Shown piece by piece: positions 1 to 53,495 of a stretch of DNA of 53,495 nt. Under the pieces are notes generated by a model. That model worked only from the letters and a program-made list of their open reading frames with translations. It had not been told where the DNA came from and ran no database searches. The first letter of the stretch is position 1, and each line of letters begins with the position of its first letter. Origin of the DNA: Eubacteriales bacterium (GTDB taxonomy: Bacteria > Bacillota > Clostridia > Oscillospirales > Oscillospiraceae); NCBI GenBank assembly GCA_030529655.1, contig JAUMWJ010000009.1, positions 1 to 53,495 of the forward strand. Reading direction: 5' to 3'. The position numbers and the translations under genes were made by a program.

Positions 1-76
1 GAACTAATTTTTCAATTCTAATGACTGTGTCCAGAAAACTGGGTACATATCACTGGCTGCCGTTTTTGCCGCTCAT

Positions 77-1822
77 TTACTTTTTAAAGCTGTCCTTCAA
101 GGATACACTGCGGTTAAAGACCAGATGATCAGCACTGCTGTCCCGGTTATCCAGACAGAAGTAGCCCACACGCATAAACTGGAAGGTAGGCGCATTCACG
201 CCGGTGCGGTTTTCCTGCTTGTCAAAAGCGGCGGCCACATCCACCATCGCCTTTTCCACCTTACATCCGTCCAAAATGATCAGCGAATCGGGATTCAGGC
301 AATCCAGGAAATTCTTATCGGCACCGTCGGGCTGGGCATCATTAAACAGATTATCGTACAGACGCACCTCGGCATCCACGCAGTTGTGAGCGTCCACCCA
401 ATGGATGGTAGCGCCCTTGACCTTGCGGCCATCGGCAGGATTACCGCCGCGGGACTCGGGATCGTATTCCACCTTCACCTCGGTAACACGGCCGTTTTCG
501 TCGGTTTCATAGCCCACGCATTTGACCAGATAAGCGCCCTTCAAACGGCATTCCGGACCGTTGGGCGTCAGGCGCTTGTACTTAGGGATCGGCTCTGCCA
601 TAAAGTCGTCCGCCTCGATCCACAGATCACGGCTGAAGGTAATGGTGTGGGTACCGGCTTCAGGATCGGTAGGATTGTTCTCCACCTCAAAGGACTCGCT
701 TTGACCCTCAGGATAGTTGACCACCGTCAGCTTCACAGGATGAAGCACCGCCATCGTGCGCTCGGCAGTAGCGTTCAGATCATCGCGCAGACAGTGTTCC
801 AGTGTGCTGTATTCAATCACGCTGGGAGTTTTACCCACACCGATCACCTCACAGAAGCTACGGATAGAATGGGCAGTATAACCACGGCGGCGCAGACCGC
901 ACAGGGTCGGCATACGGGGATCGTCCCAACCGGACACACGCTTTTCTTCCACCAACTGGCGCAGCTTACGCTTGGACATGACGGTATGGTCGATGCCAAG
1001 GCGGGCAAACTCGATCTGACGGGGTTTATGATAGGGAATGGACACATTGTTCACCACCCAGTCATACAGGGGACGGTGCTCCTCATACTCCAAAGAGCAC
1101 AGGGAGTGGGTAATACCCTCCAGTGCGTCCTGAATGGGGTGGGCAAAGTCATACATGGGGAAAATGCACCACTTGGTACCCTGGCGGTGGTGATTGATAA
1201 AGCGGATACGGTAGATGACGGGGTCACGCATATTGAAGTTGCCGCTGGCCAGATCGATCTTGGCGCGCAGGGTCATCTTGCCCTCTTCCACTTCGCCGTT
1301 CTTCATCATCTCGAACAGACGCAGATTCTCCTCGATAGGACGGTCACGGTAGGGAGAGGTAGCGGGGATACCGATGTCGCCGCGGTTGGCGCGGAACTCC
1401 TCGGGGGACATTTCGCACACATAGGCCAGACCCTTCTTGATCAGCTCGATTGCGTACTCATAGTCCTTCTCAAAATAGTCGGAGCCGTAATAGAAACGGT
1501 CGCCCCAGTCAAAGCCCAGCCAGTGGATATCCTGCTGGATAGCGTCCACGTACTCGGTGTCTTCCTTGGCGGGGTTAGTATCGTCCATACGCAGGTTGCA
1601 CAGACCGCCGTACTTTTCGGCAGTACCGAAGTCGATGCACAGTGCCTTGCAGTGACCGATGTGCAGATAGCCGTTAGGCTCCGGCGGGAAACGGGTGTGA
1701 ACGGTCATTCCCTGGAACTGACCACCCTCTGCGATGTCCTCGTCGATAAAATTGTGGATAAAGTTTTTGCTCTCCGTTACCTCCTCGGTTTCGGGGGTAT
1801 TGGTCTTCATTTCCTCGGTCAT
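77..1822 (-). CDS. glnS: Glutaminyl-tRNA synthetase
   Basis: Charges tRNA-Gln with glutamine in the cytoplasm (class I aminoacyl-tRNA synthetase). The 581-residue protein carries the GlnRS/eukaryal-GluRS type signature PPEPNGYLHIGH near residues 46-57 and a KMSKS-equivalent loop VMSKRK near 278-283, followed by the beta-barrel anticodon-binding domains expected for GlnRS. I place the start at the ATG at 1822 because AAGGAG lies nine bases upstream; an in-frame ATG at 1855 has no ribosome site. A promoter (1870-1898) lies just upstream, so it can be transcribed apart from rnmV. Many Firmicutes make Gln-tRNA by the GatCAB route; a GlnRS in Clostridia is usually regarded as acquired (family knowledge, not tested here). 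Confidence 0.95.
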   Translation of the reverse strand: MTEEMKTNTPETEEVTESKNFIHNFIDEDIAEGGQFQGMTVHTRFPPEPNGYLHIGHCKALCIDFGTAEKYGGLCNLRMDDTNPAKEDTEYVDAIQQDIHWLGFDWGDRFYYGSDYFEKDYEYAIELIKKGLAYVCEMSPEEFRANRGDIGIPATSPYRDRPIEENLRLFEMMKNGEVEEGKMTLRAKIDLASGNFNMRDPVIYRIRFINHHRQGTKWCIFPMYDFAHPIQDALEGITHSLCSLEYEEHRPLYDWVVNNVSIPYHKPRQIEFARLGIDHTVMSKRKLRQLVEEKRVSGWDDPRMPTLCGLRRRGYTAHSIRSFCEVIGVGKTPSVIEYSTLEHCLRDDLNATAERTMAVLHPVKLTVVNYPEGQSESFEVENNPTDPEAGTHTITFSRDLWIEADDFMAEPIPKYKRLTPNGPECRLKGAYLVKCVGYETDENGRVTEVKVEYDPESRGGNPADGRKVKGATIHWVDAHNCVDAEVRLYDNLFNDAQPDGADKNFLDCLNPDSLIILDGCKVEKAMVDVAAAFDKQENRTGVNAPTFQFMRVGYFCLDNRDSSADHLVFNRSVSLKDSFKK

Positions 1823-1869
1823 TTTCTCACACTCCTTGGTATCAAGAATTTGCATAAAAGCAATTTTAT

Positions 1870-1898
1870 ATTATACTGTCTGTTCCTCGTAATTGCAA
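1870..1898 (-). promoter_or_regulatory. Sigma-A type promoter of glnS
   Basis: On the minus strand TTGCAA (1893-1898) and TATAAT (1870-1875) are separated by exactly 17 bases and lie about 50 bases upstream of the glnS start codon. Confidence 0.65.
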
Positions 1899-1908
1899 GT
1901 TTTTTTAC

Positions 1909-2484
1909 TTACAATGCGTCAAATTCTTCCTGTGACAGCAGTAAATTCAGTGCCTCCAGCATGGCATTGGGTGTTAAATGGGCAGGCAGATGCAGCTTTT
2001 TCAGCAGGGCCTGCCGTTTTTCCACAGAATCGGGACCGATCAGACCTTTATCCAATAGATCTGCCTTTGTGATGTGGGTGATCGGCGTAACACTTTCCTT
2101 TCCCTCAAAGGTGGCACCTGCACGGCGCAAGGAATCCAGTAAGACAGCCGGCGTCATACCCTCCACCCCTATTTTCCCTTCTTTTCCTGCCTTGCGCTTG
2201 CGTCGTTCTTTCCCCAACACATCAGGAATATAGGCCTGCTTGATCTGATCGGGCGGAATGGCACCCTTGAGATAATTGCGGATCACAAAGCCGGCTCCGT
2301 CCGAGTCGGTCAGCAGGATCAATCCTCGCTTTTGCGCTAACTGCCGCAGAAAATCCACTTTTTCACGGTCGTTGAACACGGAAAACCCGCCGGTTTCCAC
2401 AATGGTGGCGTCCACCACCTGTGATAGCGCATTTTTATCGTAGCGGCCCTCCACCACGATGACTTCCTTGATCTTCTCTTTCAT
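1909..2484 (-). CDS. rnmV: Ribonuclease M5 (5S rRNA maturase)
   Basis: Matures the 5S rRNA precursor by double-strand cleavage in Firmicutes. The 191-residue protein opens with a TOPRIM domain: VVEGRYDK gives the catalytic glutamate at residue 12, and LTDSDGAG gives the metal-binding aspartates at 60 and 62. The C-terminal part (residues ~95-191) is the RNase M5-specific domain. The start codon overlaps the holA stop codon (ATGA, 2481-2484), which implies translational coupling; an upstream in-frame start at 2598 would lie deep inside holA and is rejected. In many Firmicutes rnmV sits beside rsmA/ksgA; here rsmA is in the same window but 34 kb away. Confidence 0.9.
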   Translation of the reverse strand: MKEKIKEVIVVEGRYDKNALSQVVDATIVETGGFSVFNDREKVDFLRQLAQKRGLILLTDSDGAGFVIRNYLKGAIPPDQIKQAYIPDVLGKERRKRKAGKEGKIGVEGMTPAVLLDSLRRAGATFEGKESVTPITHITKADLLDKGLIGPDSVEKRQALLKKLHLPAHLTPNAMLEALNLLLSQEEFDAL

Positions 2485-3527
2485 TTCCCTGATGCCAACT
2501 CCATCAAAAACAACTTCAGTTCCTGTTCGCTGTCCATATTTTTTTCGCTTTTCATGCGTCGGTCCAGTATCTGACAGCGTTTCACCGCTGCTGCACACCA
2601 GTCATGATCTACTCGTTTCGCCGCCTGTAACAGCAGCTTTGCCGGATAGTCCGAAGACATATTCCAAAGACTTTTCAGCCAGAATCGGTCTTTTCCTGCG
2701 TCCAACGCCATACGCGCCGTATAAAGGCGGCGCAGTTCCTTGCCGATGGCGGCCAATATAGCAATCGGATCGACCTGCATACGCAGCAATTCACCCAGCA
2801 CGTGGGCGGCATCGTCAAATTTTCCTGCCGTAATGGCGTTTGTCATGTCAAACACACGGGCATCTAAAATCGGTTCGCATACAGCGTTGATGTCAGCAAC
2901 CGTCACATTTGTTTCTTTGGCGTAGGCGCCGATTTTTTCGATTTCCGATACCAGATCGGTCATCAGTGTGCCGCAGGTGAACAGCAGATGGTCCGCCGTG
3001 GCTGCGTCAATATCATGTCCCACCGCCGCAAAACGCCGCTTGAGCCAACGCAGCAGTTGTTCCCGTTCCTGCTGGGCAAATTCCACTTCCGTCACGTAGC
3101 TGTCTAAGGCACCGATCAGCTTTTTCATCTTGCCGTCACGCTTATAGGGAAGCTGATCGTATACAAAGATCAGCGTGCAGTAATCCGGAAAATCGGACAG
3201 CAGGTCAATCAGCGCCGAACGCTGACTTTCCTCCAGCTTGAAAAGATCCATATCGCTGACGACCACCATGGTGTGCTGCGCCATCATGGGCATGGCTTCC
3301 ACGGTTTCAGCAAGTGTCTGTACGCTCAACCCCTTGCCGGACAGGCGGTGAAAGTTAAATTCTTCAAAACCTGCAGGGATCAGCAGCTCTTTGATTTCCT
3401 CCAGGCAGCGCTGACGCAGATAGGATTCCTCGCCTTGGAATATATAGATATTTTCCAGTTCGCCGTTCTTGATAGCGTTGCGCAGCTCTGAAAATCCGGC
3501 GCCCTTTGTCGCTTTTTTCGTTGCCAT
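2481..3527 (-). CDS. holA: DNA polymerase III delta subunit
   Basis: Clamp-loader subunit that opens the beta sliding clamp and helps load it at primed sites. The 348-residue length and overall pattern fit the HolA family: an N-terminal AAA-like fold beginning IYIFQGEESYL near residues 28-38 without a functional P-loop, a middle helical lid, and a C-terminal collar domain. It overlaps the comEC stop codon by one base (TAATG at 3525-3529) and its own stop overlaps the rnmV start, so comEC-holA-rnmV is one tightly coupled transcription unit. comEC next to holA is a common Firmicutes order. Confidence 0.93.
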   Translation of the reverse strand: MATKKATKGAGFSELRNAIKNGELENIYIFQGEESYLRQRCLEEIKELLIPAGFEEFNFHRLSGKGLSVQTLAETVEAMPMMAQHTMVVVSDMDLFKLEESQRSALIDLLSDFPDYCTLIFVYDQLPYKRDGKMKKLIGALDSYVTEVEFAQQEREQLLRWLKRRFAAVGHDIDAATADHLLFTCGTLMTDLVSEIEKIGAYAKETNVTVADINAVCEPILDARVFDMTNAITAGKFDDAAHVLGELLRMQVDPIAILAAIGKELRRLYTARMALDAGKDRFWLKSLWNMSSDYPAKLLLQAAKRVDHDWCAAAVKRCQILDRRMKSEKNMDSEQELKLFLMELASGK

Positions 3528-5803
3528 TACTCTACTCCCTCATGTACCGTTAATTGAATATTCCCGTTTTCGTCTGTGCGGTATACTTTTATCCCTGCTC
3601 TGTGTAACCGTTCCAGGGTTTCCGCTGCCGGATGTCCGTAGCTGTTGTCGCCCACACTGATGATGGCTGCCTCCGGGCGCAAGGCATCCAAAAATGCGTC
3701 GCATGAGCTGTACGATGAACCGTGGTGACTCACCACCAGAACCTCCGTATGCGGCAGGTTGTAAGCGGAAACAAATTTCTTTTCCGTTGATCCTGCCATA
3801 TCTCCGGTAATCAGCACGTCAAAACCGCCCGACGAGCATAGTACCGATAAACCCTGTTCGTTCAGGTCGCCTGTGCCTACCGGCGGATAAACAGTGATCA
3901 GGTTCTCCGCAAGGGATACGCGGCAAAGCTGCTTCACAAATGCCACCTCTATCCCCTTTTCCTCGGCAATGGATAACAGTCGGTCTTTCACCCCGTATTC
4001 ATCCGCAATCTCGGGCAGATATAGCGTAGTAACAGGTATGCGCTCCAGCACTTCATAAAGTCCGTTGGTATGATCGGCATGATAATGGCTCACCACAACG
4101 GCTTTGAGTTGTTTATATCCCATGCTGCCGATCCGGTCAGCCGTGCGTCCTCCCGGATCCATATAGCCGTTGCTGCTGCCGCAGTCCACCAGAATGGCAT
4201 CGTCTTTTGCGTAAAGCAAAACACTTTCGCCCTGTCCCACATTGAGCGCCATCACACCTAAGTCACCGGTATGATAGGGTAGTGTATTGAGGAATACCGT
4301 CAGCACCAGCATCGCAGATGCCAACACCGTTGCCACGGCATATTTTCGTTTGCGTCCGGGAGTCATATAGCACACGGCGAAAATGGCATAGAGATAGACC
4401 AACCAGTATTTTAGCAGTCGATTGGAAAAATACAGGGCGTAAAAGGGTAACTTCATCAGCTCCTTCGCCATCCACAACACATAATGGGTCAGGCCAACAG
4501 GGATCCATCCCATTATTTTTGCAAGCGGTAAGCAGAAAAAGCTGAGCAACACGGTGATGAAACCGATCATGAAATTCCAGCCTGCCGCCGCGACACACAG
4601 CAGATTGCTAAGCGGTGAAACCAGCGTAAATGTGTTGAAATAAAACGCTGTCAGCGGAACGGTAAAAAGCAGCGCGCCCACACAAGATGACACATTCGCC
4701 ATGAAAAATGTCCATGCAACGCCCGGCAGCTTTTTCTTTCCTTTCATCCACGCTGTGGTGAATTGATGCACTTTCCCCGATATACAAAGGATACCGGCTG
4801 TGGCGGCAAAGCTCAACTGCAAGCTGATAGAAGCTGCCGCAAAAGGATTGTGCAGCAAAATCACCAGCAGTGCTGCTCCCAATGCCGTGACCGGGTCGCT
4901 GTCACGCTTAAAAAGCGGAGCAAGCATGATGAACGACTGCATAATACAGGCGCGCACCACCGACGGAGTCAAACCCACCATCGTCATATAGAAAAGCAGC
5001 ACGCCGATTCCCACACCGCACAGCAAGCGACGGCGGCGCGGCGGAATGATGAACCCCAACAGACTCACCAGAAACGCGCAATGCAAACCGGAAACAGCAA
5101 ATAGATGGGCAAGTCCCACCTCAGAGACAGCCGTGCGATCACCCGTAGACATACCGGAGCTGTCTCCCGTTATCTCCGCCATGATGAAGCCCGCCGTCGT
5201 TTTGTCATCCCAGATCTTTCCGATCTGTTCTTTCATCTTATGCGCAGCGCGCTGCGGCAGGAAAAACAGTCCGGCGGATTTTCCATCCTCTGCCACAGGA
5301 TCTCCCTTACCGTACAGCAGCGCATATACACCTTTGGAAGTAAGGGTCGTGACCTCCGTGTCATGTATATGGCCGGCGTCCTGCCAATGTGCCGTACCGC
5401 TGATGCGCTGTCCCGGCTGAAGCGGCAGCAACTCCTCATCACCGTAGTATACCGCTTTGGCAAACGGTGTCAGGCGGATCGTCACCTTAGCACCGGTATC
5501 GGTCATCATCGGGTAATCTGTCACCACGCCGGAAAACGCCGCCTCCTCACCGCATTGACGGATAACAGGTTGCACAATCACCTCGCTGTACCCGGTAACA
5601 TACGCCAGTGATAAGCCGAACGCACACAAAATCACCACGATGCGCTTACAGAGCCGTTTGTGTTTGCGTAGTATCGCTAAGACGATAACGGCAAGCAACA
5701 AGGAAAAAACCGCTCCCCACAAATGCCAGCCATCCCACGGAAGATAGACAGCGAGAAAGACACCTGCTGCAAAGGAGAAGGCGATGGTTGCCAAAAGAAG
5801 CAT
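3527..5803 (-). CDS. comEC: ComEC/Rec2 DNA-uptake channel protein
   Basis: Polytopic inner-membrane protein forming the channel for single-stranded DNA import in natural transformation. The 758-residue protein has N-terminal hydrophobic segments, a central Competence domain with many membrane spans (about residues 200-480), and a C-terminal metallo-beta-lactamase-like domain whose motif VSHYHADHTNG lies near residue 572, followed by a second SHHGSS motif. All three regions are present, so the gene looks intact. The start at 5803 is chosen because AGGGGAGG precedes it; an ATG at 5827 lies upstream of that site. No other competence genes are in view, so competence itself cannot be claimed. Confidence 0.93.
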   Translation of the reverse strand: MLLLATIAFSFAAGVFLAVYLPWDGWHLWGAVFSLLLAVIVLAILRKHKRLCKRIVVILCAFGLSLAYVTGYSEVIVQPVIRQCGEEAAFSGVVTDYPMMTDTGAKVTIRLTPFAKAVYYGDEELLPLQPGQRISGTAHWQDAGHIHDTEVTTLTSKGVYALLYGKGDPVAEDGKSAGLFFLPQRAAHKMKEQIGKIWDDKTTAGFIMAEITGDSSGMSTGDRTAVSEVGLAHLFAVSGLHCAFLVSLLGFIIPPRRRRLLCGVGIGVLLFYMTMVGLTPSVVRACIMQSFIMLAPLFKRDSDPVTALGAALLVILLHNPFAAASISLQLSFAATAGILCISGKVHQFTTAWMKGKKKLPGVAWTFFMANVSSCVGALLFTVPLTAFYFNTFTLVSPLSNLLCVAAAGWNFMIGFITVLLSFFCLPLAKIMGWIPVGLTHYVLWMAKELMKLPFYALYFSNRLLKYWLVYLYAIFAVCYMTPGRKRKYAVATVLASAMLVLTVFLNTLPYHTGDLGVMALNVGQGESVLLYAKDDAILVDCGSSNGYMDPGGRTADRIGSMGYKQLKAVVVSHYHADHTNGLYEVLERIPVTTLYLPEIADEYGVKDRLLSIAEEKGIEVAFVKQLCRVSLAENLITVYPPVGTGDLNEQGLSVLCSSGGFDVLITGDMAGSTEKKFVSAYNLPHTEVLVVSHHGSSYSSCDAFLDALRPEAAIISVGDNSYGHPAAETLERLHRAGIKVYRTDENGNIQLTVHEGVE

Positions 5804-5865
5804 TTCCCCTCCCCTTTCTTTTAACAAAATTCGTACATATTATAGCAAAAAATCCCACCGAGTGC

Positions 5866-5905
5866 AAATACAAATCCCCACCTGCAAGGGTGGGGATTTG
5901 TATTT
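5866..5905 (-). terminator. Hairpin at end of the polyamine operon
   Basis: A perfect 17-base inverted repeat (5866-5882 and 5889-5905) with a six-base loop begins at the thioesterase stop codon. The T-rich part lies inside the stem rather than after it, so it is a likely but not textbook terminator. Confidence 0.6.
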
Positions 5906-6305
5906 ATTTCATGCGGGAAAGTTTATCGCTGCACTTCTGCAAAAAGTGGTCATTGCTGATAATGGCGCGGGTATGGGTTCCCTCACCGATCAGGCCCTCT
6001 TCGTCATAGGCAGCTACCTTGAATGTCACCATCTTTCCATTCTCAGAAACAGCGGTCACTTCGGCGGTGGCCGTCACCTTCATGCCCACCGGCGTAGGTG
6101 CCAAATGGCTGGACTGAATCTCCACGCCCACAGTTCCCTTTCCCTCGGGCAGTTCGCCCTGAATACACCACATGGCGGCACATTCCATCATGCCCATCAT
6201 GAACGGTGTGCCGAATACCTCCAGTCCGCCGGAGCCGACTGCCTTGGCGGTCATGTCAGCAGTAACGGTTTTTTCAACGGTATAGGTCATGCCAACGGTA
6301 ATCAC
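5904..6305 (-). CDS. Hotdog-fold thioesterase, FlK-like
   Basis: Probable acyl-CoA thioesterase of the fluoroacetyl-CoA thioesterase-like (FlK) hotdog family; the actual substrate cannot be read from sequence. The 133-residue protein shows the family pattern: a short N-terminal strand ending VGMTYTVEK, the region ECAAMW at the start of the central helix, and GVEIQSSHLAPTPVGM in the core strands. I choose GTG at 6305 as the start because AAAGGGGGAA sits six bases upstream; the ATG at 6341 lies inside potCD with no site. It starts 14 bases after the potCD stop, so it is the last gene of the polyamine transport operon. The link could be functional (acyl-polyamine or CoA housekeeping) or chance. 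Confidence 0.8.
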   Translation of the reverse strand: MITVGMTYTVEKTVTADMTAKAVGSGGLEVFGTPFMMGMMECAAMWCIQGELPEGKGTVGVEIQSSHLAPTPVGMKVTATAEVTAVSENGKMVTFKVAAYDEEGLIGEGTHTRAIISNDHFLQKCSDKLSRMK

Positions 6306-6319
6306 AAGCGGTTCCCCCT

Positions 6320-8284
6320 TTAAATACCCAGTTGGGTCCACAGGTCGTTATACAGCGTCAATGTTTTCCTGGGCAGATTCTCATACAGTTCACAGCGAGC
6401 CAACGTGTCATCCGGTGCCGCCATGATCTCATAGAGTTCTTCATCCAGTTCCTCGTCATAAGTCTCCAGATAATAATCAGGATACTGAGCCAAGGCCTCA
6501 GCATTGGGTGAGGCGTACCAAATATAGTCCATATTGGCAAGACTGGAGGTGGTGGAGGCAATGAAGTTGATCCATTCCTCAGCCTCTGCCTTATGCTGGC
6601 TGCTCTTGAGCACACACATGGCATCCACAAACCAGTTGCTGCCCTCTTTGGGCACCACAAAGCGCAGATCCTCGTTATTCTCCAGCATGGTCAGATAATC
6701 GCCGGCATAGTACATGGCGATGGCGGCGTTGCCGCCCTCCATCTTCTGAAAGACCTGATCCATCACGAATGCCTGATAGACACCGTGATTCTTAGCGCCT
6801 GCCAGCAGATCAAAGGCTTCCTGCAACTGCGCTTCATCAGTGGTGTTGATGCTGTAGCCCAGATCCAGCAGTGCTGCCGCCATAGCATCACGGGAGTTGT
6901 TGATCATCAGCACCTGTCCGGCATATTTCGGATCAAACATGGCGTCCCAGCTTGTGATCTCCTCGTCCACCATAGCGGAGTTATAGATAATGCCCAGCGT
7001 GCCCCAAGTATACGGCACAGTGTACTTGTTCTCAGGATCGTAGCTCAGATGCTTATACTGTTCACCGATCAAGGCATAGTTCGGAATATTATCATAGTTC
7101 AGCTCAGCCAACAGTCCCTCATCAATGAGGCGCGCCACCATATAATCCGAGGGCACGATCACATCGAAATCCGCACCGCCCATTTCAATGAGGGAATACA
7201 GTGCTTCGTTGCTCTCTGCCGTCTGGTAATTGACGGTGATACCTGTTTTTTCCTCAAATTCATCAATGAGACTTTCATCAATATATTCGCCCCACGAGCA
7301 CACATTCACCACACGGTCGGTGGTGGCCGTGCGGCCGGTGATGACCAGCACCGCCAACAACACACAGGTCATGACACCTGCCGCTACACGGCGCAGTACC
7401 TTATGCTCACGGCGGGGCTTTTGCACCTTGCCTTGTCGCTTGGCGTGGTTTTCACGCAGATTCACGATAGCCAACAGCACCAGCACCGTCACAAAGAGCA
7501 GCGTGGAAATGGCGTTAATCTCAGGGCTGACACGCTTTTTGGTCATACCGTAGATGGTCATGGCCAGCGTGGAAGTGGAAGATCCTGCGGTAAAATAGCT
7601 GATGATAAAATCGTCAATGGACATGGTGAATGCCGTCAACGCACCGGACACGATGCCCGGTTTAATCTCGGGAATCACCACTTTCCAAAACGCCTGCATC
7701 CATGTGCAGCCCAGATCCTGCGCCGCGTCGATGAGATTGCGATCCATCTGCCGCAGCTTGGGGCCCACGGACAAAATGACATAGGGAATATTGAAGCAAA
7801 TGTGGGCAATCAGCAGAGTACCGAAGCCCATGCTCAATTTGGTGGGCAGGGTGACAAGATTCTGCACGGAATTTACCCATGTGGCAATGCTGTTCCAGAA
7901 GCCAAAGAGCACCACGAACAGCAGACACAGACTGACACCTGTGACAATATCCGCATTCATCATGGGGATATTATTCACCGCCGTCAAGGGCTCACGCACC
8001 TTGCGGCGCATGGCATAAAAGCCAATGGCGGCAAAGGTGCCGGCAATGGTGGCAATAATCGTGGCAAGCAGGGACACCATCAGCGTGGTATACACGCTTT
8101 GCATAATCAGCCGATTGCGGAACAGCTCCACATACCAGTTCAGGGAAAACCCTTTCCAGACGCTGCTGCTGGTACCGGCATTAAAGGAAAAGATGATCAG
8201 AATGAAGATGGGCGCATACAGAAACAAAAAAGTCAGCGCCATCAGAATACGATCACCGGCGGAATTGCTTTTACGGTTTCTCAT
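6320..8284 (-). CDS. Fused spermidine/putrescine permease and binding protein PotCD
   Basis: A 654-residue fusion of two parts that are usually separate. Residues ~1-285 form a PotC-type ABC permease with six predicted membrane segments and the EAA coupling loop DAAQDLGCTWMQAFWKVVIP. A basic linker and one further hydrophobic segment (about 295-315) lead into residues ~320-654, a PotD-type extracellular binding protein beginning VCSWGEYIDE. There is no stop, frameshift or ribosome site at the junction, so the fusion looks genuine. The extra helix would tether the binding domain to the outer membrane face, giving one receptor per permease subunit. The start overlaps the potB stop (ATGA at 8281-8284). 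Similar potC-potD fusions occur in other Firmicutes. Confidence 0.93.
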   Translation of the reverse strand: MRNRKSNSAGDRILMALTFLFLYAPIFILIIFSFNAGTSSSVWKGFSLNWYVELFRNRLIMQSVYTTLMVSLLATIIATIAGTFAAIGFYAMRRKVREPLTAVNNIPMMNADIVTGVSLCLLFVVLFGFWNSIATWVNSVQNLVTLPTKLSMGFGTLLIAHICFNIPYVILSVGPKLRQMDRNLIDAAQDLGCTWMQAFWKVVIPEIKPGIVSGALTAFTMSIDDFIISYFTAGSSTSTLAMTIYGMTKKRVSPEINAISTLLFVTVLVLLAIVNLRENHAKRQGKVQKPRREHKVLRRVAAGVMTCVLLAVLVITGRTATTDRVVNVCSWGEYIDESLIDEFEEKTGITVNYQTAESNEALYSLIEMGGADFDVIVPSDYMVARLIDEGLLAELNYDNIPNYALIGEQYKHLSYDPENKYTVPYTWGTLGIIYNSAMVDEEITSWDAMFDPKYAGQVLMINNSRDAMAAALLDLGYSINTTDEAQLQEAFDLLAGAKNHGVYQAFVMDQVFQKMEGGNAAIAMYYAGDYLTMLENNEDLRFVVPKEGSNWFVDAMCVLKSSQHKAEAEEWINFIASTTSSLANMDYIWYASPNAEALAQYPDYYLETYDEELDEELYEIMAAPDDTLARCELYENLPRKTLTLYNDLWTQLGI

Positions 8285-9135
8285 AGCATCACCGCCTGTT
8301 CTTCACCCTCGCCGAAACGGTTCATGATGACCATACAGATCACCACGATGATCATCATCACAAGAGAGATGGCCGCACCAAGCTGAGGGTTATAGGCACC
8401 GCCCAAAAACTGACGCTCAATCAGGTCGCCCAGCAGCAGCTCCGTACCGCCGCCCAACATCTGCGAAATGGCAAAGGTGGACACCGAGGGGACAAATACC
8501 ATGGTGATACCCGACAACACGCCCGGCAGGGACAGAGGCAGGATCACGCGGCGAAACACCGTGGCAGAGTTGGCACCCAGATCGCGGGCGGCCTCCAGCA
8601 AAGAGTGATCCAGCTTGACGATAACAGAATAGATCGGCAGGATCATAAAGGGCAAGTAGTTATACACCATGCCCAGCACCACGGCTCCCTGTGTATTCAT
8701 CATGGGGAAAAACGCCAGATCAGCGCCCGTCATACGGTTATACAGCGAAATAATCCCCAGTTTTTGAAATAGTTGATTCAAAAGGCCGTTGTTCTCCAGT
8801 ATCGTCATCCAAGAGTAGGTGCGCAGCAGGAAATTCATCCACATGGGCAGCATGATCAGCACATTGGCCATGCGCTGAAACGATACACCCTCGCGGCTGA
8901 TAAAATAGGACACCGGATACCCGATGAGCAGACAAATCGCCGTAGCGATCAAAGCCAGCTTAAACGAGCGGAGAAATACCTCCGTATATGTGCCCATCTG
9001 GGCGAAGTTCTGGAGCGTAAAGCTGCCGGAAGCAGAGGAAAAGGCGTAGATCGTCATGATGACAATGGGCGCCACCACGAAAATCGCCATCCACACCACA
9101 TAAGGCACGGCGAAACGGGAGAGCTTATTTTTCAT
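8281..9135 (-). CDS. potB: Spermidine/putrescine ABC permease PotB
   Basis: Inner-membrane permease of the polyamine ABC importer, partner of the PotC part of the downstream fusion. The 284-residue protein has six predicted membrane segments and the EAA loop [20 protein letters not shown] that docks on PotA. The start at 9135 overlaps the last 11 bases of potA and has a purine-rich GGAGGAGAGCGAGG stretch directly upstream; the in-frame ATG at 9174 lacks this. Overlaps on both sides indicate translation coupled with potA and potCD. Confidence 0.93.
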
Positions 9136-10267
9136 CCTCGCTCTCCTCCTCTTCCGAATCAAACTCGGCATCACTCATCTCCTCATATTCCTCGGAGTAG
9201 GAGCTGTAATCGCCGAACATGCCGGAATACGCGCTCTTCTTCATAATGTGGAAACCGTCGGGATCGATCTTGACACCGATACGGGCACCCACGGGAGAGT
9301 GATCCGTGGTCTGGATCAGCCACTTGAAACCGCGGAAGTCCACTATAATGTCATACTGCATACCCTTAAAGGTCACATTGGTCACAGTACCTACCAGCTG
9401 GCCCTGTTCCACAGGCACGATGTCAATATCCTCGGGGCGGATGACCACATCCACCGGCTCATTCTCGGCAAAGCCACCGTCCACGCAGGGGAACTGCTTG
9501 CCGTACATCTTCACCACATTATCGCGCACCATTACGCCGTTCAAGATATTGCTCTCACCGATGAAGTCCGCCACAAAAGCGTTCTTCGGCTCGTTATAAA
9601 TATCCTCCGGTGTGCCGATCTGCTGAATACGGCCCTTATCCATGACCACCACGGTATCGGACATGGTCAGTGCCTCTTCCTGATCGTGAGTCACATATAT
9701 AAACGTAATGCCCATCTGCTGCTGAATACGCTTCAGTTCGTTCTGCATATCCTTACGCAGACGCAGATCCAATGCACCCAGAGGTTCGTCCAAAAGAAGC
9801 ACCTTGGGGCGGTTCACCAATGCTCTGGCAATGGCCACACGCTGCTGCTGGCCGCCGGAAAGCTGATCGATACGGCGCTGGCCGAAGCCCTTGAGAGATA
9901 CCACTTCCAGCATCTCGTTCACGCGCTCTTCGATCTCCTTCTCCGGCACCTTGGCAATACGCAGGCCAAAGGCAATATTTTCAAATACATCCAGGTGCGG
10001 GAACAACGCATATTTCTGGAACACGGTGTTGATCTGCCGCTTATGAGGCGGGACATCATTGATTCTTACGCCGTCAAAGGTCACATCACCCGATGTAGGC
10101 GTGGCAAAGCCGGCAATAATCCGCAGCGTTGTGGTCTTGCCGCAGCCGCTGGGTCCCAGCAGCGTAAGAAATTCGGAATCGTTGATATAAAGGTTAATAT
10201 TATCGAGAACCAGCTCATCGTCAAACGCCATGCAGAGATCCCGCAGGCGAATCAACTCTTTGGACAT
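9125..10267 (-). CDS. potA: Polyamine ABC transporter ATP-binding protein PotA
   Basis: ATPase driving spermidine/putrescine uptake. In 380 residues it has Walker [10 protein letters not shown] (38-46), signature LSGGQQQR (~136-143), Walker B LLLDEP (~156-163), an H-loop THDQEEA, and a C-terminal TOBE regulatory domain (about 275-350). The last ~25 residues form a strongly acidic tail rich in Glu, Asp and Ser, which is not usual for PotA. It is the first gene of the operon, with a promoter at 10365-10393. The acidic tail could bind polyamine cations and modulate activity; that is speculation. Confidence 0.95.
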
Positions 10268-10364
10268 TTATCCTCCCCCGTTCATCATAAAATGTGCCGC
10301 GTTTCGCTGTTAAAAGGGGCTTTTGTTCCCATAGCCGAATTTTTCGTTGAAATTTGACGGATAC

Positions 10365-10393
10365 AATATATATAAAAATCGGGAAAAAGTCAA
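10365..10393 (-). promoter_or_regulatory. Promoter of the pot operon
   Basis: On the minus strand TTGACT (10388-10393) and TATATT (10365-10370) are spaced by 17 bases, about 100 bases upstream of potA. Confidence 0.65.
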
Positions 10394-10412
10394 TGAATTT
10401 CCCCCTTTTTTT

Positions 10413-10450
10413 CAAAAAAATACGCAGGGCGCTCTGCAAACCCTGCGTAT
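10413..10450 (-). terminator. Intrinsic terminator of the pseudouridine synthase gene
   Basis: A ten-base stem (10420-10429 with 10441-10450) followed on the minus strand by seven T residues, directly after the stop codon of the 10458-11414 gene. Confidence 0.85.
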
Positions 10451-10457
10451 GACAATT

Positions 10458-11414
10458 TTAGGAAAAATATTTGTCACGGAAAGGCACATTCTCCACCTCA
10501 AAAGTTTTTCCCTTGAGGTAATTCAGAATGCCGGCATCCGTGGGGAAATCGAAGGTCAATTTATAGGAATAGAGCGCCTGTCGCGTTTCGCCGTACTTGC
10601 GGTTCTTCTCGCCGCTGCCGTATTTGCCGTCACCTAACAAAGGGCAGCCCAGATCGGCAAAGCTGGCGCGAATCTGGTGGGTGCGTCCGGTTTGCAGTTC
10701 CACCTCCAAAAGGCTCAGTTCGTCCCTCGTTTCCAAGGTGCGATAAAGCGTCAATGCCGTCTTGGCGCCGGACACGGGGCGGTGATAGACCGATACCTGC
10801 TTTTTCTTCTCATCCTTGAGTAAGAAACACTCGATCTTGCCTTTGGGCGGTTTGGGTGCGCCGAGAGTGATGCACAGATACCGCTTGTCGATCTCCCGGT
10901 CACGGATCTTTTCGTTGACAATCCGCAGCGTTTCCGCATTCTTGGCGGCAATTACCAAACCGCCGGTATTGCGGTCAATCCGGTTGCACAAAGCCGGTGT
11001 AAAAGCGTTCTCCCAACGGGGATTCCACTCACGCTTTTGATAGAGGTACGCCTGAATATGGTTGATAAGCGTGTTGACCTTCTCGCTTTCATCCGCATGC
11101 ACCACAAGCCCCGGCCGCTTATTGAGCAGCATGATATTCTCGTCCTCATAGACGATGTCGAGACTGGGCTTAAACAGTGTGAGGAACATATTTTCCTCGC
11201 AGGGCTTGTCAAAAAACTCGTCATTGATGTATAATTGCAGAACATCGCCCACCTGCAGCCGCTGATCACGCTGGGCGCGACCTCCGTTGACTTTGATACG
11301 CTTGATACGGATGTACTTTTGCAGCAGTGCCGGCGGCAGCAGCGGCAAGGACTTGGAAACAAAGCGGTCCAGCCGTTGACCGGCATCGTTTTTTCCTATC
11401 GTGATTTCTCGCAT
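10458..11414 (-). CDS. RluA-family 23S rRNA pseudouridine synthase
   Basis: Isomerises specific uridines in RNA to pseudouridine. The 318-residue protein has an N-terminal S4 RNA-binding domain (about residues 10-75) followed by the RluA catalytic domain. The catalytic aspartate lies in NRIDRNTGG near residue 146, and the conserved GRTHQIRA motif follows near 215. The S4 domain and length suggest RluC/RluD-like rRNA specificity, but target positions cannot be assigned. It is monocistronic, with a GAGGAG ribosome site and its own terminator. A second, shorter RluA-type enzyme is encoded at 33982-34860. Confidence 0.9.
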   Translation of the reverse strand: MREITIGKNDAGQRLDRFVSKSLPLLPPALLQKYIRIKRIKVNGGRAQRDQRLQVGDVLQLYINDEFFDKPCEENMFLTLFKPSLDIVYEDENIMLLNKRPGLVVHADESEKVNTLINHIQAYLYQKREWNPRWENAFTPALCNRIDRNTGGLVIAAKNAETLRIVNEKIRDREIDKRYLCITLGAPKPPKGKIECFLLKDEKKKQVSVYHRPVSGAKTALTLYRTLETRDELSLLEVELQTGRTHQIRASFADLGCPLLGDGKYGSGEKNRKYGETRQALYSYKLTFDFPTDAGILNYLKGKTFEVENVPFRDKYFS

Positions 11415-11491
11415 AGAGGCACTCCTCTCTTGATTCTGTGGTCTATTCTATCCTTTTTTTGAAAAAAGTCAAAATATTTGTAAGAAAATGT

Positions 11492-11520
11492 TTGACAAGC
11501 GTTTTCCTATCCTCTATAAT
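11492..11520 (+). promoter_or_regulatory. Perfect consensus sigma-A promoter for yceD-rpmF
   Basis: TTGACA (11492-11497) and TATAAT (11515-11520) with exactly 17 bases between them. This is the full vegetative consensus and fits strong expression of a ribosomal protein operon. Confidence 0.9.
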
Positions 11521-11547
11521 AGTAGCCGTGTCATTGCGAGGTGTACT

Positions 11548-12051
11548 ATGCGTTTGAATGTCAACAAGCTGCTTCATACTCCGGGTTCCTCTCAGGGTTT
11601 CCATTTTGAAATGGATCTGCGTGATATGGAATTCGGCGGTATGTATCCTGCGGAAAATCCGGTTGTTGTGGACGGCCGGGTGCATAATGAGGCAGGCATG
11701 CTTTTGCTGGATCTTCAGGCGGATACAACGCTCCACTGTGTATGTGACCGGTGTATGGAAGATTTCGATGAGCCGAAAACCGTTTCCTATTCGTGCGTTC
11801 TCGCCGAGGAAAAACAGTTTGAGGATAACGAAGACATCATCCTGCTGGAAAACGATGAGGTGGACTTGGAGGAAATCTCTCGCGTTGCGTTTATCCTTGA
11901 TATGGACACAAAGCATCTTTGCTCAGAGGACTGTAAGGGCCTTTGTTCAGGCTGCGGTGTGAATCTGAACCGCGAGGCTTGCCGGTGCAAGCGTCAGGTC
12001 GATCCCCGATTGGCTGCGCTGGCCAAGCTCTTGGAACAGAACGACGAGTAA
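11548..12051 (+). CDS. yceD: YceD/DUF177 family protein
   Basis: Conserved partner of rpmF in bacteria; the family is linked to 23S rRNA accumulation and ribosome assembly. The 167-residue protein has the expected cysteine pairs: a CVCDRC cluster near residue 68 and a C-terminal set (CSEDC, CSGCG, CRC at about 130-150) that probably binds zinc. The start at 11548 is used because GAGGTG precedes it and because a start at 11488 would lie inside the promoter. It is followed after 53 bases by rpmF, the classic yceD-rpmF pair. Confidence 0.9.
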   Translation: MRLNVNKLLHTPGSSQGFHFEMDLRDMEFGGMYPAENPVVVDGRVHNEAGMLLLDLQADTTLHCVCDRCMEDFDEPKTVSYSCVLAEEKQFEDNEDIILLENDEVDLEEISRVAFILDMDTKHLCSEDCKGLCSGCGVNLNREACRCKRQVDPRLAALAKLLEQNDE

Positions 12052-12104
12052 GATATCAAAAATCAATTACTGCACATCGCAGTTAAGACCAAGGAGGTGT
12101 CAAC

Positions 12105-12299
12105 ATGGCAGTACCTAAGGGAAAAGTATCCAAACAAAGACGCAATAAGAGACGCAGCTCCGTATGGAAGCTGAGTGCCCCCGCCCTGGTGGCTTGCCCC
12201 AAGTGCGGTGCAATGCATATGCCTCACAGAATGTGCCCCGAGTGCGGTACCTATAACGGCCGCGAGGTCAAGGCAGTCAAGTCTGTTGCCGGCAAGTAA
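12105..12299 (+). CDS. rpmF: Ribosomal protein L32 (zinc-binding form)
   Basis: Small protein of the 50S subunit, 64 residues. The N-terminus MAVPKGKVSKQRRNKR is diagnostic, and cysteines 31, 34, 44 and 47 form a zinc ribbon, so this is the zinc-requiring (C+) paralogue. AAGGAGGTG stands eight bases before the ATG. It is the second gene of the yceD operon and is followed by a strong terminator at 12318-12352. Confidence 0.97.
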   Translation: MAVPKGKVSKQRRNKRRSSVWKLSAPALVACPKCGAMHMPHRMCPECGTYNGREVKAVKSVAGK

Positions 12300-12317
12300 T
12301 TACTGTGTGTCCTTGTT

Positions 12318-12352
12318 AGGAGGGAAGAGTGATCTTCCCTCCTTACTTTTTT
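12318..12352 (+). terminator. Terminator after rpmF
   Basis: An 11-base perfect stem (12318-12328 with 12333-12343), a GTGA loop, and a run of six T residues ending at 12352. Confidence 0.92.
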
Positions 12353-12383
12353 GCACGAACCCCTTGTTTTTGCGCTTTTTTCA

Positions 12384-12412
12384 TTGCAAAGGCCGTCCGT
12401 TTCGATTATAAT
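12384..12412 (+). promoter_or_regulatory. Promoter of the DUF512-der-plsY operon
   Basis: TTGCAA (12384-12389) and TATAAT (12407-12412) with 17 bases between. Two further TATAAT hexamers follow at 12421 and 12431, so the exact start site is uncertain. Confidence 0.55.
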
Positions 12413-12472
12413 AAATTAGTTATAATGTGGTATAATATGAATTTGCATTTTAGATAATTGAGGAACGATGAA

Positions 12473-13777
12473 ATGAGTACTGTGATTACCAGCATTGATT
12501 GGCACTCTCCTGCCGAGCGTTCTCACATCCAAATTGGTGAAAAACTGTTGACTATCAACGGTCACGAGATCATCGATGTATTGGATTACCGCTTTTACGG
12601 ATATGATCCGATTGCCGAGCTGACGCTGCAGCAGCCGGACGGTAATGTGCGTGAAGTGCGGATCCGCAAAGAGGAAGGGCAGGATCTGGGTCTGAACTTT
12701 GATACCTATCTGATGGACGAAATGCGCTCCTGCGCCAACCACTGCATCTTCTGCTTCGTAGATCAGATGCCTCCGGGTATGCGTCAGACACTGTATTTCA
12801 AAGACGACGATGCCCGTCTGAGCTTCCTGTTGGGCAACTACATCACGCTCACCAATCTCACCGAGCGCGAGGCACAGCGCATCATTGATCTGCACATCTC
12901 CCCTATCAATGTATCCGTCCACACCACAGACCCCCAACTGCATTGCACCATGCTGGGCAATAAGAACGCCACCCGTTCCTTAGACTATATGCGTGCATTC
13001 GGTAAGGCCGGCATCGAAATGAACGGTCAGATCGTGATCTGTCCCGGCTGGAACGACGGCGATCAACTTCGCCGCACCCTGTCCGACTTGATGGACTACG
13101 GCTTCCATAGCTGCTCCTTGGTGCCGGTAGGTCTGACCAAATACCGCAAAGGGCTTGCCAAGCTCCATCCCGTAGACGGTAAAACAGCCGGTGAGATCAT
13201 AGACATTGCCGAGGAATATGGCAAAAAGTGTCTGGAAAAGTTCGGCACACGACTGTTTTTCTGCGCTGATGAGCTGTTTCTGCGCGCCGGTCGCCCTCTG
13301 CCCAACGAGGACTACTACGAGGGCTATCGGCAGTTGGAAAACGGCGTGGGTATGCTGCGCTCTTTGGAACAGGATTTCCTTGCCGCGCTGAAATTTGAAG
13401 AATTGCCCGAAAATCCCAAGTCGTTCACCATTGCCACCGGAAGGGCTGCCGAGGGATTCTTGCGAGAACTGGTGGAAAAGGCGCAGGAACGGTTCCCCGG
13501 TCTGAAAGGGCAGGTCATTGGCATTGACAACGACTTTTTCGGTCACACCATTGATGTATCCGGTCTTTTGACAGGACAGGATCTGTCCCGTCAACTGCGC
13601 GAGCATGAACTGGGCGATCGTGTACTGCTGCCGCTGCATATGCTGCGCCACGGCGAAACGGTATTCCTCGATGACTACACCGTGGAGCAATTACAAGAAG
13701 AAATTCACTGTTCTGTACAGATCGTTGGCATCGACGGAGGCGATCTGGCAGACGCACTGTTTGAAGTGGAGGTGTAA
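12473..13777 (+). CDS. DUF512 radical-SAM/PDZ-like FeS protein
   Basis: A member of the conserved DUF512 family, whose function has not been established. The 434-residue protein has an N-terminal PDZ-like domain (about residues 5-65; HSPAERSHIQIGEKLLTING) that is typical of peptide binding. Next comes a CxxxCxxC cluster (Cys 87, 91, 94; SCANHCIFCF) of the radical-SAM type, a TIM-barrel-like middle, and the DUF512 C-terminal domain. I use ATG 12473, which has GAGGAA upstream; a TTG at 12458 is in frame but less likely. Three bases separate it from der, a very common order in Clostridia, which hints at a role in translation or ribosome biology. Confidence 0.88.
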   Translation: MSTVITSIDWHSPAERSHIQIGEKLLTINGHEIIDVLDYRFYGYDPIAELTLQQPDGNVREVRIRKEEGQDLGLNFDTYLMDEMRSCANHCIFCFVDQMPPGMRQTLYFKDDDARLSFLLGNYITLTNLTEREAQRIIDLHISPINVSVHTTDPQLHCTMLGNKNATRSLDYMRAFGKAGIEMNGQIVICPGWNDGDQLRRTLSDLMDYGFHSCSLVPVGLTKYRKGLAKLHPVDGKTAGEIIDIAEEYGKKCLEKFGTRLFFCADELFLRAGRPLPNEDYYEGYRQLENGVGMLRSLEQDFLAALKFEELPENPKSFTIATGRAAEGFLRELVEKAQERFPGLKGQVIGIDNDFFGHTIDVSGLLTGQDLSRQLREHELGDRVLLPLHMLRHGETVFLDDYTVEQLQEEIHCSVQIVGIDGGDLADALFEVEV

Positions 13778-13780
13778 ACC

Positions 13781-15109
13781 ATGTCCAAACCCATTGTCGC
13801 TATTGTGGGTCGTCCCAATGTGGGTAAATCCATGCTGTTTAATAAACTGATCGGCAAGCGCCTTTCCATCGTAGAGGACACCCCCGGTGTCACCCGTGAC
13901 CGCATTTACGGCGAGGCAGATTGGTGTGGCCGTAAGTTTACGCTGGTGGATACCGGCGGTATTGAACCCAGCACTGACAATCAAATCCTCTCTTTTATGC
14001 GTGAGCAGGCACAGATCGCCATTGAAAACGCCACCGTGATCGTGCTGGTCACCGACATTAAGACCGGCATGACCGCCGCCGATCAGGAAGTGGCCAATAT
14101 GCTGCAGCGTTCTAAGAAGCCCATCGTGCTGGCGGTCAACAAGGTGGACTCTACCGGCAATATGGACCCGGAATTTTACGAATTCTACAACCTCGGTCTG
14201 GGTGATCCCATTGCCATCTCTGCCGTTCACGGTCACGGCACGGGCGACCTGCTGGATGCCTGCGTGCAGTACTTCCCGCCCGAGGACGAGGAGGAAGAGG
14301 ACGATGATGTGATTCAAGTCGCCATTATCGGAAAGCCCAATGTGGGCAAGTCCTCCCTGACCAACAAAATTCTCGGCGAACAGCGTGTGATCGTCAGCAA
14401 TGTGGCCGGCACCACCCGCGATGCTATCGACTCCTACTTTGAAAATGCACAGGGCAAATTCAACTTTATCGACACCGCCGGTATGCGTAAAAAATCCAAG
14501 GTGGACGACAACATCGAAAAGTACAGCGTCCTGCGCGCCACCATGGCGATTGAACGCAGTGATGTGTGCCTGATCATGATCGATGCACAGGAAGGCGTCA
14601 CCGAGCAGGACACCAAGGTGGCAGGTCTGGCACATGATGCCGGTAAAGCCTGTATCATCGTGGTGAACAAATGGGATTTGATCGAAAAGGACGACAAGAC
14701 CATGGATCGTATGCGCGAGGACATTCGTCGGGATCTGAGCTATATGACTTATGCCCCCATTCTGTTCATTTCCGCCATGACCGGTCAGCGCGTCAGCCGT
14801 CTGTTTGAGCTCATTAACTATGTGAACAATCAGGCATCTACCCGTATCACTACCGGTATGCTCAATAGTGTTCTGGCGGATGCTCAGACCCGCGTGCAGC
14901 CGCCTACGGACAAGGGACGCCGTCTGAAGATCTACTACATGACGCAGGTCGGCATCAAGCCGCCCCACTTCGTGGTGTTCTGCAACGACAAGAAGCTGTT
15001 CCACTTCTCCTATCGCCGATATCTGGAAAACCAGATCCGCAATGTGTTCGGTCTGGAGGGTACACCTATCATCATGACCATTCGCCAGAAGGGCGAGGAG
15101 GACAATTAA
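13781..15109 (+). CDS. der: Ribosome biogenesis GTPase Der (EngA)
   Basis: Essential double GTPase for 50S subunit assembly. The 442-residue protein has two tandem G domains and a C-terminal KH-like domain. P-loops are GRPNVGKS (10-17) and GKPNVGKS (~184-191), the G4 motifs NKVD (~125) and NKWD (~297). An acidic linker (EDEEEEDDD) separates the G domains. It lies between DUF512 and plsY with three-base gaps, so it is part of one operon. Confidence 0.97.
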
Positions 15110-15112
15110 CCT

Positions 15113-15763
15113 ATGTCCATCATTTTTACCACCGCACTGATCCTGCTGCTGTCGTACCTGTTGGGCTGTTTTAACGGTTCGGTGATGACTTCCCATTTTA
15201 TCATCCGTGACGATGTACGCAAGCACGGCAGCGGCAATGCAGGCCTGACCAATTTTTATCGCACTTATGGTGCCAAGTACGCTCTGGCTGTTATTTTCTG
15301 CGACATGATCAAGATGGTAGTAGCCGGTCTGATCGGCGGATACCTGTTTTTTCATCTGTATGGTGACTGGACACTGGGTCTGCTGTTGGCAGGGATCGGC
15401 TGCGAATTGGGGCATATGTTTCCCGTTTTCTTCGGTTTCAAAGGCGGTAAGGGCATTTTGTCCGGCGGCACACTGGTCATCATGCTGGACTGGCGCGTGG
15501 CTTTGATCGCCTGGGCGCTGTTCCTCCTGCTGTGGCTTGGTACCAAATACGTGTCCCTGGGCTCTATCTGCGGCACAGCTACCATGCCCATCACCACATA
15601 TCTGTTCCTCGGTCACAAATGGCTCTATTTTGCACTGGGGCTGGTGGTGGCGGGGTTGATCATCTACTGCCACCGGGAAAATATTGTGCGGCTTATGAAT
15701 CACAAGGAAAATAAGTTCTCCTGGCATATCGGGCCCCCTTCGGAGACACAGGAAAATTCATAA
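15113..15763 (+). CDS. plsY: Acyl-phosphate glycerol-3-phosphate acyltransferase
   Basis: Membrane enzyme transferring an acyl chain from acyl phosphate to glycerol-3-phosphate, the first step of phospholipid synthesis. The 216-residue protein has five or so membrane segments and the family motifs GSGNAGLTN (~41-49) and GFKGGKGI (~110), matching PlsY motifs 1 and 2. It is slightly longer than usual at the C-terminus. It starts three bases after der. Confidence 0.95.
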   Translation: MSIIFTTALILLLSYLLGCFNGSVMTSHFIIRDDVRKHGSGNAGLTNFYRTYGAKYALAVIFCDMIKMVVAGLIGGYLFFHLYGDWTLGLLLAGIGCELGHMFPVFFGFKGGKGILSGGTLVIMLDWRVALIAWALFLLLWLGTKYVSLGSICGTATMPITTYLFLGHKWLYFALGLVVAGLIIYCHRENIVRLMNHKENKFSWHIGPPSETQENS

Positions 15764-15880
15764 GTCATACTTATGTATTTCATAACATCCCATCATTTTA
15801 CAAATGCCAAGATATATGGTATTCTACCTTATATGACATAGCTCTGCGGAACATTATACTACGAAAGGGGCGAATGTTAC

Positions 15881-16801
15881 TTGAAACACAACCAAGTTCG
15901 TCAAATTGTCTTTCCGTTATTGGCTGCCCTGATTTGGGGCACCGCTTTCGTCGCACAGGATATTTGCTCGGATAAGATCGAGGCCATGACTTTCAATGCC
16001 ATCCGTTCTTATATCGCTGTGATCGTGCTGCTGCTTATCATCTTTATCTTTGATAGGCTGAAAAAAGATAAACCGCAAATGACAGCAGCGGAGAAAAAAC
16101 TCAGTCGCAAGCAAATGTGGATCGGCGGCATATGCTGCGGTACGGCATTGGCTGTTGCCTCTAACTTTCAGCAGGCCGGTATCGGTGCCGGTACCGACGC
16201 AGGCAAGGCCGGATTTATTACGGCTCTGTATATTGTGTTGGTTCCGGTGTTCGGGCTGTTCTTTAAAAAGAAGGTGTCGCTACCGGTGTGGATCAGCGTG
16301 GTTTTGGCGGTCATCGCTCTGTATCTGCTGTGCATCAACGGTGCGCTGACCATCTCCTCCGGCGATATGCTGTTGCTCCTGTGCGCTGCGTTCTTCGCGG
16401 TACATATTCTTGTCATCGATCATTTTACCCAGACGGTGGATGGCATGAAGCTCAGCTGCCTGCAGTTCCTGGTGGCCGGCATCTTGTCCACCATCGGTAT
16501 GTTTATCTTTGAGCATCCCGATTGGAACGCCATTCTTTCCTGCGCGCTGCCCATTTTGTATGTGGGTATCTTCTCCAGCGGCGTGGCCTATACCTTGCAG
16601 ATTCTGGCACAGAAGGACTCCAATCCCACCGTGGTCACGATCCTTTTGAGCATGGAATCCGTATTTGCGGTGATTTCCGGTGCCATTATTCTGCACCAGC
16701 AGATGACCGGACGGGAATACCTCGGCTGCGTGCTGATGCTGGTCGCCGTCCTGCTGGCGCAGATCCCCAACCCCTTTGAAAAGAAGAAAGTCATTGAATA
16801 A
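15881..16801 (+). CDS. EamA/DMT-family transporter
   Basis: A ten-helix drug/metabolite transporter-superfamily exporter, 306 residues, built of two EamA repeats (about residues 8-155 and 165-300). The opening segment PLLAALIWGTAFVAQ is typical of the family; the substrate cannot be deduced. The start codon appears to be TTG at 15881, with AAAGGGG about ten bases upstream; the ATG at 15874 is in another frame. The 117-base gap after plsY and the terminator at 16811-16846 suggest a unit of its own. Confidence 0.88.
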   Translation: MKHNQVRQIVFPLLAALIWGTAFVAQDICSDKIEAMTFNAIRSYIAVIVLLLIIFIFDRLKKDKPQMTAAEKKLSRKQMWIGGICCGTALAVASNFQQAGIGAGTDAGKAGFITALYIVLVPVFGLFFKKKVSLPVWISVVLAVIALYLLCINGALTISSGDMLLLLCAAFFAVHILVIDHFTQTVDGMKLSCLQFLVAGILSTIGMFIFEHPDWNAILSCALPILYVGIFSSGVAYTLQILAQKDSNPTVVTILLSMESVFAVISGAIILHQQMTGREYLGCVLMLVAVLLAQIPNPFEKKKVIE

Positions 16802-16810
16802 TCACAAAAA

Positions 16811-16846
16811 ATGACGCTATCTTTCGATAGCGTCATTTTTTTATTT
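16811..16846. terminator. Bidirectional terminator between the DMT transporter and thrC
   Basis: An 11-base perfect stem (16811-16821 with 16826-16836), TTTC loop, seven T residues on the plus side and a run of A (T on the minus strand) on the other. It serves the two convergent genes. Confidence 0.92.
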
Positions 16847-16857
16847 TGTCGTCTTAA

Positions 16858-18099
16858 TTACTCCACGGTCACACCGCGATCAGCAAAGCCCTTGACCATC
16901 AGATCCAGATCCGGCTCAATATGCAGAGGCTCACCAGCGGACTTAATGGCGTTGGCAACATCCTTCAGGCCGTTACCGGTTACCACGGAAACCACGGTAG
17001 CATCCTTCTCGATCAGACCCTCTTCGCAGGCCTTCTTCAGAGCAGCAGTACCGGTGACACCGGCAGGCTCGCCGAACACACCACAGGTCTTGCCCAACAG
17101 GCGCTGTGCAGCCAGGATCTCCTCGTCGGTCACGCACACGGCGATACCGTTGGACTCGCGGATAGCAGCCAGGGCCTTATCAGCGTTACGAGGCACGCCA
17201 ACGGAGATGGAGTCAGCGATGGTGTTCTCATCCATGGGATACCACTCAGCGTTGTCCTGGATAGCGCGGTTGATGGGATAGCAGCCATAGGACTGAGCAG
17301 AGATCAGACGGGGCAGCTTGTCAATGAAGCCGATAGCGTACAGATCCTTCAGGCCCTTCCAGACACCGGCGATGGTGCAGCCGTCACCGACAGAGATAGC
17401 CAGATAGTCGGGCATTTCCCAGTTGAGCTGCTCAGCGATTTCCAGAGCAACGGTCTTCTTACCTTCGGACAGATAGGGGTTGATAGCGGCGTTACGATTG
17501 TACCAGCCGTACTTATCAATGGCCTCGGCGGACATCTTGAAGGTTTCCTCGTAGTTACCCTTGACAGAGATCACGTTGGCACCGAAGATCATCAGCTGAG
17601 CGACCTTGCCCTTAGGAGCGCGATCGGGAACGAAGATGTAGGTCTTCAGGCCTGCAGCAGCAGCGTTGCCGGCCAGAGAGGAGGCAGCGTTACCGGTGGA
17701 GGAGCAGGCGATGGTCTTAGCACCGGCCTCAATAGCCTTGGCAACTGCCATGGCGCTGGCGCGATCCTTCAGAGATGCGGTGGGGTTCTGACCGTCGTCC
17801 TTGACCCACAACTTCTTGATGCCCAGCATTTCGGCCAGACGGGGTTCCTCATACAGAGGGCTCCAACCCACACGCAGGGGAGTGTCGGGAGTGGTCTCTT
17901 CCACGGGCAGCAGCTCGCGATAACGCCACATGGAACGATTGTCGCGCTTTGCCAGCTTTTCCTTGGTCAGCACGGTCTTGATATAGTCATAATCGTAAAC
18001 GATGTCCAGAATACCGCCGCACTCGCAGTTGGTCAGGTCGGGAGTGGCCTCGTAGGTCTTACCGCACTTGACACACTTACCGTATTTTACGTTTTTCAT
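16858..18099 (-). CDS. thrC: Threonine synthase
   Basis: Converts O-phosphohomoserine to threonine with PLP. The 413-residue protein starts with a zinc-ribbon-like segment (CVKCGKTYEA and CECGG) found in many threonine synthases. The Schiff-base lysine lies in TASLKDRAS near residue 111, STGNAA is near 137, and the phosphate-binding loop SVGDGC is near 238. It follows the small ribbon-helix-helix gene by 22 bases on the same strand, so the two are probably cotranscribed. No other threonine genes are nearby and no leader peptide was seen. Confidence 0.93.
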   Translation of the reverse strand: MKNVKYGKCVKCGKTYEATPDLTNCECGGILDIVYDYDYIKTVLTKEKLAKRDNRSMWRYRELLPVEETTPDTPLRVGWSPLYEEPRLAEMLGIKKLWVKDDGQNPTASLKDRASAMAVAKAIEAGAKTIACSSTGNAASSLAGNAAAAGLKTYIFVPDRAPKGKVAQLMIFGANVISVKGNYEETFKMSAEAIDKYGWYNRNAAINPYLSEGKKTVALEIAEQLNWEMPDYLAISVGDGCTIAGVWKGLKDLYAIGFIDKLPRLISAQSYGCYPINRAIQDNAEWYPMDENTIADSISVGVPRNADKALAAIRESNGIAVCVTDEEILAAQRLLGKTCGVFGEPAGVTGTAALKKACEEGLIEKDATVVSVVTGNGLKDVANAIKSAGEPLHIEPDLDLMVKGFADRGVTVE

Positions 18100-18121
18100 G
18101 GTTTTACCTCACAAAAATATT

Positions 18122-18298
18122 TTAATTCTCATCTTCTTGCAGATTTTCCAACGCAACACGCACAGCTTCCACTACAAAAGCGGAAAATGTGCACTCTTGT
18201 CCACGAATTGCCTCCTCCACCTGATCGATCAAATCATTGGGAAAGCGAATGCTTTTATTCGTGGATAACGGCGTTTTAGGAATCTTAAATTTCTTCAT
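18122..18298 (-). CDS. Small ribbon-helix-helix protein
   Basis: A 58-residue protein with a lysine-rich N-terminus and the CopG/Arc-like core KSIRFPNDLIDQVEEAIRG, followed by the helix TFSAFVVEAVRVALENL. The pattern of a short beta strand then two helices suggests DNA binding as a dimer. The start at 18298 has GAGGTG upstream; the in-frame ATG at 18349 lies in the promoter region. It is immediately upstream of thrC and divergent from a 64-codon gene. The repeats between them (18333-18389) are natural candidates for its operator. A toxin-antitoxin role is possible, since RHH proteins are often antitoxins, but no toxin was recognised. Confidence 0.72.
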   Translation of the reverse strand: MKKFKIPKTPLSTNKSIRFPNDLIDQVEEAIRGQECTFSAFVVEAVRVALENLQEDEN

Positions 18299-18332
18299 AA
18301 GCACCTCGCAATACATTTGTCTTACTAATGGT

Positions 18333-18389
18333 ATTGCATTTTCGCGCAAAATAATGCATTATAATATATATTATGAATTGTAATGCAAT
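18333..18389. promoter_or_regulatory. Near-symmetrical divergent promoter region with TGCATT repeats
   Basis: ATTGCATT (18333-18340) and its inverse AATGCAAT (18382-18389) flank a self-complementary AATGCATT (18353-18360) and a TATAAT-rich centre that can serve as -10 in both directions. The repeats fall where the -35 boxes would lie (spacers of 19-20 bases). This is typical of an operator bound by a dimeric regulator. Confidence 0.5.
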
Positions 18390-18407
18390 TATCGCAAAGA
18401 AGGTGTT

Positions 18408-18602
18408 ATGATGGATTATTTGCCCGAAGCCGTTATCTATTCCAAGGAATGTCCCCTATACTACGCCATGTTATACGACGCAGTCACAAAGGCCATTGAC
18501 GCATTGCAGCATCAAAATTACGGGACGGCGTTGGAAACGCTTTCGCTGATACAGGAAAGTTCGTTGGCTGTTTATCGAAAATCAAAAGAAGATGGTAAGT
18601 AA
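18408..18602 (+). CDS. Small protein of unknown function (64 residues)
   Basis: A short gene I do not recognise. It has GAAGGTG five bases before an ATG doublet (18408 and 18411), lies divergently from the RHH gene, and ends just before a strong terminator. These features together support a real gene. The protein is acidic and helical, begins MDYLPEAVIYSKECPLYYAM, has no membrane segment or signal, and has one cysteine. It might work with the RHH protein; no function is assigned. Confidence 0.55.
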   Translation: MMDYLPEAVIYSKECPLYYAMLYDAVTKAIDALQHQNYGTALETLSLIQESSLAVYRKSKEDGK

Positions 18603-18607
18603 AAGAA

Positions 18608-18645
18608 CAAGGGCGGGGCTGATGCCCCGCCCTTGAGGCGTTTTT
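18608..18645 (+). terminator. GC-rich terminator
   Basis: A 12-base perfect GC-rich stem (18608-18619 with 18624-18635) with a TGAT loop. After AGGCG comes a run of T. It follows the 64-codon gene and faces the end of the minus-strand PLP enzyme gene. Confidence 0.85.
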
Positions 18646-18660
18646 AATGACGCTTATATC

Positions 18661-20142
18661 TTACAGGTTCTTCAGCAGACCGGTGGCCTCGTTGAACTCG
18701 TTGATCAGCTCATCCAGCTCCTTGGCCTGAGCGTGGACGGCATCCCAAGTGTTCTCCACATCGTACCACTGAGCGTTCAGATCCTCAACATCCATAGCCT
18801 GCTGCTCAACCCAAGTGTAGTACTTCAGGTTGTGGACGCGCTTACGATCAGCGTAGGTCAGCTCGATCATGTTGTCGGTCTTCAGACCCAGCATATGCAG
18901 AGCGTGATCCTTAGCGGCCTCAACACCGTTGTAAGCACCGTGCATCTCGTTCAGCTCTTCGATACGGCTGCCGTACATCACAGCGGAGTCGGTCAGAACG
19001 GTAGCAACGACATCGTTCTCGGTCAGCTCATAGTACTTAGCCATCTTGATGCAGCACAGCACGTTAGCGATACCGGAGATACCCAGCCAGCTCATCTTCT
19101 CGACCTGCTCGTCGGACATGCCCAGTTCTTCCTTCATGTACTTCTTGCCGTCGGCGGTGTTGAACAGGCGCAGCAGACGCTGAGAGTCTTCATCATCGAT
19201 AGCAATCGCCATGTCGGTGTTCTTCACATTGTGGATCCAGGGGATGTGCTTGTCGCCGATACCCTCGATACGGTGGCCGCCAAAGCCGTTGTTCACGATG
19301 GTGGGGCACTGCAGAGCTTCACCAACAGCCAGCTTCAGGTGGGGATAACGCTCCTTCAGCAGATCGCCGGCGGACATGGTGCCAGCGCTGCCGGAAGTGA
19401 AGCAAGCGCCGGCAAAGTTCTGGCCGGGCTTCTTGATGGACTCAAACAGATCTGCCAGAGCATAACCGGTGACATTGTAGTGCCACAGGGGGTTGCCCAT
19501 CTCAGCAAACTGGTTGAAGATCATCATGGTGGGATCCTGCTTCAGTTCCCAAGTCTTGTCGAAGATTTCCTTCACGTTGGACTCGCAGCCGGGGGTAGCA
19601 ATGATCTGGCCGGCGATGGACTTCAGCCAATCGAAACGCTCCTTGGACATATCCTGAGGCAGAATAGCAACGGACTCGCAAGCCAGCAGCTTGGAGTTGA
19701 AAGCGCCGCCACGGCAGTAGTTACCGGTGGAGGGCCATACAGCGTGATGATAGGTAGCGTCAAACTGACCGGTCACCAGACGGGGAGCCAGGCAGCCGAA
19801 GGAAGCGCCGACCTTGTGGCAGCCGGTGGGGAACCACTTACCGGACATAGCAACGATGCGGCAGGGAACGCCACTGAGCTCGCTGGGAATCTCCACATAG
19901 TTGGGAGTGGCCTGGAACAGACCGCCCTTTTCCTTGGCTTCGTTCTTCCAGGAAATACGGAACAGGTTGACAGGATCAACGTCCCACAGACCGGTGTTGC
20001 TGAGCTTAGCCTTGATCTTCTCGGGGATCAGATCGGGGTTCTGCATCTGAGCGATGGTGGGGATGATGATGTTGTTTTCCTTTGCCTTCTGGATATTGTG
20101 CTCCAGACCGGCCTTGTTGATAGACAGATCAATTTTTCCCAT
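18661..20142 (-). CDS. Fold-type II PLP-dependent enzyme, putative ammonia-lyase-like
   Basis: A 493-residue enzyme of the cysteine synthase/threonine dehydratase superfamily (fold type II). The likely Schiff-base lysine is Lys110 in CHKVGAS, the substrate loop is STGN at 138-141, and the phosphate-binding glycine loop is TSGSAGT at 249-255. It is about 90 residues longer than E. coli diaminopropionate ammonia-lyase (YgeX) and not clearly its orthologue. Its place beside ygeY, ygeW and arcC suggests it fills the YgeX role in purine breakdown; this is inference. The start at 20142 lies one base after the regulator stop codon and uses AGGAGG inside the regulator gene. Confidence 0.82.
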   Translation of the reverse strand: MGKIDLSINKAGLEHNIQKAKENNIIIPTIAQMQNPDLIPEKIKAKLSNTGLWDVDPVNLFRISWKNEAKEKGGLFQATPNYVEIPSELSGVPCRIVAMSGKWFPTGCHKVGASFGCLAPRLVTGQFDATYHHAVWPSTGNYCRGGAFNSKLLACESVAILPQDMSKERFDWLKSIAGQIIATPGCESNVKEIFDKTWELKQDPTMMIFNQFAEMGNPLWHYNVTGYALADLFESIKKPGQNFAGACFTSGSAGTMSAGDLLKERYPHLKLAVGEALQCPTIVNNGFGGHRIEGIGDKHIPWIHNVKNTDMAIAIDDEDSQRLLRLFNTADGKKYMKEELGMSDEQVEKMSWLGISGIANVLCCIKMAKYYELTENDVVATVLTDSAVMYGSRIEELNEMHGAYNGVEAAKDHALHMLGLKTDNMIELTYADRKRVHNLKYYTWVEQQAMDVEDLNAQWYDVENTWDAVHAQAKELDELINEFNEATGLLKNL

Positions 20143-20143
20143 G

Positions 20144-20791
20144 TTACTTTTCCTCCTGTTTTTTGTTGGCATCAATATAAGAATATAATGTATATTTGGA
20201 AATACCGAAGTATTTTGCCACTTTGTCACCTGACTTGGTAATCAGGAATGCACCGCTTTCATTCAAAAACTGAATTGCCTTGATCTTGTCGTCCTTGTTC
20301 ATTAAAGCCACCGGCTTCCCGATCATGGTGACAGACTGCTTGATCAGTTCGTTAAGCACATCATTCACATTGACCAGCTTTTCCGGTTCCTTTTGTTCCT
20401 TGTCGGTCGGCAGAAGCATATCTTCCACTTCCTTCTTCATCATCAGCAGCGCCGTTACATCGTAGTTAATGGAGAAGATCGCCGCTACTACGCCTTTGCT
20501 GTTGCGTATGTAAAGTGAAGAGGATTTCAGAATCTTTCCGTCAGACGTGCGTGTCAGATAGCAGAGATGATCCTTCGCCTCTTTATCCTGACTGCGCAGT
20601 TGATCAAGTACCACCTTGGACGCACCGTCGCCGATTTTACGGCCGGATACATGTCCATTCACTATATATATAATGGAATGATCCGAATGGCGGCTGTTGA
20701 CATCGTGTATAACGACTTCGCACTTACTGCCGAATTGGGCCGCAATACCGTCCGCCAACTGCTTTAAGGTGTCCAGCTTTTTGCTTTCCAT
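20144..20791 (-). CDS. DauR-like transcriptional regulator (YheO-PAS plus HTH)
   Basis: A 215-residue regulator. Residues ~5-120 match the YheO-like PAS domain (CEVVIHDV and IYIVNGHVSGRKIGD), and residues ~150-205 match the DauR-type helix-turn-helix ending KYFGISKYTLYSYID. In family members the PAS domain senses a small molecule. The gene is cotranscribed and probably translationally coupled with the PLP enzyme gene, and it is divergent from ygeY. It is the obvious local regulator of the purine/amino-acid island; the ligand is unknown. Confidence 0.88.
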   Translation of the reverse strand: MESKKLDTLKQLADGIAAQFGSKCEVVIHDVNSRHSDHSIIYIVNGHVSGRKIGDGASKVVLDQLRSQDKEAKDHLCYLTRTSDGKILKSSSLYIRNSKGVVAAIFSINYDVTALLMMKKEVEDMLLPTDKEQKEPEKLVNVNDVLNELIKQSVTMIGKPVALMNKDDKIKAIQFLNESGAFLITKSGDKVAKYFGISKYTLYSYIDANKKQEEK

Positions 20792-20830
20792 GTATCGCCC
20801 TCCTGCCCATCTTTAATTTTCACCATGTTC

Positions 20831-20858
20831 ATCATACCACATTTTCGCCAGAAATCAA
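20831..20858 (-). promoter_or_regulatory. Promoter of the regulator-PLP enzyme operon
   Basis: On the minus strand TTGATT (20853-20858) and TATGAT (20831-20836) are spaced by 16 bases, about 40 bases upstream of the regulator start. Confidence 0.5.
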
Positions 20859-20899
20859 TGCTTTCTACAAAAAAATTTTTAGGTTTAATAAATTTTTGT

Positions 20900-20929
20900 T
20901 TGACTTCCACGAATGGTGTGTTATTATAG
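20900..20929 (+). promoter_or_regulatory. Promoter of ygeY
   Basis: TTGACT (20900-20905) with TATTAT (20922-20927, spacer 16) or TTATAG (20924-20929, spacer 18), about 60 bases upstream of the ygeY start. An A/T-tract region lies between it and the divergent regulator promoter. Confidence 0.5.
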
Positions 20930-20987
20930 TGTTGTAAGAAACCAAACTTACCCACAAATTGTAATTATTATAATATGGAGGTACACT

Positions 20988-22385
20988 ATGGATTTTGAAG
21001 CGATCAAAAAGGCTGCTGAGGGCTATAAGCCCGCGATGAGCAAGTTCCTGCGTGACATGATTGCCATTCCTTCCGAGTCCTGCGAGGAAGAGGGCGTTGT
21101 TAAGCGTATTGCCGAAGAGATGAAGGCCCTGGGCTACGACAAGGTCGAGTTCGACAAGCTGGGTAATGTCATCGGCTGGATGGGCAATGGCGACAAGATC
21201 ATTGCTATCGACTCCCATATTGATACCGTTGGTATCGGCAACATCAACAACTGGGAATGCAACCCCTACGAAGGCTATGAGACTGATGATATTATCTATG
21301 GCCGCGGCGGCAGCGACCAGGAAGGCGGCATGGCTTCCGCTACCTACGGCGTGAAGATCATGAAGGATCTGAACCTGATCCCCGAGGGCTACAAGATGAT
21401 GGTCGTCGGCTCCGTTCAGGAAGAGGATTGCGACGGTATGTGCTGGCAGTCCATCGTGAACGAGTACTTCAACGGTCCCGAAGATGCACGCAACCAGGTT
21501 GAGTTCGTCATCTCCACCGAGCCCACCGACGGCGGTATCTATCGCGGTCATCGCGGCCGTATGGAAATCCGCGTTGATATGCGCGGCATCTCCTGCCACG
21601 GCTCCGCTCCCGAGCGCGGTGACAACGCTATCCACAAGATGGCTGAGGTTATCGAGAACGTTCGCGACCTGAACGAGAATCCCGCTGACGGTTCCACCGA
21701 GATCAACGGCCTGGTCAAGATGCTGGATCCCAAGTTCAACCCCGATCATTATGAAGATGCTCGTTTCCTGGGTAAGGGTACCTGCACCACTTCTCAGATC
21801 TTCTACACCTCTCCCTCCCGCTGCGCTGTTGCTGATAGCTGCGCTATCTCCATCGACCGTCGTATGACCGCCGGTGAGACCTATCAGTCCTGCCTGAAGG
21901 AGATCGAGGATCTGCCCGCCTGCAAGAAGTATGCTAAGGACGTCAAGGTTTCCATGTATATGTATGACCGTCCCGCATGGACCGGTCACGTCTACGAGAC
22001 CGAGTGCTTCTTCCCCACCTGGATCAACAAGGAGTCCGCTCCTCACGTTCAGGCTCTGATCGATGCTCACCACGGTCTGTGGGGCACCGAGCGTCTGATG
22101 CCCACCGAGCTGGCTGCTTCCAAGCGCGAAGGCCGTCCTCTGACCGATAAGTGGACCTTCTCCACCAACGGTGTTTCCATCCAGGGTCGTTATGGTATCC
22201 CTTGCGTCGGCTTCGGCCCCGGTGCTGAGTCTCAGGCTCACGCTCCCAACGAAGTGACCTTCAAGCAGGATCTGGTGACCTGCGCCGCTCTGTACGCTGC
22301 AGTTCCCGGCCTGTACAAGCCCGAGAACAAGGACGGCTCCGCTACCTCCTTCCGTCAGGAGCTGACCGGCAACGACATCAAGTAA
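20988..22385 (+). CDS. ygeY: YgeY-family M20 metallohydrolase
   Basis: Zinc-dependent M20/ArgE/DapE-type amidohydrolase of the selenium-metabolism-linked YgeY family, 465 residues. Metal ligands appear as His77 in DSHIDT, bridging Asp110 in [10 protein letters not shown], and the catalytic pair Glu145-Glu146 in VQEEDC. Homologues belong to the E. coli ygeW-ygfK cluster, now tied to anaerobic purine/urate breakdown. YgeY probably hydrolyses an N-carbamoyl or formyl intermediate; that step is inferred. The start at 20988 follows GGAGG. Codons favour GCT, GGT, CGT and TCC, as in highly expressed genes. It is followed by a 13-base-pair hairpin before ygeW. Confidence 0.9.
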
Positions 22386-22400
22386 TTTCGTTGGTTTCTT

Positions 22401-22429
22401 CCGATGAGCCGTGATTCACGGCTCATCGG
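22401..22429 (+). other. Intercistronic hairpin between ygeY and ygeW
   Basis: A perfect 13-base stem (22401-22413 with 22417-22429) and a three-base loop. No T run follows, so it is more likely an RNA processing or stabilising element than a terminator. Confidence 0.7.
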
Positions 22430-22482
22430 GGAATCATATACCTATTAAAATATTAAATAATTTTACAAGGAGAATGACAACA

Positions 22483-23676
22483 ATGAGCAAGACTGTTGAA
22501 CTGGCTCGTCACCTCGAGACCCTGCATATCAACAATATGTACAAGAACGATTTCTATTGGACTTGGGACAAGACCGATGATGAAATCGATGCTATCTTCA
22601 CCGTCGCTGACGCTCTGCGCGACCTGCGTGAGCGCAACAAGAGCACCCGCGTGTTCGATTCCGGCCTGGGTATTTCCCTGTTCCGCGACAACTCCACCCG
22701 TACCCGTTTCTCCTTCGCTTCCGCCTGCAACCTGCTGGGTCTGGAAGAGCAGGTTCTGGACGAGAAGAAGTCCCAGATCGCTCACGGTGAGACCGTTCGT
22801 GAGACCGCTAACATGGTTTCCTTCATGGCTGATGTCATCGGTATCCGCGATGATATGTACATTGGCCAGGGCCATACCTATCAGAAGACCTTCATGGACG
22901 CTCTGGAAGACGGTTACCGTCAGGGCATCCTGGAGCAGCGCCCCACTCTGGTGAATCTGCAGTGCGACGTTGACCACCCCACTCAGTGCATGGCTGATAT
23001 GCTGCACGTGATCCACTACTTCGGTGGTGTGGAGAACCTGAAGGGCAAGAAGGTTGCTATGACTTGGGCTTATTCTCCCTCCTATGGCAAGCCCCTGTCC
23101 GTTCCTCAGGGCGTCATCGGTCTGTTCACCCGTTTCGGCATGGACGTGACTCTGGCTCACCCCGAAGGATACGACGTTATGCCCGAGGTCGAGGAAGTCG
23201 CCCGCAAGAACTGCGAGAAGTACGGCTCCAAGTTCCACAAGACCAACAGCATGGCTGAGGCCTTCAAGGATGCTGATATCGTTTATCCCAAGTCCTGGGC
23301 TCCCTTCGCTGCTATGGAAGAGCGCACCAAGCTGTACTCCGCCGGCGATCAGGCTGGTATCGATGCTCTGGAAAAGCGCCTGCTGGCTCAGAATGCCGAG
23401 CATAAGGATTGGGCTTGCACCGAGGAAATGATGAAGCTGACCAAGGACGGTAAGGCTCTGTACATGCACTGCCTGCCCGCCGACATCACCGGTCTGAGCT
23501 GCAAGGAAGGCGAAGTTGATAACTCCGTGTTCGATCGTTATATCGTTCCCCTGTACAAGGAAGCTTCCTACAAGCCCTATATCATTGCTGCTATGATCTT
23601 CATGTCCCAGGTTAAGGATCCCGTCAAGGCCCTGATGAAGCTGGACGCTGCTGACGATCATCGCAAGCTGTTCTAA
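22483..23676 (+). CDS. ygeW: YgeW-type knotted carbamoyltransferase
   Basis: Aspartate/ornithine carbamoyltransferase-fold protein of the YgeW family, 397 residues. The carbamoyl-phosphate motif STRTRF is at residues 71-76, DHPTQ near 167, and HCLPAD near 329, so the carbamoyl-phosphate site is intact. In the purine-breakdown setting it would run in the phosphorolytic direction, releasing carbamoyl phosphate from a ureido compound for the neighbouring carbamate kinase. The natural substrate is not proven. The start at 22483 has AAGGAG ten bases before; the ATG at 22474 is too close to that site. Confidence 0.9.
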   Translation: MSKTVELARHLETLHINNMYKNDFYWTWDKTDDEIDAIFTVADALRDLRERNKSTRVFDSGLGISLFRDNSTRTRFSFASACNLLGLEEQVLDEKKSQIAHGETVRETANMVSFMADVIGIRDDMYIGQGHTYQKTFMDALEDGYRQGILEQRPTLVNLQCDVDHPTQCMADMLHVIHYFGGVENLKGKKVAMTWAYSPSYGKPLSVPQGVIGLFTRFGMDVTLAHPEGYDVMPEVEEVARKNCEKYGSKFHKTNSMAEAFKDADIVYPKSWAPFAAMEERTKLYSAGDQAGIDALEKRLLAQNAEHKDWACTEEMMKLTKDGKALYMHCLPADITGLSCKEGEVDNSVFDRYIVPLYKEASYKPYIIAAMIFMSQVKDPVKALMKLDAADDHRKLF

Positions 23677-23707
23677 TTCAGATTAGTTAGAATAAGTTGC
23701 ATTTCCG

Positions 23708-23740
23708 AAGGCGGGAGTGTCTCGCGACACTCCCGCCTTT
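23708..23740 (+). other. Intercistronic hairpin between ygeW and arcC
   Basis: A perfect 14-base stem (23708-23721 with 23726-23739) with a TCGC loop, followed by only three T residues. It may be a weak terminator or an mRNA-stability element within the operon. Confidence 0.7.
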
Positions 23741-23773
23741 ACCCATGACACATATTAAAAGAGGTAATAGAAA

Positions 23774-24709
23774 ATGAGCAAGAAAATTGTTATTGCGCTG
23801 GGTGGCAACGCTCTGGGTAACACCGCCACTGAGCAGTTGGAGTTGGTTGCCAACACTGCCAAGGCCATTGTTGATCTGATCGCTGAAGGTAACGAGGTCG
23901 TCATCGCACACGGTAATGGCCCTCAGGTCGGTATGATCAATCTGGGTCTGTCCACCGCCGCTGAGTCCGGTGCTATCAAGGCCGATATGCCTTTCCCCGA
24001 ATGCGGCGCTATGTCCGAGGGTTACATCGGTTATCATCTGCAGCAGGCCATCGGCAATGAGCTGGTTTCCCGCGGCATGAACAAGCCCGTGGCTACCATC
24101 GTTACTCAGACCGTCGTGTCTGAGGATGACCCCGCTTTCCAGAATCCCACCAAGCCCGTTGGCGCTTTCTATGACAAGGAAACCGCAGAGCGCATTGCTG
24201 CGGAAAAGGGCTTCACCATGGTTGAGGATGCCGGTCGTGGCTATCGTCGTGTTGTCCCCTCCCCCAAGCCCTTCGACATCGTTGAGGCCGCTTCCATCAA
24301 GACGCTGGTTGACGCCGGTAATGTAGTCATCGCAGTGGGCGGCGGCGGTATTCCTGTTATCCGCAAGGACGGCATGGTTTCCGGTACTCCCGCCGTTATC
24401 GATAAGGACTTCGGTTCCGAGCTGCTGGCTGAGCTGCTGGATGCCGATATGCTGATCATCCTGACCGCTGTTGAAAAGGTCGCTATCAACTTCAACAAGC
24501 CCGATCAGAAGGGTCTGGATGACCTGACTCCCGCCGAGGCATCTGAGTACATTGCTCAGAACCAGTTCGCTAAGGGCTCCATGCTGCCCAAGGTTCAGGC
24601 CGCTGTCAAGTTTGCTGAGTCCAAGCCCGGCCGCACCGCTCTGATCACCCTGCTGGAGAAGGCCAAGGACGGTATCGCCGGCAAGACCGGTACCCGTATC
24701 CATCAGTAA
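23774..24709 (+). CDS. arcC: Carbamate kinase
   Basis: Transfers phosphate from carbamoyl phosphate to ADP, giving ATP plus carbamate (then ammonia and CO2). The 311-residue protein has the ArcC/YqeA signatures KIVIALGGNAL at the N-terminus, HGNGPQVG near 44-51, and GGGGIPV near 191. Downstream of YgeW it would be the substrate-level phosphorylation step of the island. A GAGGTAATAG site precedes the ATG. The last codons and flanking 3' sequence recur as a 56-base repeat at 24831-24886. Confidence 0.95.
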   Translation: MSKKIVIALGGNALGNTATEQLELVANTAKAIVDLIAEGNEVVIAHGNGPQVGMINLGLSTAAESGAIKADMPFPECGAMSEGYIGYHLQQAIGNELVSRGMNKPVATIVTQTVVSEDDPAFQNPTKPVGAFYDKETAERIAAEKGFTMVEDAGRGYRRVVPSPKPFDIVEAASIKTLVDAGNVVIAVGGGGIPVIRKDGMVSGTPAVIDKDFGSELLAELLDADMLIILTAVEKVAINFNKPDQKGLDDLTPAEASEYIAQNQFAKGSMLPKVQAAVKFAESKPGRTALITLLEKAKDGIAGKTGTRIHQ

Positions 24710-24724
24710 TATCTTCCATTTTGA
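24669..24724 (+). repeat. Direct repeat, copy 1 (3' end of arcC)
   Basis: This 56-base segment covers the last 13 or so codons of arcC plus 15 bases of 3' flank. It recurs at 24831-24886 with a single difference (T versus C), an offset of 162 bases. Confidence 0.95.
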
Positions 24725-24755
24725 CAGGAGAGGCAAAAGCCTCTCCTGTTCTTTT
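24724..24755 (+). terminator. Terminator after arcC
   Basis: An 11-base perfect stem (24724-24734 with 24739-24749), AAAA loop, then a T-rich tail TCTTTT. Confidence 0.85.
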
Positions 24756-24786
24756 AGGCGATCAGCCGTCCTTTATTAAAATTCAT

Positions 24787-24832
24787 GCGCCACTTTCGCC
24801 ATGCGAAAGCGCGGTGGCGACACCGTCGCCAC
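24787..24832. repeat. REP-like double hairpin element
   Basis: CTTTCGC-CAT-GCGAAAG (24793-24809) is one perfect hairpin and GTGGCGAC-ACC-GTCGCCAC (24814-24832) another. CGCCAC at 24788-24793 could also pair with GTGGCG at 24814-24819, giving a competing fold. It sits between the two copies of the arcC 3' repeat. It resembles repetitive extragenic palindromes, but other copies must be found genome-wide. Confidence 0.5.
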
Positions 24833-24886
24833 GGTATCGCCGGCAAGACCGGCACCCGTATCCATCAGTAATATCTTCCATTTTGA
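24831..24886 (+). repeat. Direct repeat, copy 2 (duplicate of arcC 3' end)
   Basis: 55 of 56 bases match 24669-24724. No open frame or start codon makes this copy a gene; it is a non-coding duplicate of the arcC tail. Confidence 0.95.
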
Positions 24887-24916
24887 AAAGAGAGACTTCG
24901 GTTTCTCTTTTCTTTT
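24885..24916 (+). terminator. Second terminator downstream of arcC
   Basis: A 12-base stem with one G-T pair (24885-24896 with 24901-24912), a TTCG tetraloop and four T residues. It lies just after repeat copy 2, in the same relation as the first terminator has to copy 1. Confidence 0.8.
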
Positions 24917-25077
24917 ATCATGTCCTATGCCCTGTCTTTCAATGGACGCCACACAGCTATCATGGATTTTTTTATTGAGAACAAATGTTTTTTTTCATTG
25001 CAATACTAATATTGTCCAAATTTTACAAATTATTTTTGTGCAAGCATCATAAAAATTGTCATCTGTGCTATTTCCAG

Positions 25078-25106
25078 TTGAAATTCTGTTTATCATCCTG
25101 TATAAT
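25078..25106 (+). promoter_or_regulatory. Promoter of the BMP lipoprotein gene
   Basis: TTGAAA (25078-25083) and TATAAT (25101-25106) with a 17-base spacer; a 114-base leader follows before the start codon. Confidence 0.7.
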
Positions 25107-25130
25107 ACATCTGTCGCACGAATAAAAAGT

Positions 25131-25172
25131 GAATTTCGGACAACTGTCCGTTTTTCAGATATCCGGAAATTC
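25131..25172 (+). promoter_or_regulatory. Possible attenuator in the leader
   Basis: CGGAC (25137-25141) and GTCCG (25146-25150) form a short hairpin followed by five T residues, like a weak terminator. GAATTTCGGA (25131-25140) could instead pair with TCCGGAAATTC (25162-25172). No known riboswitch class was recognised. Confidence 0.35.
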
Positions 25173-25220
25173 TTTCTTCTTTCGCCGGGTATCAAAATAT
25201 TAAAGGAGGAACAAACAAGC

Positions 25221-26426
25221 ATGAAAAAGTTTCTTGCACTGATTCTCGCTCTGGTTATGGCTCTGAGCCTGGTAGCCTGCGGTGAGAAGACCCCCGCTGG
25301 CGGTGACGATGCTGCCAAGCTGAAGGTAGGTATCGTTCTGGTCGGCGATGAAAACGAGGGTTACACTGCTGCCCACATGGACGGCATCAAGGCTGCTGCC
25401 GCTGCCTGCGGTCTGGCTGATGAGAACCTGGTATGGTGCTACAACATCCCCGAGAATGAAGAGTGCTACGACAAGTGCGTCGAGTGCGTCGAGCAGGGCT
25501 GCAACGTGGTCATCACCAACTCCTACAGCCATCAGACCTACACCCAGCAGGCTGCTGAGGAGAATCCCAATGTCCAGTTCGTTGCTATGACCGGTGATAC
25601 CGCTATGAAGTCCGGCCTGAAGAACTTCCACAACGCTTTCAACTACACCTTCGAGTCCCGCTACGTTTCCGGTATCGTTGCCGGTATGAAGCTGAAGGAA
25701 CTGATGGATGCCGGCAAGGTTACCGATCCTTACATCGGCTATGTTGGCGCATATCCCTATGCTGAAGTGGTTTCCGGTTACACCGGCTTCTTCCTGGGCA
25801 TCAAGAGCATCGTTCCCGAAGCTCACATGGATGTTCAGTACACCAACTCCTGGTTCAACATTCAGGACGAGGGCAAGGCCGCTGAAGCTCTGATGTCTCG
25901 CGGCTGCGTCATCATTGGTCAGCACGCTGACTCCACCGGCGCTCCCAAGGCTGTTCAGACCGCTAAGGACAATGGCCAGGTCGTATACTCCGTTGGTTAC
26001 AACGTTGATATGCTGAAGGCTGCTCCCACTGCTGCTCTGACTTCTGCCTCCAACAACTGGTCCGTGTTCTACACCTATCTGTTCAACGCTATGCTGAACG
26101 GTGAGGAAGTTAAGACCGACTGGGCTGCCGGTTACAACGAAGGTGCTGTCTGCATCACCGAGCTGGGCCCCGAGGTTGCTGAGGGTACTGCTGAGGCCGT
26201 TGCCGCTGCTGAGAAAGCTATCAAGGCCGGTGAGCTGCATGTCTTCGACACCGCTAACTTCACTGTCGGCGGTCAGCCTGTCACCAGCGCTTTCACCTTC
26301 GATAGCGACGGCGACTGGGCCAACGACACCAACGAGGGTATCGTGGATGGTTACTATCATGAGTCTGAGTACATCTCCGCTCCTTCCTTCAGTCTGCGTA
26401 TCGATGGCATCACTGAGCTGAACTAA
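25221..26426 (+). CDS. BMP-family substrate-binding lipoprotein of a purine/nucleoside ABC transporter
   Basis: Extracytoplasmic receptor of the basic membrane protein (BmpA/PnrA) family, 401 residues. The N-terminus MKKFLALILALVMALSLVAC is a lipoprotein signal with the lipidated cysteine at residue 20. The mature part follows the periplasmic-binding fold starting KLKVGIVLVGDENEGY. PnrA-type proteins bind purine nucleosides; here the ligand could be a purine base, urate or nucleoside. It has its own promoter and terminator, so it can be made in excess over the membrane components downstream. Codon choice suggests high expression. AAAGGAGGA precedes the ATG. Confidence 0.92.
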   Translation: MKKFLALILALVMALSLVACGEKTPAGGDDAAKLKVGIVLVGDENEGYTAAHMDGIKAAAAACGLADENLVWCYNIPENEECYDKCVECVEQGCNVVITNSYSHQTYTQQAAEENPNVQFVAMTGDTAMKSGLKNFHNAFNYTFESRYVSGIVAGMKLKELMDAGKVTDPYIGYVGAYPYAEVVSGYTGFFLGIKSIVPEAHMDVQYTNSWFNIQDEGKAAEALMSRGCVIIGQHADSTGAPKAVQTAKDNGQVVYSVGYNVDMLKAAPTAALTSASNNWSVFYTYLFNAMLNGEEVKTDWAAGYNEGAVCITELGPEVAEGTAEAVAAAEKAIKAGELHVFDTANFTVGGQPVTSAFTFDSDGDWANDTNEGIVDGYYHESEYISAPSFSLRIDGITELN

Positions 26427-26446
26427 TTACATCACTCTTATGATCC

Positions 26447-26476
26447 AAAAAGGACTGCCTTCGGGCAGTCCTTTTT
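26447..26476 (+). terminator. Terminator after the BMP lipoprotein gene
   Basis: A 13-base perfect stem (26447-26459 with 26464-26476) capped by a TTCG tetraloop, with five T residues. Confidence 0.92.
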
Positions 26477-26490
26477 CATATCTGTTGTCC

Positions 26491-26537
26491 CTACTTTATT
26501 CCACTGCCGCATTAACTGCGGCAGTGGAATAAAGTAG
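26491..26537. repeat. 21-base perfect inverted repeat
   Basis: Arms 26491-26511 and 26517-26537 are exactly complementary with a five-base loop TTAAC. No T run follows. It is separate from the terminator just upstream. Confidence 0.9.
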
Positions 26538-26581
26538 ATTTCAGTAAAAAAAGCCAAAATAGCATCCGGAGTTTTCCCAGG

Positions 26582-26619
26582 GAACATTGTCGAAATTCAC
26601 AAAAAATTCGACAGTGTTC
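26582..26619. promoter_or_regulatory. Inverted repeat upstream of the transporter promoter
   Basis: GAACATTGTCGAA (26582-26594) and TTCGACAGTGTTC (26607-26619) are complementary apart from one G-T pair, 12 bases apart. It lies about 50 bases upstream of the -35 box, so it may be an operator or activator site. Confidence 0.5.
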
Positions 26620-26669
26620 TGTTGCTTTAAACACTATTTTAGAATATCAAAAAATTTTTTGATTTTTAA

Positions 26670-26698
26670 TTTACAACCAAAAAAAAATGTGGTAAAAT
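26670..26698 (+). promoter_or_regulatory. Promoter of the ABC ATPase-permease genes
   Basis: TTTACA (26670-26675) and TAAAAT (26693-26698) with a 17-base spacer rich in A. Confidence 0.6.
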
Positions 26699-26764
26699 TG
26701 CTGTGAAATAAATCGGGTATAAGCACCTTTTAGCACCCTTACCCCGAAAGAAAGGATGACAGCC

Positions 26765-28297
26765 TTGGAAACTGCATGCGCAATTAAAATGGAGAATATC
26801 ACCAAGCGCTTTGGTAGTGTTGTTGCTAATAACAGCATCAATATGGATTTGCGCGAAGGCGAAATTTTGTCCTTGCTGGGTGAAAACGGCAGCGGCAAAA
26901 CGACCCTGATGAATATGCTCTCCGGCATCTACTTCCCCGATGAGGGACAAATTTATGTTCACGGCCAGCCCGTGACCATTGCTTCTCCTAAGGACGCATT
27001 CGATAACGGTATCGGTATGATCCACCAGCACTTCAAACTGGTCGATGTCTTCACCGCCACCGAGAATATCGTATTGGGTCTGGAAGGCGAAGGCAAACTG
27101 GATCTGAAGAAGGCCGGCGAAAAGGTCAAGGAGATCTGCGATAAGTACGGCTTTGATATCAAGCCCGACCAGAAGATTTACGATATGTCCGTTTCTCAGA
27201 AGCAGACCGTTGAAATCGTTAAGGTACTGTATCGCGGCGCTGATATTCTGATTCTGGACGAGCCTACCGCCGTTCTGACTCCTCAGGAAACCACTAAGCT
27301 GTTCGCTATTATGCGCAACATGCAAAAGGATGGTAAGTCCTTGATCATCATCACCCATAAGCTGCACGAGGTGCTGGATGTTTCCGATCGTGTTGCTATT
27401 CTGCGTAAGGGTGAGTACATCGGCGATGTGGCCACCAAGGACGCTAACCAGCAGTCCCTGACCGATATGATGGTCGGCCGCAGCGTATCTTTGAATATCG
27501 ACCGTCCCGAGCCCGTGAATCCTCAGCCTCGTCTGGAGATCAAGAATCTGACCTGCTATGATGAGTTGGGTGTTAAGCGTCTGGATGATGTAACCTTTAC
27601 CGCCAATAGTGGTGAAGTGCTGGGTATTGCCGGTGTTGCCGGTTCCGGTCAGAAGGAGCTGCTGGAATCCATTTCCGGTTTGTATCCCATTTCCAGTGGT
27701 TCTATCACATTCCACGATCCGAACACCGGCAAGGATGTTGAACTGGTCGGCAAGGATCCCCTGGATATTAAGAAGGCCGGCGTGGCAATGGCTTTCGTTC
27801 CCGAAGATCGTCTGGGCATGGGTCTGGTCGGCACTATGGGCATGACCGGTAACATGATGCTGCGTTCCTGGCGTAAGGGCAAGGGTCTGTTCGTCAACCA
27901 TAAGGAACCCGAAGAACTGGCTAACCGTATTTGGAAAGACCTGGAGGTCGTTACTCCCAGCACCAGTTTCCCCGTACGTCGTATGTCCGGTGGTAATGTG
28001 CAGAAGGTACTGGTTGGCCGTGAAATCGCGCAGGAGCCCGCCGTTCTGATGAGTGCTTATGCTGTCCGCGGTCTGGATATCAATACATCTTACACTATTT
28101 ATAATCTGATGACCGCCGAAAAGATGAAGGGTAATGCCGTCATCTATGTCGGTGAAGATTTGGACGTTCTTTTGGAGCTGTGCGACCGTATTGTCGTTCT
28201 GTGTGGCGGTCAGGTTTCCGGCGTAGTGGATGGTCGTACCATCACCAAGGAAGAAGTCGGTCTGCTGATGACCCAGCATAGAAAGGAGGCCGAATAA
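26765..28297 (+). CDS. Purine/nucleoside ABC transporter ATPase with two nucleotide-binding domains
   Basis: A 510-residue double ATPase of the YufO/NupO (RbsA-like) type. The first domain has a full Walker A (GENGSGKTT), signature region MSVSQKQTVEI and Walker B (ILILDEPTA). The second has a degenerate Walker A (GVAGSGQKE), signature MSGGNVQK and an altered Walker B region (LMSAYAVRGLD), the usual asymmetry of this family. Start choice: the ATG at 26756 directly abuts AAAGG with no spacing, so the in-frame TTG at 26765 is preferred. It overlaps the next gene by one base. Confidence 0.9.
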   Translation: METACAIKMENITKRFGSVVANNSINMDLREGEILSLLGENGSGKTTLMNMLSGIYFPDEGQIYVHGQPVTIASPKDAFDNGIGMIHQHFKLVDVFTATENIVLGLEGEGKLDLKKAGEKVKEICDKYGFDIKPDQKIYDMSVSQKQTVEIVKVLYRGADILILDEPTAVLTPQETTKLFAIMRNMQKDGKSLIIITHKLHEVLDVSDRVAILRKGEYIGDVATKDANQQSLTDMMVGRSVSLNIDRPEPVNPQPRLEIKNLTCYDELGVKRLDDVTFTANSGEVLGIAGVAGSGQKELLESISGLYPISSGSITFHDPNTGKDVELVGKDPLDIKKAGVAMAFVPEDRLGMGLVGTMGMTGNMMLRSWRKGKGLFVNHKEPEELANRIWKDLEVVTPSTSFPVRRMSGGNVQKVLVGREIAQEPAVLMSAYAVRGLDINTSYTIYNLMTAEKMKGNAVIYVGEDLDVLLELCDRIVVLCGGQVSGVVDGRTITKEEVGLLMTQHRKEAE

Positions 28298-29409
28298 TGG
28301 AAAAGAAATCCGTTCATGAGCCCTTAATTCGTATGTCTAAGCGCGGTGAAATGCTGCCCGCTTGGAAGGCATGGGGCATCCGTGTTATTGCATTCTTTCT
28401 GAGTCTTGTGGTCTGCGGTATCGTTATCGTAGCTATCTCCGGCTTGAACCCTGTTCAGGTCTTCTCTACCATGGCAAGCGGTGCATTCGGCACGGCAAAG
28501 CGTTCCTGGGTCACCATCCGTGATGCCATGACCATGCTGTGCATCGCCGTTGGTCTGGCTCCCGCATTCAAGATGAAATTCTGGAACATCGGCGCTGAAG
28601 GTCAGATCCTGGTTGGCGGTATCGCCTGCGCAGCCTGCATGATCTACCTCAAGAGCCTGCCCACCATCGTGCTGTTGTTGGTCATGATTATCGCCAGCTT
28701 GGTTGCCGGTGGTCTGTGGGGCTTCCTGCCCGGCGTGTTTAAGGCCATCTGGAACACCAACGAAACTCTGTTCACCCTGATGATGAACTACATCGCCATT
28801 CAGTTGACCAGCTTCTTCGTGGCAAAGTGGGAAAACCCCTTTGGCTCCAACTCCGTTGGCGTGATCAACTCCGCCGGCAAGGAGGGTTGGCTGCCCAACC
28901 TGTTCTCCTCTGGTTACAACGGTGACTTCGGTTGGAACGTCATTCTGGTTCTGATTATTACCGTTTTCATGTACCTGTACATGACCAAGTCCAAGCACGG
29001 TTATGAGATCGCCGTGATCGGTGACTCTGAGAATACCGCCCGTTATGCCGGCATCCGTGTCAACAAGGCTTATGTCCGCACCATCATTCTCTCCGGTGCT
29101 ATCTGCGGTTTGGCCGGTTTCATTGCCGTGTCCGGCGCATCCCACACCATCTCCACCTCCACCGCCGGTGGCCGTGGTTTTACCGCTATCATCGTAGCTT
29201 GGCTGGCTCAGTTCAACAGCGTGGTCATGGTCATCTTCTCCTTCCTGATTGTCGCTCTGCAGAAGGGCGCTCAGGCTATCGCCTCTCAGTACAACCTGAG
29301 CCAGGAAGTTTCCGAAATGATCACCGGTATCATTCTGTTCTTCCTGCTGGGCAGCGAGTTCTTTGTTAACTACATCGTGCGTTTCCGTAGAAAGAAGGTG
29401 ACCAAGTAA
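28297..29409 (+). CDS. ABC transporter permease 1 (YufP-like)
   Basis: Inner-membrane permease of the BMP-type importer, 370 residues with about nine or ten hydrophobic segments. Family features include KFWNIGAEGQILVGG and NETLFTLMMNYIA, typical of the YufP/BmpC branch of branched-chain-type permeases. Start and stop overlap neighbours by one base (TAATG), so synthesis is coupled to the ATPase and the second permease. Confidence 0.92.
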   Translation: MEKKSVHEPLIRMSKRGEMLPAWKAWGIRVIAFFLSLVVCGIVIVAISGLNPVQVFSTMASGAFGTAKRSWVTIRDAMTMLCIAVGLAPAFKMKFWNIGAEGQILVGGIACAACMIYLKSLPTIVLLLVMIIASLVAGGLWGFLPGVFKAIWNTNETLFTLMMNYIAIQLTSFFVAKWENPFGSNSVGVINSAGKEGWLPNLFSSGYNGDFGWNVILVLIITVFMYLYMTKSKHGYEIAVIGDSENTARYAGIRVNKAYVRTIILSGAICGLAGFIAVSGASHTISTSTAGGRGFTAIIVAWLAQFNSVVMVIFSFLIVALQKGAQAIASQYNLSQEVSEMITGIILFFLLGSEFFVNYIVRFRRKKVTK

Positions 29410-30389
29410 TGGCTCAATTGCTATCTCTGCTGAACTCCGCCATCGCTTTCGGTACTGTTATTATGCTGGGCTCTCTCGGCGAGACCCTGATTGAAAAGTC
29501 CGGTAACCTGAACCTTGGTATCCCCGGTATCATGTACCTGGGCGGTATCGGCGGTATGATCGCTGCTTTCTTCTATGAGTGTGTTGGCGGCGGAAAGTCC
29601 CCCATCGTTGGTCTGATTCTCAGCTTCCTGTGCAGCATGGCATTCGCTGCTGCCGGTGGTCTGATCTATGCTTTCCTGACCATCACGCTGCGTGCTAACC
29701 AGAACGTTACCGGTCTGACGCTGACCATCTTCGGCGGCGGCGTGGCTAACTTCTTTGGCGCCAGCTTGAACACTCTGGCCGGTGGTGTTGGTCAGATTTC
29801 TACCCCCATTACCTCCAGCGCTTATATTGCATACACCCCGCTGGGCTTTAAGGGTGTTCTCGGCAAGCTGATTTTCGGCCATGGCTTCATGGTCTATCTG
29901 GCAATCGTCATTGCCATTCTGATGTCCTACTTCCTGAACAAAACGCGCACTGGTCTGAATCTGCGCGCTGTCGGCGAGAACCCCGGTACTGCCGATGCTG
30001 CCGGTATCAATGTTACTAAGTATAAGTACATCGGTATCATCTGTGGCTCTGCTATTGCCGGTCTTGGTGGTCTGTTCTATACCATGGACTACATCAAGGG
30101 CACTTGGGCAAACGATGCCGTGATCGAGGGCTTGGGTTGGTTGGCCGTTGCTCTGGTTATCTTCGGCACCTGGAAGCCTCTGAACTCTATCTGGGGCGCT
30201 TACCTGTTCGGCTTTGTGTACTGGGCTTACCTGTACATCCCCGGTCTGAACCGTAGTTCCATCGAGCTGTTCAAGATGCTGCCTTATGTGATTACACTGA
30301 TCGTTCTGATCGCGGTGTCCCTGCGTAAGCGTCGTGAGAACCAGCCGCCTGCCTCTTTGGGCTTGAGCTATTTCCGCGAAGAGCGCTGA
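29409..30389 (+). CDS. ABC transporter permease 2 (YufQ-like)
   Basis: Second membrane subunit of the importer, 326 residues with eight or more membrane segments. GSLGETLIEKSGNLNLGIPG at the N-terminus and AVGENPGTADAAGI in the middle match the YufQ/BmpD branch. It overlaps permease 1 by one base and ends the transporter operon. Confidence 0.92.
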   Translation: MAQLLSLLNSAIAFGTVIMLGSLGETLIEKSGNLNLGIPGIMYLGGIGGMIAAFFYECVGGGKSPIVGLILSFLCSMAFAAAGGLIYAFLTITLRANQNVTGLTLTIFGGGVANFFGASLNTLAGGVGQISTPITSSAYIAYTPLGFKGVLGKLIFGHGFMVYLAIVIAILMSYFLNKTRTGLNLRAVGENPGTADAAGINVTKYKYIGIICGSAIAGLGGLFYTMDYIKGTWANDAVIEGLGWLAVALVIFGTWKPLNSIWGAYLFGFVYWAYLYIPGLNRSSIELFKMLPYVITLIVLIAVSLRKRRENQPPASLGLSYFREER

Positions 30390-30454
30390 CAAAATCCATA
30401 CCTCATTCCCCTTTCTCACCTGCTTCCACGGGGAATGTTGATTAAAATGCGGAT

Positions 30455-30489
30455 GAGCAGGCCCTTTTGGGCCTGCTCGTTTTATTTTT
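30455..30489 (+). terminator. Terminator after the transporter operon
   Basis: A ten-base perfect stem (30455-30464 with 30469-30478), TTTT loop, then GTTTTATTTTT. Confidence 0.88.
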
Positions 30490-30508
30490 GTAATAAAGGA
30501 GAAACACT

Positions 30509-31864
30509 ATGTCTACTCTGTTAATCAAAAATATTTCCCAACTTGTCACCTGCGATGATAACGATCGCCTGCTGACCAATGCCGACATCTACTGCGAAGA
30601 TGGTTTCATTAAAGAGATTGGCCAAAATCTCGATGTCACCGCCGACGAGACGATTGACGCCACCCATATGCTGTGCTACCCCGGCCTGGTCAATACCCAT
30701 CATCATCTGTATCAGGTCTTTTCCCGCAATCTGCCCCAGGTACAGAACATGGAGCTGTTTGACTGGCTGAAAACGCTGTATGAGATTTGGAAGAATCTGG
30801 ATCATGATGTGATTCGTCTGAGCAGTCTGACCGGTATGGGTGAACTGATGAAAAACGGCTGCACCACCTGCTTCGACCATCACTATGTTTTTCCTGCCAA
30901 TGCCGGCGATCTGATCGGCACGCAGTTTGCCGCTGCCGATGAACTGGGCATCCGTATGTATGCCAGCCGCGGCAGCATGGATCTGAGTGTCAAGGACGGC
31001 GGTCTGCCTCCCGACAGTGTGGTGCAGACGGTTGACGAGATCATGGCTGACAGCGCTCGCCTGATCGAAAAGTATCATGACACTTCCTACGGTGCTATGC
31101 ACCGTATTGCTCTGGCTCCCTGCTCTCCCTTCTCCGTGTCCGCTGAGCTGCTGCGCCAGAGTGCTATCCTGGCTCGCCAGTACGGCGTCCGTCTGCATAC
31201 CCACCTGTGCGAAACCAAGGATGAAGAGAACTTTATGCTTCAGCGTGAAGGCATCCGTCCTCTGGAGTATATGGAGCGTCTGGGGTGGATCGGCGATGAT
31301 GTGTGGTATGCCCACGGCATCCACTTCAACGATGAAGAACTACGCTTGCTGGCTAAAACCGGTACCGGTGTGGCACATTGCCCCATCTCCAATATGAAGC
31401 TGTCCTCTGGTATTGCACGCATTCCCGAAATGCTGGAACTGGGCGTTCCCGTTGGTCTGGCTGTGGATGGCAGCGCCAGCAACGATGGCTCCAGCCTGCT
31501 GGAAGAGCTGCGTGTGGCATTCCTGCTGCACCGACTGAATTCCAGTCGTCAGGCTCCCACCGGCTATGACATCCTGAAAATGGCTACTCGCGGCAGCGCT
31601 CGTCTGCTGGGTCGTGACGACATCGGTTCCCTGGCAGTCGGCAAGTGCGCTGACTTGTTTATGGTCGATGAGCGCCGTCTGGAGCTGGTCGGTGCCTGCG
31701 TAGATGCCAAGTCCGTACTGGGTACGGTTGGTCTGCGCGGTGCTGTGGACTACACCGTGGTACACGGTCGCGTTACCGTAAAGGGCGGCCGTCTGACTAC
31801 CATTGATGAGGATAAGATTGCCTTCGATGCCAACAAGAAGTGCATGGAATATCTGAGCAAGTAA
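30509..31864 (+). CDS. Amidohydrolase, 8-oxoguanine deaminase type
   Basis: A 451-residue metal-dependent deaminase of the amidohydrolase superfamily (SsnA/TrzN/guanine deaminase group). Metal-binding residues appear as HHH at 64-66 (VNTHHHLYQ), HLCET near 232, a further His in HGIHFN near 270, and Asp in DGSASND near 321. The pattern resembles 8-oxoguanine deaminases (8-oxoguanine to urate), more than E. coli SsnA itself. Deaminating an oxidised purine to urate or xanthine would feed the ygeY-ygeW-arcC route. Other aminopurines are possible substrates. AAAGGAG lies before the ATG, and the transporter terminator lies only 20 bases upstream, so expression may rely on read-through. Confidence 0.85.
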   Translation: MSTLLIKNISQLVTCDDNDRLLTNADIYCEDGFIKEIGQNLDVTADETIDATHMLCYPGLVNTHHHLYQVFSRNLPQVQNMELFDWLKTLYEIWKNLDHDVIRLSSLTGMGELMKNGCTTCFDHHYVFPANAGDLIGTQFAAADELGIRMYASRGSMDLSVKDGGLPPDSVVQTVDEIMADSARLIEKYHDTSYGAMHRIALAPCSPFSVSAELLRQSAILARQYGVRLHTHLCETKDEENFMLQREGIRPLEYMERLGWIGDDVWYAHGIHFNDEELRLLAKTGTGVAHCPISNMKLSSGIARIPEMLELGVPVGLAVDGSASNDGSSLLEELRVAFLLHRLNSSRQAPTGYDILKMATRGSARLLGRDDIGSLAVGKCADLFMVDERRLELVGACVDAKSVLGTVGLRGAVDYTVVHGRVTVKGGRLTTIDEDKIAFDANKKCMEYLSK

Positions 31865-31907
31865 AATAAAGCACAAGGGAGAGCATTGCTCTCCCTTGTG
31901 CTTTATT
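31865..31907. terminator. Bidirectional terminator, 20-base stem
   Basis: Perfect arms 31865-31884 and 31888-31907 with a three-base loop, between convergent genes. The right arm overlaps the stop codon of the minus-strand gene. Confidence 0.85.
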
Positions 31908-32586
31908 CTTCACCGTTTTCCAGATACCATTGGCGATATTCGTGCATATCCTTGGCAAATAGCTCGCCATTGCTGGGCGGTGTATAGGTAATGGCATTGG
32001 CGCCAGCATTGATGGTCGCTTTGATGGTTTCATGAGTGGGCCCACCTGTGGCAATAATCGGTAAATTCGGATAGCGTTTCCGTAGGTGCATAACGATCTC
32101 CGGTGTTCGTGCTGCTCCTGAAACATTTACAATATCAATTCCCGCAGCAAGCCGACTGTCAATATCTACCTGTTCTGACACCACAGTAAACACTACAGGG
32201 ATCTCTATGGTGTCTTTGATTGCACGAATCGCTTCATCCGTTATAAACGCATTGCAAACTACACCAAATGCACCTTGATGCTCCGCAAATGCAGCAATAT
32301 TTGCCGAACGGGATCCATTTGTCAAACCGCCACCCACTCCGGCAAAAACAGGCACATCCGATACATTGATAATAGACTGGGTAATGCTGGGTTGCGGTGT
32401 AAAAGGATACACGGCAATCACCGCATCTGCATTGATGTTTTTGATGATGGCCACATCTGTTGAAAATACCAATGACTTAATGCGTCGCCCAAAAACAATA
32501 ATCCCGCTGCATTCTCTGATACATTCCGGCACCTGCAATGCGTGTTTACGCAAAGTCCCATCATAAGTCGGTATGTATTTTTTCAC
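31903..32586 (-). CDS. TIM-barrel protein of unknown function, annotated elsewhere as hydrolase
   Basis: A 227-residue protein conserved in Clostridia. The repeated strand pattern with VFAGVGGGLTNG, VNVSGAARTPE and PIIATGGPT, ending NAGANAITYTPP, indicates a (beta/alpha)8 barrel with a phosphate-binding site like HisA/HisF or thiazole synthase families. The reaction is unknown. The gene has its own promoter and stands alone. Confidence 0.8.
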   Translation of the reverse strand: MKKYIPTYDGTLRKHALQVPECIRECSGIIVFGRRIKSLVFSTDVAIIKNINADAVIAVYPFTPQPSITQSIINVSDVPVFAGVGGGLTNGSRSANIAAFAEHQGAFGVVCNAFITDEAIRAIKDTIEIPVVFTVVSEQVDIDSRLAAGIDIVNVSGAARTPEIVMHLRKRYPNLPIIATGGPTHETIKATINAGANAITYTPPSNGELFAKDMHEYRQWYLENGEE

Positions 32587-32625
32587 ATCGGCTCCTTTCT
32601 TCCTCCATTGCTATTATGTTAACTT

Positions 32626-32654
32626 ATTTTATCATATGTGACCGAATATGTAAA
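32626..32654 (-). promoter_or_regulatory. Promoter of the TIM-barrel gene
   Basis: On the minus strand TTTACA (32649-32654) and TAAAAT (32626-32631) with a 17-base spacer. Confidence 0.65.
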
Positions 32655-32740
32655 CAGAACTGTGTCGAATTTGGTAAATGTTTAATATCTGTTCATTTTT
32701 TAATAAATTTGTTGCACTCCCTTTATGACAAATATTCTGA

Positions 32741-32775
32741 AAAAAGGACGCAGGTAAATTACCTGCGTCCTTTTT
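32741..32775. terminator. Terminator after the DUF362 gene
   Basis: A 15-17-base stem (32741-32757 with 32759-32775) carrying A and T runs on both sides, close to the stop codon of the minus-strand DUF362 gene. Confidence 0.88.
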
Positions 32776-32787
32776 CGTGAAACCGGA

Positions 32788-33891
32788 TCAAATCTGAATC
32801 AGTTCATATTCTCTTGTGCCGATCCCCAGTTTTTCTGCGTGTTCAATACAGCTCATCCAGTTGGTTTCCGGGTGGACTCGGTGGAAATGGTCGTGATCAT
32901 GTGCATCGCCCTCGGCCAGCGCACTGTTGGCAATCACGGGCTGCGCATTTACCGCATCAGCGCAAGCCATATCCAGGGCCACAGGATCGAAAGAAGCAAA
33001 CATACCCACATTGGGCACAATGGCGGCATCATTTTCTCCGTGGCAATCGCAGTTAGGCGACACATCGATGACCAAAGAAATGTGGAAATGCGGACGACCG
33101 TCAATTACCGCTTTCGCATACTCTGCCATCTTGCGATTGAGATCGTCAAAACTTCCATCCCACAGCGGCACCACAGCGTCACGGGGACAGATGGCAATAC
33201 AGCGGCCGCAGCCCACACACTTATCGTGGTCAATGTGCGTCTTGCCGTCTGCCGTAACAGGGGCACCGTGTGCACAGATCTTGGCACACAGACCGCACCC
33301 TACACAGGTCTTCTCCTGTACCACAGGCTTGCCGGCATTGTGCTGCTCCATCTTACCGGCACGACTGCCGCAGCCCATACCGATGTTCTTCAGCGCACCG
33401 CCAAAACCGGCTTCCTCATGGCCCTTAAAGTGGTTCAACGAGATAAACACATCGGCATCCATAATGGCGCGGCCGATCTTTGCTTCCTTTACCAATTCGC
33501 CGCCCTCAACAGGCACATACACCTCATCATTACCCTTCAGCCCATCGGCAATGATAACCTGGCAGCCGGTGGACAGCGGAGAGAAACCGTTGAGCATGGC
33601 TGTGTCCAAATGGTCCAAGGCATTTTTGCGGCCACCCACATACAGCGTATTGCAGTCTGTCAAAAAAGGCTTGCCGCCGCGCTCCTTGACAAAATCCGCC
33701 ACGGTTTTTGCCCAATTCGGACGCAAAAACGCCAGATTGCCCGGCTCACCGAAATGCATTTTGATTGCCGCATACTTTTTGTCAAAGTCAATATTTCCCA
33801 TACCGGCTGTTTTCATCAATCTGGTCAATTTCTGCTGCAGGTTCTCATGAAAATCCGCACGCAGATCTGCAAAATATACCTTAGATGCCAT
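32788..33891 (-). CDS. DUF362 protein with two [4Fe-4S] ferredoxin clusters
   Basis: A 367-residue protein: DUF362 domain (about residues 30-185), then two ferredoxin motifs CVGCGLCAKIC and CVGCGRCIAIC (about 193-240), then a C-terminal extension rich in His and Asp (DAHDHDHFHRVHP). It is probably an electron-transfer or metal-handling protein in anaerobic metabolism; the reaction is unknown. The start at 33891 has GGGAG before it; the ATG at 33939 has no such site. It is divergent from the second pseudouridine synthase. Confidence 0.88.
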   Translation of the reverse strand: MASKVYFADLRADFHENLQQKLTRLMKTAGMGNIDFDKKYAAIKMHFGEPGNLAFLRPNWAKTVADFVKERGGKPFLTDCNTLYVGGRKNALDHLDTAMLNGFSPLSTGCQVIIADGLKGNDEVYVPVEGGELVKEAKIGRAIMDADVFISLNHFKGHEEAGFGGALKNIGMGCGSRAGKMEQHNAGKPVVQEKTCVGCGLCAKICAHGAPVTADGKTHIDHDKCVGCGRCIAICPRDAVVPLWDGSFDDLNRKMAEYAKAVIDGRPHFHISLVIDVSPNCDCHGENDAAIVPNVGMFASFDPVALDMACADAVNAQPVIANSALAEGDAHDHDHFHRVHPETNWMSCIEHAEKLGIGTREYELIQI

Positions 33892-33981
33892 AAAAACTCC
33901 CTTCTTTCCGCTTATTTGAAATAAGTTTACCACAAACATTGAAAATATGCTACAATAATCTCATGAGAAGGGAGGAATTCC

Positions 33982-34860
33982 ATGCGAATGATGAAAATGA
34001 CCGTCACCGACAAAGAGGATGGCCAGAAAGTGAAGCGGCTCATGCGCGGCACATGGCAGATTTCCTCCTCTCTGCTCAAATCGTTGAAGTGGCGCAAAAA
34101 TGCGATTTTGCTGAACGGAAAGCCCGTTACAGTGGCCGCCATTGTACACACAGGCGATGAACTGACCGTGAACATTGCCGATGACGGCACATTGAGTTCC
34201 CATATTACTGCGGTAGATTATCCGTTGGACATTCTCTACGAGGATGACGATCTGCTGATTCTGAATAAGCCTGCCGGCATCGCCGTTCATTCTGCGGCGT
34301 TGACCGAGGAAACCGTTACTGTGGCCGGTGCTGTGGCACACTATCTGGGCGGTACGCCATTCCATCCGGTAAATCGCCTGGATCGTGGCGTAACAGGTGT
34401 GATGGTAGTGGCAAAAAGCGGCTATATGCACCAGCGCTGCATGGCAATTTTACACACGGATGATTTCCGTCGGGAATATCGCGGCATCTGCCAAGGGGTA
34501 CCCTCCCCATGGCAAGGCACGATCGATCTTCCCATTGGCCGCGATCCCGATTCTGTATTGAAGCGCTGCATTGAACCGAACGGTTTGGCTTCCCATACAG
34601 AATATGAAGTATTGCAAACAAACTGTGTCCGCTCTCTCCTGCGTCTGCGACCTCTGACCGGACGCACCCATCAGTTGCGCCTGCACCTATCCGCTATCGG
34701 ACATCCATTGGTTGGTGACTGGCTCTACGGCACGGAAAATCATGATATCATTACAAGGCCGGCTCTGCACTCCTATGAACTGTGGCTGCGTCACCCGCTC
34801 TCGGGCGAATTGCTCCATATTACCGCACCGCTTCCGGACGATATGCAAAAACTGATATAA
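33982..34860 (+). CDS. RluA-family pseudouridine synthase (second copy)
   Basis: A 292-residue pseudouridine synthase with an N-terminal S4-like domain (about residues 1-75). The catalytic motif is NRLDRGVTG near residue 136, and GRTHQLRLHLSAIGHPLVGD follows near 225. It is shorter than the copy at 10458-11414. The RNA target is not assigned. GGGAGGAATTCC precedes the ATG. The gene stands alone and ends at a bidirectional terminator. Confidence 0.88.
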   Translation: MRMMKMTVTDKEDGQKVKRLMRGTWQISSSLLKSLKWRKNAILLNGKPVTVAAIVHTGDELTVNIADDGTLSSHITAVDYPLDILYEDDDLLILNKPAGIAVHSAALTEETVTVAGAVAHYLGGTPFHPVNRLDRGVTGVMVVAKSGYMHQRCMAILHTDDFRREYRGICQGVPSPWQGTIDLPIGRDPDSVLKRCIEPNGLASHTEYEVLQTNCVRSLLRLRPLTGRTHQLRLHLSAIGHPLVGDWLYGTENHDIITRPALHSYELWLRHPLSGELLHITAPLPDDMQKLI

Positions 34861-34862
34861 AA

Positions 34863-34890
34863 AATTGCCGATGGTTTTCCATCGGCAATT
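34863..34890. terminator. Bidirectional terminator
   Basis: A 12-base perfect stem (34863-34874 with 34879-34890), TTTT loop, with T-rich sequence on both strands, between convergent genes. Confidence 0.88.
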
Positions 34891-34898
34891 CTTTATTC

Positions 34899-35543
34899 TT
34901 ATAGATCTACCTTTTCATAGCGATCAGCCGCGCAGCGATACGTCAGCACCAAACTCACCGCATATACAACAATTCCCGCCGCTAAAATCGGCAGCTGTTT
35001 CATTTGACCGGCACGATCCACGGCATCCAGCCATTCCATACTTGGAAAATGTACCAGTGCCTCGCAGACAATCATTCCCAAGGACATGGGAATCACCGCT
35101 TTGAGGTAGGACATCCCTACCTTATATGCCGTCTTATAAAAAGAGCATAAAAAGATGGCATTAAACAGGGCAAACAACAGTAAGACTGCACCAAACAGTG
35201 CCACATTGGGATCCATACCTACCACATTGCCACCCTTGGAATTGATGTGGACAGACAGTGCGGCAAAAGGAATGGCTATCACCAATGACAGAACTTCAAT
35301 AATGGCAACAAACACAACAGATGCTTTGACAGTATCTCGCTTGCAGATGGGAAGCAATGCCGCATAGTAGATATCGCGCTGCTCACGGACATTCATAAAG
35401 GTGAAGAAAATTCCCAACGTCACATAGAAAAAGGCCACCGTGTAGGGATAGCTGGGAATGATCAGCATCACGCCGAACAGACAGAATACCAGCGCCATGG
35501 GATGGCACACCAGACGAAACTGCTTATATAATAGCGCTTTCAT
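34899..35543 (-). CDS. ABC-2 type transporter permease
   Basis: A 214-residue membrane protein with about six hydrophobic segments and the ABC2_membrane_5-like start MKALLYKQFRLVCHPMALVF. It pairs with the ATPase upstream, whose last 20 bases it overlaps. Such small AbrB/ATPase/permease sets in Firmicutes are often linked to export or peptide/antibiotic resistance, but the substrate is unknown. Confidence 0.85.
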   Translation of the reverse strand: MKALLYKQFRLVCHPMALVFCLFGVMLIIPSYPYTVAFFYVTLGIFFTFMNVREQRDIYYAALLPICKRDTVKASVVFVAIIEVLSLVIAIPFAALSVHINSKGGNVVGMDPNVALFGAVLLLFALFNAIFLCSFYKTAYKVGMSYLKAVIPMSLGMIVCEALVHFPSMEWLDAVDRAGQMKQLPILAAGIVVYAVSLVLTYRCAADRYEKVDL

Positions 35544-36261
35544 CCAAAGGCCTCCTTTCTACGGCAACAATAATTTCCTCCATGGTGTGACCAAACTGGG
35601 CATAGTCCGCGAGGAACTGTTCTTTGGTACCCGTAAAGAAAATCTCACCGTCTTTAATAAAGGTGATGTGATCGGCACACTTCTCCAAATCGGAGGTAAT
35701 ATGTGTGGAAAACAGAATACTGCGACTGCCGTCAGCCACGATGGCACGAAACAGCTCTGTCAGCTCATCACGAGACACAGGATCCAGTCCACTGGTAGGT
35801 TCGTCTAAAATCAGCAGTTTGGCATTGTGGCTCAGCGCCAGTACCATCAGATACTTAACGCGCATACCGCTGGACAGCTCCTGCACCCGCTTATTCTCGT
35901 CAATATGAAACAGCTCCAGATAGTGGCGGTATTTCTCTTCTTCCCAGTTAGGATAGAAGCGGCGCGTCACATCGGTGATGGTCTTGATTTTCTTCTGGGG
36001 ATAAAAGTCAATACCGCCCAGTACCACGCCGATATTTTCCTTCATGTACTGCTCATTCTCTGCTGTGTCCTTGTCCATAAAGGTAACATGACCATCATCG
36101 GGATGCACCAATCCTAAAATAGACTTGAGCGTTGTGGATTTACCTGCACCGTTGCGGCCGATAAAGCCCATGACCGTCCCCATAGGCAACGTAAATCCTA
36201 CATTTTTCAACCGGAAGGACGGATAGCTCTTGCATAGGCCTTCCACCGTCAATATGTTCAC
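35524..36261 (-). CDS. ABC transporter ATP-binding protein
   Basis: A 245-residue single ATPase: Walker A GRNGAGKST near 35-43, signature ELSSGMRVK, Walker B LLILDEPTSGLD, and H-loop FSTHI. It resembles YtrB-type exporters. The start overlaps the AbrB-like gene (ATGA, 36258-36261), and the gene overlaps the permease at its end, so the three are one operon. Confidence 0.92.
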   Translation of the reverse strand: MNILTVEGLCKSYPSFRLKNVGFTLPMGTVMGFIGRNGAGKSTTLKSILGLVHPDDGHVTFMDKDTAENEQYMKENIGVVLGGIDFYPQKKIKTITDVTRRFYPNWEEEKYRHYLELFHIDENKRVQELSSGMRVKYLMVLALSHNAKLLILDEPTSGLDPVSRDELTELFRAIVADGSRSILFSTHITSDLEKCADHITFIKDGEIFFTGTKEQFLADYAQFGHTMEEIIVAVERRPLDESAII

Positions 36262-36494
36262 GCTTCCTCATCCTCCTCATCGTCCATCAGACTATTGAAG
36301 GTACTGCGCAGCATGGGATTCAATTTGTCCACCGTCTGCAGCGCCACGCCCTTCTTACGGTCCGCCAACAGCACCATGGTGTCCCCGGGTGCCACGCCAA
36401 ACATCTCACGCACTTCCTTGGGAATCACGATCTGACCCTTGGGCCCCAGTTTTACCGACGCCATGAAATAACGATCATTTTTCTTATCTTTCAT
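36258..36494 (-). CDS. AbrB/MazE/SpoVT-type DNA-binding regulator
   Basis: A 78-residue protein with a swapped-hairpin AbrB domain (about residues 12-50; SVKLGPKGQIVIPKEVREMF) and an acidic C-terminal tail (MDDEEDEEA). As first gene of the ABC operon, it most likely represses its own promoter. A perfect AAAAGT-ATA-ACTTTT palindrome lies just upstream of its start (36512-36526). Confidence 0.9.
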   Translation of the reverse strand: MKDKKNDRYFMASVKLGPKGQIVIPKEVREMFGVAPGDTMVLLADRKKGVALQTVDKLNPMLRSTFNSLMDDEEDEEA

Positions 36495-36511
36495 ATGTAT
36501 CCCTCTTTCGC

Positions 36512-36526
36512 AAAAGTATAACTTTT
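36512..36526. promoter_or_regulatory. Palindromic operator candidate for the AbrB-like regulator
   Basis: AAAAGT (36512-36517), ATA, ACTTTT (36521-36526) is a perfect inverted repeat lying between the -10 box of the AbrB gene and its ribosome site. Confidence 0.55.
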
Positions 36527-36538
36527 CTTACTTTTCAG

Positions 36539-36567
36539 ATTCTATCACCCGTACGCGCAGTTGTCAA
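36539..36567 (-). promoter_or_regulatory. Promoter of the AbrB-ABC operon
   Basis: On the minus strand TTGACA (36562-36567) and TAGAAT (36539-36544) with a 17-base spacer. Its -35 box overlaps the -35 box of the divergent rsmA promoter. Confidence 0.7.
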
Positions 36568-36589
36568 GATGTATCTTTTGTGGTATAAT
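36561..36589 (+). promoter_or_regulatory. Promoter of rsmA
   Basis: TTGTCA (36561-36566) and TATAAT (36584-36589) with a 17-base spacer, back to back with the AbrB promoter. Confidence 0.75.
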
Positions 36590-36620
36590 TTGATTATTCC
36601 ACGCAAAGGAGGTCACTAAC

Positions 36621-37478
36621 ATGAATCTATGTGACCGTAACGATATACAAAACCTACTGACTCGACACGGCTTTCGCTTTGCCAAGTCCTTGGGGCAGAA
36701 TTTTCTCATTGAAGACTGGGTGCCTCAGAACATTGCTGACGCCTGCGGTGCAGACAGACAGACCGGTGTATTGGAGATTGGACCCGGAATCGGCCCTCTG
36801 ACGCAACAACTTGCCATACGCGCCGAAAAAGTAGTGTCTGTGGAACTGGATCAGCGACTATACCCTGTTTTGGCGGAAACCATGGCAGACTTTGATAATT
36901 TTACCCTTGTCCCCGGTGACATCATGAAATGTGACTTAAAGGCATTGGTGGCGGAGCATTTTAACGGTCTGCGTCCGATTTTATGCGCCAATTTGCCCTA
37001 TAACATCACCACCCCCGTGCTGACGGCTTGTGTGGAAAGCGGCTGCTTTGACAGTCTGACCGTTCTCATTCAAAAAGAAGTGGCGCAGCGCATCTGCGCC
37101 AAGCCCGGCACGGCAGATTACGGTGCATTTACCCTGTTGATGCAGTATTACACCGAACCGGAGCTGCTGTTCACCGTGCCCAACACCTGTTTTCTGCCTG
37201 CGCCTAAGGTGACCTCTGCCGTGATCCATTGCCCCGTGCGCAAAGCGCCGCCTGTTCAGGTGGTGTCCGAAGCCGCTTTTTGGCGCACTGTTCGCGCAGG
37301 CTTTGCCCTGCGGCGCAAAACATTGGTCAACTCACTGCAGACCGGTTGGAATCTCCCCAAGGAGCAACTCACACAGATTGTCACCGACTGCGGTCTGCGT
37401 CCCGATATTCGCGGCGAACGGCTCAGTCTGGAGGACTACGCACGTTTAGCCAATGCGCTATCCGCTACAAACGCATAA
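36621..37478 (+). CDS. rsmA: 16S rRNA dimethyladenosine transferase
   Basis: Dimethylates two adjacent adenosines near the 3' end of 16S rRNA, a late 30S assembly step. The 285-residue protein has the SAM-binding motif GVLEIGPGIGPLTQ near 47-60 and the catalytic NLPYNITTP near 123-131, both intact. AAAGGAGGT precedes the ATG. Its usual Firmicutes neighbour rnmV is elsewhere in this window. Confidence 0.96.
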   Translation: MNLCDRNDIQNLLTRHGFRFAKSLGQNFLIEDWVPQNIADACGADRQTGVLEIGPGIGPLTQQLAIRAEKVVSVELDQRLYPVLAETMADFDNFTLVPGDIMKCDLKALVAEHFNGLRPILCANLPYNITTPVLTACVESGCFDSLTVLIQKEVAQRICAKPGTADYGAFTLLMQYYTEPELLFTVPNTCFLPAPKVTSAVIHCPVRKAPPVQVVSEAAFWRTVRAGFALRRKTLVNSLQTGWNLPKEQLTQIVTDCGLRPDIRGERLSLEDYARLANALSATNA

Positions 37479-37483
37479 AAATG

Positions 37484-37523
37484 ACGGCTGCAAGATTTTT
37501 CTTGCAGCCGTATCTTTTTATTT
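37484..37523. terminator. Bidirectional terminator between rsmA and yqeC
   Basis: A 12-base perfect stem (37484-37495 with 37500-37511), TTTT loop, then ATCTTTTTATTTT on the plus strand. Confidence 0.9.
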
Positions 37524-38177
37524 TACATTTTTCCAGAACTTATCGCGCAGAGTTCCTGCCACGATGGGGCAATCCAATAACTGTGCCAGTTCATCTATTT
37601 GGATCCATTCTTTCTCCGTATCCGTCTGATTGACAAAGATGCGGTTGTGGAGTCCTTCGCGCTTGACAACCTCAGCCGCCACAGCAGGCGACACCGAACA
37701 GTTTTCCGGTACACCGGCAAGCTTCGCATAAATCGCAGGGCGGTGCGCCACCTCGCTGATCGGCTTGCCAAAACCGGCAGCGCCCAATACCAGAATCGTA
37801 TTTTGACAGTGTTCCGGAATCACCGGTTCCCACGATTCGTGCGCCTTAAAAGGCCTGCCTGCCGAGCCGTCTGCTTCCACCAGCACATAATCGGCGCGGT
37901 TATCCCAGGGGAAATTGGGAGCCGCCAATTTCCCCTGCTCAGTGGTCGTTCCGGCACATACCACACCAAAACGCGACAGTGCCTCTGTCAGTTCATCTTC
38001 GTCCTGCACCACCGGCAAATACTCCGGCGGCCAGATTTTGGTGGTGGTACAGACCAGTACCGTACCTCGATCGCGCAATTCTTCCGCCAGATGATAGAGA
38101 AGCGAGGTCTTACCGCCACCGCCGATAAGTGCGGTGACACCCGGTTTCACCTGTAGTAAATCGCATAATTTTTCCAT
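37518..38177 (-). CDS. yqeC: Selenium cofactor biosynthesis protein YqeC
   Basis: Accessory protein of the selenium-dependent molybdenum hydroxylase system, 219 residues. GGGGKTS at 19-25 is a P-loop, and CTTTKIWPPE and VLVEADGSAGRPFKA are typical of the family. Enzymes matured with YqeC include selenium-dependent xanthine dehydrogenase and purine hydroxylase, so its presence supports the purine-breakdown reading of 18661-31864. It stands alone with a promoter flanked by TATGGCAA repeats. GGAGGG precedes the ATG. Confidence 0.88.
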   Translation of the reverse strand: MEKLCDLLQVKPGVTALIGGGGKTSLLYHLAEELRDRGTVLVCTTTKIWPPEYLPVVQDEDELTEALSRFGVVCAGTTTEQGKLAAPNFPWDNRADYVLVEADGSAGRPFKAHESWEPVIPEHCQNTILVLGAAGFGKPISEVAHRPAIYAKLAGVPENCSVSPAVAAEVVKREGLHNRIFVNQTDTEKEWIQIDELAQLLDCPIVAGTLRDKFWKNVK

Positions 38178-38196
38178 GGGAGCCCTCCGTTACTTT

Positions 38197-38267
38197 TATG
38201 GCAAGTATACCACTTATATGGCAAAAAAGCGATAGAAAATCCTCCTTATGGCAATAATTTAGCCATA
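38197..38267. promoter_or_regulatory. Phased TATGGCAA repeats at the yqeC promoter
   Basis: TATGGCAA occurs at 38197-38204, 38217-38224 and 38247-38254, offsets of 20 and 30 bases (two and three helical turns). An inverted near-copy TAGCCATA is at 38260-38267. A minus-strand TATACT (38204-38209) adjoins the first copy, so a bound protein would cover the promoter. Confidence 0.55.
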
Positions 38268-38290
38268 TTTGTCACTGTTTTGCGGCAAGA

Positions 38291-38340
38291 AAACTATATT
38301 TTGTGGTTACTTATTGATGTCATTCCCCTATATTTTGTGT
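38291..38340. promoter_or_regulatory. NrdR-like boxes 1 and 2
   Basis: Two 16-base elements with core CTATATTTTGTG (38294-38305 and 38328-38339), 34 bases apart. They match the NrdR consensus ACACWATATATWGTGT read on the minus strand, with a few changes. Confidence 0.6.
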
Positions 38341-38390
38341 TTTTTGTGTAGTTTTGCTAAAATTCAGGTTCAATTTTTGTTGCAGCTATT

Positions 38391-38437
38391 TCTCTATATT
38401 TTGATTTTCCCTCTTGAATCGACACAAGATATAGGGT
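38391..38437. promoter_or_regulatory. NrdR-like boxes 3 and 4 over the nrdD promoter
   Basis: Box 3 (38391-38406, core CTATATTTTGAT) and box 4 (38422-38437, ACACAAGATATAGGGT) are 31 bases apart, the spacing expected of paired NrdR boxes. Box 4 fills the spacer of the nrdD promoter. Confidence 0.75.
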
Positions 38438-38442
38438 ATTAT
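38414..38442 (+). promoter_or_regulatory. Promoter of nrdD-nrdG
   Basis: TTGAAT (38414-38419) and TATTAT (38437-38442) with a 17-base spacer occupied by NrdR box 4. Confidence 0.65.
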
Positions 38443-38501
38443 GAATATGGTCGCTTGCACCTGTCAGGTGGGGAAATAGAGAGATAACGGAGGTTGCACA
38501 T

Positions 38502-40700
38502 ATGAAAATTATAAAGCGCAATGGCTCAGAAGTCATTTTCGACATTACCAAAATCATTATTGCCATTACTAAGGCCAACGATTCCGTAGAAGAAACGGAT
38601 CGTATGACCCCTGTGCAAATCCAGCGTATCGCCGAATCTGTGGAGCTGCAATGCCAGCGCATGAACCGCGCCCCCACCGTGGAAGAAATTCAGGATATGG
38701 TAGAGCATCAGATTATGGCTCACGGCGCTTTTGAAGTGGCCAAGCATTACATCACCTATCGCTACACCCGTAGCTTGGTGCGTAAATCCAACACCACCGA
38801 CGATAAGATTCTCTCCCTGATCGAGTGCAACAACGAAGAAGCCAAGCAGGAAAATTCCAATAAGAACCCTGTGGTCAACTCCACCCAGCGCGACTATATG
38901 GCCGGCGAGGTCAGCCGTGACCTGAGCGAGCGCATCTTGCTGCCTCAGGATGTGGTGGAAGCGCACCGTGAGGGTATCATCCATTTCCACGACAGCGATT
39001 ACTATGCCCAGCATATGCACAACTGCGATCTGGTGAATCTGGAGGATATGCTGCAAAACGGCACCGTCATTACCGGCACCATGATTGAAAAACCCCATTC
39101 CTTTGCCACTGCCTGCAACATTGCCACGCAGATCGTAGCACAGGTGGCCAGTAACCAGTATGGCGGTCAGTCCATCAGCTTGACCCATCTGGCTCCTTTT
39201 GTGGAGATCAGCCGTCAGAAGCTGCGTGCCAGCGTGCGTGATGAATTTGATGCCTCCGGCATCGTGGTCGATAGTGAAAAGATCAACGCCATCGCTGAAA
39301 AGCGCCTGCGTGAGGAGATCCGCCGTGGTGTACAGACCATCCAGTATCAGGTCGTCACGCTGCTGACCACCAACGGTCAGGCACCCTTCATCACCGTGTT
39401 CATGTATCTGAACGAAGCCCGCAATCAGCAGGAGAAAGAAGACTTGGCAGTTATCATTGAGGAGATGCTGGAGCAGCGTTATCAGGGTGTCAAGAACGAA
39501 AAGGGCGTGTGGGTCACTCCCGCTTTCCCCAAGCTAATCTATGTGCTGGAAGAAGATAATATCACAGAGGATAGCAAATACTGGTATCTGACCAAGCTGG
39601 CCGCCAAATGCACCGCCAAGCGTATGGTGCCTGACTATATCAGCGAAAAGAAGATGCTGGAGCTCAAGGGCGATGTGTATGTCTGTATGGGCTGCCGCAG
39701 CTTCCTGACTCCTGATCGCTTCACCGATGCCGGTATCGGCAACATTGCCAACGCCGGCAACTATGAACCGGGCAGGCATAAGTATTATGGCCGTTTCAAT
39801 CAGGGCGTTGTCACCATCAATCTGCCCGATGTGGCACTCAGCTCCGGCGGCAATATTGAGAAGTTCTGGAGTATCTTTGATGAGCGTCTGGAGCTGTGCC
39901 ACAAGGCATTACTGTGCCGCCACGAGCGTTTGAAGGGTACCTTATCCGATGCCGCCCCTATTCTGTGGCAGTACGGCGCACTGGCTCGTCTGCAAAAGGG
40001 TGAACCGATTGACAAGCTGCTCTACGGTGGATATTCCACCATTTCTCTGGGTTATGCCGGCCTTTATGAGTGCGTGAAATTCATGACAGGCAAGTCACAT
40101 ACCGATCCCTCCGCTACGCCCTTTGCGCTTGACATCATGAAGCGCATGAACGATGCCTGCGCCAAGTGGAAGAAAGAGAGTAACATCGACTTCTCCCTCT
40201 ACGGCACGCCGCTGGAATCCACCACCTATAAGTTTGCCAAATGCCTCCAGAAGCGTTTTGGTGTCATTGAGGGCATTACCGATAAGGGCTATATCACCAA
40301 CAGCTATCATGTCCATGTGACCGAGCCCATCGACGCCTTCAAGAAGCTGGAGTTTGAGGCGCAGTTCCAGCATCTGTCCCCCGGCGGTGCTATCAGCTAT
40401 GTGGAAGTGCCGGATATGCAGAATAATCTGGATGCCGTGCTGGAGGTCATGAAGTTTATCTATGACCATATTATCTACGCCGAGCTGAATACCAAGAGCG
40501 ACTATTGCCAGGTCTGCGGTTGGGACGGCGAAATCGAGATCAAGGAAGAAGACGGCAAACTGATCTGGAAGTGCCCCAACTGTGGTAACACCGATCAGGA
40601 TAAGATGAATGTGGCCCGTCGTACCTGCGGTTATATCGGCACACAATTCTGGAATCAAGGCCGTACACAGGAAATTCAGGACCGCGTACTGCACCTGTAA
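38502..40700 (+). CDS. nrdD: Anaerobic ribonucleoside-triphosphate reductase
   Basis: Class III reductase making dNTPs without oxygen through a glycyl radical. The 732-residue protein begins with an ATP-cone (about residues 1-90) that senses ATP/dATP, followed by the ten-stranded barrel. A zinc site CQVCGW and CPNCGN lies near 665-695, and the radical-bearing glycine is Gly710 in RRTCGYIG. GGAGGT precedes the ATG. The activase gene nrdG follows 10 bases later. Paired NrdR boxes upstream point to repression by the ATP-cone regulator NrdR when dNTPs are plentiful; nrdR itself is not in view. Confidence 0.97.
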   Translation: MKIIKRNGSEVIFDITKIIIAITKANDSVEETDRMTPVQIQRIAESVELQCQRMNRAPTVEEIQDMVEHQIMAHGAFEVAKHYITYRYTRSLVRKSNTTDDKILSLIECNNEEAKQENSNKNPVVNSTQRDYMAGEVSRDLSERILLPQDVVEAHREGIIHFHDSDYYAQHMHNCDLVNLEDMLQNGTVITGTMIEKPHSFATACNIATQIVAQVASNQYGGQSISLTHLAPFVEISRQKLRASVRDEFDASGIVVDSEKINAIAEKRLREEIRRGVQTIQYQVVTLLTTNGQAPFITVFMYLNEARNQQEKEDLAVIIEEMLEQRYQGVKNEKGVWVTPAFPKLIYVLEEDNITEDSKYWYLTKLAAKCTAKRMVPDYISEKKMLELKGDVYVCMGCRSFLTPDRFTDAGIGNIANAGNYEPGRHKYYGRFNQGVVTINLPDVALSSGGNIEKFWSIFDERLELCHKALLCRHERLKGTLSDAAPILWQYGALARLQKGEPIDKLLYGGYSTISLGYAGLYECVKFMTGKSHTDPSATPFALDIMKRMNDACAKWKKESNIDFSLYGTPLESTTYKFAKCLQKRFGVIEGITDKGYITNSYHVHVTEPIDAFKKLEFEAQFQHLSPGGAISYVEVPDMQNNLDAVLEVMKFIYDHIIYAELNTKSDYCQVCGWDGEIEIKEEDGKLIWKCPNCGNTDQDKMNVARRTCGYIGTQFWNQGRTQEIQDRVLHL

Positions 40701-40710
40701 GTTGTCTGCC

Positions 40711-41244
40711 ATGTATTACGGAGAACTGAAAAAATGCGATATTGCCAACGGCATCGGTGTGCGTGTGACACTGTTTGTGTCCGGCTGTCGAAACCGCTGT
40801 CCCGACTGTTTTCAGCCCCAGACATGGGATTTTCGCTTCGGCCAGCCATTCACCGAGGAGACTGCCGCCGAAATCTATACGGAGCTGAGTAAATCCTATA
40901 TCGCCGGTCTGACTGTTCTGGGCGGCGAACCGTTTGAACCGGAAAACCAACGAGAGTTAGTAAAGCTGCTAAAAAAGGTGAAAGCAGATTTCCCTACTAA
41001 GACCATCTGGGTTTTTACGGGCTACCGTCTGGATGATGAGCTATGGCAGGATGACTCTCATCCCCATTGCGAGGTCACTGACGAAATGCTCTCCTACATT
41101 GATGTGCTGGTAGACGGCCGCTTTATGGCGGAGCAGAAAGACATTTCTCTCCAGTTTCGCGGCAGCCGCAACCAGCGTGTCATCGACATGAATAAGACCC
41201 GCGAAACAGGCGTCATTACCATCTGGGAACAATTACGCCGATAA
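40711..41244 (+). CDS. nrdG: Anaerobic ribonucleotide reductase activase (radical SAM)
   Basis: Radical-SAM enzyme that installs the glycyl radical in NrdD. The 177-residue protein has the CxxxCxxC cluster at Cys26, Cys30 and Cys33 (SGCRNRCPDCF) and GGEPFEPEN near 73. It starts 10 bases after the nrdD stop with no strong ribosome site, so it probably relies on coupling to nrdD translation. The start at 40711 gives the canonical N-terminus MYYGELKKCD. Confidence 0.95.
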   Translation: MYYGELKKCDIANGIGVRVTLFVSGCRNRCPDCFQPQTWDFRFGQPFTEETAAEIYTELSKSYIAGLTVLGGEPFEPENQRELVKLLKKVKADFPTKTIWVFTGYRLDDELWQDDSHPHCEVTDEMLSYIDVLVDGRFMAEQKDISLQFRGSRNQRVIDMNKTRETGVITIWEQLRR

Positions 41245-41284
41245 AAAATCAGCCGGCAGGATGATGATCCTGTCGGCTGATTTT
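41245..41284. terminator. Bidirectional terminator after nrdG
   Basis: An 18-base stem with one G-T pair (41245-41262 with 41267-41284), between convergent genes. Confidence 0.88.
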
Positions 41285-41285
41285 A

Positions 41286-41819
41286 TTAGATATATTTCAT
41301 TTCTTCCGTAGCACGCTGTACATCTGTCAGCTTACCGATACAGAAATATTTCGGATTTACCGCCACAAACTCGCCGGTAGTCGAAATCAGATCGCCTCGC
41401 TTCAGAGTGGAAAGCAACTCATTCTCGTCCTGCCAACCGTCCTTACAGATCGTCAGGCCGAAACCGGTTTTAAAGTTGCCGTCCTCGTCCAGTTTATCGT
41501 AAGGGAAGCATACCGTTGCCTTGTGCCCGAGGTACTTGCCACCCTGACCGTGCATATACTCCGCTTTGACCTGCTCAAATGTAAACGGAATCATCTGCTC
41601 GTCCTCTGTGTGGAAATATATGGTGCCGTATTTTCGACCCAATCGTTTTGTGCGATTTCCGTTCATTGCCATCAGCATCAGAAGCATCAGCCCAAGAAGT
41701 ACCGCAGCGTAACGCAGTTCACCCATAATAAGGCACACCAACGCCAAGATGATTCCTGCCAGCAAAAAAATCTGATCCAGAAGGTACATACTGCGCCACT
41801 TTTTCATCAATTTATCCAT
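41286..41819 (-). CDS. Membrane protein of unknown function
   Basis: I do not recognise this 177-residue protein. It has two adjacent hydrophobic segments (about residues 15-32 and 36-53), then a soluble domain of about 120 residues with YGTIYFHTEDEQMIPFTF and a cysteine-containing ATVCFPYDKLDEDG stretch. The soluble part begins with a basic NRTKRLGRK stop-transfer signal, so it probably faces the cytoplasm. The gene is monocistronic. Confidence 0.75.
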   Translation of the reverse strand: MDKLMKKWRSMYLLDQIFLLAGIILALVCLIMGELRYAAVLLGLMLLMLMAMNGNRTKRLGRKYGTIYFHTEDEQMIPFTFEQVKAEYMHGQGGKYLGHKATVCFPYDKLDEDGNFKTGFGLTICKDGWQDENELLSTLKRGDLISTTGEFVAVNPKYFCIGKLTDVQRATEEMKYI

Positions 41820-41888
41820 CTATCTGTCCTCTTATCTGTTTTTCCCTATTTTATCACACACTTGCTCTTCCTGCAAGAAAAATAGTGC

Positions 41889-41916
41889 TTGTCATAACGC
41901 AGAATTATGATATAAT
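41889..41916 (+). promoter_or_regulatory. Promoter of the LysR gene
   Basis: TTGTCA (41889-41894) and TATAAT (41911-41916) with a 16-base spacer. Confidence 0.65.
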
Positions 41917-41968
41917 TATTCCAGATATTTTACGACTTTATAATAATTTCCGCTTATGAGGTGTTGTG

Positions 41969-42865
41969 ATGTCCGTCAAACTGGAACTCTATAAAGTATT
42001 TAAGGAAGTGGCCGAGGCCGGCAATATTACTGCCGCAGCGCAGTCGTTGTATATTTCTCAATCCGCCGTCAGTCAATCGATCAAACAGTTGGAGTCTGAA
42101 CTGCAGACGCGGCTGTTTGCCCGTAATTCTCGGGGTGTATTGCTGACAGCAGACGGCAAAATGCTATACGAATATGTCCGCAGCGCCATGGGGTTGCTGG
42201 AAACAGGTGAGACGAAGCTCTCCCAGACCCGTGAACTGCAAATGGGGCAGTTGGTCATTGGTGCCAGCGACACCGTTACCAGTCAGTTTCTGCTTCCCTA
42301 TCTGGACGCATTTCATCGTCAGTACCCGGCAATTCACATACAAATTGTTTCCGGCCGCAGCCATAAGGTATTGGGTCTGCTGCAGTCGGGCAAAGTGGAT
42401 ATTGCTTTTTCCAGTACCCCCGCTGACACCGGCTCGCTGGATATTTTCCCCTGCTTTGCCACCCATTCCGTCTTTGTTGCCGCGGCTGGTTACCCCTGCA
42501 ACTTCGACCACGATTATACGCTGGAGGAAATTGCCGCTTTTCCGCTGATTTTGCTGGAACGCAAGGCATCTTCTCGCCTGTATCTGGAGAAGTATTTTTT
42601 GCAAAACGGTCTGCATCTGCATCCGGAAATCGAGTTGGGCGCGCGTAGTCTGCTGGTGGATCTGGCCACAATCGGCTTCGGCGTGGCAGGCGTAACAGAA
42701 GAATTTGTGAGCCGCGAGCTGGAAAGCGGTAAACTGCGTAAGTTAAATACCACCTTTGATATTCCGCCTCGCAGTGTGGATATGTGTACATTGCAAGCAG
42801 TTCCCATGACCGCCGCCGCACAGCGTTTTACCGATTATGTCAAGGACAGCTTATCCAAACGATAG
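41969..42865 (+). CDS. LysR-family transcriptional regulator
   Basis: A 298-residue LysR-type regulator. The N-terminal winged helix-turn-helix (about residues 5-62) contains AAAQSLYISQSAVSQSIKQL, and the C-terminal periplasmic-binding-like effector domain covers 90-295. The effector is unknown. The start at 41969 has GAGGTG five bases upstream. It is followed by fhs after 36 bases on the same strand, which suggests that it may control one-carbon metabolism; that is an inference from position only. Confidence 0.9.
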   Translation: MSVKLELYKVFKEVAEAGNITAAAQSLYISQSAVSQSIKQLESELQTRLFARNSRGVLLTADGKMLYEYVRSAMGLLETGETKLSQTRELQMGQLVIGASDTVTSQFLLPYLDAFHRQYPAIHIQIVSGRSHKVLGLLQSGKVDIAFSSTPADTGSLDIFPCFATHSVFVAAAGYPCNFDHDYTLEEIAAFPLILLERKASSRLYLEKYFLQNGLHLHPEIELGARSLLVDLATIGFGVAGVTEEFVSRELESGKLRKLNTTFDIPPRSVDMCTLQAVPMTAAAQRFTDYVKDSLSKR

Positions 42866-42901
42866 TTTTCTGTATTTTGATACCACAATAGGAGGTTTTC
42901 T

Positions 42902-44572
42902 ATGTCTTATCTGTCCGATATTGAAATCGCTCGATCTCATACCATGCGTCCGATCTCCCAGATTGCCGCGCAGTGTGGTATTGATGAATCCTATTTGGAG
43001 CTGTACGGTCGTTACAAGGCCAAAATTGACCTTTCCCTGCTGCAAAATACACCCCATAAGGGTAAATTGATTCTTGTAACTGCTATGACCCCAACGCCTG
43101 CCGGCGAAGGAAAAACCACCACCACTGTCGGTCTGGCTGACGGTCTGCGGAAAATCGGCAAAAAAGCCGTGATCGCTCTGCGCGAGCCGTCTTTAGGCCC
43201 TGTATTCGGCATAAAAGGCGGTGCCGCCGGTGGCGGATACGCACAGGTCGTCCCTATGGAGGACATCAATCTCCATTTTACCGGCGACTTTCACGCAATC
43301 GGTGCTGCCAACAATTTGCTGGCAGCGATGATTGATAACCATATTCATCAAGGTAACGCCCTTGGTATCGATCCCAAACAGATCACCTGGAAGCGCGCTG
43401 TGGACATGAATGACCGGGCTTTGCGCTCCATTACCATCGGTTTGGGCGGCAAAGCAAACGGTATTCCACGGGAAGACGGCTACGATATTACCGTTGCCAG
43501 CGAGATTATGGCCATTTTGTGCCTTGCTACTTCTCTATCCGATCTGAAAGCACGTCTAAGCCGTATCATTGTGGGCTATACCTACGATGGTGCCCCTGTG
43601 ACAGCCGGCGATTTAAAGGCAGCCGGTGCTATGACGGCACTTTTGAAAGATGCACTGAAGCCCAATCTTGTGCAGACACTGGAGGGCACACCTGCTCTCA
43701 TTCACGGCGGTCCCTTTGCCAACATTGCCCACGGCTGCAATTCCATTATGGCGACCCGCATGGCCATGGCATTAGGTGATTACACTGTGACGGAGGCCGG
43801 TTTCGGAGCAGATCTGGGTGCGGAGAAGTTTTTGGACATTAAATGTCGCATGGCCGATTTGCAGGTAGATGCCTGTGTCGTTGTGGCGACTGTCCGCGCT
43901 TTGAAGCATCACGGCGGTGCAGCGAAAGAGGAGCTTGCCCACGAAGATCTTGCCGCATTGGAACGAGGATTGCCCAACCTGCTGCGCCATGTGGAAAATA
44001 TGACGCAGGTTTACGGTCTGCCTACTGTGGTGGCAATCAACGCCTTCCCTACCGACACCCAGGCCGAGCTTGCCTTAATTGCCGAAAAGTGTCACGCATT
44101 GGGCGTGAATGTGGCATTGAGCGAAGTGTGGGCCAAGGGTGGAGAAGGCGGCAAGGCCCTTGCCGAGGAAGTGGTTCGCCTGTGTGAGCAGCCCTCTCAA
44201 TTCCGCTTTTCTTATGATAGCGATTTACCCATTGCCGAAAAAATGGAGCAGATCGTGCAGCGCATCTATCACGGACGCAAGGCAATTCTCACCGAGGAAG
44301 CACGGCAGCAATGCCGGCAGTTGGAATCTTTGGGCTTTGGAAAGCTGCCCGTCTGCATGGCAAAAACCCAGTATTCCTTTTCCGATGACCCCAAGCGTCT
44401 TGGTGCTCCTGAGAACTTCGATGTGACGATCCGGCAGGTGAAGGTGTCCGCCGGTGCCGGCTTTATTGTGGCTTTGACCGGCGCCGTCATGACGATGCCC
44501 GGACTTCCAAAGGTTCCAGCGGCCGAGTCCATTGATGTGGATGAAAACGGGCGTATCATCGGCCTTTTCTGA
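42902..44572 (+). CDS. fhs: Formate-tetrahydrofolate ligase
   Basis: ATP-dependent synthesis of 10-formyl-THF from formate and THF, central to anaerobic one-carbon and purine metabolism. The 556-residue protein has the P-loop-like [12 protein letters not shown] near 63-74 and [20 protein letters not shown] near 97-116, both diagnostic. AGGAGG lies before the ATG. In reverse it can harvest ATP from formyl-THF during purine fermentation, which fits the island at 18661-31864, as do glyA and luxS/mtnN nearby. That role is inference. Confidence 0.97.
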
Positions 44573-44579
44573 TGGTTTC

Positions 44580-44625
44580 AACAGTAAAGCAGCATCTGCC
44601 TGTCGGCAGATGCTGCTTTACTGTT
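44580..44625. terminator. Long hairpin between convergent fhs and aminopeptidase genes
   Basis: A perfect 21-base stem (44580-44600 with 44605-44625) with a TGTC loop. No clear T run follows on either side, so it may be a transcription blocker or a mRNA 3'-end stabiliser rather than a classical intrinsic terminator. Confidence 0.65.
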
Positions 44626-44634
44626 ATCAATCGA

Positions 44635-45858
44635 TTAAAACGCCCAGTTGCCGTTACGGAAAATCGGCACCGTCTTACCGTCGCGGCACAGCGCGTCAAT
44701 GTTCATATCCTGCGAGCCGATCATGAAATCCTCATGAATCATGGAGTCATTCACACCCAGCTTACGGCACTCCTCCAGCGTCTTATGCTGGAAGTCCTTG
44801 ATGGTATCGGCAAAGCCCATACCAAGTGCCAGATGGCAGGCAGCATTTTCGTCAAAGAGCGTGTTGTAAAACAGCAGTTCACTCTTGCGAATGGGTGAAT
44901 CATAGGGCACCAATGCACATTCGCCCAGATAGCAGCTGCCCTCGTCCATGTTGATGAGCTTTGTGAGCAGCTCTTCATTCTCATCTGCGTGCCATTCCAC
45001 CGCCTTGCCGCCCTCGAAACGAATCCAGAATCCGTCAATCAGTTGCCCCTGATAGCTTAGCGGCTTGGTGGCATATACAATACCCTCTGCCTCGCCGCGC
45101 ATAGGGGAAATAAAGCATTCCTCTGTGGGAATATTGGGGTTGAAATAGACACCCTGTAAACTGGTTTCACCACCGCCGCTGAACTGCGCTTCGGCGATCA
45201 TACCCACCGTGAGATCGGTACCGTTGGAGGCGGTATAGTGCAGCTTTTCAATGCCCAAGCTGTTTAGATAATCGCAGCGCTCGTGGAGATCACGGTTGTG
45301 ATCCTCCCATGCCGCGATAGGATCCTCCCATACACGGCTGGTGTCCAAAATCGCCTCCCACAGCTTTTCCACCGCCTGAGAGGCCCGCAGGTTCGGAAAC
45401 AGCTTCTTGGCCCACGCCACACCGGGCACGGCGGCAATACACCACTGATACTTGTTTTCAATCTGATCCCGGTACTTCTTGATAAGAGGATACCTCTTCT
45501 GCTGCGCCTTGGCCATTTTCTCCTGATTGACGCCGTTTAGCCCGTCAGGATCCTCCGACAGCAGATAGATGCGGCAGGGAATGGTATCTACATAGTGCTG
45601 CCAACGGGCTTCCTCGTAGTTGGCAAGCTCAGACATGGTACTCAGACTGCAATAGCGCACATTCAGCTTTTGCAGCGGCTGATAACTCCAGTCCACCACA
45701 ACTTTTTTCGCCTTACGCTTGTAGCACTCCTCCACCAGCATTTTCACGAATTCCGGCTGGTCGAGATCGGCGGCAATAAACACCTCCTGCCCCGGCTGAA
45801 CATTGACGCCGCAAGTGGCGATCAAATTGGCATACTTTCGTAATATGGTCTTTTTCAT
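44635..45858 (-). CDS. M29-family aminopeptidase
   Basis: Cytoplasmic metallo-aminopeptidase of the thermophilic (AmpS/PepS) M29 family, 407 residues. The family pattern is visible in NVQPGQEVFIAADLDQ near the N-terminus, DGFWIRFEGGKAVEWHADENE in the middle, and ELLFYNTLFDENAACHLALG and SMIHEDFMIGS near the end, which supply the Glu, His and Asp metal ligands. The start at 45858 has AGGAGA upstream; the ATG at 45876 has none. Single gene. Confidence 0.92.
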   Translation of the reverse strand: MKKTILRKYANLIATCGVNVQPGQEVFIAADLDQPEFVKMLVEECYKRKAKKVVVDWSYQPLQKLNVRYCSLSTMSELANYEEARWQHYVDTIPCRIYLLSEDPDGLNGVNQEKMAKAQQKRYPLIKKYRDQIENKYQWCIAAVPGVAWAKKLFPNLRASQAVEKLWEAILDTSRVWEDPIAAWEDHNRDLHERCDYLNSLGIEKLHYTASNGTDLTVGMIAEAQFSGGGETSLQGVYFNPNIPTEECFISPMRGEAEGIVYATKPLSYQGQLIDGFWIRFEGGKAVEWHADENEELLTKLINMDEGSCYLGECALVPYDSPIRKSELLFYNTLFDENAACHLALGMGFADTIKDFQHKTLEECRKLGVNDSMIHEDFMIGSQDMNIDALCRDGKTVPIFRNGNWAF

Positions 45859-45943
45859 GGTTTCTTCTCCTGTCATTGCATGAAATAACTTATTTTATTG
45901 TACCCACGGTTCCAAAAATTACGCATGGTATGTGTAATACGAT

Positions 45944-46465
45944 TTACCTGTCTGAATCTGGTGCCACCGACGGAATGTCCACAATATCCACTCCTCGATG
46001 CATGGCGTATTCAACAGTACGCCGTGTACCGCCCGGCAAACCGTCATGCACGGCAATCAACAGCGCCGCGTGATCCACCATATAGCGGTTACGCCGCTGC
46101 ATACAGTCGGTGGTGTATTTATCCTGCACCATCGTTTCATAGTCGCATTGAGCCAACAGCTTTTGATACCGTTCCCTTTGTTTGCTGTTCCACCTGTCCG
46201 GCTGTGTAGGACAGGGAATCGCCGCCTCCAAAGTCACCTCCGGGCGCAGCCCGCGCAATTCCAACACCGCTTCACAGAAATACAGGTCACAACCCTGTGC
46301 CATACCGCAGATAAAGTGACGATACCCCTCGTCATACGCCGATAAAGCCGCGCCATAAAGCCGCTTTTTCAGCGCCATACATCTAGGATCGTCCTCATGA
46401 TTCCCCCACGGCAGTTTCCCCGGCCGATGTCCGGAAAAGCAGCAGCTTACCGGTCTTGCGCGCAT
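45944..46465 (-). CDS. SLOG-superfamily (DUF1273, YpsA-like) protein
   Basis: A 173-residue Rossmann-like SLOG protein. CCFSGHRPGKLPWG at the start, ICGMAQGCDLYFCE near 53-65 and LPGGTRRTVEYA near the end are the nucleotide-binding-type motifs. SLOG domains bind nucleotide-derived ligands; YpsA-type proteins are linked to cell-division or stress phenotypes in Bacillus, but its role here is unknown. GGAGGTGATGTC precedes the start. Single gene. Confidence 0.8.
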   Translation of the reverse strand: MRARPVSCCFSGHRPGKLPWGNHEDDPRCMALKKRLYGAALSAYDEGYRHFICGMAQGCDLYFCEAVLELRGLRPEVTLEAAIPCPTQPDRWNSKQRERYQKLLAQCDYETMVQDKYTTDCMQRRNRYMVDHAALLIAVHDGLPGGTRRTVEYAMHRGVDIVDIPSVAPDSDR

Positions 46466-46531
46466 GACATCACCTCCGCTCGTTTACATTATAGAACAAA
46501 TTTTCTATTTTGTAAAGAGGTTCCACGAAAA

Positions 46532-46560
46532 ACATGGCAAAGGCCATTCCTTTGCCATGT
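46532..46560 (-). terminator. Terminator of glyA
   Basis: A 12-base perfect stem (46532-46543 with 46549-46560); read on the minus strand it is followed by a T-rich run. Confidence 0.82.
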
Positions 46561-46565
46561 TGTGA

Positions 46566-47744
46566 TTACAGCGCCGCCTGCATTTCCTTCAAGCAGCGAT
46601 CAATTTCCTGTGCCACACGGATGAAATCCGCCTCCGTATACCCCTTAGTTGTCATGGCGGCTGTTCCGATACGCACGCCGGAGGTCTGCTGGGGAGAACG
46701 GGTCTCGCCGGGCACACAGTTTTTATTCAGTGTGATATGGCGGCGATCCAACTCCTCCTGCACCTGCTTGCCGGTCAGGCCGGTCTTTGTCAAGTCAATG
46801 AGGAACAGGTGGTTATCCGTGCCGCCGGTGACTACATCATACCCAAGGCGGATAAATTCTTCACACATGGCACGGCTGTTTTTCACCACCTGATGAATAT
46901 AGTCAGCAAACGCATCAGAGCAAGCCTCCTCCGCCGCCACGGCTTTGGCGGCGATCACATGAAGCAAAGGACCTCCCTGGGATCCGGGGAACACGGCACT
47001 ATCCACCTTTTTAGCAAGCTCCTGCTTACAGAATATCATACCGCCACGAGGGCCACGCAGTGTTTTGTGGGTGGTGGTGGTCACAATATCCGCCAAGCCA
47101 AAGGGAGAGGGATGGTCGCCTGCTGCCACAAGGCCTGCAATGTGCGCCATATCCACCATAAAGTAGGCACCTACGCTCTTGGCAATGTTTGCAAAAGCGG
47201 CAAAATCCAGCTGACGGCTATAAGCGGAAGCACCGGCCAGGATGAGCTGCGGACGGAACTGCTCCGCCTTCCGACGCACATCGTCATAGTCGATGCGGCC
47301 ATCAGCGGTCACGTTGTAAAACACCATGCGGTACAGCTTACCGCTGAAATTGACAGACGAACCGTGTGTCAGATGACCGCCATTACTCAAATCCATCGCC
47401 AGGATGGTATCGCCCGGCTTCAGCACGCTGAAATAGGCAGCCAAGTTGGCACTGGCACCGCTGTGTGGCTGGACATTGACATGGTAATCGGTGTGGAACA
47501 CCTTGCGCCACATATCGCAGCAATATTCCTCGATCTCATTGACATATTCGCATCCGCCGTAATAGCGTCCCTTGTTACCGGAAGTACGCTGGGTAGGATA
47601 GCCCTCGGCATATTTATTGGTCAGGCAGGAGCCCAGCGCGCGCAGCACATCTTCGCTGACAAAATTTTCACTGGCGATCAGCTCGATATTTTCGTTTTGA
47701 CGCTGTGCTTCTTGTTCAATCATCGCAAAAACCTGAGAGGACAT
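46566..47744 (-). CDS. glyA: Serine hydroxymethyltransferase
   Basis: PLP enzyme interconverting serine plus THF with glycine plus 5,10-methylene-THF. The 392-residue protein shows ELIASENFVS near 20, YAEGYPTQR near 43, GASAYSRQLDF in the middle, and the Schiff-base lysine in TTTHKTLRGPRGG near 226. It is a little shorter than most SHMTs. The start at 47744 is favoured by AAAGGTGG about eight bases upstream; ATG 47750 is closer than usual to that site. It has its own promoter and terminator. Confidence 0.96.
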   Translation of the reverse strand: MSSQVFAMIEQEAQRQNENIELIASENFVSEDVLRALGSCLTNKYAEGYPTQRTSGNKGRYYGGCEYVNEIEEYCCDMWRKVFHTDYHVNVQPHSGASANLAAYFSVLKPGDTILAMDLSNGGHLTHGSSVNFSGKLYRMVFYNVTADGRIDYDDVRRKAEQFRPQLILAGASAYSRQLDFAAFANIAKSVGAYFMVDMAHIAGLVAAGDHPSPFGLADIVTTTTHKTLRGPRGGMIFCKQELAKKVDSAVFPGSQGGPLLHVIAAKAVAAEEACSDAFADYIHQVVKNSRAMCEEFIRLGYDVVTGGTDNHLFLIDLTKTGLTGKQVQEELDRRHITLNKNCVPGETRSPQQTSGVRIGTAAMTTKGYTEADFIRVAQEIDRCLKEMQAAL

Positions 47745-47779
47745 AACCATTCCACCTTTAAAGAAAAACATTTTCAACA

Positions 47780-47808
47780 AGTGTAGCAGAAAAAGGAGAA
47801 AAAAGCAA
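47780..47808 (-). promoter_or_regulatory. Promoter of glyA
   Basis: On the minus strand TTGCTT (47803-47808) and TACACT (47780-47785) with a 17-base spacer. Confidence 0.6.
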
Positions 47809-47819
47809 CTGATTTATAC

Positions 47820-47848
47820 TTGCCAAATGCGCCGTTTTCGTTTATAGT
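47820..47848 (+). promoter_or_regulatory. Promoter of the ribU transcript
   Basis: TTGCCA (47820-47825) and TATAGT (47843-47848) with a 17-base spacer, about 25 bases upstream of the FMN riboswitch. Confidence 0.65.
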
Positions 47849-47874
47849 ATAGGTAGAAAACAACAGGATATTTG

Positions 47875-47990
47875 TCTTCGGGGCGGGGTGAAAGTCCCCA
47901 CCGGCGGTACAGTCCGCGAGCGGCTCTAATGAGCGGCAGGAACCGGCGCAATTCCGGTACCGACAGTGATAGTCTGGATGAGAGAAGGCG
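47875..47990 (+). ncRNA. FMN riboswitch (RFN element)
   Basis: The conserved RFN blocks are present in order: GGGGCGGGGTGAAAGTCCCC, ACCGGCGGT, AGTCCGCGAGC, GAACCGGCGCAATTCCGGT, ACCGACAGTGATAGTC and GGATGAGAGAAGGCG. In Firmicutes FMN binding stops expression of riboflavin genes, here the transporter ribU. A hairpin with a T tail at 48029-48062 is the likely terminator of the switch. Confidence 0.96.
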
Positions 47991-48028
47991 TGTACGGCAT
48001 TCGTTTGCGATGCTCTTTTTGATGCGTG

Positions 48029-48062
48029 CACCTTGGAAGGCAATTCTTCCGAGGTGTTTTAC
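48029..48062 (+). terminator. Expression-platform terminator of the FMN riboswitch
   Basis: An 11-base stem with one G-T pair (48029-48039 with 48046-48056) followed by TTTTACTT, between the riboswitch and the ribU ribosome site. Confidence 0.75.
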
Positions 48063-48081
48063 TTATCACAAAGGAGTGTCA

Positions 48082-48693
48082 ATGATTATGACGCAAAAAA
48101 AGAGAACCCATCACATCGCCGTGGCCGCTATGCTGACGGCAGTCGCATTCATCCTGCAGTTCATCGAATTTTCCATTCCCCTGATGCCCTCTTTTGTGAA
48201 GCTGGACATCAGCGATCTGCCTGCCCTATTGGGCACGTTCTCTCTGGGCCCGGTTTACGGTGTGGCAATTCAACTGGCGAAAAACCTGATGCACTTACCC
48301 TTCGGCACTTCCGCCGGCGTGGGTGAGCTTTCCAACTTCCTGCTGGGCGCAGTATTTGTTCTGGTGGCAGGCCTCATTTATCAGCGTCATAAGAGCCGCA
48401 AGACAGCGCTGATTGGCTCTATTGTGGGTGCCATTGCCATGGCGGTGATTTCCCTGCCGCTGAACTATTTTCTGATCTATCCCGCCTATGTAATCGTCTA
48501 CGGTCTGCCGCTGGAAGCCATTATCGATATGTATCAGGAGATTTTAGGCACCGTGGCACAGGTTCCCACGCAAAACGCCCTTTTGAACTGCCTGCTCATT
48601 TTTAACGTACCGTTTACACTTTTCAAGGGCGTGTTGGATGTGGTGCTGTGTTTCTTGATCTACAAACCGCTCAGTCCGCTGCTGCACAAATAA
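48082..48693 (+). CDS. ribU: Riboflavin ECF transporter S component RibU
   Basis: Substrate-binding membrane subunit of the riboflavin energy-coupling-factor importer; the shared ECF module must be encoded elsewhere. The 203-residue protein has about six membrane segments and the S-component features FIEFSIPLMPSFVKLDISDL and NLMHLPFGTSAGVGELSNFL. Control by the FMN riboswitch just upstream supports riboflavin as substrate. ATG 48082 has AAGGAG five bases before; ATG 48088 is a possible alternative. Confidence 0.95.
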   Translation: MIMTQKKRTHHIAVAAMLTAVAFILQFIEFSIPLMPSFVKLDISDLPALLGTFSLGPVYGVAIQLAKNLMHLPFGTSAGVGELSNFLLGAVFVLVAGLIYQRHKSRKTALIGSIVGAIAMAVISLPLNYFLIYPAYVIVYGLPLEAIIDMYQEILGTVAQVPTQNALLNCLLIFNVPFTLFKGVLDVVLCFLIYKPLSPLLHK

Positions 48694-48773
48694 AATATTC
48701 AACATTTATTCATGATTTTTCCTTTGCAACGGGGTATAATCCGTGGTAATGGAAAGATAGGAGGAGTTCTCCC

Positions 48774-49640
48774 TTGAAAAAAATCTACGAATCGGTGGAT
48801 CGCTTCTGCGCCCGTCATCCGCGCTTTGGCATTACTAACTTGATGCGTTATATTGTCATTGGCAATGCGGTGGTCTATTTTCTTATGATGCTCACCCGTA
48901 ACAGTGACGCCAATGCGCTGCGTTTTCTCACCTTCGATCTCACTTCGCTGCTGCATGGTGAGGTCTGGCGTATCATCACCTTCATCTTCGTTCCCAACTA
49001 CGGCGGTCCTTTTCTGCTGCTGATCGCTTTGTATTTCTATTACTGGATCGGCTCTACGCTGGAGCGTGAATGGGGAACGGCGAAGTTCAATCTCTACTAT
49101 TTCAGCGGTGTGTTACTGACGGTCATCGGCACTGTTCTCGCTTCCCTGATCGCCGGTACCAACTTTACCATCGCCGGCACAGAGTATGTGAATCTGTCCA
49201 TGTTTCTGGCCTTTGCCCTGCTCTTCCCCAATACACAGGTGTTGCTGTTCTTCTTTATCCCCATCAAAATGAAGTGGCTGGCGATTGTGGACGGCGTTTT
49301 ATTCGCTTTCAATATTCTCTCCTCTCTCATAGCCGGCAACTGGGCAGGTGTGGTACTGCCGTTGGTGGCGTTGTTGAACTTCTTTGTGTTCATCTACCCC
49401 GAAGTGCATTACTTTACCGAGCGCAAAAAGTACCAGCATTCCCGCCAAACAGTACACTTCAAGCAGGCTGTCAAACAGCAGCAACAACAGCGCGGCTATC
49501 ACCATAAATGCGCCGTCTGCGGCAAGACCGATACAGATTATCCAAATCTGCAATTCCGCTATTGCAGTAAGTGTGCCGGCTATCACTGCTACTGCGAAGA
49601 CCACATCTTCACCCATGTGCATTTCACTGAGGAAACCTGA
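48774..49640 (+). CDS. Rhomboid-like membrane protein with C-terminal zinc ribbon, probably inactive
   Basis: A 288-residue protein with six predicted membrane segments in rhomboid order (HGEVWRIITFIF then STLEREWGTAKFNLYYFSG). The catalytic GxSG motif is not evident in the expected segment (VNLSMFLAFALLFPN), and the usual His-Asn pair after the first loop is absent, so it is probably a pseudoprotease. The soluble tail has two CxxC-type pairs (CAVCGKTD and CSKCAGYHCYC) suggesting zinc binding. The start is TTG at 48774, preceded by TAGGAGGAG. It is separated from ribU and has its own TATAAT at 48735. Confidence 0.82.
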   Translation: MKKIYESVDRFCARHPRFGITNLMRYIVIGNAVVYFLMMLTRNSDANALRFLTFDLTSLLHGEVWRIITFIFVPNYGGPFLLLIALYFYYWIGSTLEREWGTAKFNLYYFSGVLLTVIGTVLASLIAGTNFTIAGTEYVNLSMFLAFALLFPNTQVLLFFFIPIKMKWLAIVDGVLFAFNILSSLIAGNWAGVVLPLVALLNFFVFIYPEVHYFTERKKYQHSRQTVHFKQAVKQQQQQRGYHHKCAVCGKTDTDYPNLQFRYCSKCAGYHCYCEDHIFTHVHFTEET

Positions 49641-49660
49641 ACAAACGAACAAATGTGATA

Positions 49661-49700
49661 AGACCAGCCGAAGAAAAATTTCTTCGGCTGGTCTGTTTTT
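49661..49700 (+). terminator. Terminator after the rhomboid-like gene
   Basis: A 16-base perfect stem (49661-49676 with 49679-49694) followed by GTTTTT. Confidence 0.92.
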
Positions 49701-49778
49701 GCATATCACATTGAAATTGGTTAGTGTTCTGAGTGACAAGTTGACACATATGGATTCTTATATTTTATCATAAAACTA

Positions 49779-50405
49779 TTATGCAATGGCATCCACATTC
49801 TCTGCTATATTTTTCTTTGCAATATCAGAAAAGTAAACTGCATTTTCATCCTCTCCACCGGCGCAATCCGTTGCAGTCAAGGTTGTTCCGTCTAATACAT
49901 AGGCACTGTTTTCTTCTACTGCTCCATTCATAGGATCGGCTCCTCTCCATACACTGTGAATATGATTTTCTCCACAAATATAAGTGATATATGAACCGTT
50001 TGCGGTACTACACTGCTCAAATGTACCATGAGCCCCCATATCCTGCGGGTCTTTCAGCAATACAGCATTTCCATCTGCGTAAGTATAAACAGATATCGGA
50101 GCCCATCTGAAATTTACTTCTGATAGAGCAATTAGTTCTGGTACCCCGTCCTGATTGATGTCTGCAATCGCAAAGCAATCATAATGGTTACCAAACATTT
50201 CTATGTTTTCATCGTAGCCAAAAGATGCATCCCTTAATTCCGCGTGTTCACTCTCGATAGCAGGTGCTGCTCTCAAAATCTCCTGGTATGCCAACAGGGC
50301 CTTTGCCTTTAATTCTTCTTTTGAATCACTTGATGACATACCGCAACCGCTCAAAACTATTACAAGCGTTACGCTGCATACTAATAGGATACACTTTAAT
50401 TTCAT
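49779..50405 (-). CDS. Lipoprotein of unknown function
   Basis: A 208-residue secreted lipoprotein: signal MKLKCILLVCSVTLVIVLSGC with the lipidated Cys at about residue 21, then a Ser-Lys-rich linker and a domain with DINQDGVPELI, a calcium-binding-like VCBS/EF-type loop. I do not recognise the family. The start at 50405 has GGAGG before it. The DNA is visibly more AT-rich than its neighbours, a mild sign of acquisition. Confidence 0.8.
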   Translation of the reverse strand: MKLKCILLVCSVTLVIVLSGCGMSSSDSKEELKAKALLAYQEILRAAPAIESEHAELRDASFGYDENIEMFGNHYDCFAIADINQDGVPELIALSEVNFRWAPISVYTYADGNAVLLKDPQDMGAHGTFEQCSTANGSYITYICGENHIHSVWRGADPMNGAVEENSAYVLDGTTLTATDCAGGEDENAVYFSDIAKKNIAENVDAIA

Positions 50406-50515
50406 ATTTATTTCCTCCAATTATATTATCGATTTCCCGATAGGTATAAAAACGCAATTCCAGAAAACTATACAAACCCACAAATGGCGTTTGTTTATAT
50501 CTACTCACAAAGCAA

Positions 50516-51697
50516 TCATTCCATCACCGGCACGGCACGCCAATCGCTGCCGCAGACGCTTTGCTGTAAATCGGCATACCCTAAGTTATACAAATCCGTC
50601 ATACGGCATTCCTCTCGGAACAGGCCTGCCGCTTCCGCGCCCAGTTTTCCCGCATCGGCCGGCTTAGTCAGAATGGGCAGTTCCGCCTTTTGCATCCCAC
50701 GCAGCAGCTTGCGGCCTATTTCATTGGCTCCCAATAACCGCAGATAAGGCAATCTATTTGGCACAGGCGGTATATCCAAATACGCCGCCAATGCCATGCG
50801 GCGCAGTCGTGCATAGGCATAGCGCTTGGTTTTCGCCGTCTGCAGCACTTCTTCCAGCGTGGACGATGCCTGTACTGCTTGATAAAAACGGTGGTACAGT
50901 CCCTCGTTACCGCCGTCATAGGGTATGAAATCTTCTTCCTTCATCCGTCGCAGATGCGCCAGAATACTGCGCTCACAAAGTGCCATATCCGTCATGCGTC
51001 CGGCATGGATCTCCCACCGCAGAATGTCCGTCGCATAGTCGGGCATATAGGCAGCCGCCTGCTCTATATCGCCCTCACGCAGCCATTGCCGCACCTGTGA
51101 AGCGGAGGCAATGCCGTCCTTTTCGTTGCCGTCATGGGCAGCGCCGATACGAGGCAGAGCAATCGGCTGCATGGAACTGCTCTCCAGCCGTATCGCCTTG
51201 AGATATTCAATCGCCAGAATATTATTGGGTTCGTCTAACAACTCTGCCACAGTGCCTAACTGTTCTTCTGCCGCCCGTTTTCGTGCCACGGCAAAAGACA
51301 CGCCTTCCGATAGATGGTTTTTGATTTTGTCTGCAAATCCATCCTCCAGCAACAGGTCTGTCACCTTTTGCAGCGCTGTCACATGACCGCACTCGCAGCC
51401 AAATGCCAAATGCGTACATCCTGCCATCGTCAATAGCTGTACGCCGCCACGGGCAAAGGTTTCTGCCGTGGCCATTGCCCACGGTGTAGGTAATTCCAGC
51501 ACCAGATCTGCCCCACCATGCAACGCCATTTCCGCCCGAGAGTGCTTATTCACAATGGCAAAGTCACCACGCTGTGCAAAGTTACCGCTCATGGCACAAA
51601 CGATGGCATCAGCACCTTGCTCACGCAAAGTACGCAGCATCCGTGCATGCCCCAGATGAAAGGGATTGTATTCACAGATGATACCTACGATCTTCAT
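50516..51697 (-). CDS. tmcAL: tRNA(Met) cytidine acetate ligase
   Basis: Acetylates the wobble cytidine of elongator tRNA-Met using acetate and ATP (ac4C34) in Firmicutes; formerly YlbM. The 393-residue protein has the nucleotidyltransferase HIGH-like motif EYNPFHLGH near residues 9-17, SGNFAQRGDFA near 37-47, and the C-terminal domain of the family. Single gene. No close functional neighbour is seen. Confidence 0.92.
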   Translation of the reverse strand: MKIVGIICEYNPFHLGHARMLRTLREQGADAIVCAMSGNFAQRGDFAIVNKHSRAEMALHGGADLVLELPTPWAMATAETFARGGVQLLTMAGCTHLAFGCECGHVTALQKVTDLLLEDGFADKIKNHLSEGVSFAVARKRAAEEQLGTVAELLDEPNNILAIEYLKAIRLESSSMQPIALPRIGAAHDGNEKDGIASASQVRQWLREGDIEQAAAYMPDYATDILRWEIHAGRMTDMALCERSILAHLRRMKEEDFIPYDGGNEGLYHRFYQAVQASSTLEEVLQTAKTKRYAYARLRRMALAAYLDIPPVPNRLPYLRLLGANEIGRKLLRGMQKAELPILTKPADAGKLGAEAAGLFREECRMTDLYNLGYADLQQSVCGSDWRAVPVME

Positions 51698-51770
51698 TTT
51701 GCCCCTCCCCGGTTTGATACTTTATTATATCAGATTGCGTCCCATATTGCAATCTTTCGTTACCTCCCCC

Positions 51771-51799
51771 TTGATTTTAGGCAAAAAAATTCGTACAAT
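51771..51799 (+). promoter_or_regulatory. Promoter of mtnN-luxS
   Basis: TTGATT (51771-51776) and TACAAT (51794-51799) with a 17-base spacer, about 27 bases before the mtnN start. Confidence 0.65.
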
Positions 51800-51826
51800 A
51801 GACAAAAACAAAGGAGAACTTTATCT

Positions 51827-52498
51827 ATGAAAATCGGTTTGATGTATGCCATGACCAGCGAAATCGAAAGCCTTCTGGCGCAGGAGGGTACGCACCTGCT
51901 GCAAACTGTGGCCGGTGTGCCTTTTTATCATATTCGTGAAAATGTCATTGCCTGCTGCGGTGGTGTCAGCAAAGTCAATGCCGCTATGGCGACCCAGCTT
52001 TTTATTACGCTCTACCACCCCGATCTGATTATCAATGCCGGTGTGGCCGGCTGTTTTGATGACTTGCCCATTGGTACGCTGGTACTGGCCGAGGGCTTTG
52101 TGCAGCACGATGTGGATAGCTCCGGTCTGGGCGATCCTATTGGTCTGGTGTCCACCGTGAATCGGATCACCTTCCCCACCTCGGATTTCGATGCTGCCAA
52201 AAAAGCCCTGGACAAGGTGGGGCTGCCTTACCGCACCGGTCTGGTGGCCACCGGCGACTGGTTTGCCACGCCCTGCGAGCGCACCCGGTGGATCGCCGAC
52301 ACGTTCCATCCCCTGCTGTGCGAGATGGAGGGTTGCGCCGTAGCGCAGGTATGCCTGCGCAACAGCGTAAAATTCATGGCCATTAAGTCCGTCAGTGACT
52401 GTGTGGTGGTCAAGCATGATTTCTTTTTCAATTTCCCCACGGCGATGAAGAATCTCAACCGCGTCGTTATGGCGTTCATTGACAATTTGGAGGGTTAA
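51827..52498 (+). CDS. mtnN: 5'-methylthioadenosine/S-adenosylhomocysteine nucleosidase
   Basis: Removes adenine from S-adenosylhomocysteine and methylthioadenosine. The 223-residue protein has Glu12 in AMTSEIESL, a second catalytic Glu in CEMEGCAVA near 167, and the Asp in SVSDC near 192. It is directly followed by luxS (ATG one base after the stop), so the two successive steps of SAH breakdown are made together. AAAGGAG precedes the ATG. Adenine is released, which links to purine metabolism. Confidence 0.93.
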   Translation: MKIGLMYAMTSEIESLLAQEGTHLLQTVAGVPFYHIRENVIACCGGVSKVNAAMATQLFITLYHPDLIINAGVAGCFDDLPIGTLVLAEGFVQHDVDSSGLGDPIGLVSTVNRITFPTSDFDAAKKALDKVGLPYRTGLVATGDWFATPCERTRWIADTFHPLLCEMEGCAVAQVCLRNSVKFMAIKSVSDCVVVKHDFFFNFPTAMKNLNRVVMAFIDNLEG

Positions 52499-52499
52499 C

Positions 52500-52970
52500 A
52501 TGGATCGTATTGCCAGCTTTACCGTAGACCACAATGTGCTTGTACCCGGTCTGTACCTGAGCCGTCGTGACGGAAATGTTGTTACTTTTGACCTGCGCTT
52601 CAAAAAGCCCAATACCGGCGATCTGCTGACCAACAGTGAAATGCACTCAGTAGAGCATATCATTGCCACCTTCCTACGCAACAGCGAGAGCAAGGACGCT
52701 GTTATTTACTTTGGCCCCATGGGCTGCCAAACCGGCTTTTACTTCCTGTTTGATAACGCTCAACTCACTGTGGAGAGTGCCATCGAGCTGCTGAAGAAGG
52801 TGTTCGCCGATGCCGCTGTGTATGACGGTGCTATGCCCGGCAAGAGCGCCATCGAATGTGGGAATTATGTCAACCTCGACACTGCATTGGCCCGTGACTG
52901 CTGTGCATTTTACGCCGATCTGATCCGCGATTGGACGGTGGAAAAGCTGGTGTACCCTACCGCTGAATAA
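52500..52970 (+). CDS. luxS: S-ribosylhomocysteine lyase LuxS
   Basis: Cleaves S-ribosylhomocysteine to homocysteine and DPD, the precursor of autoinducer AI-2. The 156-residue protein has zinc ligands His49 and His53 (HSVEH) and Cys120 (ECGNY), and the catalytic Cys76 in PMGCQTGF. It starts one base after mtnN, with GGAGGG inside the end of mtnN. The pair completes SAH detoxification; AI-2 signalling is possible but not implied. Confidence 0.96.
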   Translation: MDRIASFTVDHNVLVPGLYLSRRDGNVVTFDLRFKKPNTGDLLTNSEMHSVEHIIATFLRNSESKDAVIYFGPMGCQTGFYFLFDNAQLTVESAIELLKKVFADAAVYDGAMPGKSAIECGNYVNLDTALARDCCAFYADLIRDWTVEKLVYPTAE

Positions 52971-53026
52971 TAGTATATATGTGACAAATTCACGCAAAAT
53001 TTTTTGCCAAAACAGCACAAAATCGG

Positions 53027-53055
53027 TTGACAATTCCATGAAATGTTGCTATACT
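53027..53055 (+). promoter_or_regulatory. Strong promoter of rplU
   Basis: TTGACA (53027-53032) and TATACT (53050-53055) with a 17-base spacer. Confidence 0.82.
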
Positions 53056-53151
53056 TGATAAGCCGCTTTGAATGGGTATCAAGATTTGACTGCAAAGTCG
53101 AACGCCCCCGACAGCGAGACCGTAATAAAGGAAAGGTAGGTGCAACAAGTA
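53056..53151 (+). ncRNA. Possible L21 leader (autoregulatory 5' UTR)
   Basis: The 96-base leader holds a short GACT-GCAA-AGTC hairpin (53088-53099) with a GNRA tetraloop and further paired stretches before the ribosome site. Firmicutes often carry an L21-binding leader here; a covariance search is needed to confirm. Confidence 0.4.
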
Positions 53152-53463
53152 ATGCAGGCTATTATCGTAACCGGTGGTAAGCAGTACAACGTTTCTGAGG
53201 GTGACACTCTGTTCATCGAGAAGCTGGACGTCAATGCTGGTGATTCCGTGGTTTTCGATCAGGTTCTGGCCATCGTTGATGGTGAGAATACCAAGTTCGG
53301 CACTCCCGTGGTGGAGGGCGCGAAGGTGGACGCCACTGTCGTGAAGAACGGCAAGGGTAAGAAGATCCGTATCTTCAAGTACACCCCCAAGAAGGGCTAT
53401 CGTAAACGCCAGGGCCATCGTCAGCCCTACACCAAGGTTGAGATCGGTAAGATCTCCTTCTAA
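53152..53463 (+). CDS. rplU: Ribosomal protein L21
   Basis: 50S subunit protein, 103 residues, with the canonical start [17 protein letters not shown] and end [15 protein letters not shown]. The start at 53152 gives the standard N-terminus; AAGGTAGGTG lies upstream. The usual partners (a cysteine-protease-family gene and rpmA) would follow beyond the window edge at 53495. Confidence 0.96.
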
Positions 53464-53495
53464 GGCAGTATGACGACAGTCACATTCCTCACAGA

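Follow-up and report, generated by a model that had tools for sequence, protein, structure and literature searches.

A probable reductive urate locus in an Oscillospiraceae genome with a divergent PLP enzyme as candidate stand-in for YgeX

The window analysed here, a 53,495-base stretch of a draft MAG from a gut bacterium that most probably belongs to the Oscillospiraceae, places ygeY, ygeW and arcC beside a PLP enzyme and a BMP-type importer, which raises the question of whether these genes belong to an anaerobic purine pathway and, if so, which protein would complete it. An initial annotation had grouped ygeY, ygeW, arcC, the importer and an 8-oxoguanine deaminase family gene into one purine/urate island, and all of these genes were confirmed, coordinates included. 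The M20 hydrolase gene ygeY (20988–22385, plus strand) scored 592 against a cut-off of 321 for NF009555, the scan beginning one codon earlier; ygeW, a knotted carbamoyltransferase (22474–23676, plus strand; TIGR03316, 771 against 500), was the sole match in a genome-wide search; and arcC encodes a carbamate kinase (23774–24709, plus strand; TIGR00746, 392 against 358). Comparison with 80 loci that encode a PLP-enzyme relative (the best 80 of at least 579) recovered, within 10 kb of that relative, ygeY in 53 loci, ygeW in 50, the regulator described below in 46 and arcC in 40, as well as a BMP-type ATPase (>300 bits) in 32. Because these genes recur near PLP relatives, their grouping in the window is no chance assembly.

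The ring-opening genes lie elsewhere in the genome, as the initial annotation had allowed. Contig C16 carries hyuA (D-hydantoinase, 681–2084; TIGR02033, 567 against 393), ygfK (4290–7241; 1285.5 against 835.3) and ssnA (7413–8855; NF005540, 614 against 444; TIGR03314, 537.8 against 455.5), while contig C4 carries an XdhD-type molybdenum reductase (2177–5056; TIGR03313, 1198.6 against 1101.9), with an XdhD FAD subunit that is short and below its cut-off (77.6 against 241.5), and a Se-dependent xanthine dehydrogenase (1265.8 against 830). Since the ring-opening genes are found on other contigs of the same genome, the gene set points to the reductive uric acid degradation pathway, which the accessible text of the published account describes from E. 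coli, C. difficile and C. sporogenes (Li et al. 2025, PMC12507026; commentary PMC12990295). Its steps were established as recently as 2025, and it is under discussion as a means of lowering blood urate. Family members of XdhD, YgfK, SsnA, HyuA, YgeW, YgeY and carbamate kinase are all present here, and the window very likely holds part of the pathway. Judged by gene content, the predicted pathway is complete except for YgeX and is spread over three contigs. Relative to the accessible description (PMC12507026), the genome differs in this dispersal, in the added BMP importer and PAS_6/HTH_22 regulator, and in lacking YgeX, whose place in the cluster is occupied by a ThrC-like paralogue together with a divergent PLP enzyme.

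The chemistry of YgeY, YgeW, ArcC and hydantoinases is, from what is known of these families, generic to ureido compounds, so that the cluster could instead break down a hydantoin, a pyrimidine or allantoin. We regard this as very unlikely, given that XdhD, YgfK, SsnA and HyuA all exceed their cut-offs in the same genome and that ygfK, ssnA and hyuA share a locus with the PLP gene, ygeY and ygeW in 10 of the 80 loci. On the urate reading, the BMP importer would take up a purine base or 8-oxoguanine; at the level of protein families, the deaminase would convert 8-oxoguanine to urate and the Se-dependent xanthine dehydrogenase would oxidise xanthine to urate. XdhD would then reduce urate to yanthine, YgfK, SsnA and HyuA would reduce and open the ring to give 2,3-diureidopropionate, YgeW would release one ureido group as carbamoyl phosphate from which ArcC would make ATP, and YgeY would remove the other to leave 2,3-diaminopropionate. 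The steps from XdhD to YgeY have been shown by others for homologues and are predicted here. The final step, which YgeX carries out elsewhere with pyruvate as product, would fall to the divergent PLP enzyme and its ThrC-like neighbour. An anaerobic purine/urate fermentation gaining ATP from carbamoyl phosphate, as initially annotated, thus stands by gene content, with changes to the lyase, the importer and the deaminase. We consider it probable overall that the window encodes carbamoyl recovery and the terminal part of the pathway, and two other contigs its earlier steps.

The PLP enzyme (18661–20142, minus strand, 493 aa) is a divergent fold-II protein of the cysteine synthase/CBS superfamily, with 31.2 bits to PF00291 (below the Pfam cut-off of 35), a top NCBIfam match to cysK at 68.7 bits (far under the cut-off of 351) and a closest PDB relative scoring 62 bits. 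Its motifs are conserved, GCHKVGAS occurring in 80 of 81 sequences and both STGN and TSGSAGT in all 81. The initial annotation had called it a PLP lyase; a PLP gene is indeed present, but it is not the known YgeX (2,3-diaminopropionate ammonia-lyase, TIGR01747), with which it shares the fold type and gene neighbourhood and whose family was not among its matches in the profile search. No YgeX exceeded the cut-off in the whole genome, the sole match being the ThrC-like gene at 21.6 bits against 274.

This threonine-synthase-like (thrS-like) fold-II PLP enzyme (16858–18099, minus strand) is the commonest neighbour of the PLP enzyme, occurring in 61 of the 80 loci (best 80 of at least 579). It lies outside the coordinates covered by the initial annotation, and a terminator-like stem (18608–18635) separates it from the PLP gene. 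The protein exceeds the class I threonine synthase cut-offs (NF006050, 329 against 303; TIGR00260, 223.9 against 167.1; PF00291, 247.9) but departs from solved ThrCs (2zsj, 6cgq, 1uim) in reading STGNA for STGNT and NAAINPYL for NS-NPxR. All 62 ThrC-like sequences have STGNA, and 61 of them carry NAAINPYL or a near match. We take the altered positions to be the phosphohomoserine/phosphate-site residues of threonine synthase, which thus seem to have been lost in the predicted protein. A second ThrC above cut-off was present in all nine other PLP genomes tested. The missing lyase step now has two named candidate proteins, and we favour, as rather likely from gene content, that the pair stands in for YgeX. 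Li et al. (PMC12507026) used PF00291 membership (Pfam) to colour their YgeX network. The ThrC-like protein matches PF00291 strongly, whereas the PLP enzyme scores too low for it, so that the present variant may have been scored there as YgeX.

A simpler account is that ygeX fell into an assembly gap of this draft (97.4% complete, 48 contigs). This is extremely unlikely and largely contradicted, because the complete genome of a relative, Oscillibacter valericigenes Sjm18-20 (L138, G257), also carries the PLP enzyme with no YgeX found; the same holds for G071 (given as 100% complete) and for 38 of 50 PLP genomes overall. Those 50 genomes, mostly gut Oscillospiraceae and other Clostridia, were reached via PLP loci and hence picked for carrying the enzyme; 12 had YgeX and 48 had SsnA (46 over cut-off), including 37 of the 38 without YgeX, as well as several with a PLP locus devoid of pathway genes. 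The thrS-like gene was missing from the PLP locus in 5 of these 37; it adjoins ssnA in two (L201, L203), two PLP contigs end early, and neither stretch of the fifth genome (L198/L202) showed it. In a sample of 245 genomes from the order, the PLP enzyme was found in 10, YgeW in 17, YgeX in 18 and full YgfK in 8, all 8 of the latter within the 10 PLP genomes. Two of the 17 YgeW genomes lacked YgeX (G000 and G071), both with the PLP gene adjoining ygeY-ygeW, and none lacked both proteins, a pattern that was not significant among these 17 (p 0.47). The PLP, thrS-like, ygeY, ygeW, hyuA, ygfK and ssnA genes were united in 10 of the 80 loci (best 80 of at least 579), one of which contains ygeX; whole-genome searches gave no YgeX match for the other nine, one of which (L123) is G071. 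Location of the PLP gene beside ygeW was nominally associated with absence of YgeX (Fisher p 0.006), but the association was not upheld by a tree-aware pair test, which had 3 independent pairs and a median p of 1. Cultured strains such as O. valericigenes make the question of YgeX replacement directly testable.

The PLP enzyme is no strict replacement of YgeX, because the two coexist in 19 of 59 distinct genomes. This coexistence, together with several PLP loci without any labelled pathway gene, is what would be expected if the pair were merely co-induced with the urate genes and served amino-acid salvage or cysteine/serine synthesis, diaminopropionate then being excreted, or else cleaved by some unrecognised enzyme. 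G184, which has the PLP enzyme and YgeX but no match to YgeW, YgfK or SsnA, fits that account too and makes an exception to the tie between PLP enzyme and pathway. We nevertheless judge such a separate role improbable: SsnA accompanies the enzyme in almost all PLP-selected genomes, even where the PLP locus itself lacks pathway genes, the YgfK genomes of the order sample are nested within the PLP genomes, and a double A-tract site (see below) precedes the PLP gene in L191 and sits between ygeX and the PLP gene in L192.

Alternatively, the pathway may have an exit other than pyruvate. The PLP enzyme, as a member of the cysteine synthase superfamily, could exchange the beta-amino group of diaminopropionate for phosphate (or water) to give O-phosphoserine (or serine), which SerC and SerA running backwards would turn into 3-phosphoglycerate; the C3 unit would enter lower glycolysis, saving an ATP or feeding gluconeogenesis, rather than going straight to pyruvate. 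Consistent with this, SerC lies within 10 kb of the PLP gene in 10 of the 80 loci (<100 bp downstream in 6), with SerA in 6 and DUF1015 in 7, and three SerCs that were scored all exceed TIGR01364 (488–499 against 443.6). SerC sits between the thrS-like gene and ssnA-ygfK-SeXDH-hyuA in L163; in L201, from a genome without YgeX, the thrS-like gene, BMP importer, SerC and SerA are divergent from ssnA-ygfK-SeXDH; SerA-SerC lies within 4 kb of ssnA in L202; and L162 also carries a serine dehydratase and a xanthine/uracil-type permease. However, SerC and SerA are unlabelled in the window locus and in 70 of the 80 loci, three SerA-like proteins that were scored are short and below the PGDH cut-off (275–315 against 454), and SerC, SerA and DUF1015 may simply form a standard serine operon. 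The apparent loss of phosphate-site residues from the ThrC-like protein and the probably uphill exchange of an amine for a phosphate ester also argue against this exit, which we consider doubtful. Its extension to many gut Clostridia, with the ThrC-like partner acting on the other stereoisomer as racemase or lyase, is more speculative still; if true, urate would feed both glycolysis and gluconeogenesis with a gain of one extra ATP.

On the supply side, all parts of a BMP/PnrA importer are encoded on the plus strand: a solute-binding lipoprotein (25218–26426; PF02608, 97 bits), an ATPase (26756–28297; PF00005, 147 bits) and two permeases (28297–29409 and 29409–30389; both PF02653). The initial annotation had cited BMP transporters as importers of purine nucleosides; the binding protein is closest to the purine-base binders 3s99 and AtzT (6pi5), its nearest solved chains, and has only marginal likeness to the nucleoside-binding type. 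Compared with the accessible description of AtzT (PMC6834077), Tyr45, Ser97, Glu165 and Trp194 align to identical residues (offset set by hand), whereas Asn218, Asn220, Asn169 and Thr139 are changed, the Asn218–220 stretch reading like 3s99. The predicted pocket may point to a free purine base as ligand. The amidohydrolase that follows (30509–31864, plus strand) belongs by score to the 8-oxoguanine deaminase family (NF006055, 578.5 against 532), with 3hpa and 7ww2 as best solved matches, and this function is predicted for it. It is not a conserved step of the pathway but a rare add-on or feeder gene outside the core of the cluster, because a close copy (>75% identity) occurs in only 3 of the 80 PLP loci (best 80 of at least 579).

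Upstream of the PLP gene and in the same direction lies the PAS_6/HTH_22 regulator (20144–20791, minus strand; PF08348, 130.5 bits; PF13309, 73.1 bits), which also adjoins ygeX or ssnA in L080, L082, L084, L163 and L209. The divergent regulator/ygeY promoter contains a double A-tract/T-tract site (20869–20897), the single match to this pattern in the window and a possible operator. The pattern has 22 matches in the 1,333,143 bases of the 80 loci, of which 12 were marked by script as near the regulator and 6 more were placed at ygeY, PLP or ygeX by manual reading of the matches; sites occur at ygeX, ssnA or PLP promoters in L080, L082, L209, L191 and L192. The regulator probably controls these operons through the putative operator. 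A sigma-70-like ygeY promoter (TTGACT-16-TATTAT, 20900–20927, plus strand; 10 of 12 positions matching) follows the double site immediately, although the 12 sigma-70-like matches in the region were not above shuffles (mean 11.3). A single A6T6 site (26649–26660) lies upstream of a promoter-like sequence (26670–26698) of the BMP ATPase gene.

Family scores place on the minus strand of the window, which is contig C33 of a 1.595 Mb genome (97.4% complete, 48 contigs), a divergent fold-II PLP enzyme (18661–20142) and a PAS_6/HTH_22 regulator (20144–20791). Divergent from these run ygeY, ygeW and arcC, followed by the genes of a BMP importer (binding protein, ATPase and two permeases); last comes an enzyme that scores above the 8-oxoguanine deaminase cut-off. 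The gene set named in the initial annotation is thus borne out by family scores, and the genome search for xdhD, hyuA and ygfK that it had proposed as a check recovered all three, over their cut-offs, on two further contigs (C4 and C16). YgfK was located on C16 with TIGR03315 and three molybdenum hydroxylase genes on C4 with MoCoBD_2, and 20 kb of each contig was read and its genes scored against families. C16 encodes HyuA (681–2084; score 567, cut-off 393), YgfK (4290–7241; 1285.5, cut-off 835.3) and SsnA (7413–8855; 614, cut-off 444), and C4 encodes XdhD (2177–5056; 1198.6, cut-off 1101.9), accompanied by a short FAD subunit below its cut-off, and a selenium-dependent xanthine dehydrogenase (10048–12738; 1265.8, cut-off 830). 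By family assignment these are enzymes of the reductive uric acid pathway, which Li et al. rebuilt from Escherichia coli and Clostridioides difficile proteins (PMC12507026) and Percudani has reviewed (PMC12990295). In their account, urate is reduced to yanthine, ring opening then yields 2,3-diureidopropionate, YgeW and YgeY take off the ureido groups and YgeX converts 2,3-diaminopropionate to pyruvate and ammonia; synteny of hyuA, ygeW, ygeY, ssnA and xdh genes had been reported earlier and tied to purine catabolism (PMC4016543). The cluster is real and functionally coherent, and is part of this recently described pathway in a variant without its terminal enzyme. The likely substitutes for that enzyme are unstudied as far as literature searches show, and no paper describing a YgeX-less variant was recognised among the literature matches listed.

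Terminator-like stems (24885–24912, 26447–26476, 30451–30482 and, between the PLP gene and its ThrC-like neighbour, 18608–18635) and promoter-like sites (20900, 25078 and 26670), predictions about as numerous in the region as in shuffled sequence, suggest that the window cluster comprises several transcription units rather than one.

A search of the window genome with TIGR01747, the model for YgeX (2,3-diaminopropionate ammonia-lyase), gave nothing over the cut-off of 274 bits; the sole match, at 21.6 bits, lies inside the gene for a threonine-synthase-like PLP paralogue (ThrC-like; 16858–18099, minus strand). An assembly gap as the reason for the missing YgeX was rejected, as the complete genome of a relative is also without it. 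Since its best NCBIfam match is cysteine synthase (68.7 bits, cut-off 351) and its best solved relative reaches 62 bits over the central 190 residues, the PLP enzyme is, on sequence comparison, not YgeX. It is strongly conserved (66–88% identity across 10 genomes of the order), with the nearest counterpart among named loci, 94% identical, in Candidatus Cacconaster stercorequi. A genome search places G184 in the window's family, and the source organism very probably belongs to the Oscillospiraceae. Motifs of the PLP enzyme, GCHKVGAS (80 of 81 sequences), STGN and TSGSAGT (each 81 of 81), presumably represent three elements typical of fold-II enzymes: the PLP lysine, the substrate loop and the phosphate loop.

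The order sample of 245 genomes includes 10 with the PLP enzyme, 17 with YgeW, 18 with YgeX and 8 with full-length YgfK, and all 8 YgfK genomes fall among the 10 PLP genomes (hypergeometric 1.6e-13, a value that ignores kinship). YgeX is carried by 15 of the 17 YgeW genomes; in the remaining two, G071 and that of the window, the PLP gene stands beside ygeY-ygeW; none of the 17 is without both, a pattern that alone is not significant (p 0.47). A wider scan yielded at least 579 PLP relatives, and in the 80 best-matching loci the genes within 10 kb of the PLP gene include the ThrC-like gene (61 loci), ygeY (53), ygeW (50), the regulator (46), arcC (40), a BMP-type ATPase scoring >300 bits (32) and ygeX (5). 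The PLP, ThrC-like, ygeY, ygeW, hyuA, ygfK and ssnA genes occur together in 10 of these 80 best loci; L163 alone also holds ygeX, and whole-genome searches for the other nine (including L123, from the same genome as G071) gave no YgeX match. In 50 genomes hand-picked from the 80 best loci (42 with the PLP gene beside ygeW, 8 others), whose fractions are not those of a random sample, whole-genome searches found YgeX in 12 and SsnA in 48 (46 over cut-off); SsnA was present in 37 of the 38 YgeX-less genomes (36 over cut-off). Among these 37 are Oscillibacter valericigenes Sjm18-20, whose genome is complete, and the isolate O. ruminantium GH1; ygfK directly adjoins ssnA in each.

YgeX was absent from 34 of 44 genomes with the PLP gene beside ygeW versus 6 of 15 otherwise (one duplicate dropped; Fisher p 0.006 on the raw table with the duplicate kept). 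A strict one-for-one replacement of YgeX by the PLP enzyme is nevertheless unsupported, because both are present in 19 of 59 distinct genomes (L141, the same genome as G184, being dropped) and a tree-aware pair test of the same association, with just three independent pairs, gave no signal. The YgeX state changes at least eight times on the PLP tree, and G184 holds both enzymes with no match for YgeW, YgfK or SsnA.

The ThrC-like gene adjoins the PLP gene in all 10 PLP genomes of the order and lies in the PLP locus of 32 of the 37 YgeX-less SsnA genomes; of the remaining five, two have it beside ssnA (L201, L203), one shows no copy in the two stretches read (L198, L202), and in two the PLP contig is cut short. 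Its product passes threonine synthase models, and since a second ThrC over cut-off occurs in all nine other PLP genomes tested, it looks like a specialised paralogue. In the window genome the copy at 16858–18099 is the sole threonine synthase over cut-off, so the organism may need threonine or the paralogue may still make it. The motif STGNT of three solved threonine synthases is STGNA in all 62 ThrC-like proteins, and where those enzymes have NS-NPxR, 61 of the 62 have NAAINPYL or a near match to it. We take the altered positions to be part of the phosphohomoserine site; a lost phosphate site would suit a substrate that carries no phosphate, such as diaminopropionate.

Genes of serine synthesis also occur near the PLP gene: among the 80 loci (best of at least 579), SerC lies within 10 kb in 10 (<100 bp downstream in 6), SerA nearby in 6 and DUF1015 in 7. 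All three SerCs scored exceed the phosphoserine transaminase cut-off, and the three SerA-like proteins scored are short and below the PGDH cut-off. In L163 SerC is inside a run of urate genes, and in L201, from a genome without YgeX, the ThrC-like, importer, SerC and SerA genes are divergent from ssnA-ygfK and the selenium-dependent xanthine dehydrogenase gene. One hypothesis, which would link the SerC, SerA and PLP genes, is that a cysteine-synthase-type PLP enzyme puts phosphate in place of diaminopropionate's beta-amino group, taking urate carbon to 3-phosphoglycerate; the simpler interpretation is that ordinary serine synthesis genes lie next to an unrelated lyase. In L167 (9956–16280), as also in L170 and L179, SerC, SerA, DUF1015 and a YgeX-like gene come after the PLP gene; the YgeX-like product is 56–58% identical to reference YgeX. 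A single run in a Lachnospiraceae MAG (L162, 285–18810) encodes an 8-oxoguanine deaminase, a BMP importer, a ThrC-like protein, a sigma-54 activator, the PLP enzyme, SerC, SerA, a serine dehydratase, an M20 hydrolase and a xanthine/uracil-type permease.

Directly upstream of the ygeY promoter lies a candidate operator of 29 bases (20869–20897) made up of two A-tract/T-tract blocks. The corresponding double pattern, which was derived by reading regulator/ygeY spacers and thereby tuned on the same data, occurs once in the window and 22 times in the 1.33 Mb of the 80 loci: 12 times near the regulator (marked by script), 6 times at ygeY, the PLP gene or ygeX (read from the list by eye) and 4 times elsewhere, namely near ssnA (L123), in the gap between arcC and the BMP binding protein gene (L130), at an unlabelled position (L168) and near an amidohydrolase gene (L180). 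Three runs on a first-order Markov background, a control that ignores homopolymer runs and AT-rich spacers, gave no match. L080 has the pattern in the gap separating ygeX from the selenium-dependent xanthine dehydrogenase gene; in L082 and L209 it separates the regulator from ygeX and from ssnA, respectively; in L192 it lies between ygeX and the PLP gene; and in L191 it precedes a PLP gene that has no other pathway gene close by. Occurring at regulator, ygeX, ssnA and PLP promoters, this pattern, tuned on the data as it is, links the PLP enzyme to a putative urate regulon independently of gene order. The double site is absent from the 20-kb stretches read on C16 and C4. Palindromes in 37 regulator/ygeY spacers showed no excess over locally shuffled sequence, and an A5-N0-2-T5 motif was present in 24 of the 37 versus 0.2 expected from the same shuffles, which break homopolymer runs. 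A single A6T6 site within 26649–26698, just upstream of the promoter-like sequence of the BMP ATPase gene, parallels the double site before ygeY.

The best solved relatives of the window's BMP binding protein are two purine-base binders, 3s99 and AtzT (116 and 103 bits); against TmpC (2fqw), which we take to be a nucleoside binder, it scores 22 bits, and nucleoside import by this transporter is therefore not favoured. AtzT is reported to have retained guanine through purification and to bind it at 110 nM, and 3s99 to have adenine modelled (PMC6834077). When the printed alignment is read with the residues listed in that paper (numbering offset 5, worked out by hand), AtzT Tyr45, Ser97, Glu165 and Trp194 are identical in the window protein, whereas Asn218, Asn220, Asn169 and Thr139 differ, the window protein reading like 3s99 around 218–220. 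Kinship with AtzT and 3s99 and the shared pocket residues make a purine base the favoured candidate ligand. Two relatives of 8-oxoguanine deaminase are reported, as data not shown, to turn 8-oxoguanine into uric acid (PMC6186785), so the window deaminase could, by analogy, feed the urate pathway. Its place in the core route, as initially annotated, was rejected, with close copies in just 3 of the 80 PLP loci (best of at least 579).

Between XdhD and the selenium-dependent xanthine dehydrogenase, C4 also carries a second xanthine-dehydrogenase-like set (5775–9296; L015) of FAD, 2Fe-2S and 730-aa molybdenum subunits, all below cut-offs, and a nearby reading frame (9217–9993) that by eye looks like a MocA-type nucleotidyltransferase. 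In another genome (G183; L073, 3156–4796), a protein whose match to YgfK covers just the N-terminal 428 of the 1012 positions (623.8 bits, below cut-off) adjoins the selenium-dependent xanthine dehydrogenase, ThrC-like, PLP and hyuA genes, an arrangement that may be similar to that of UacX in C. difficile.
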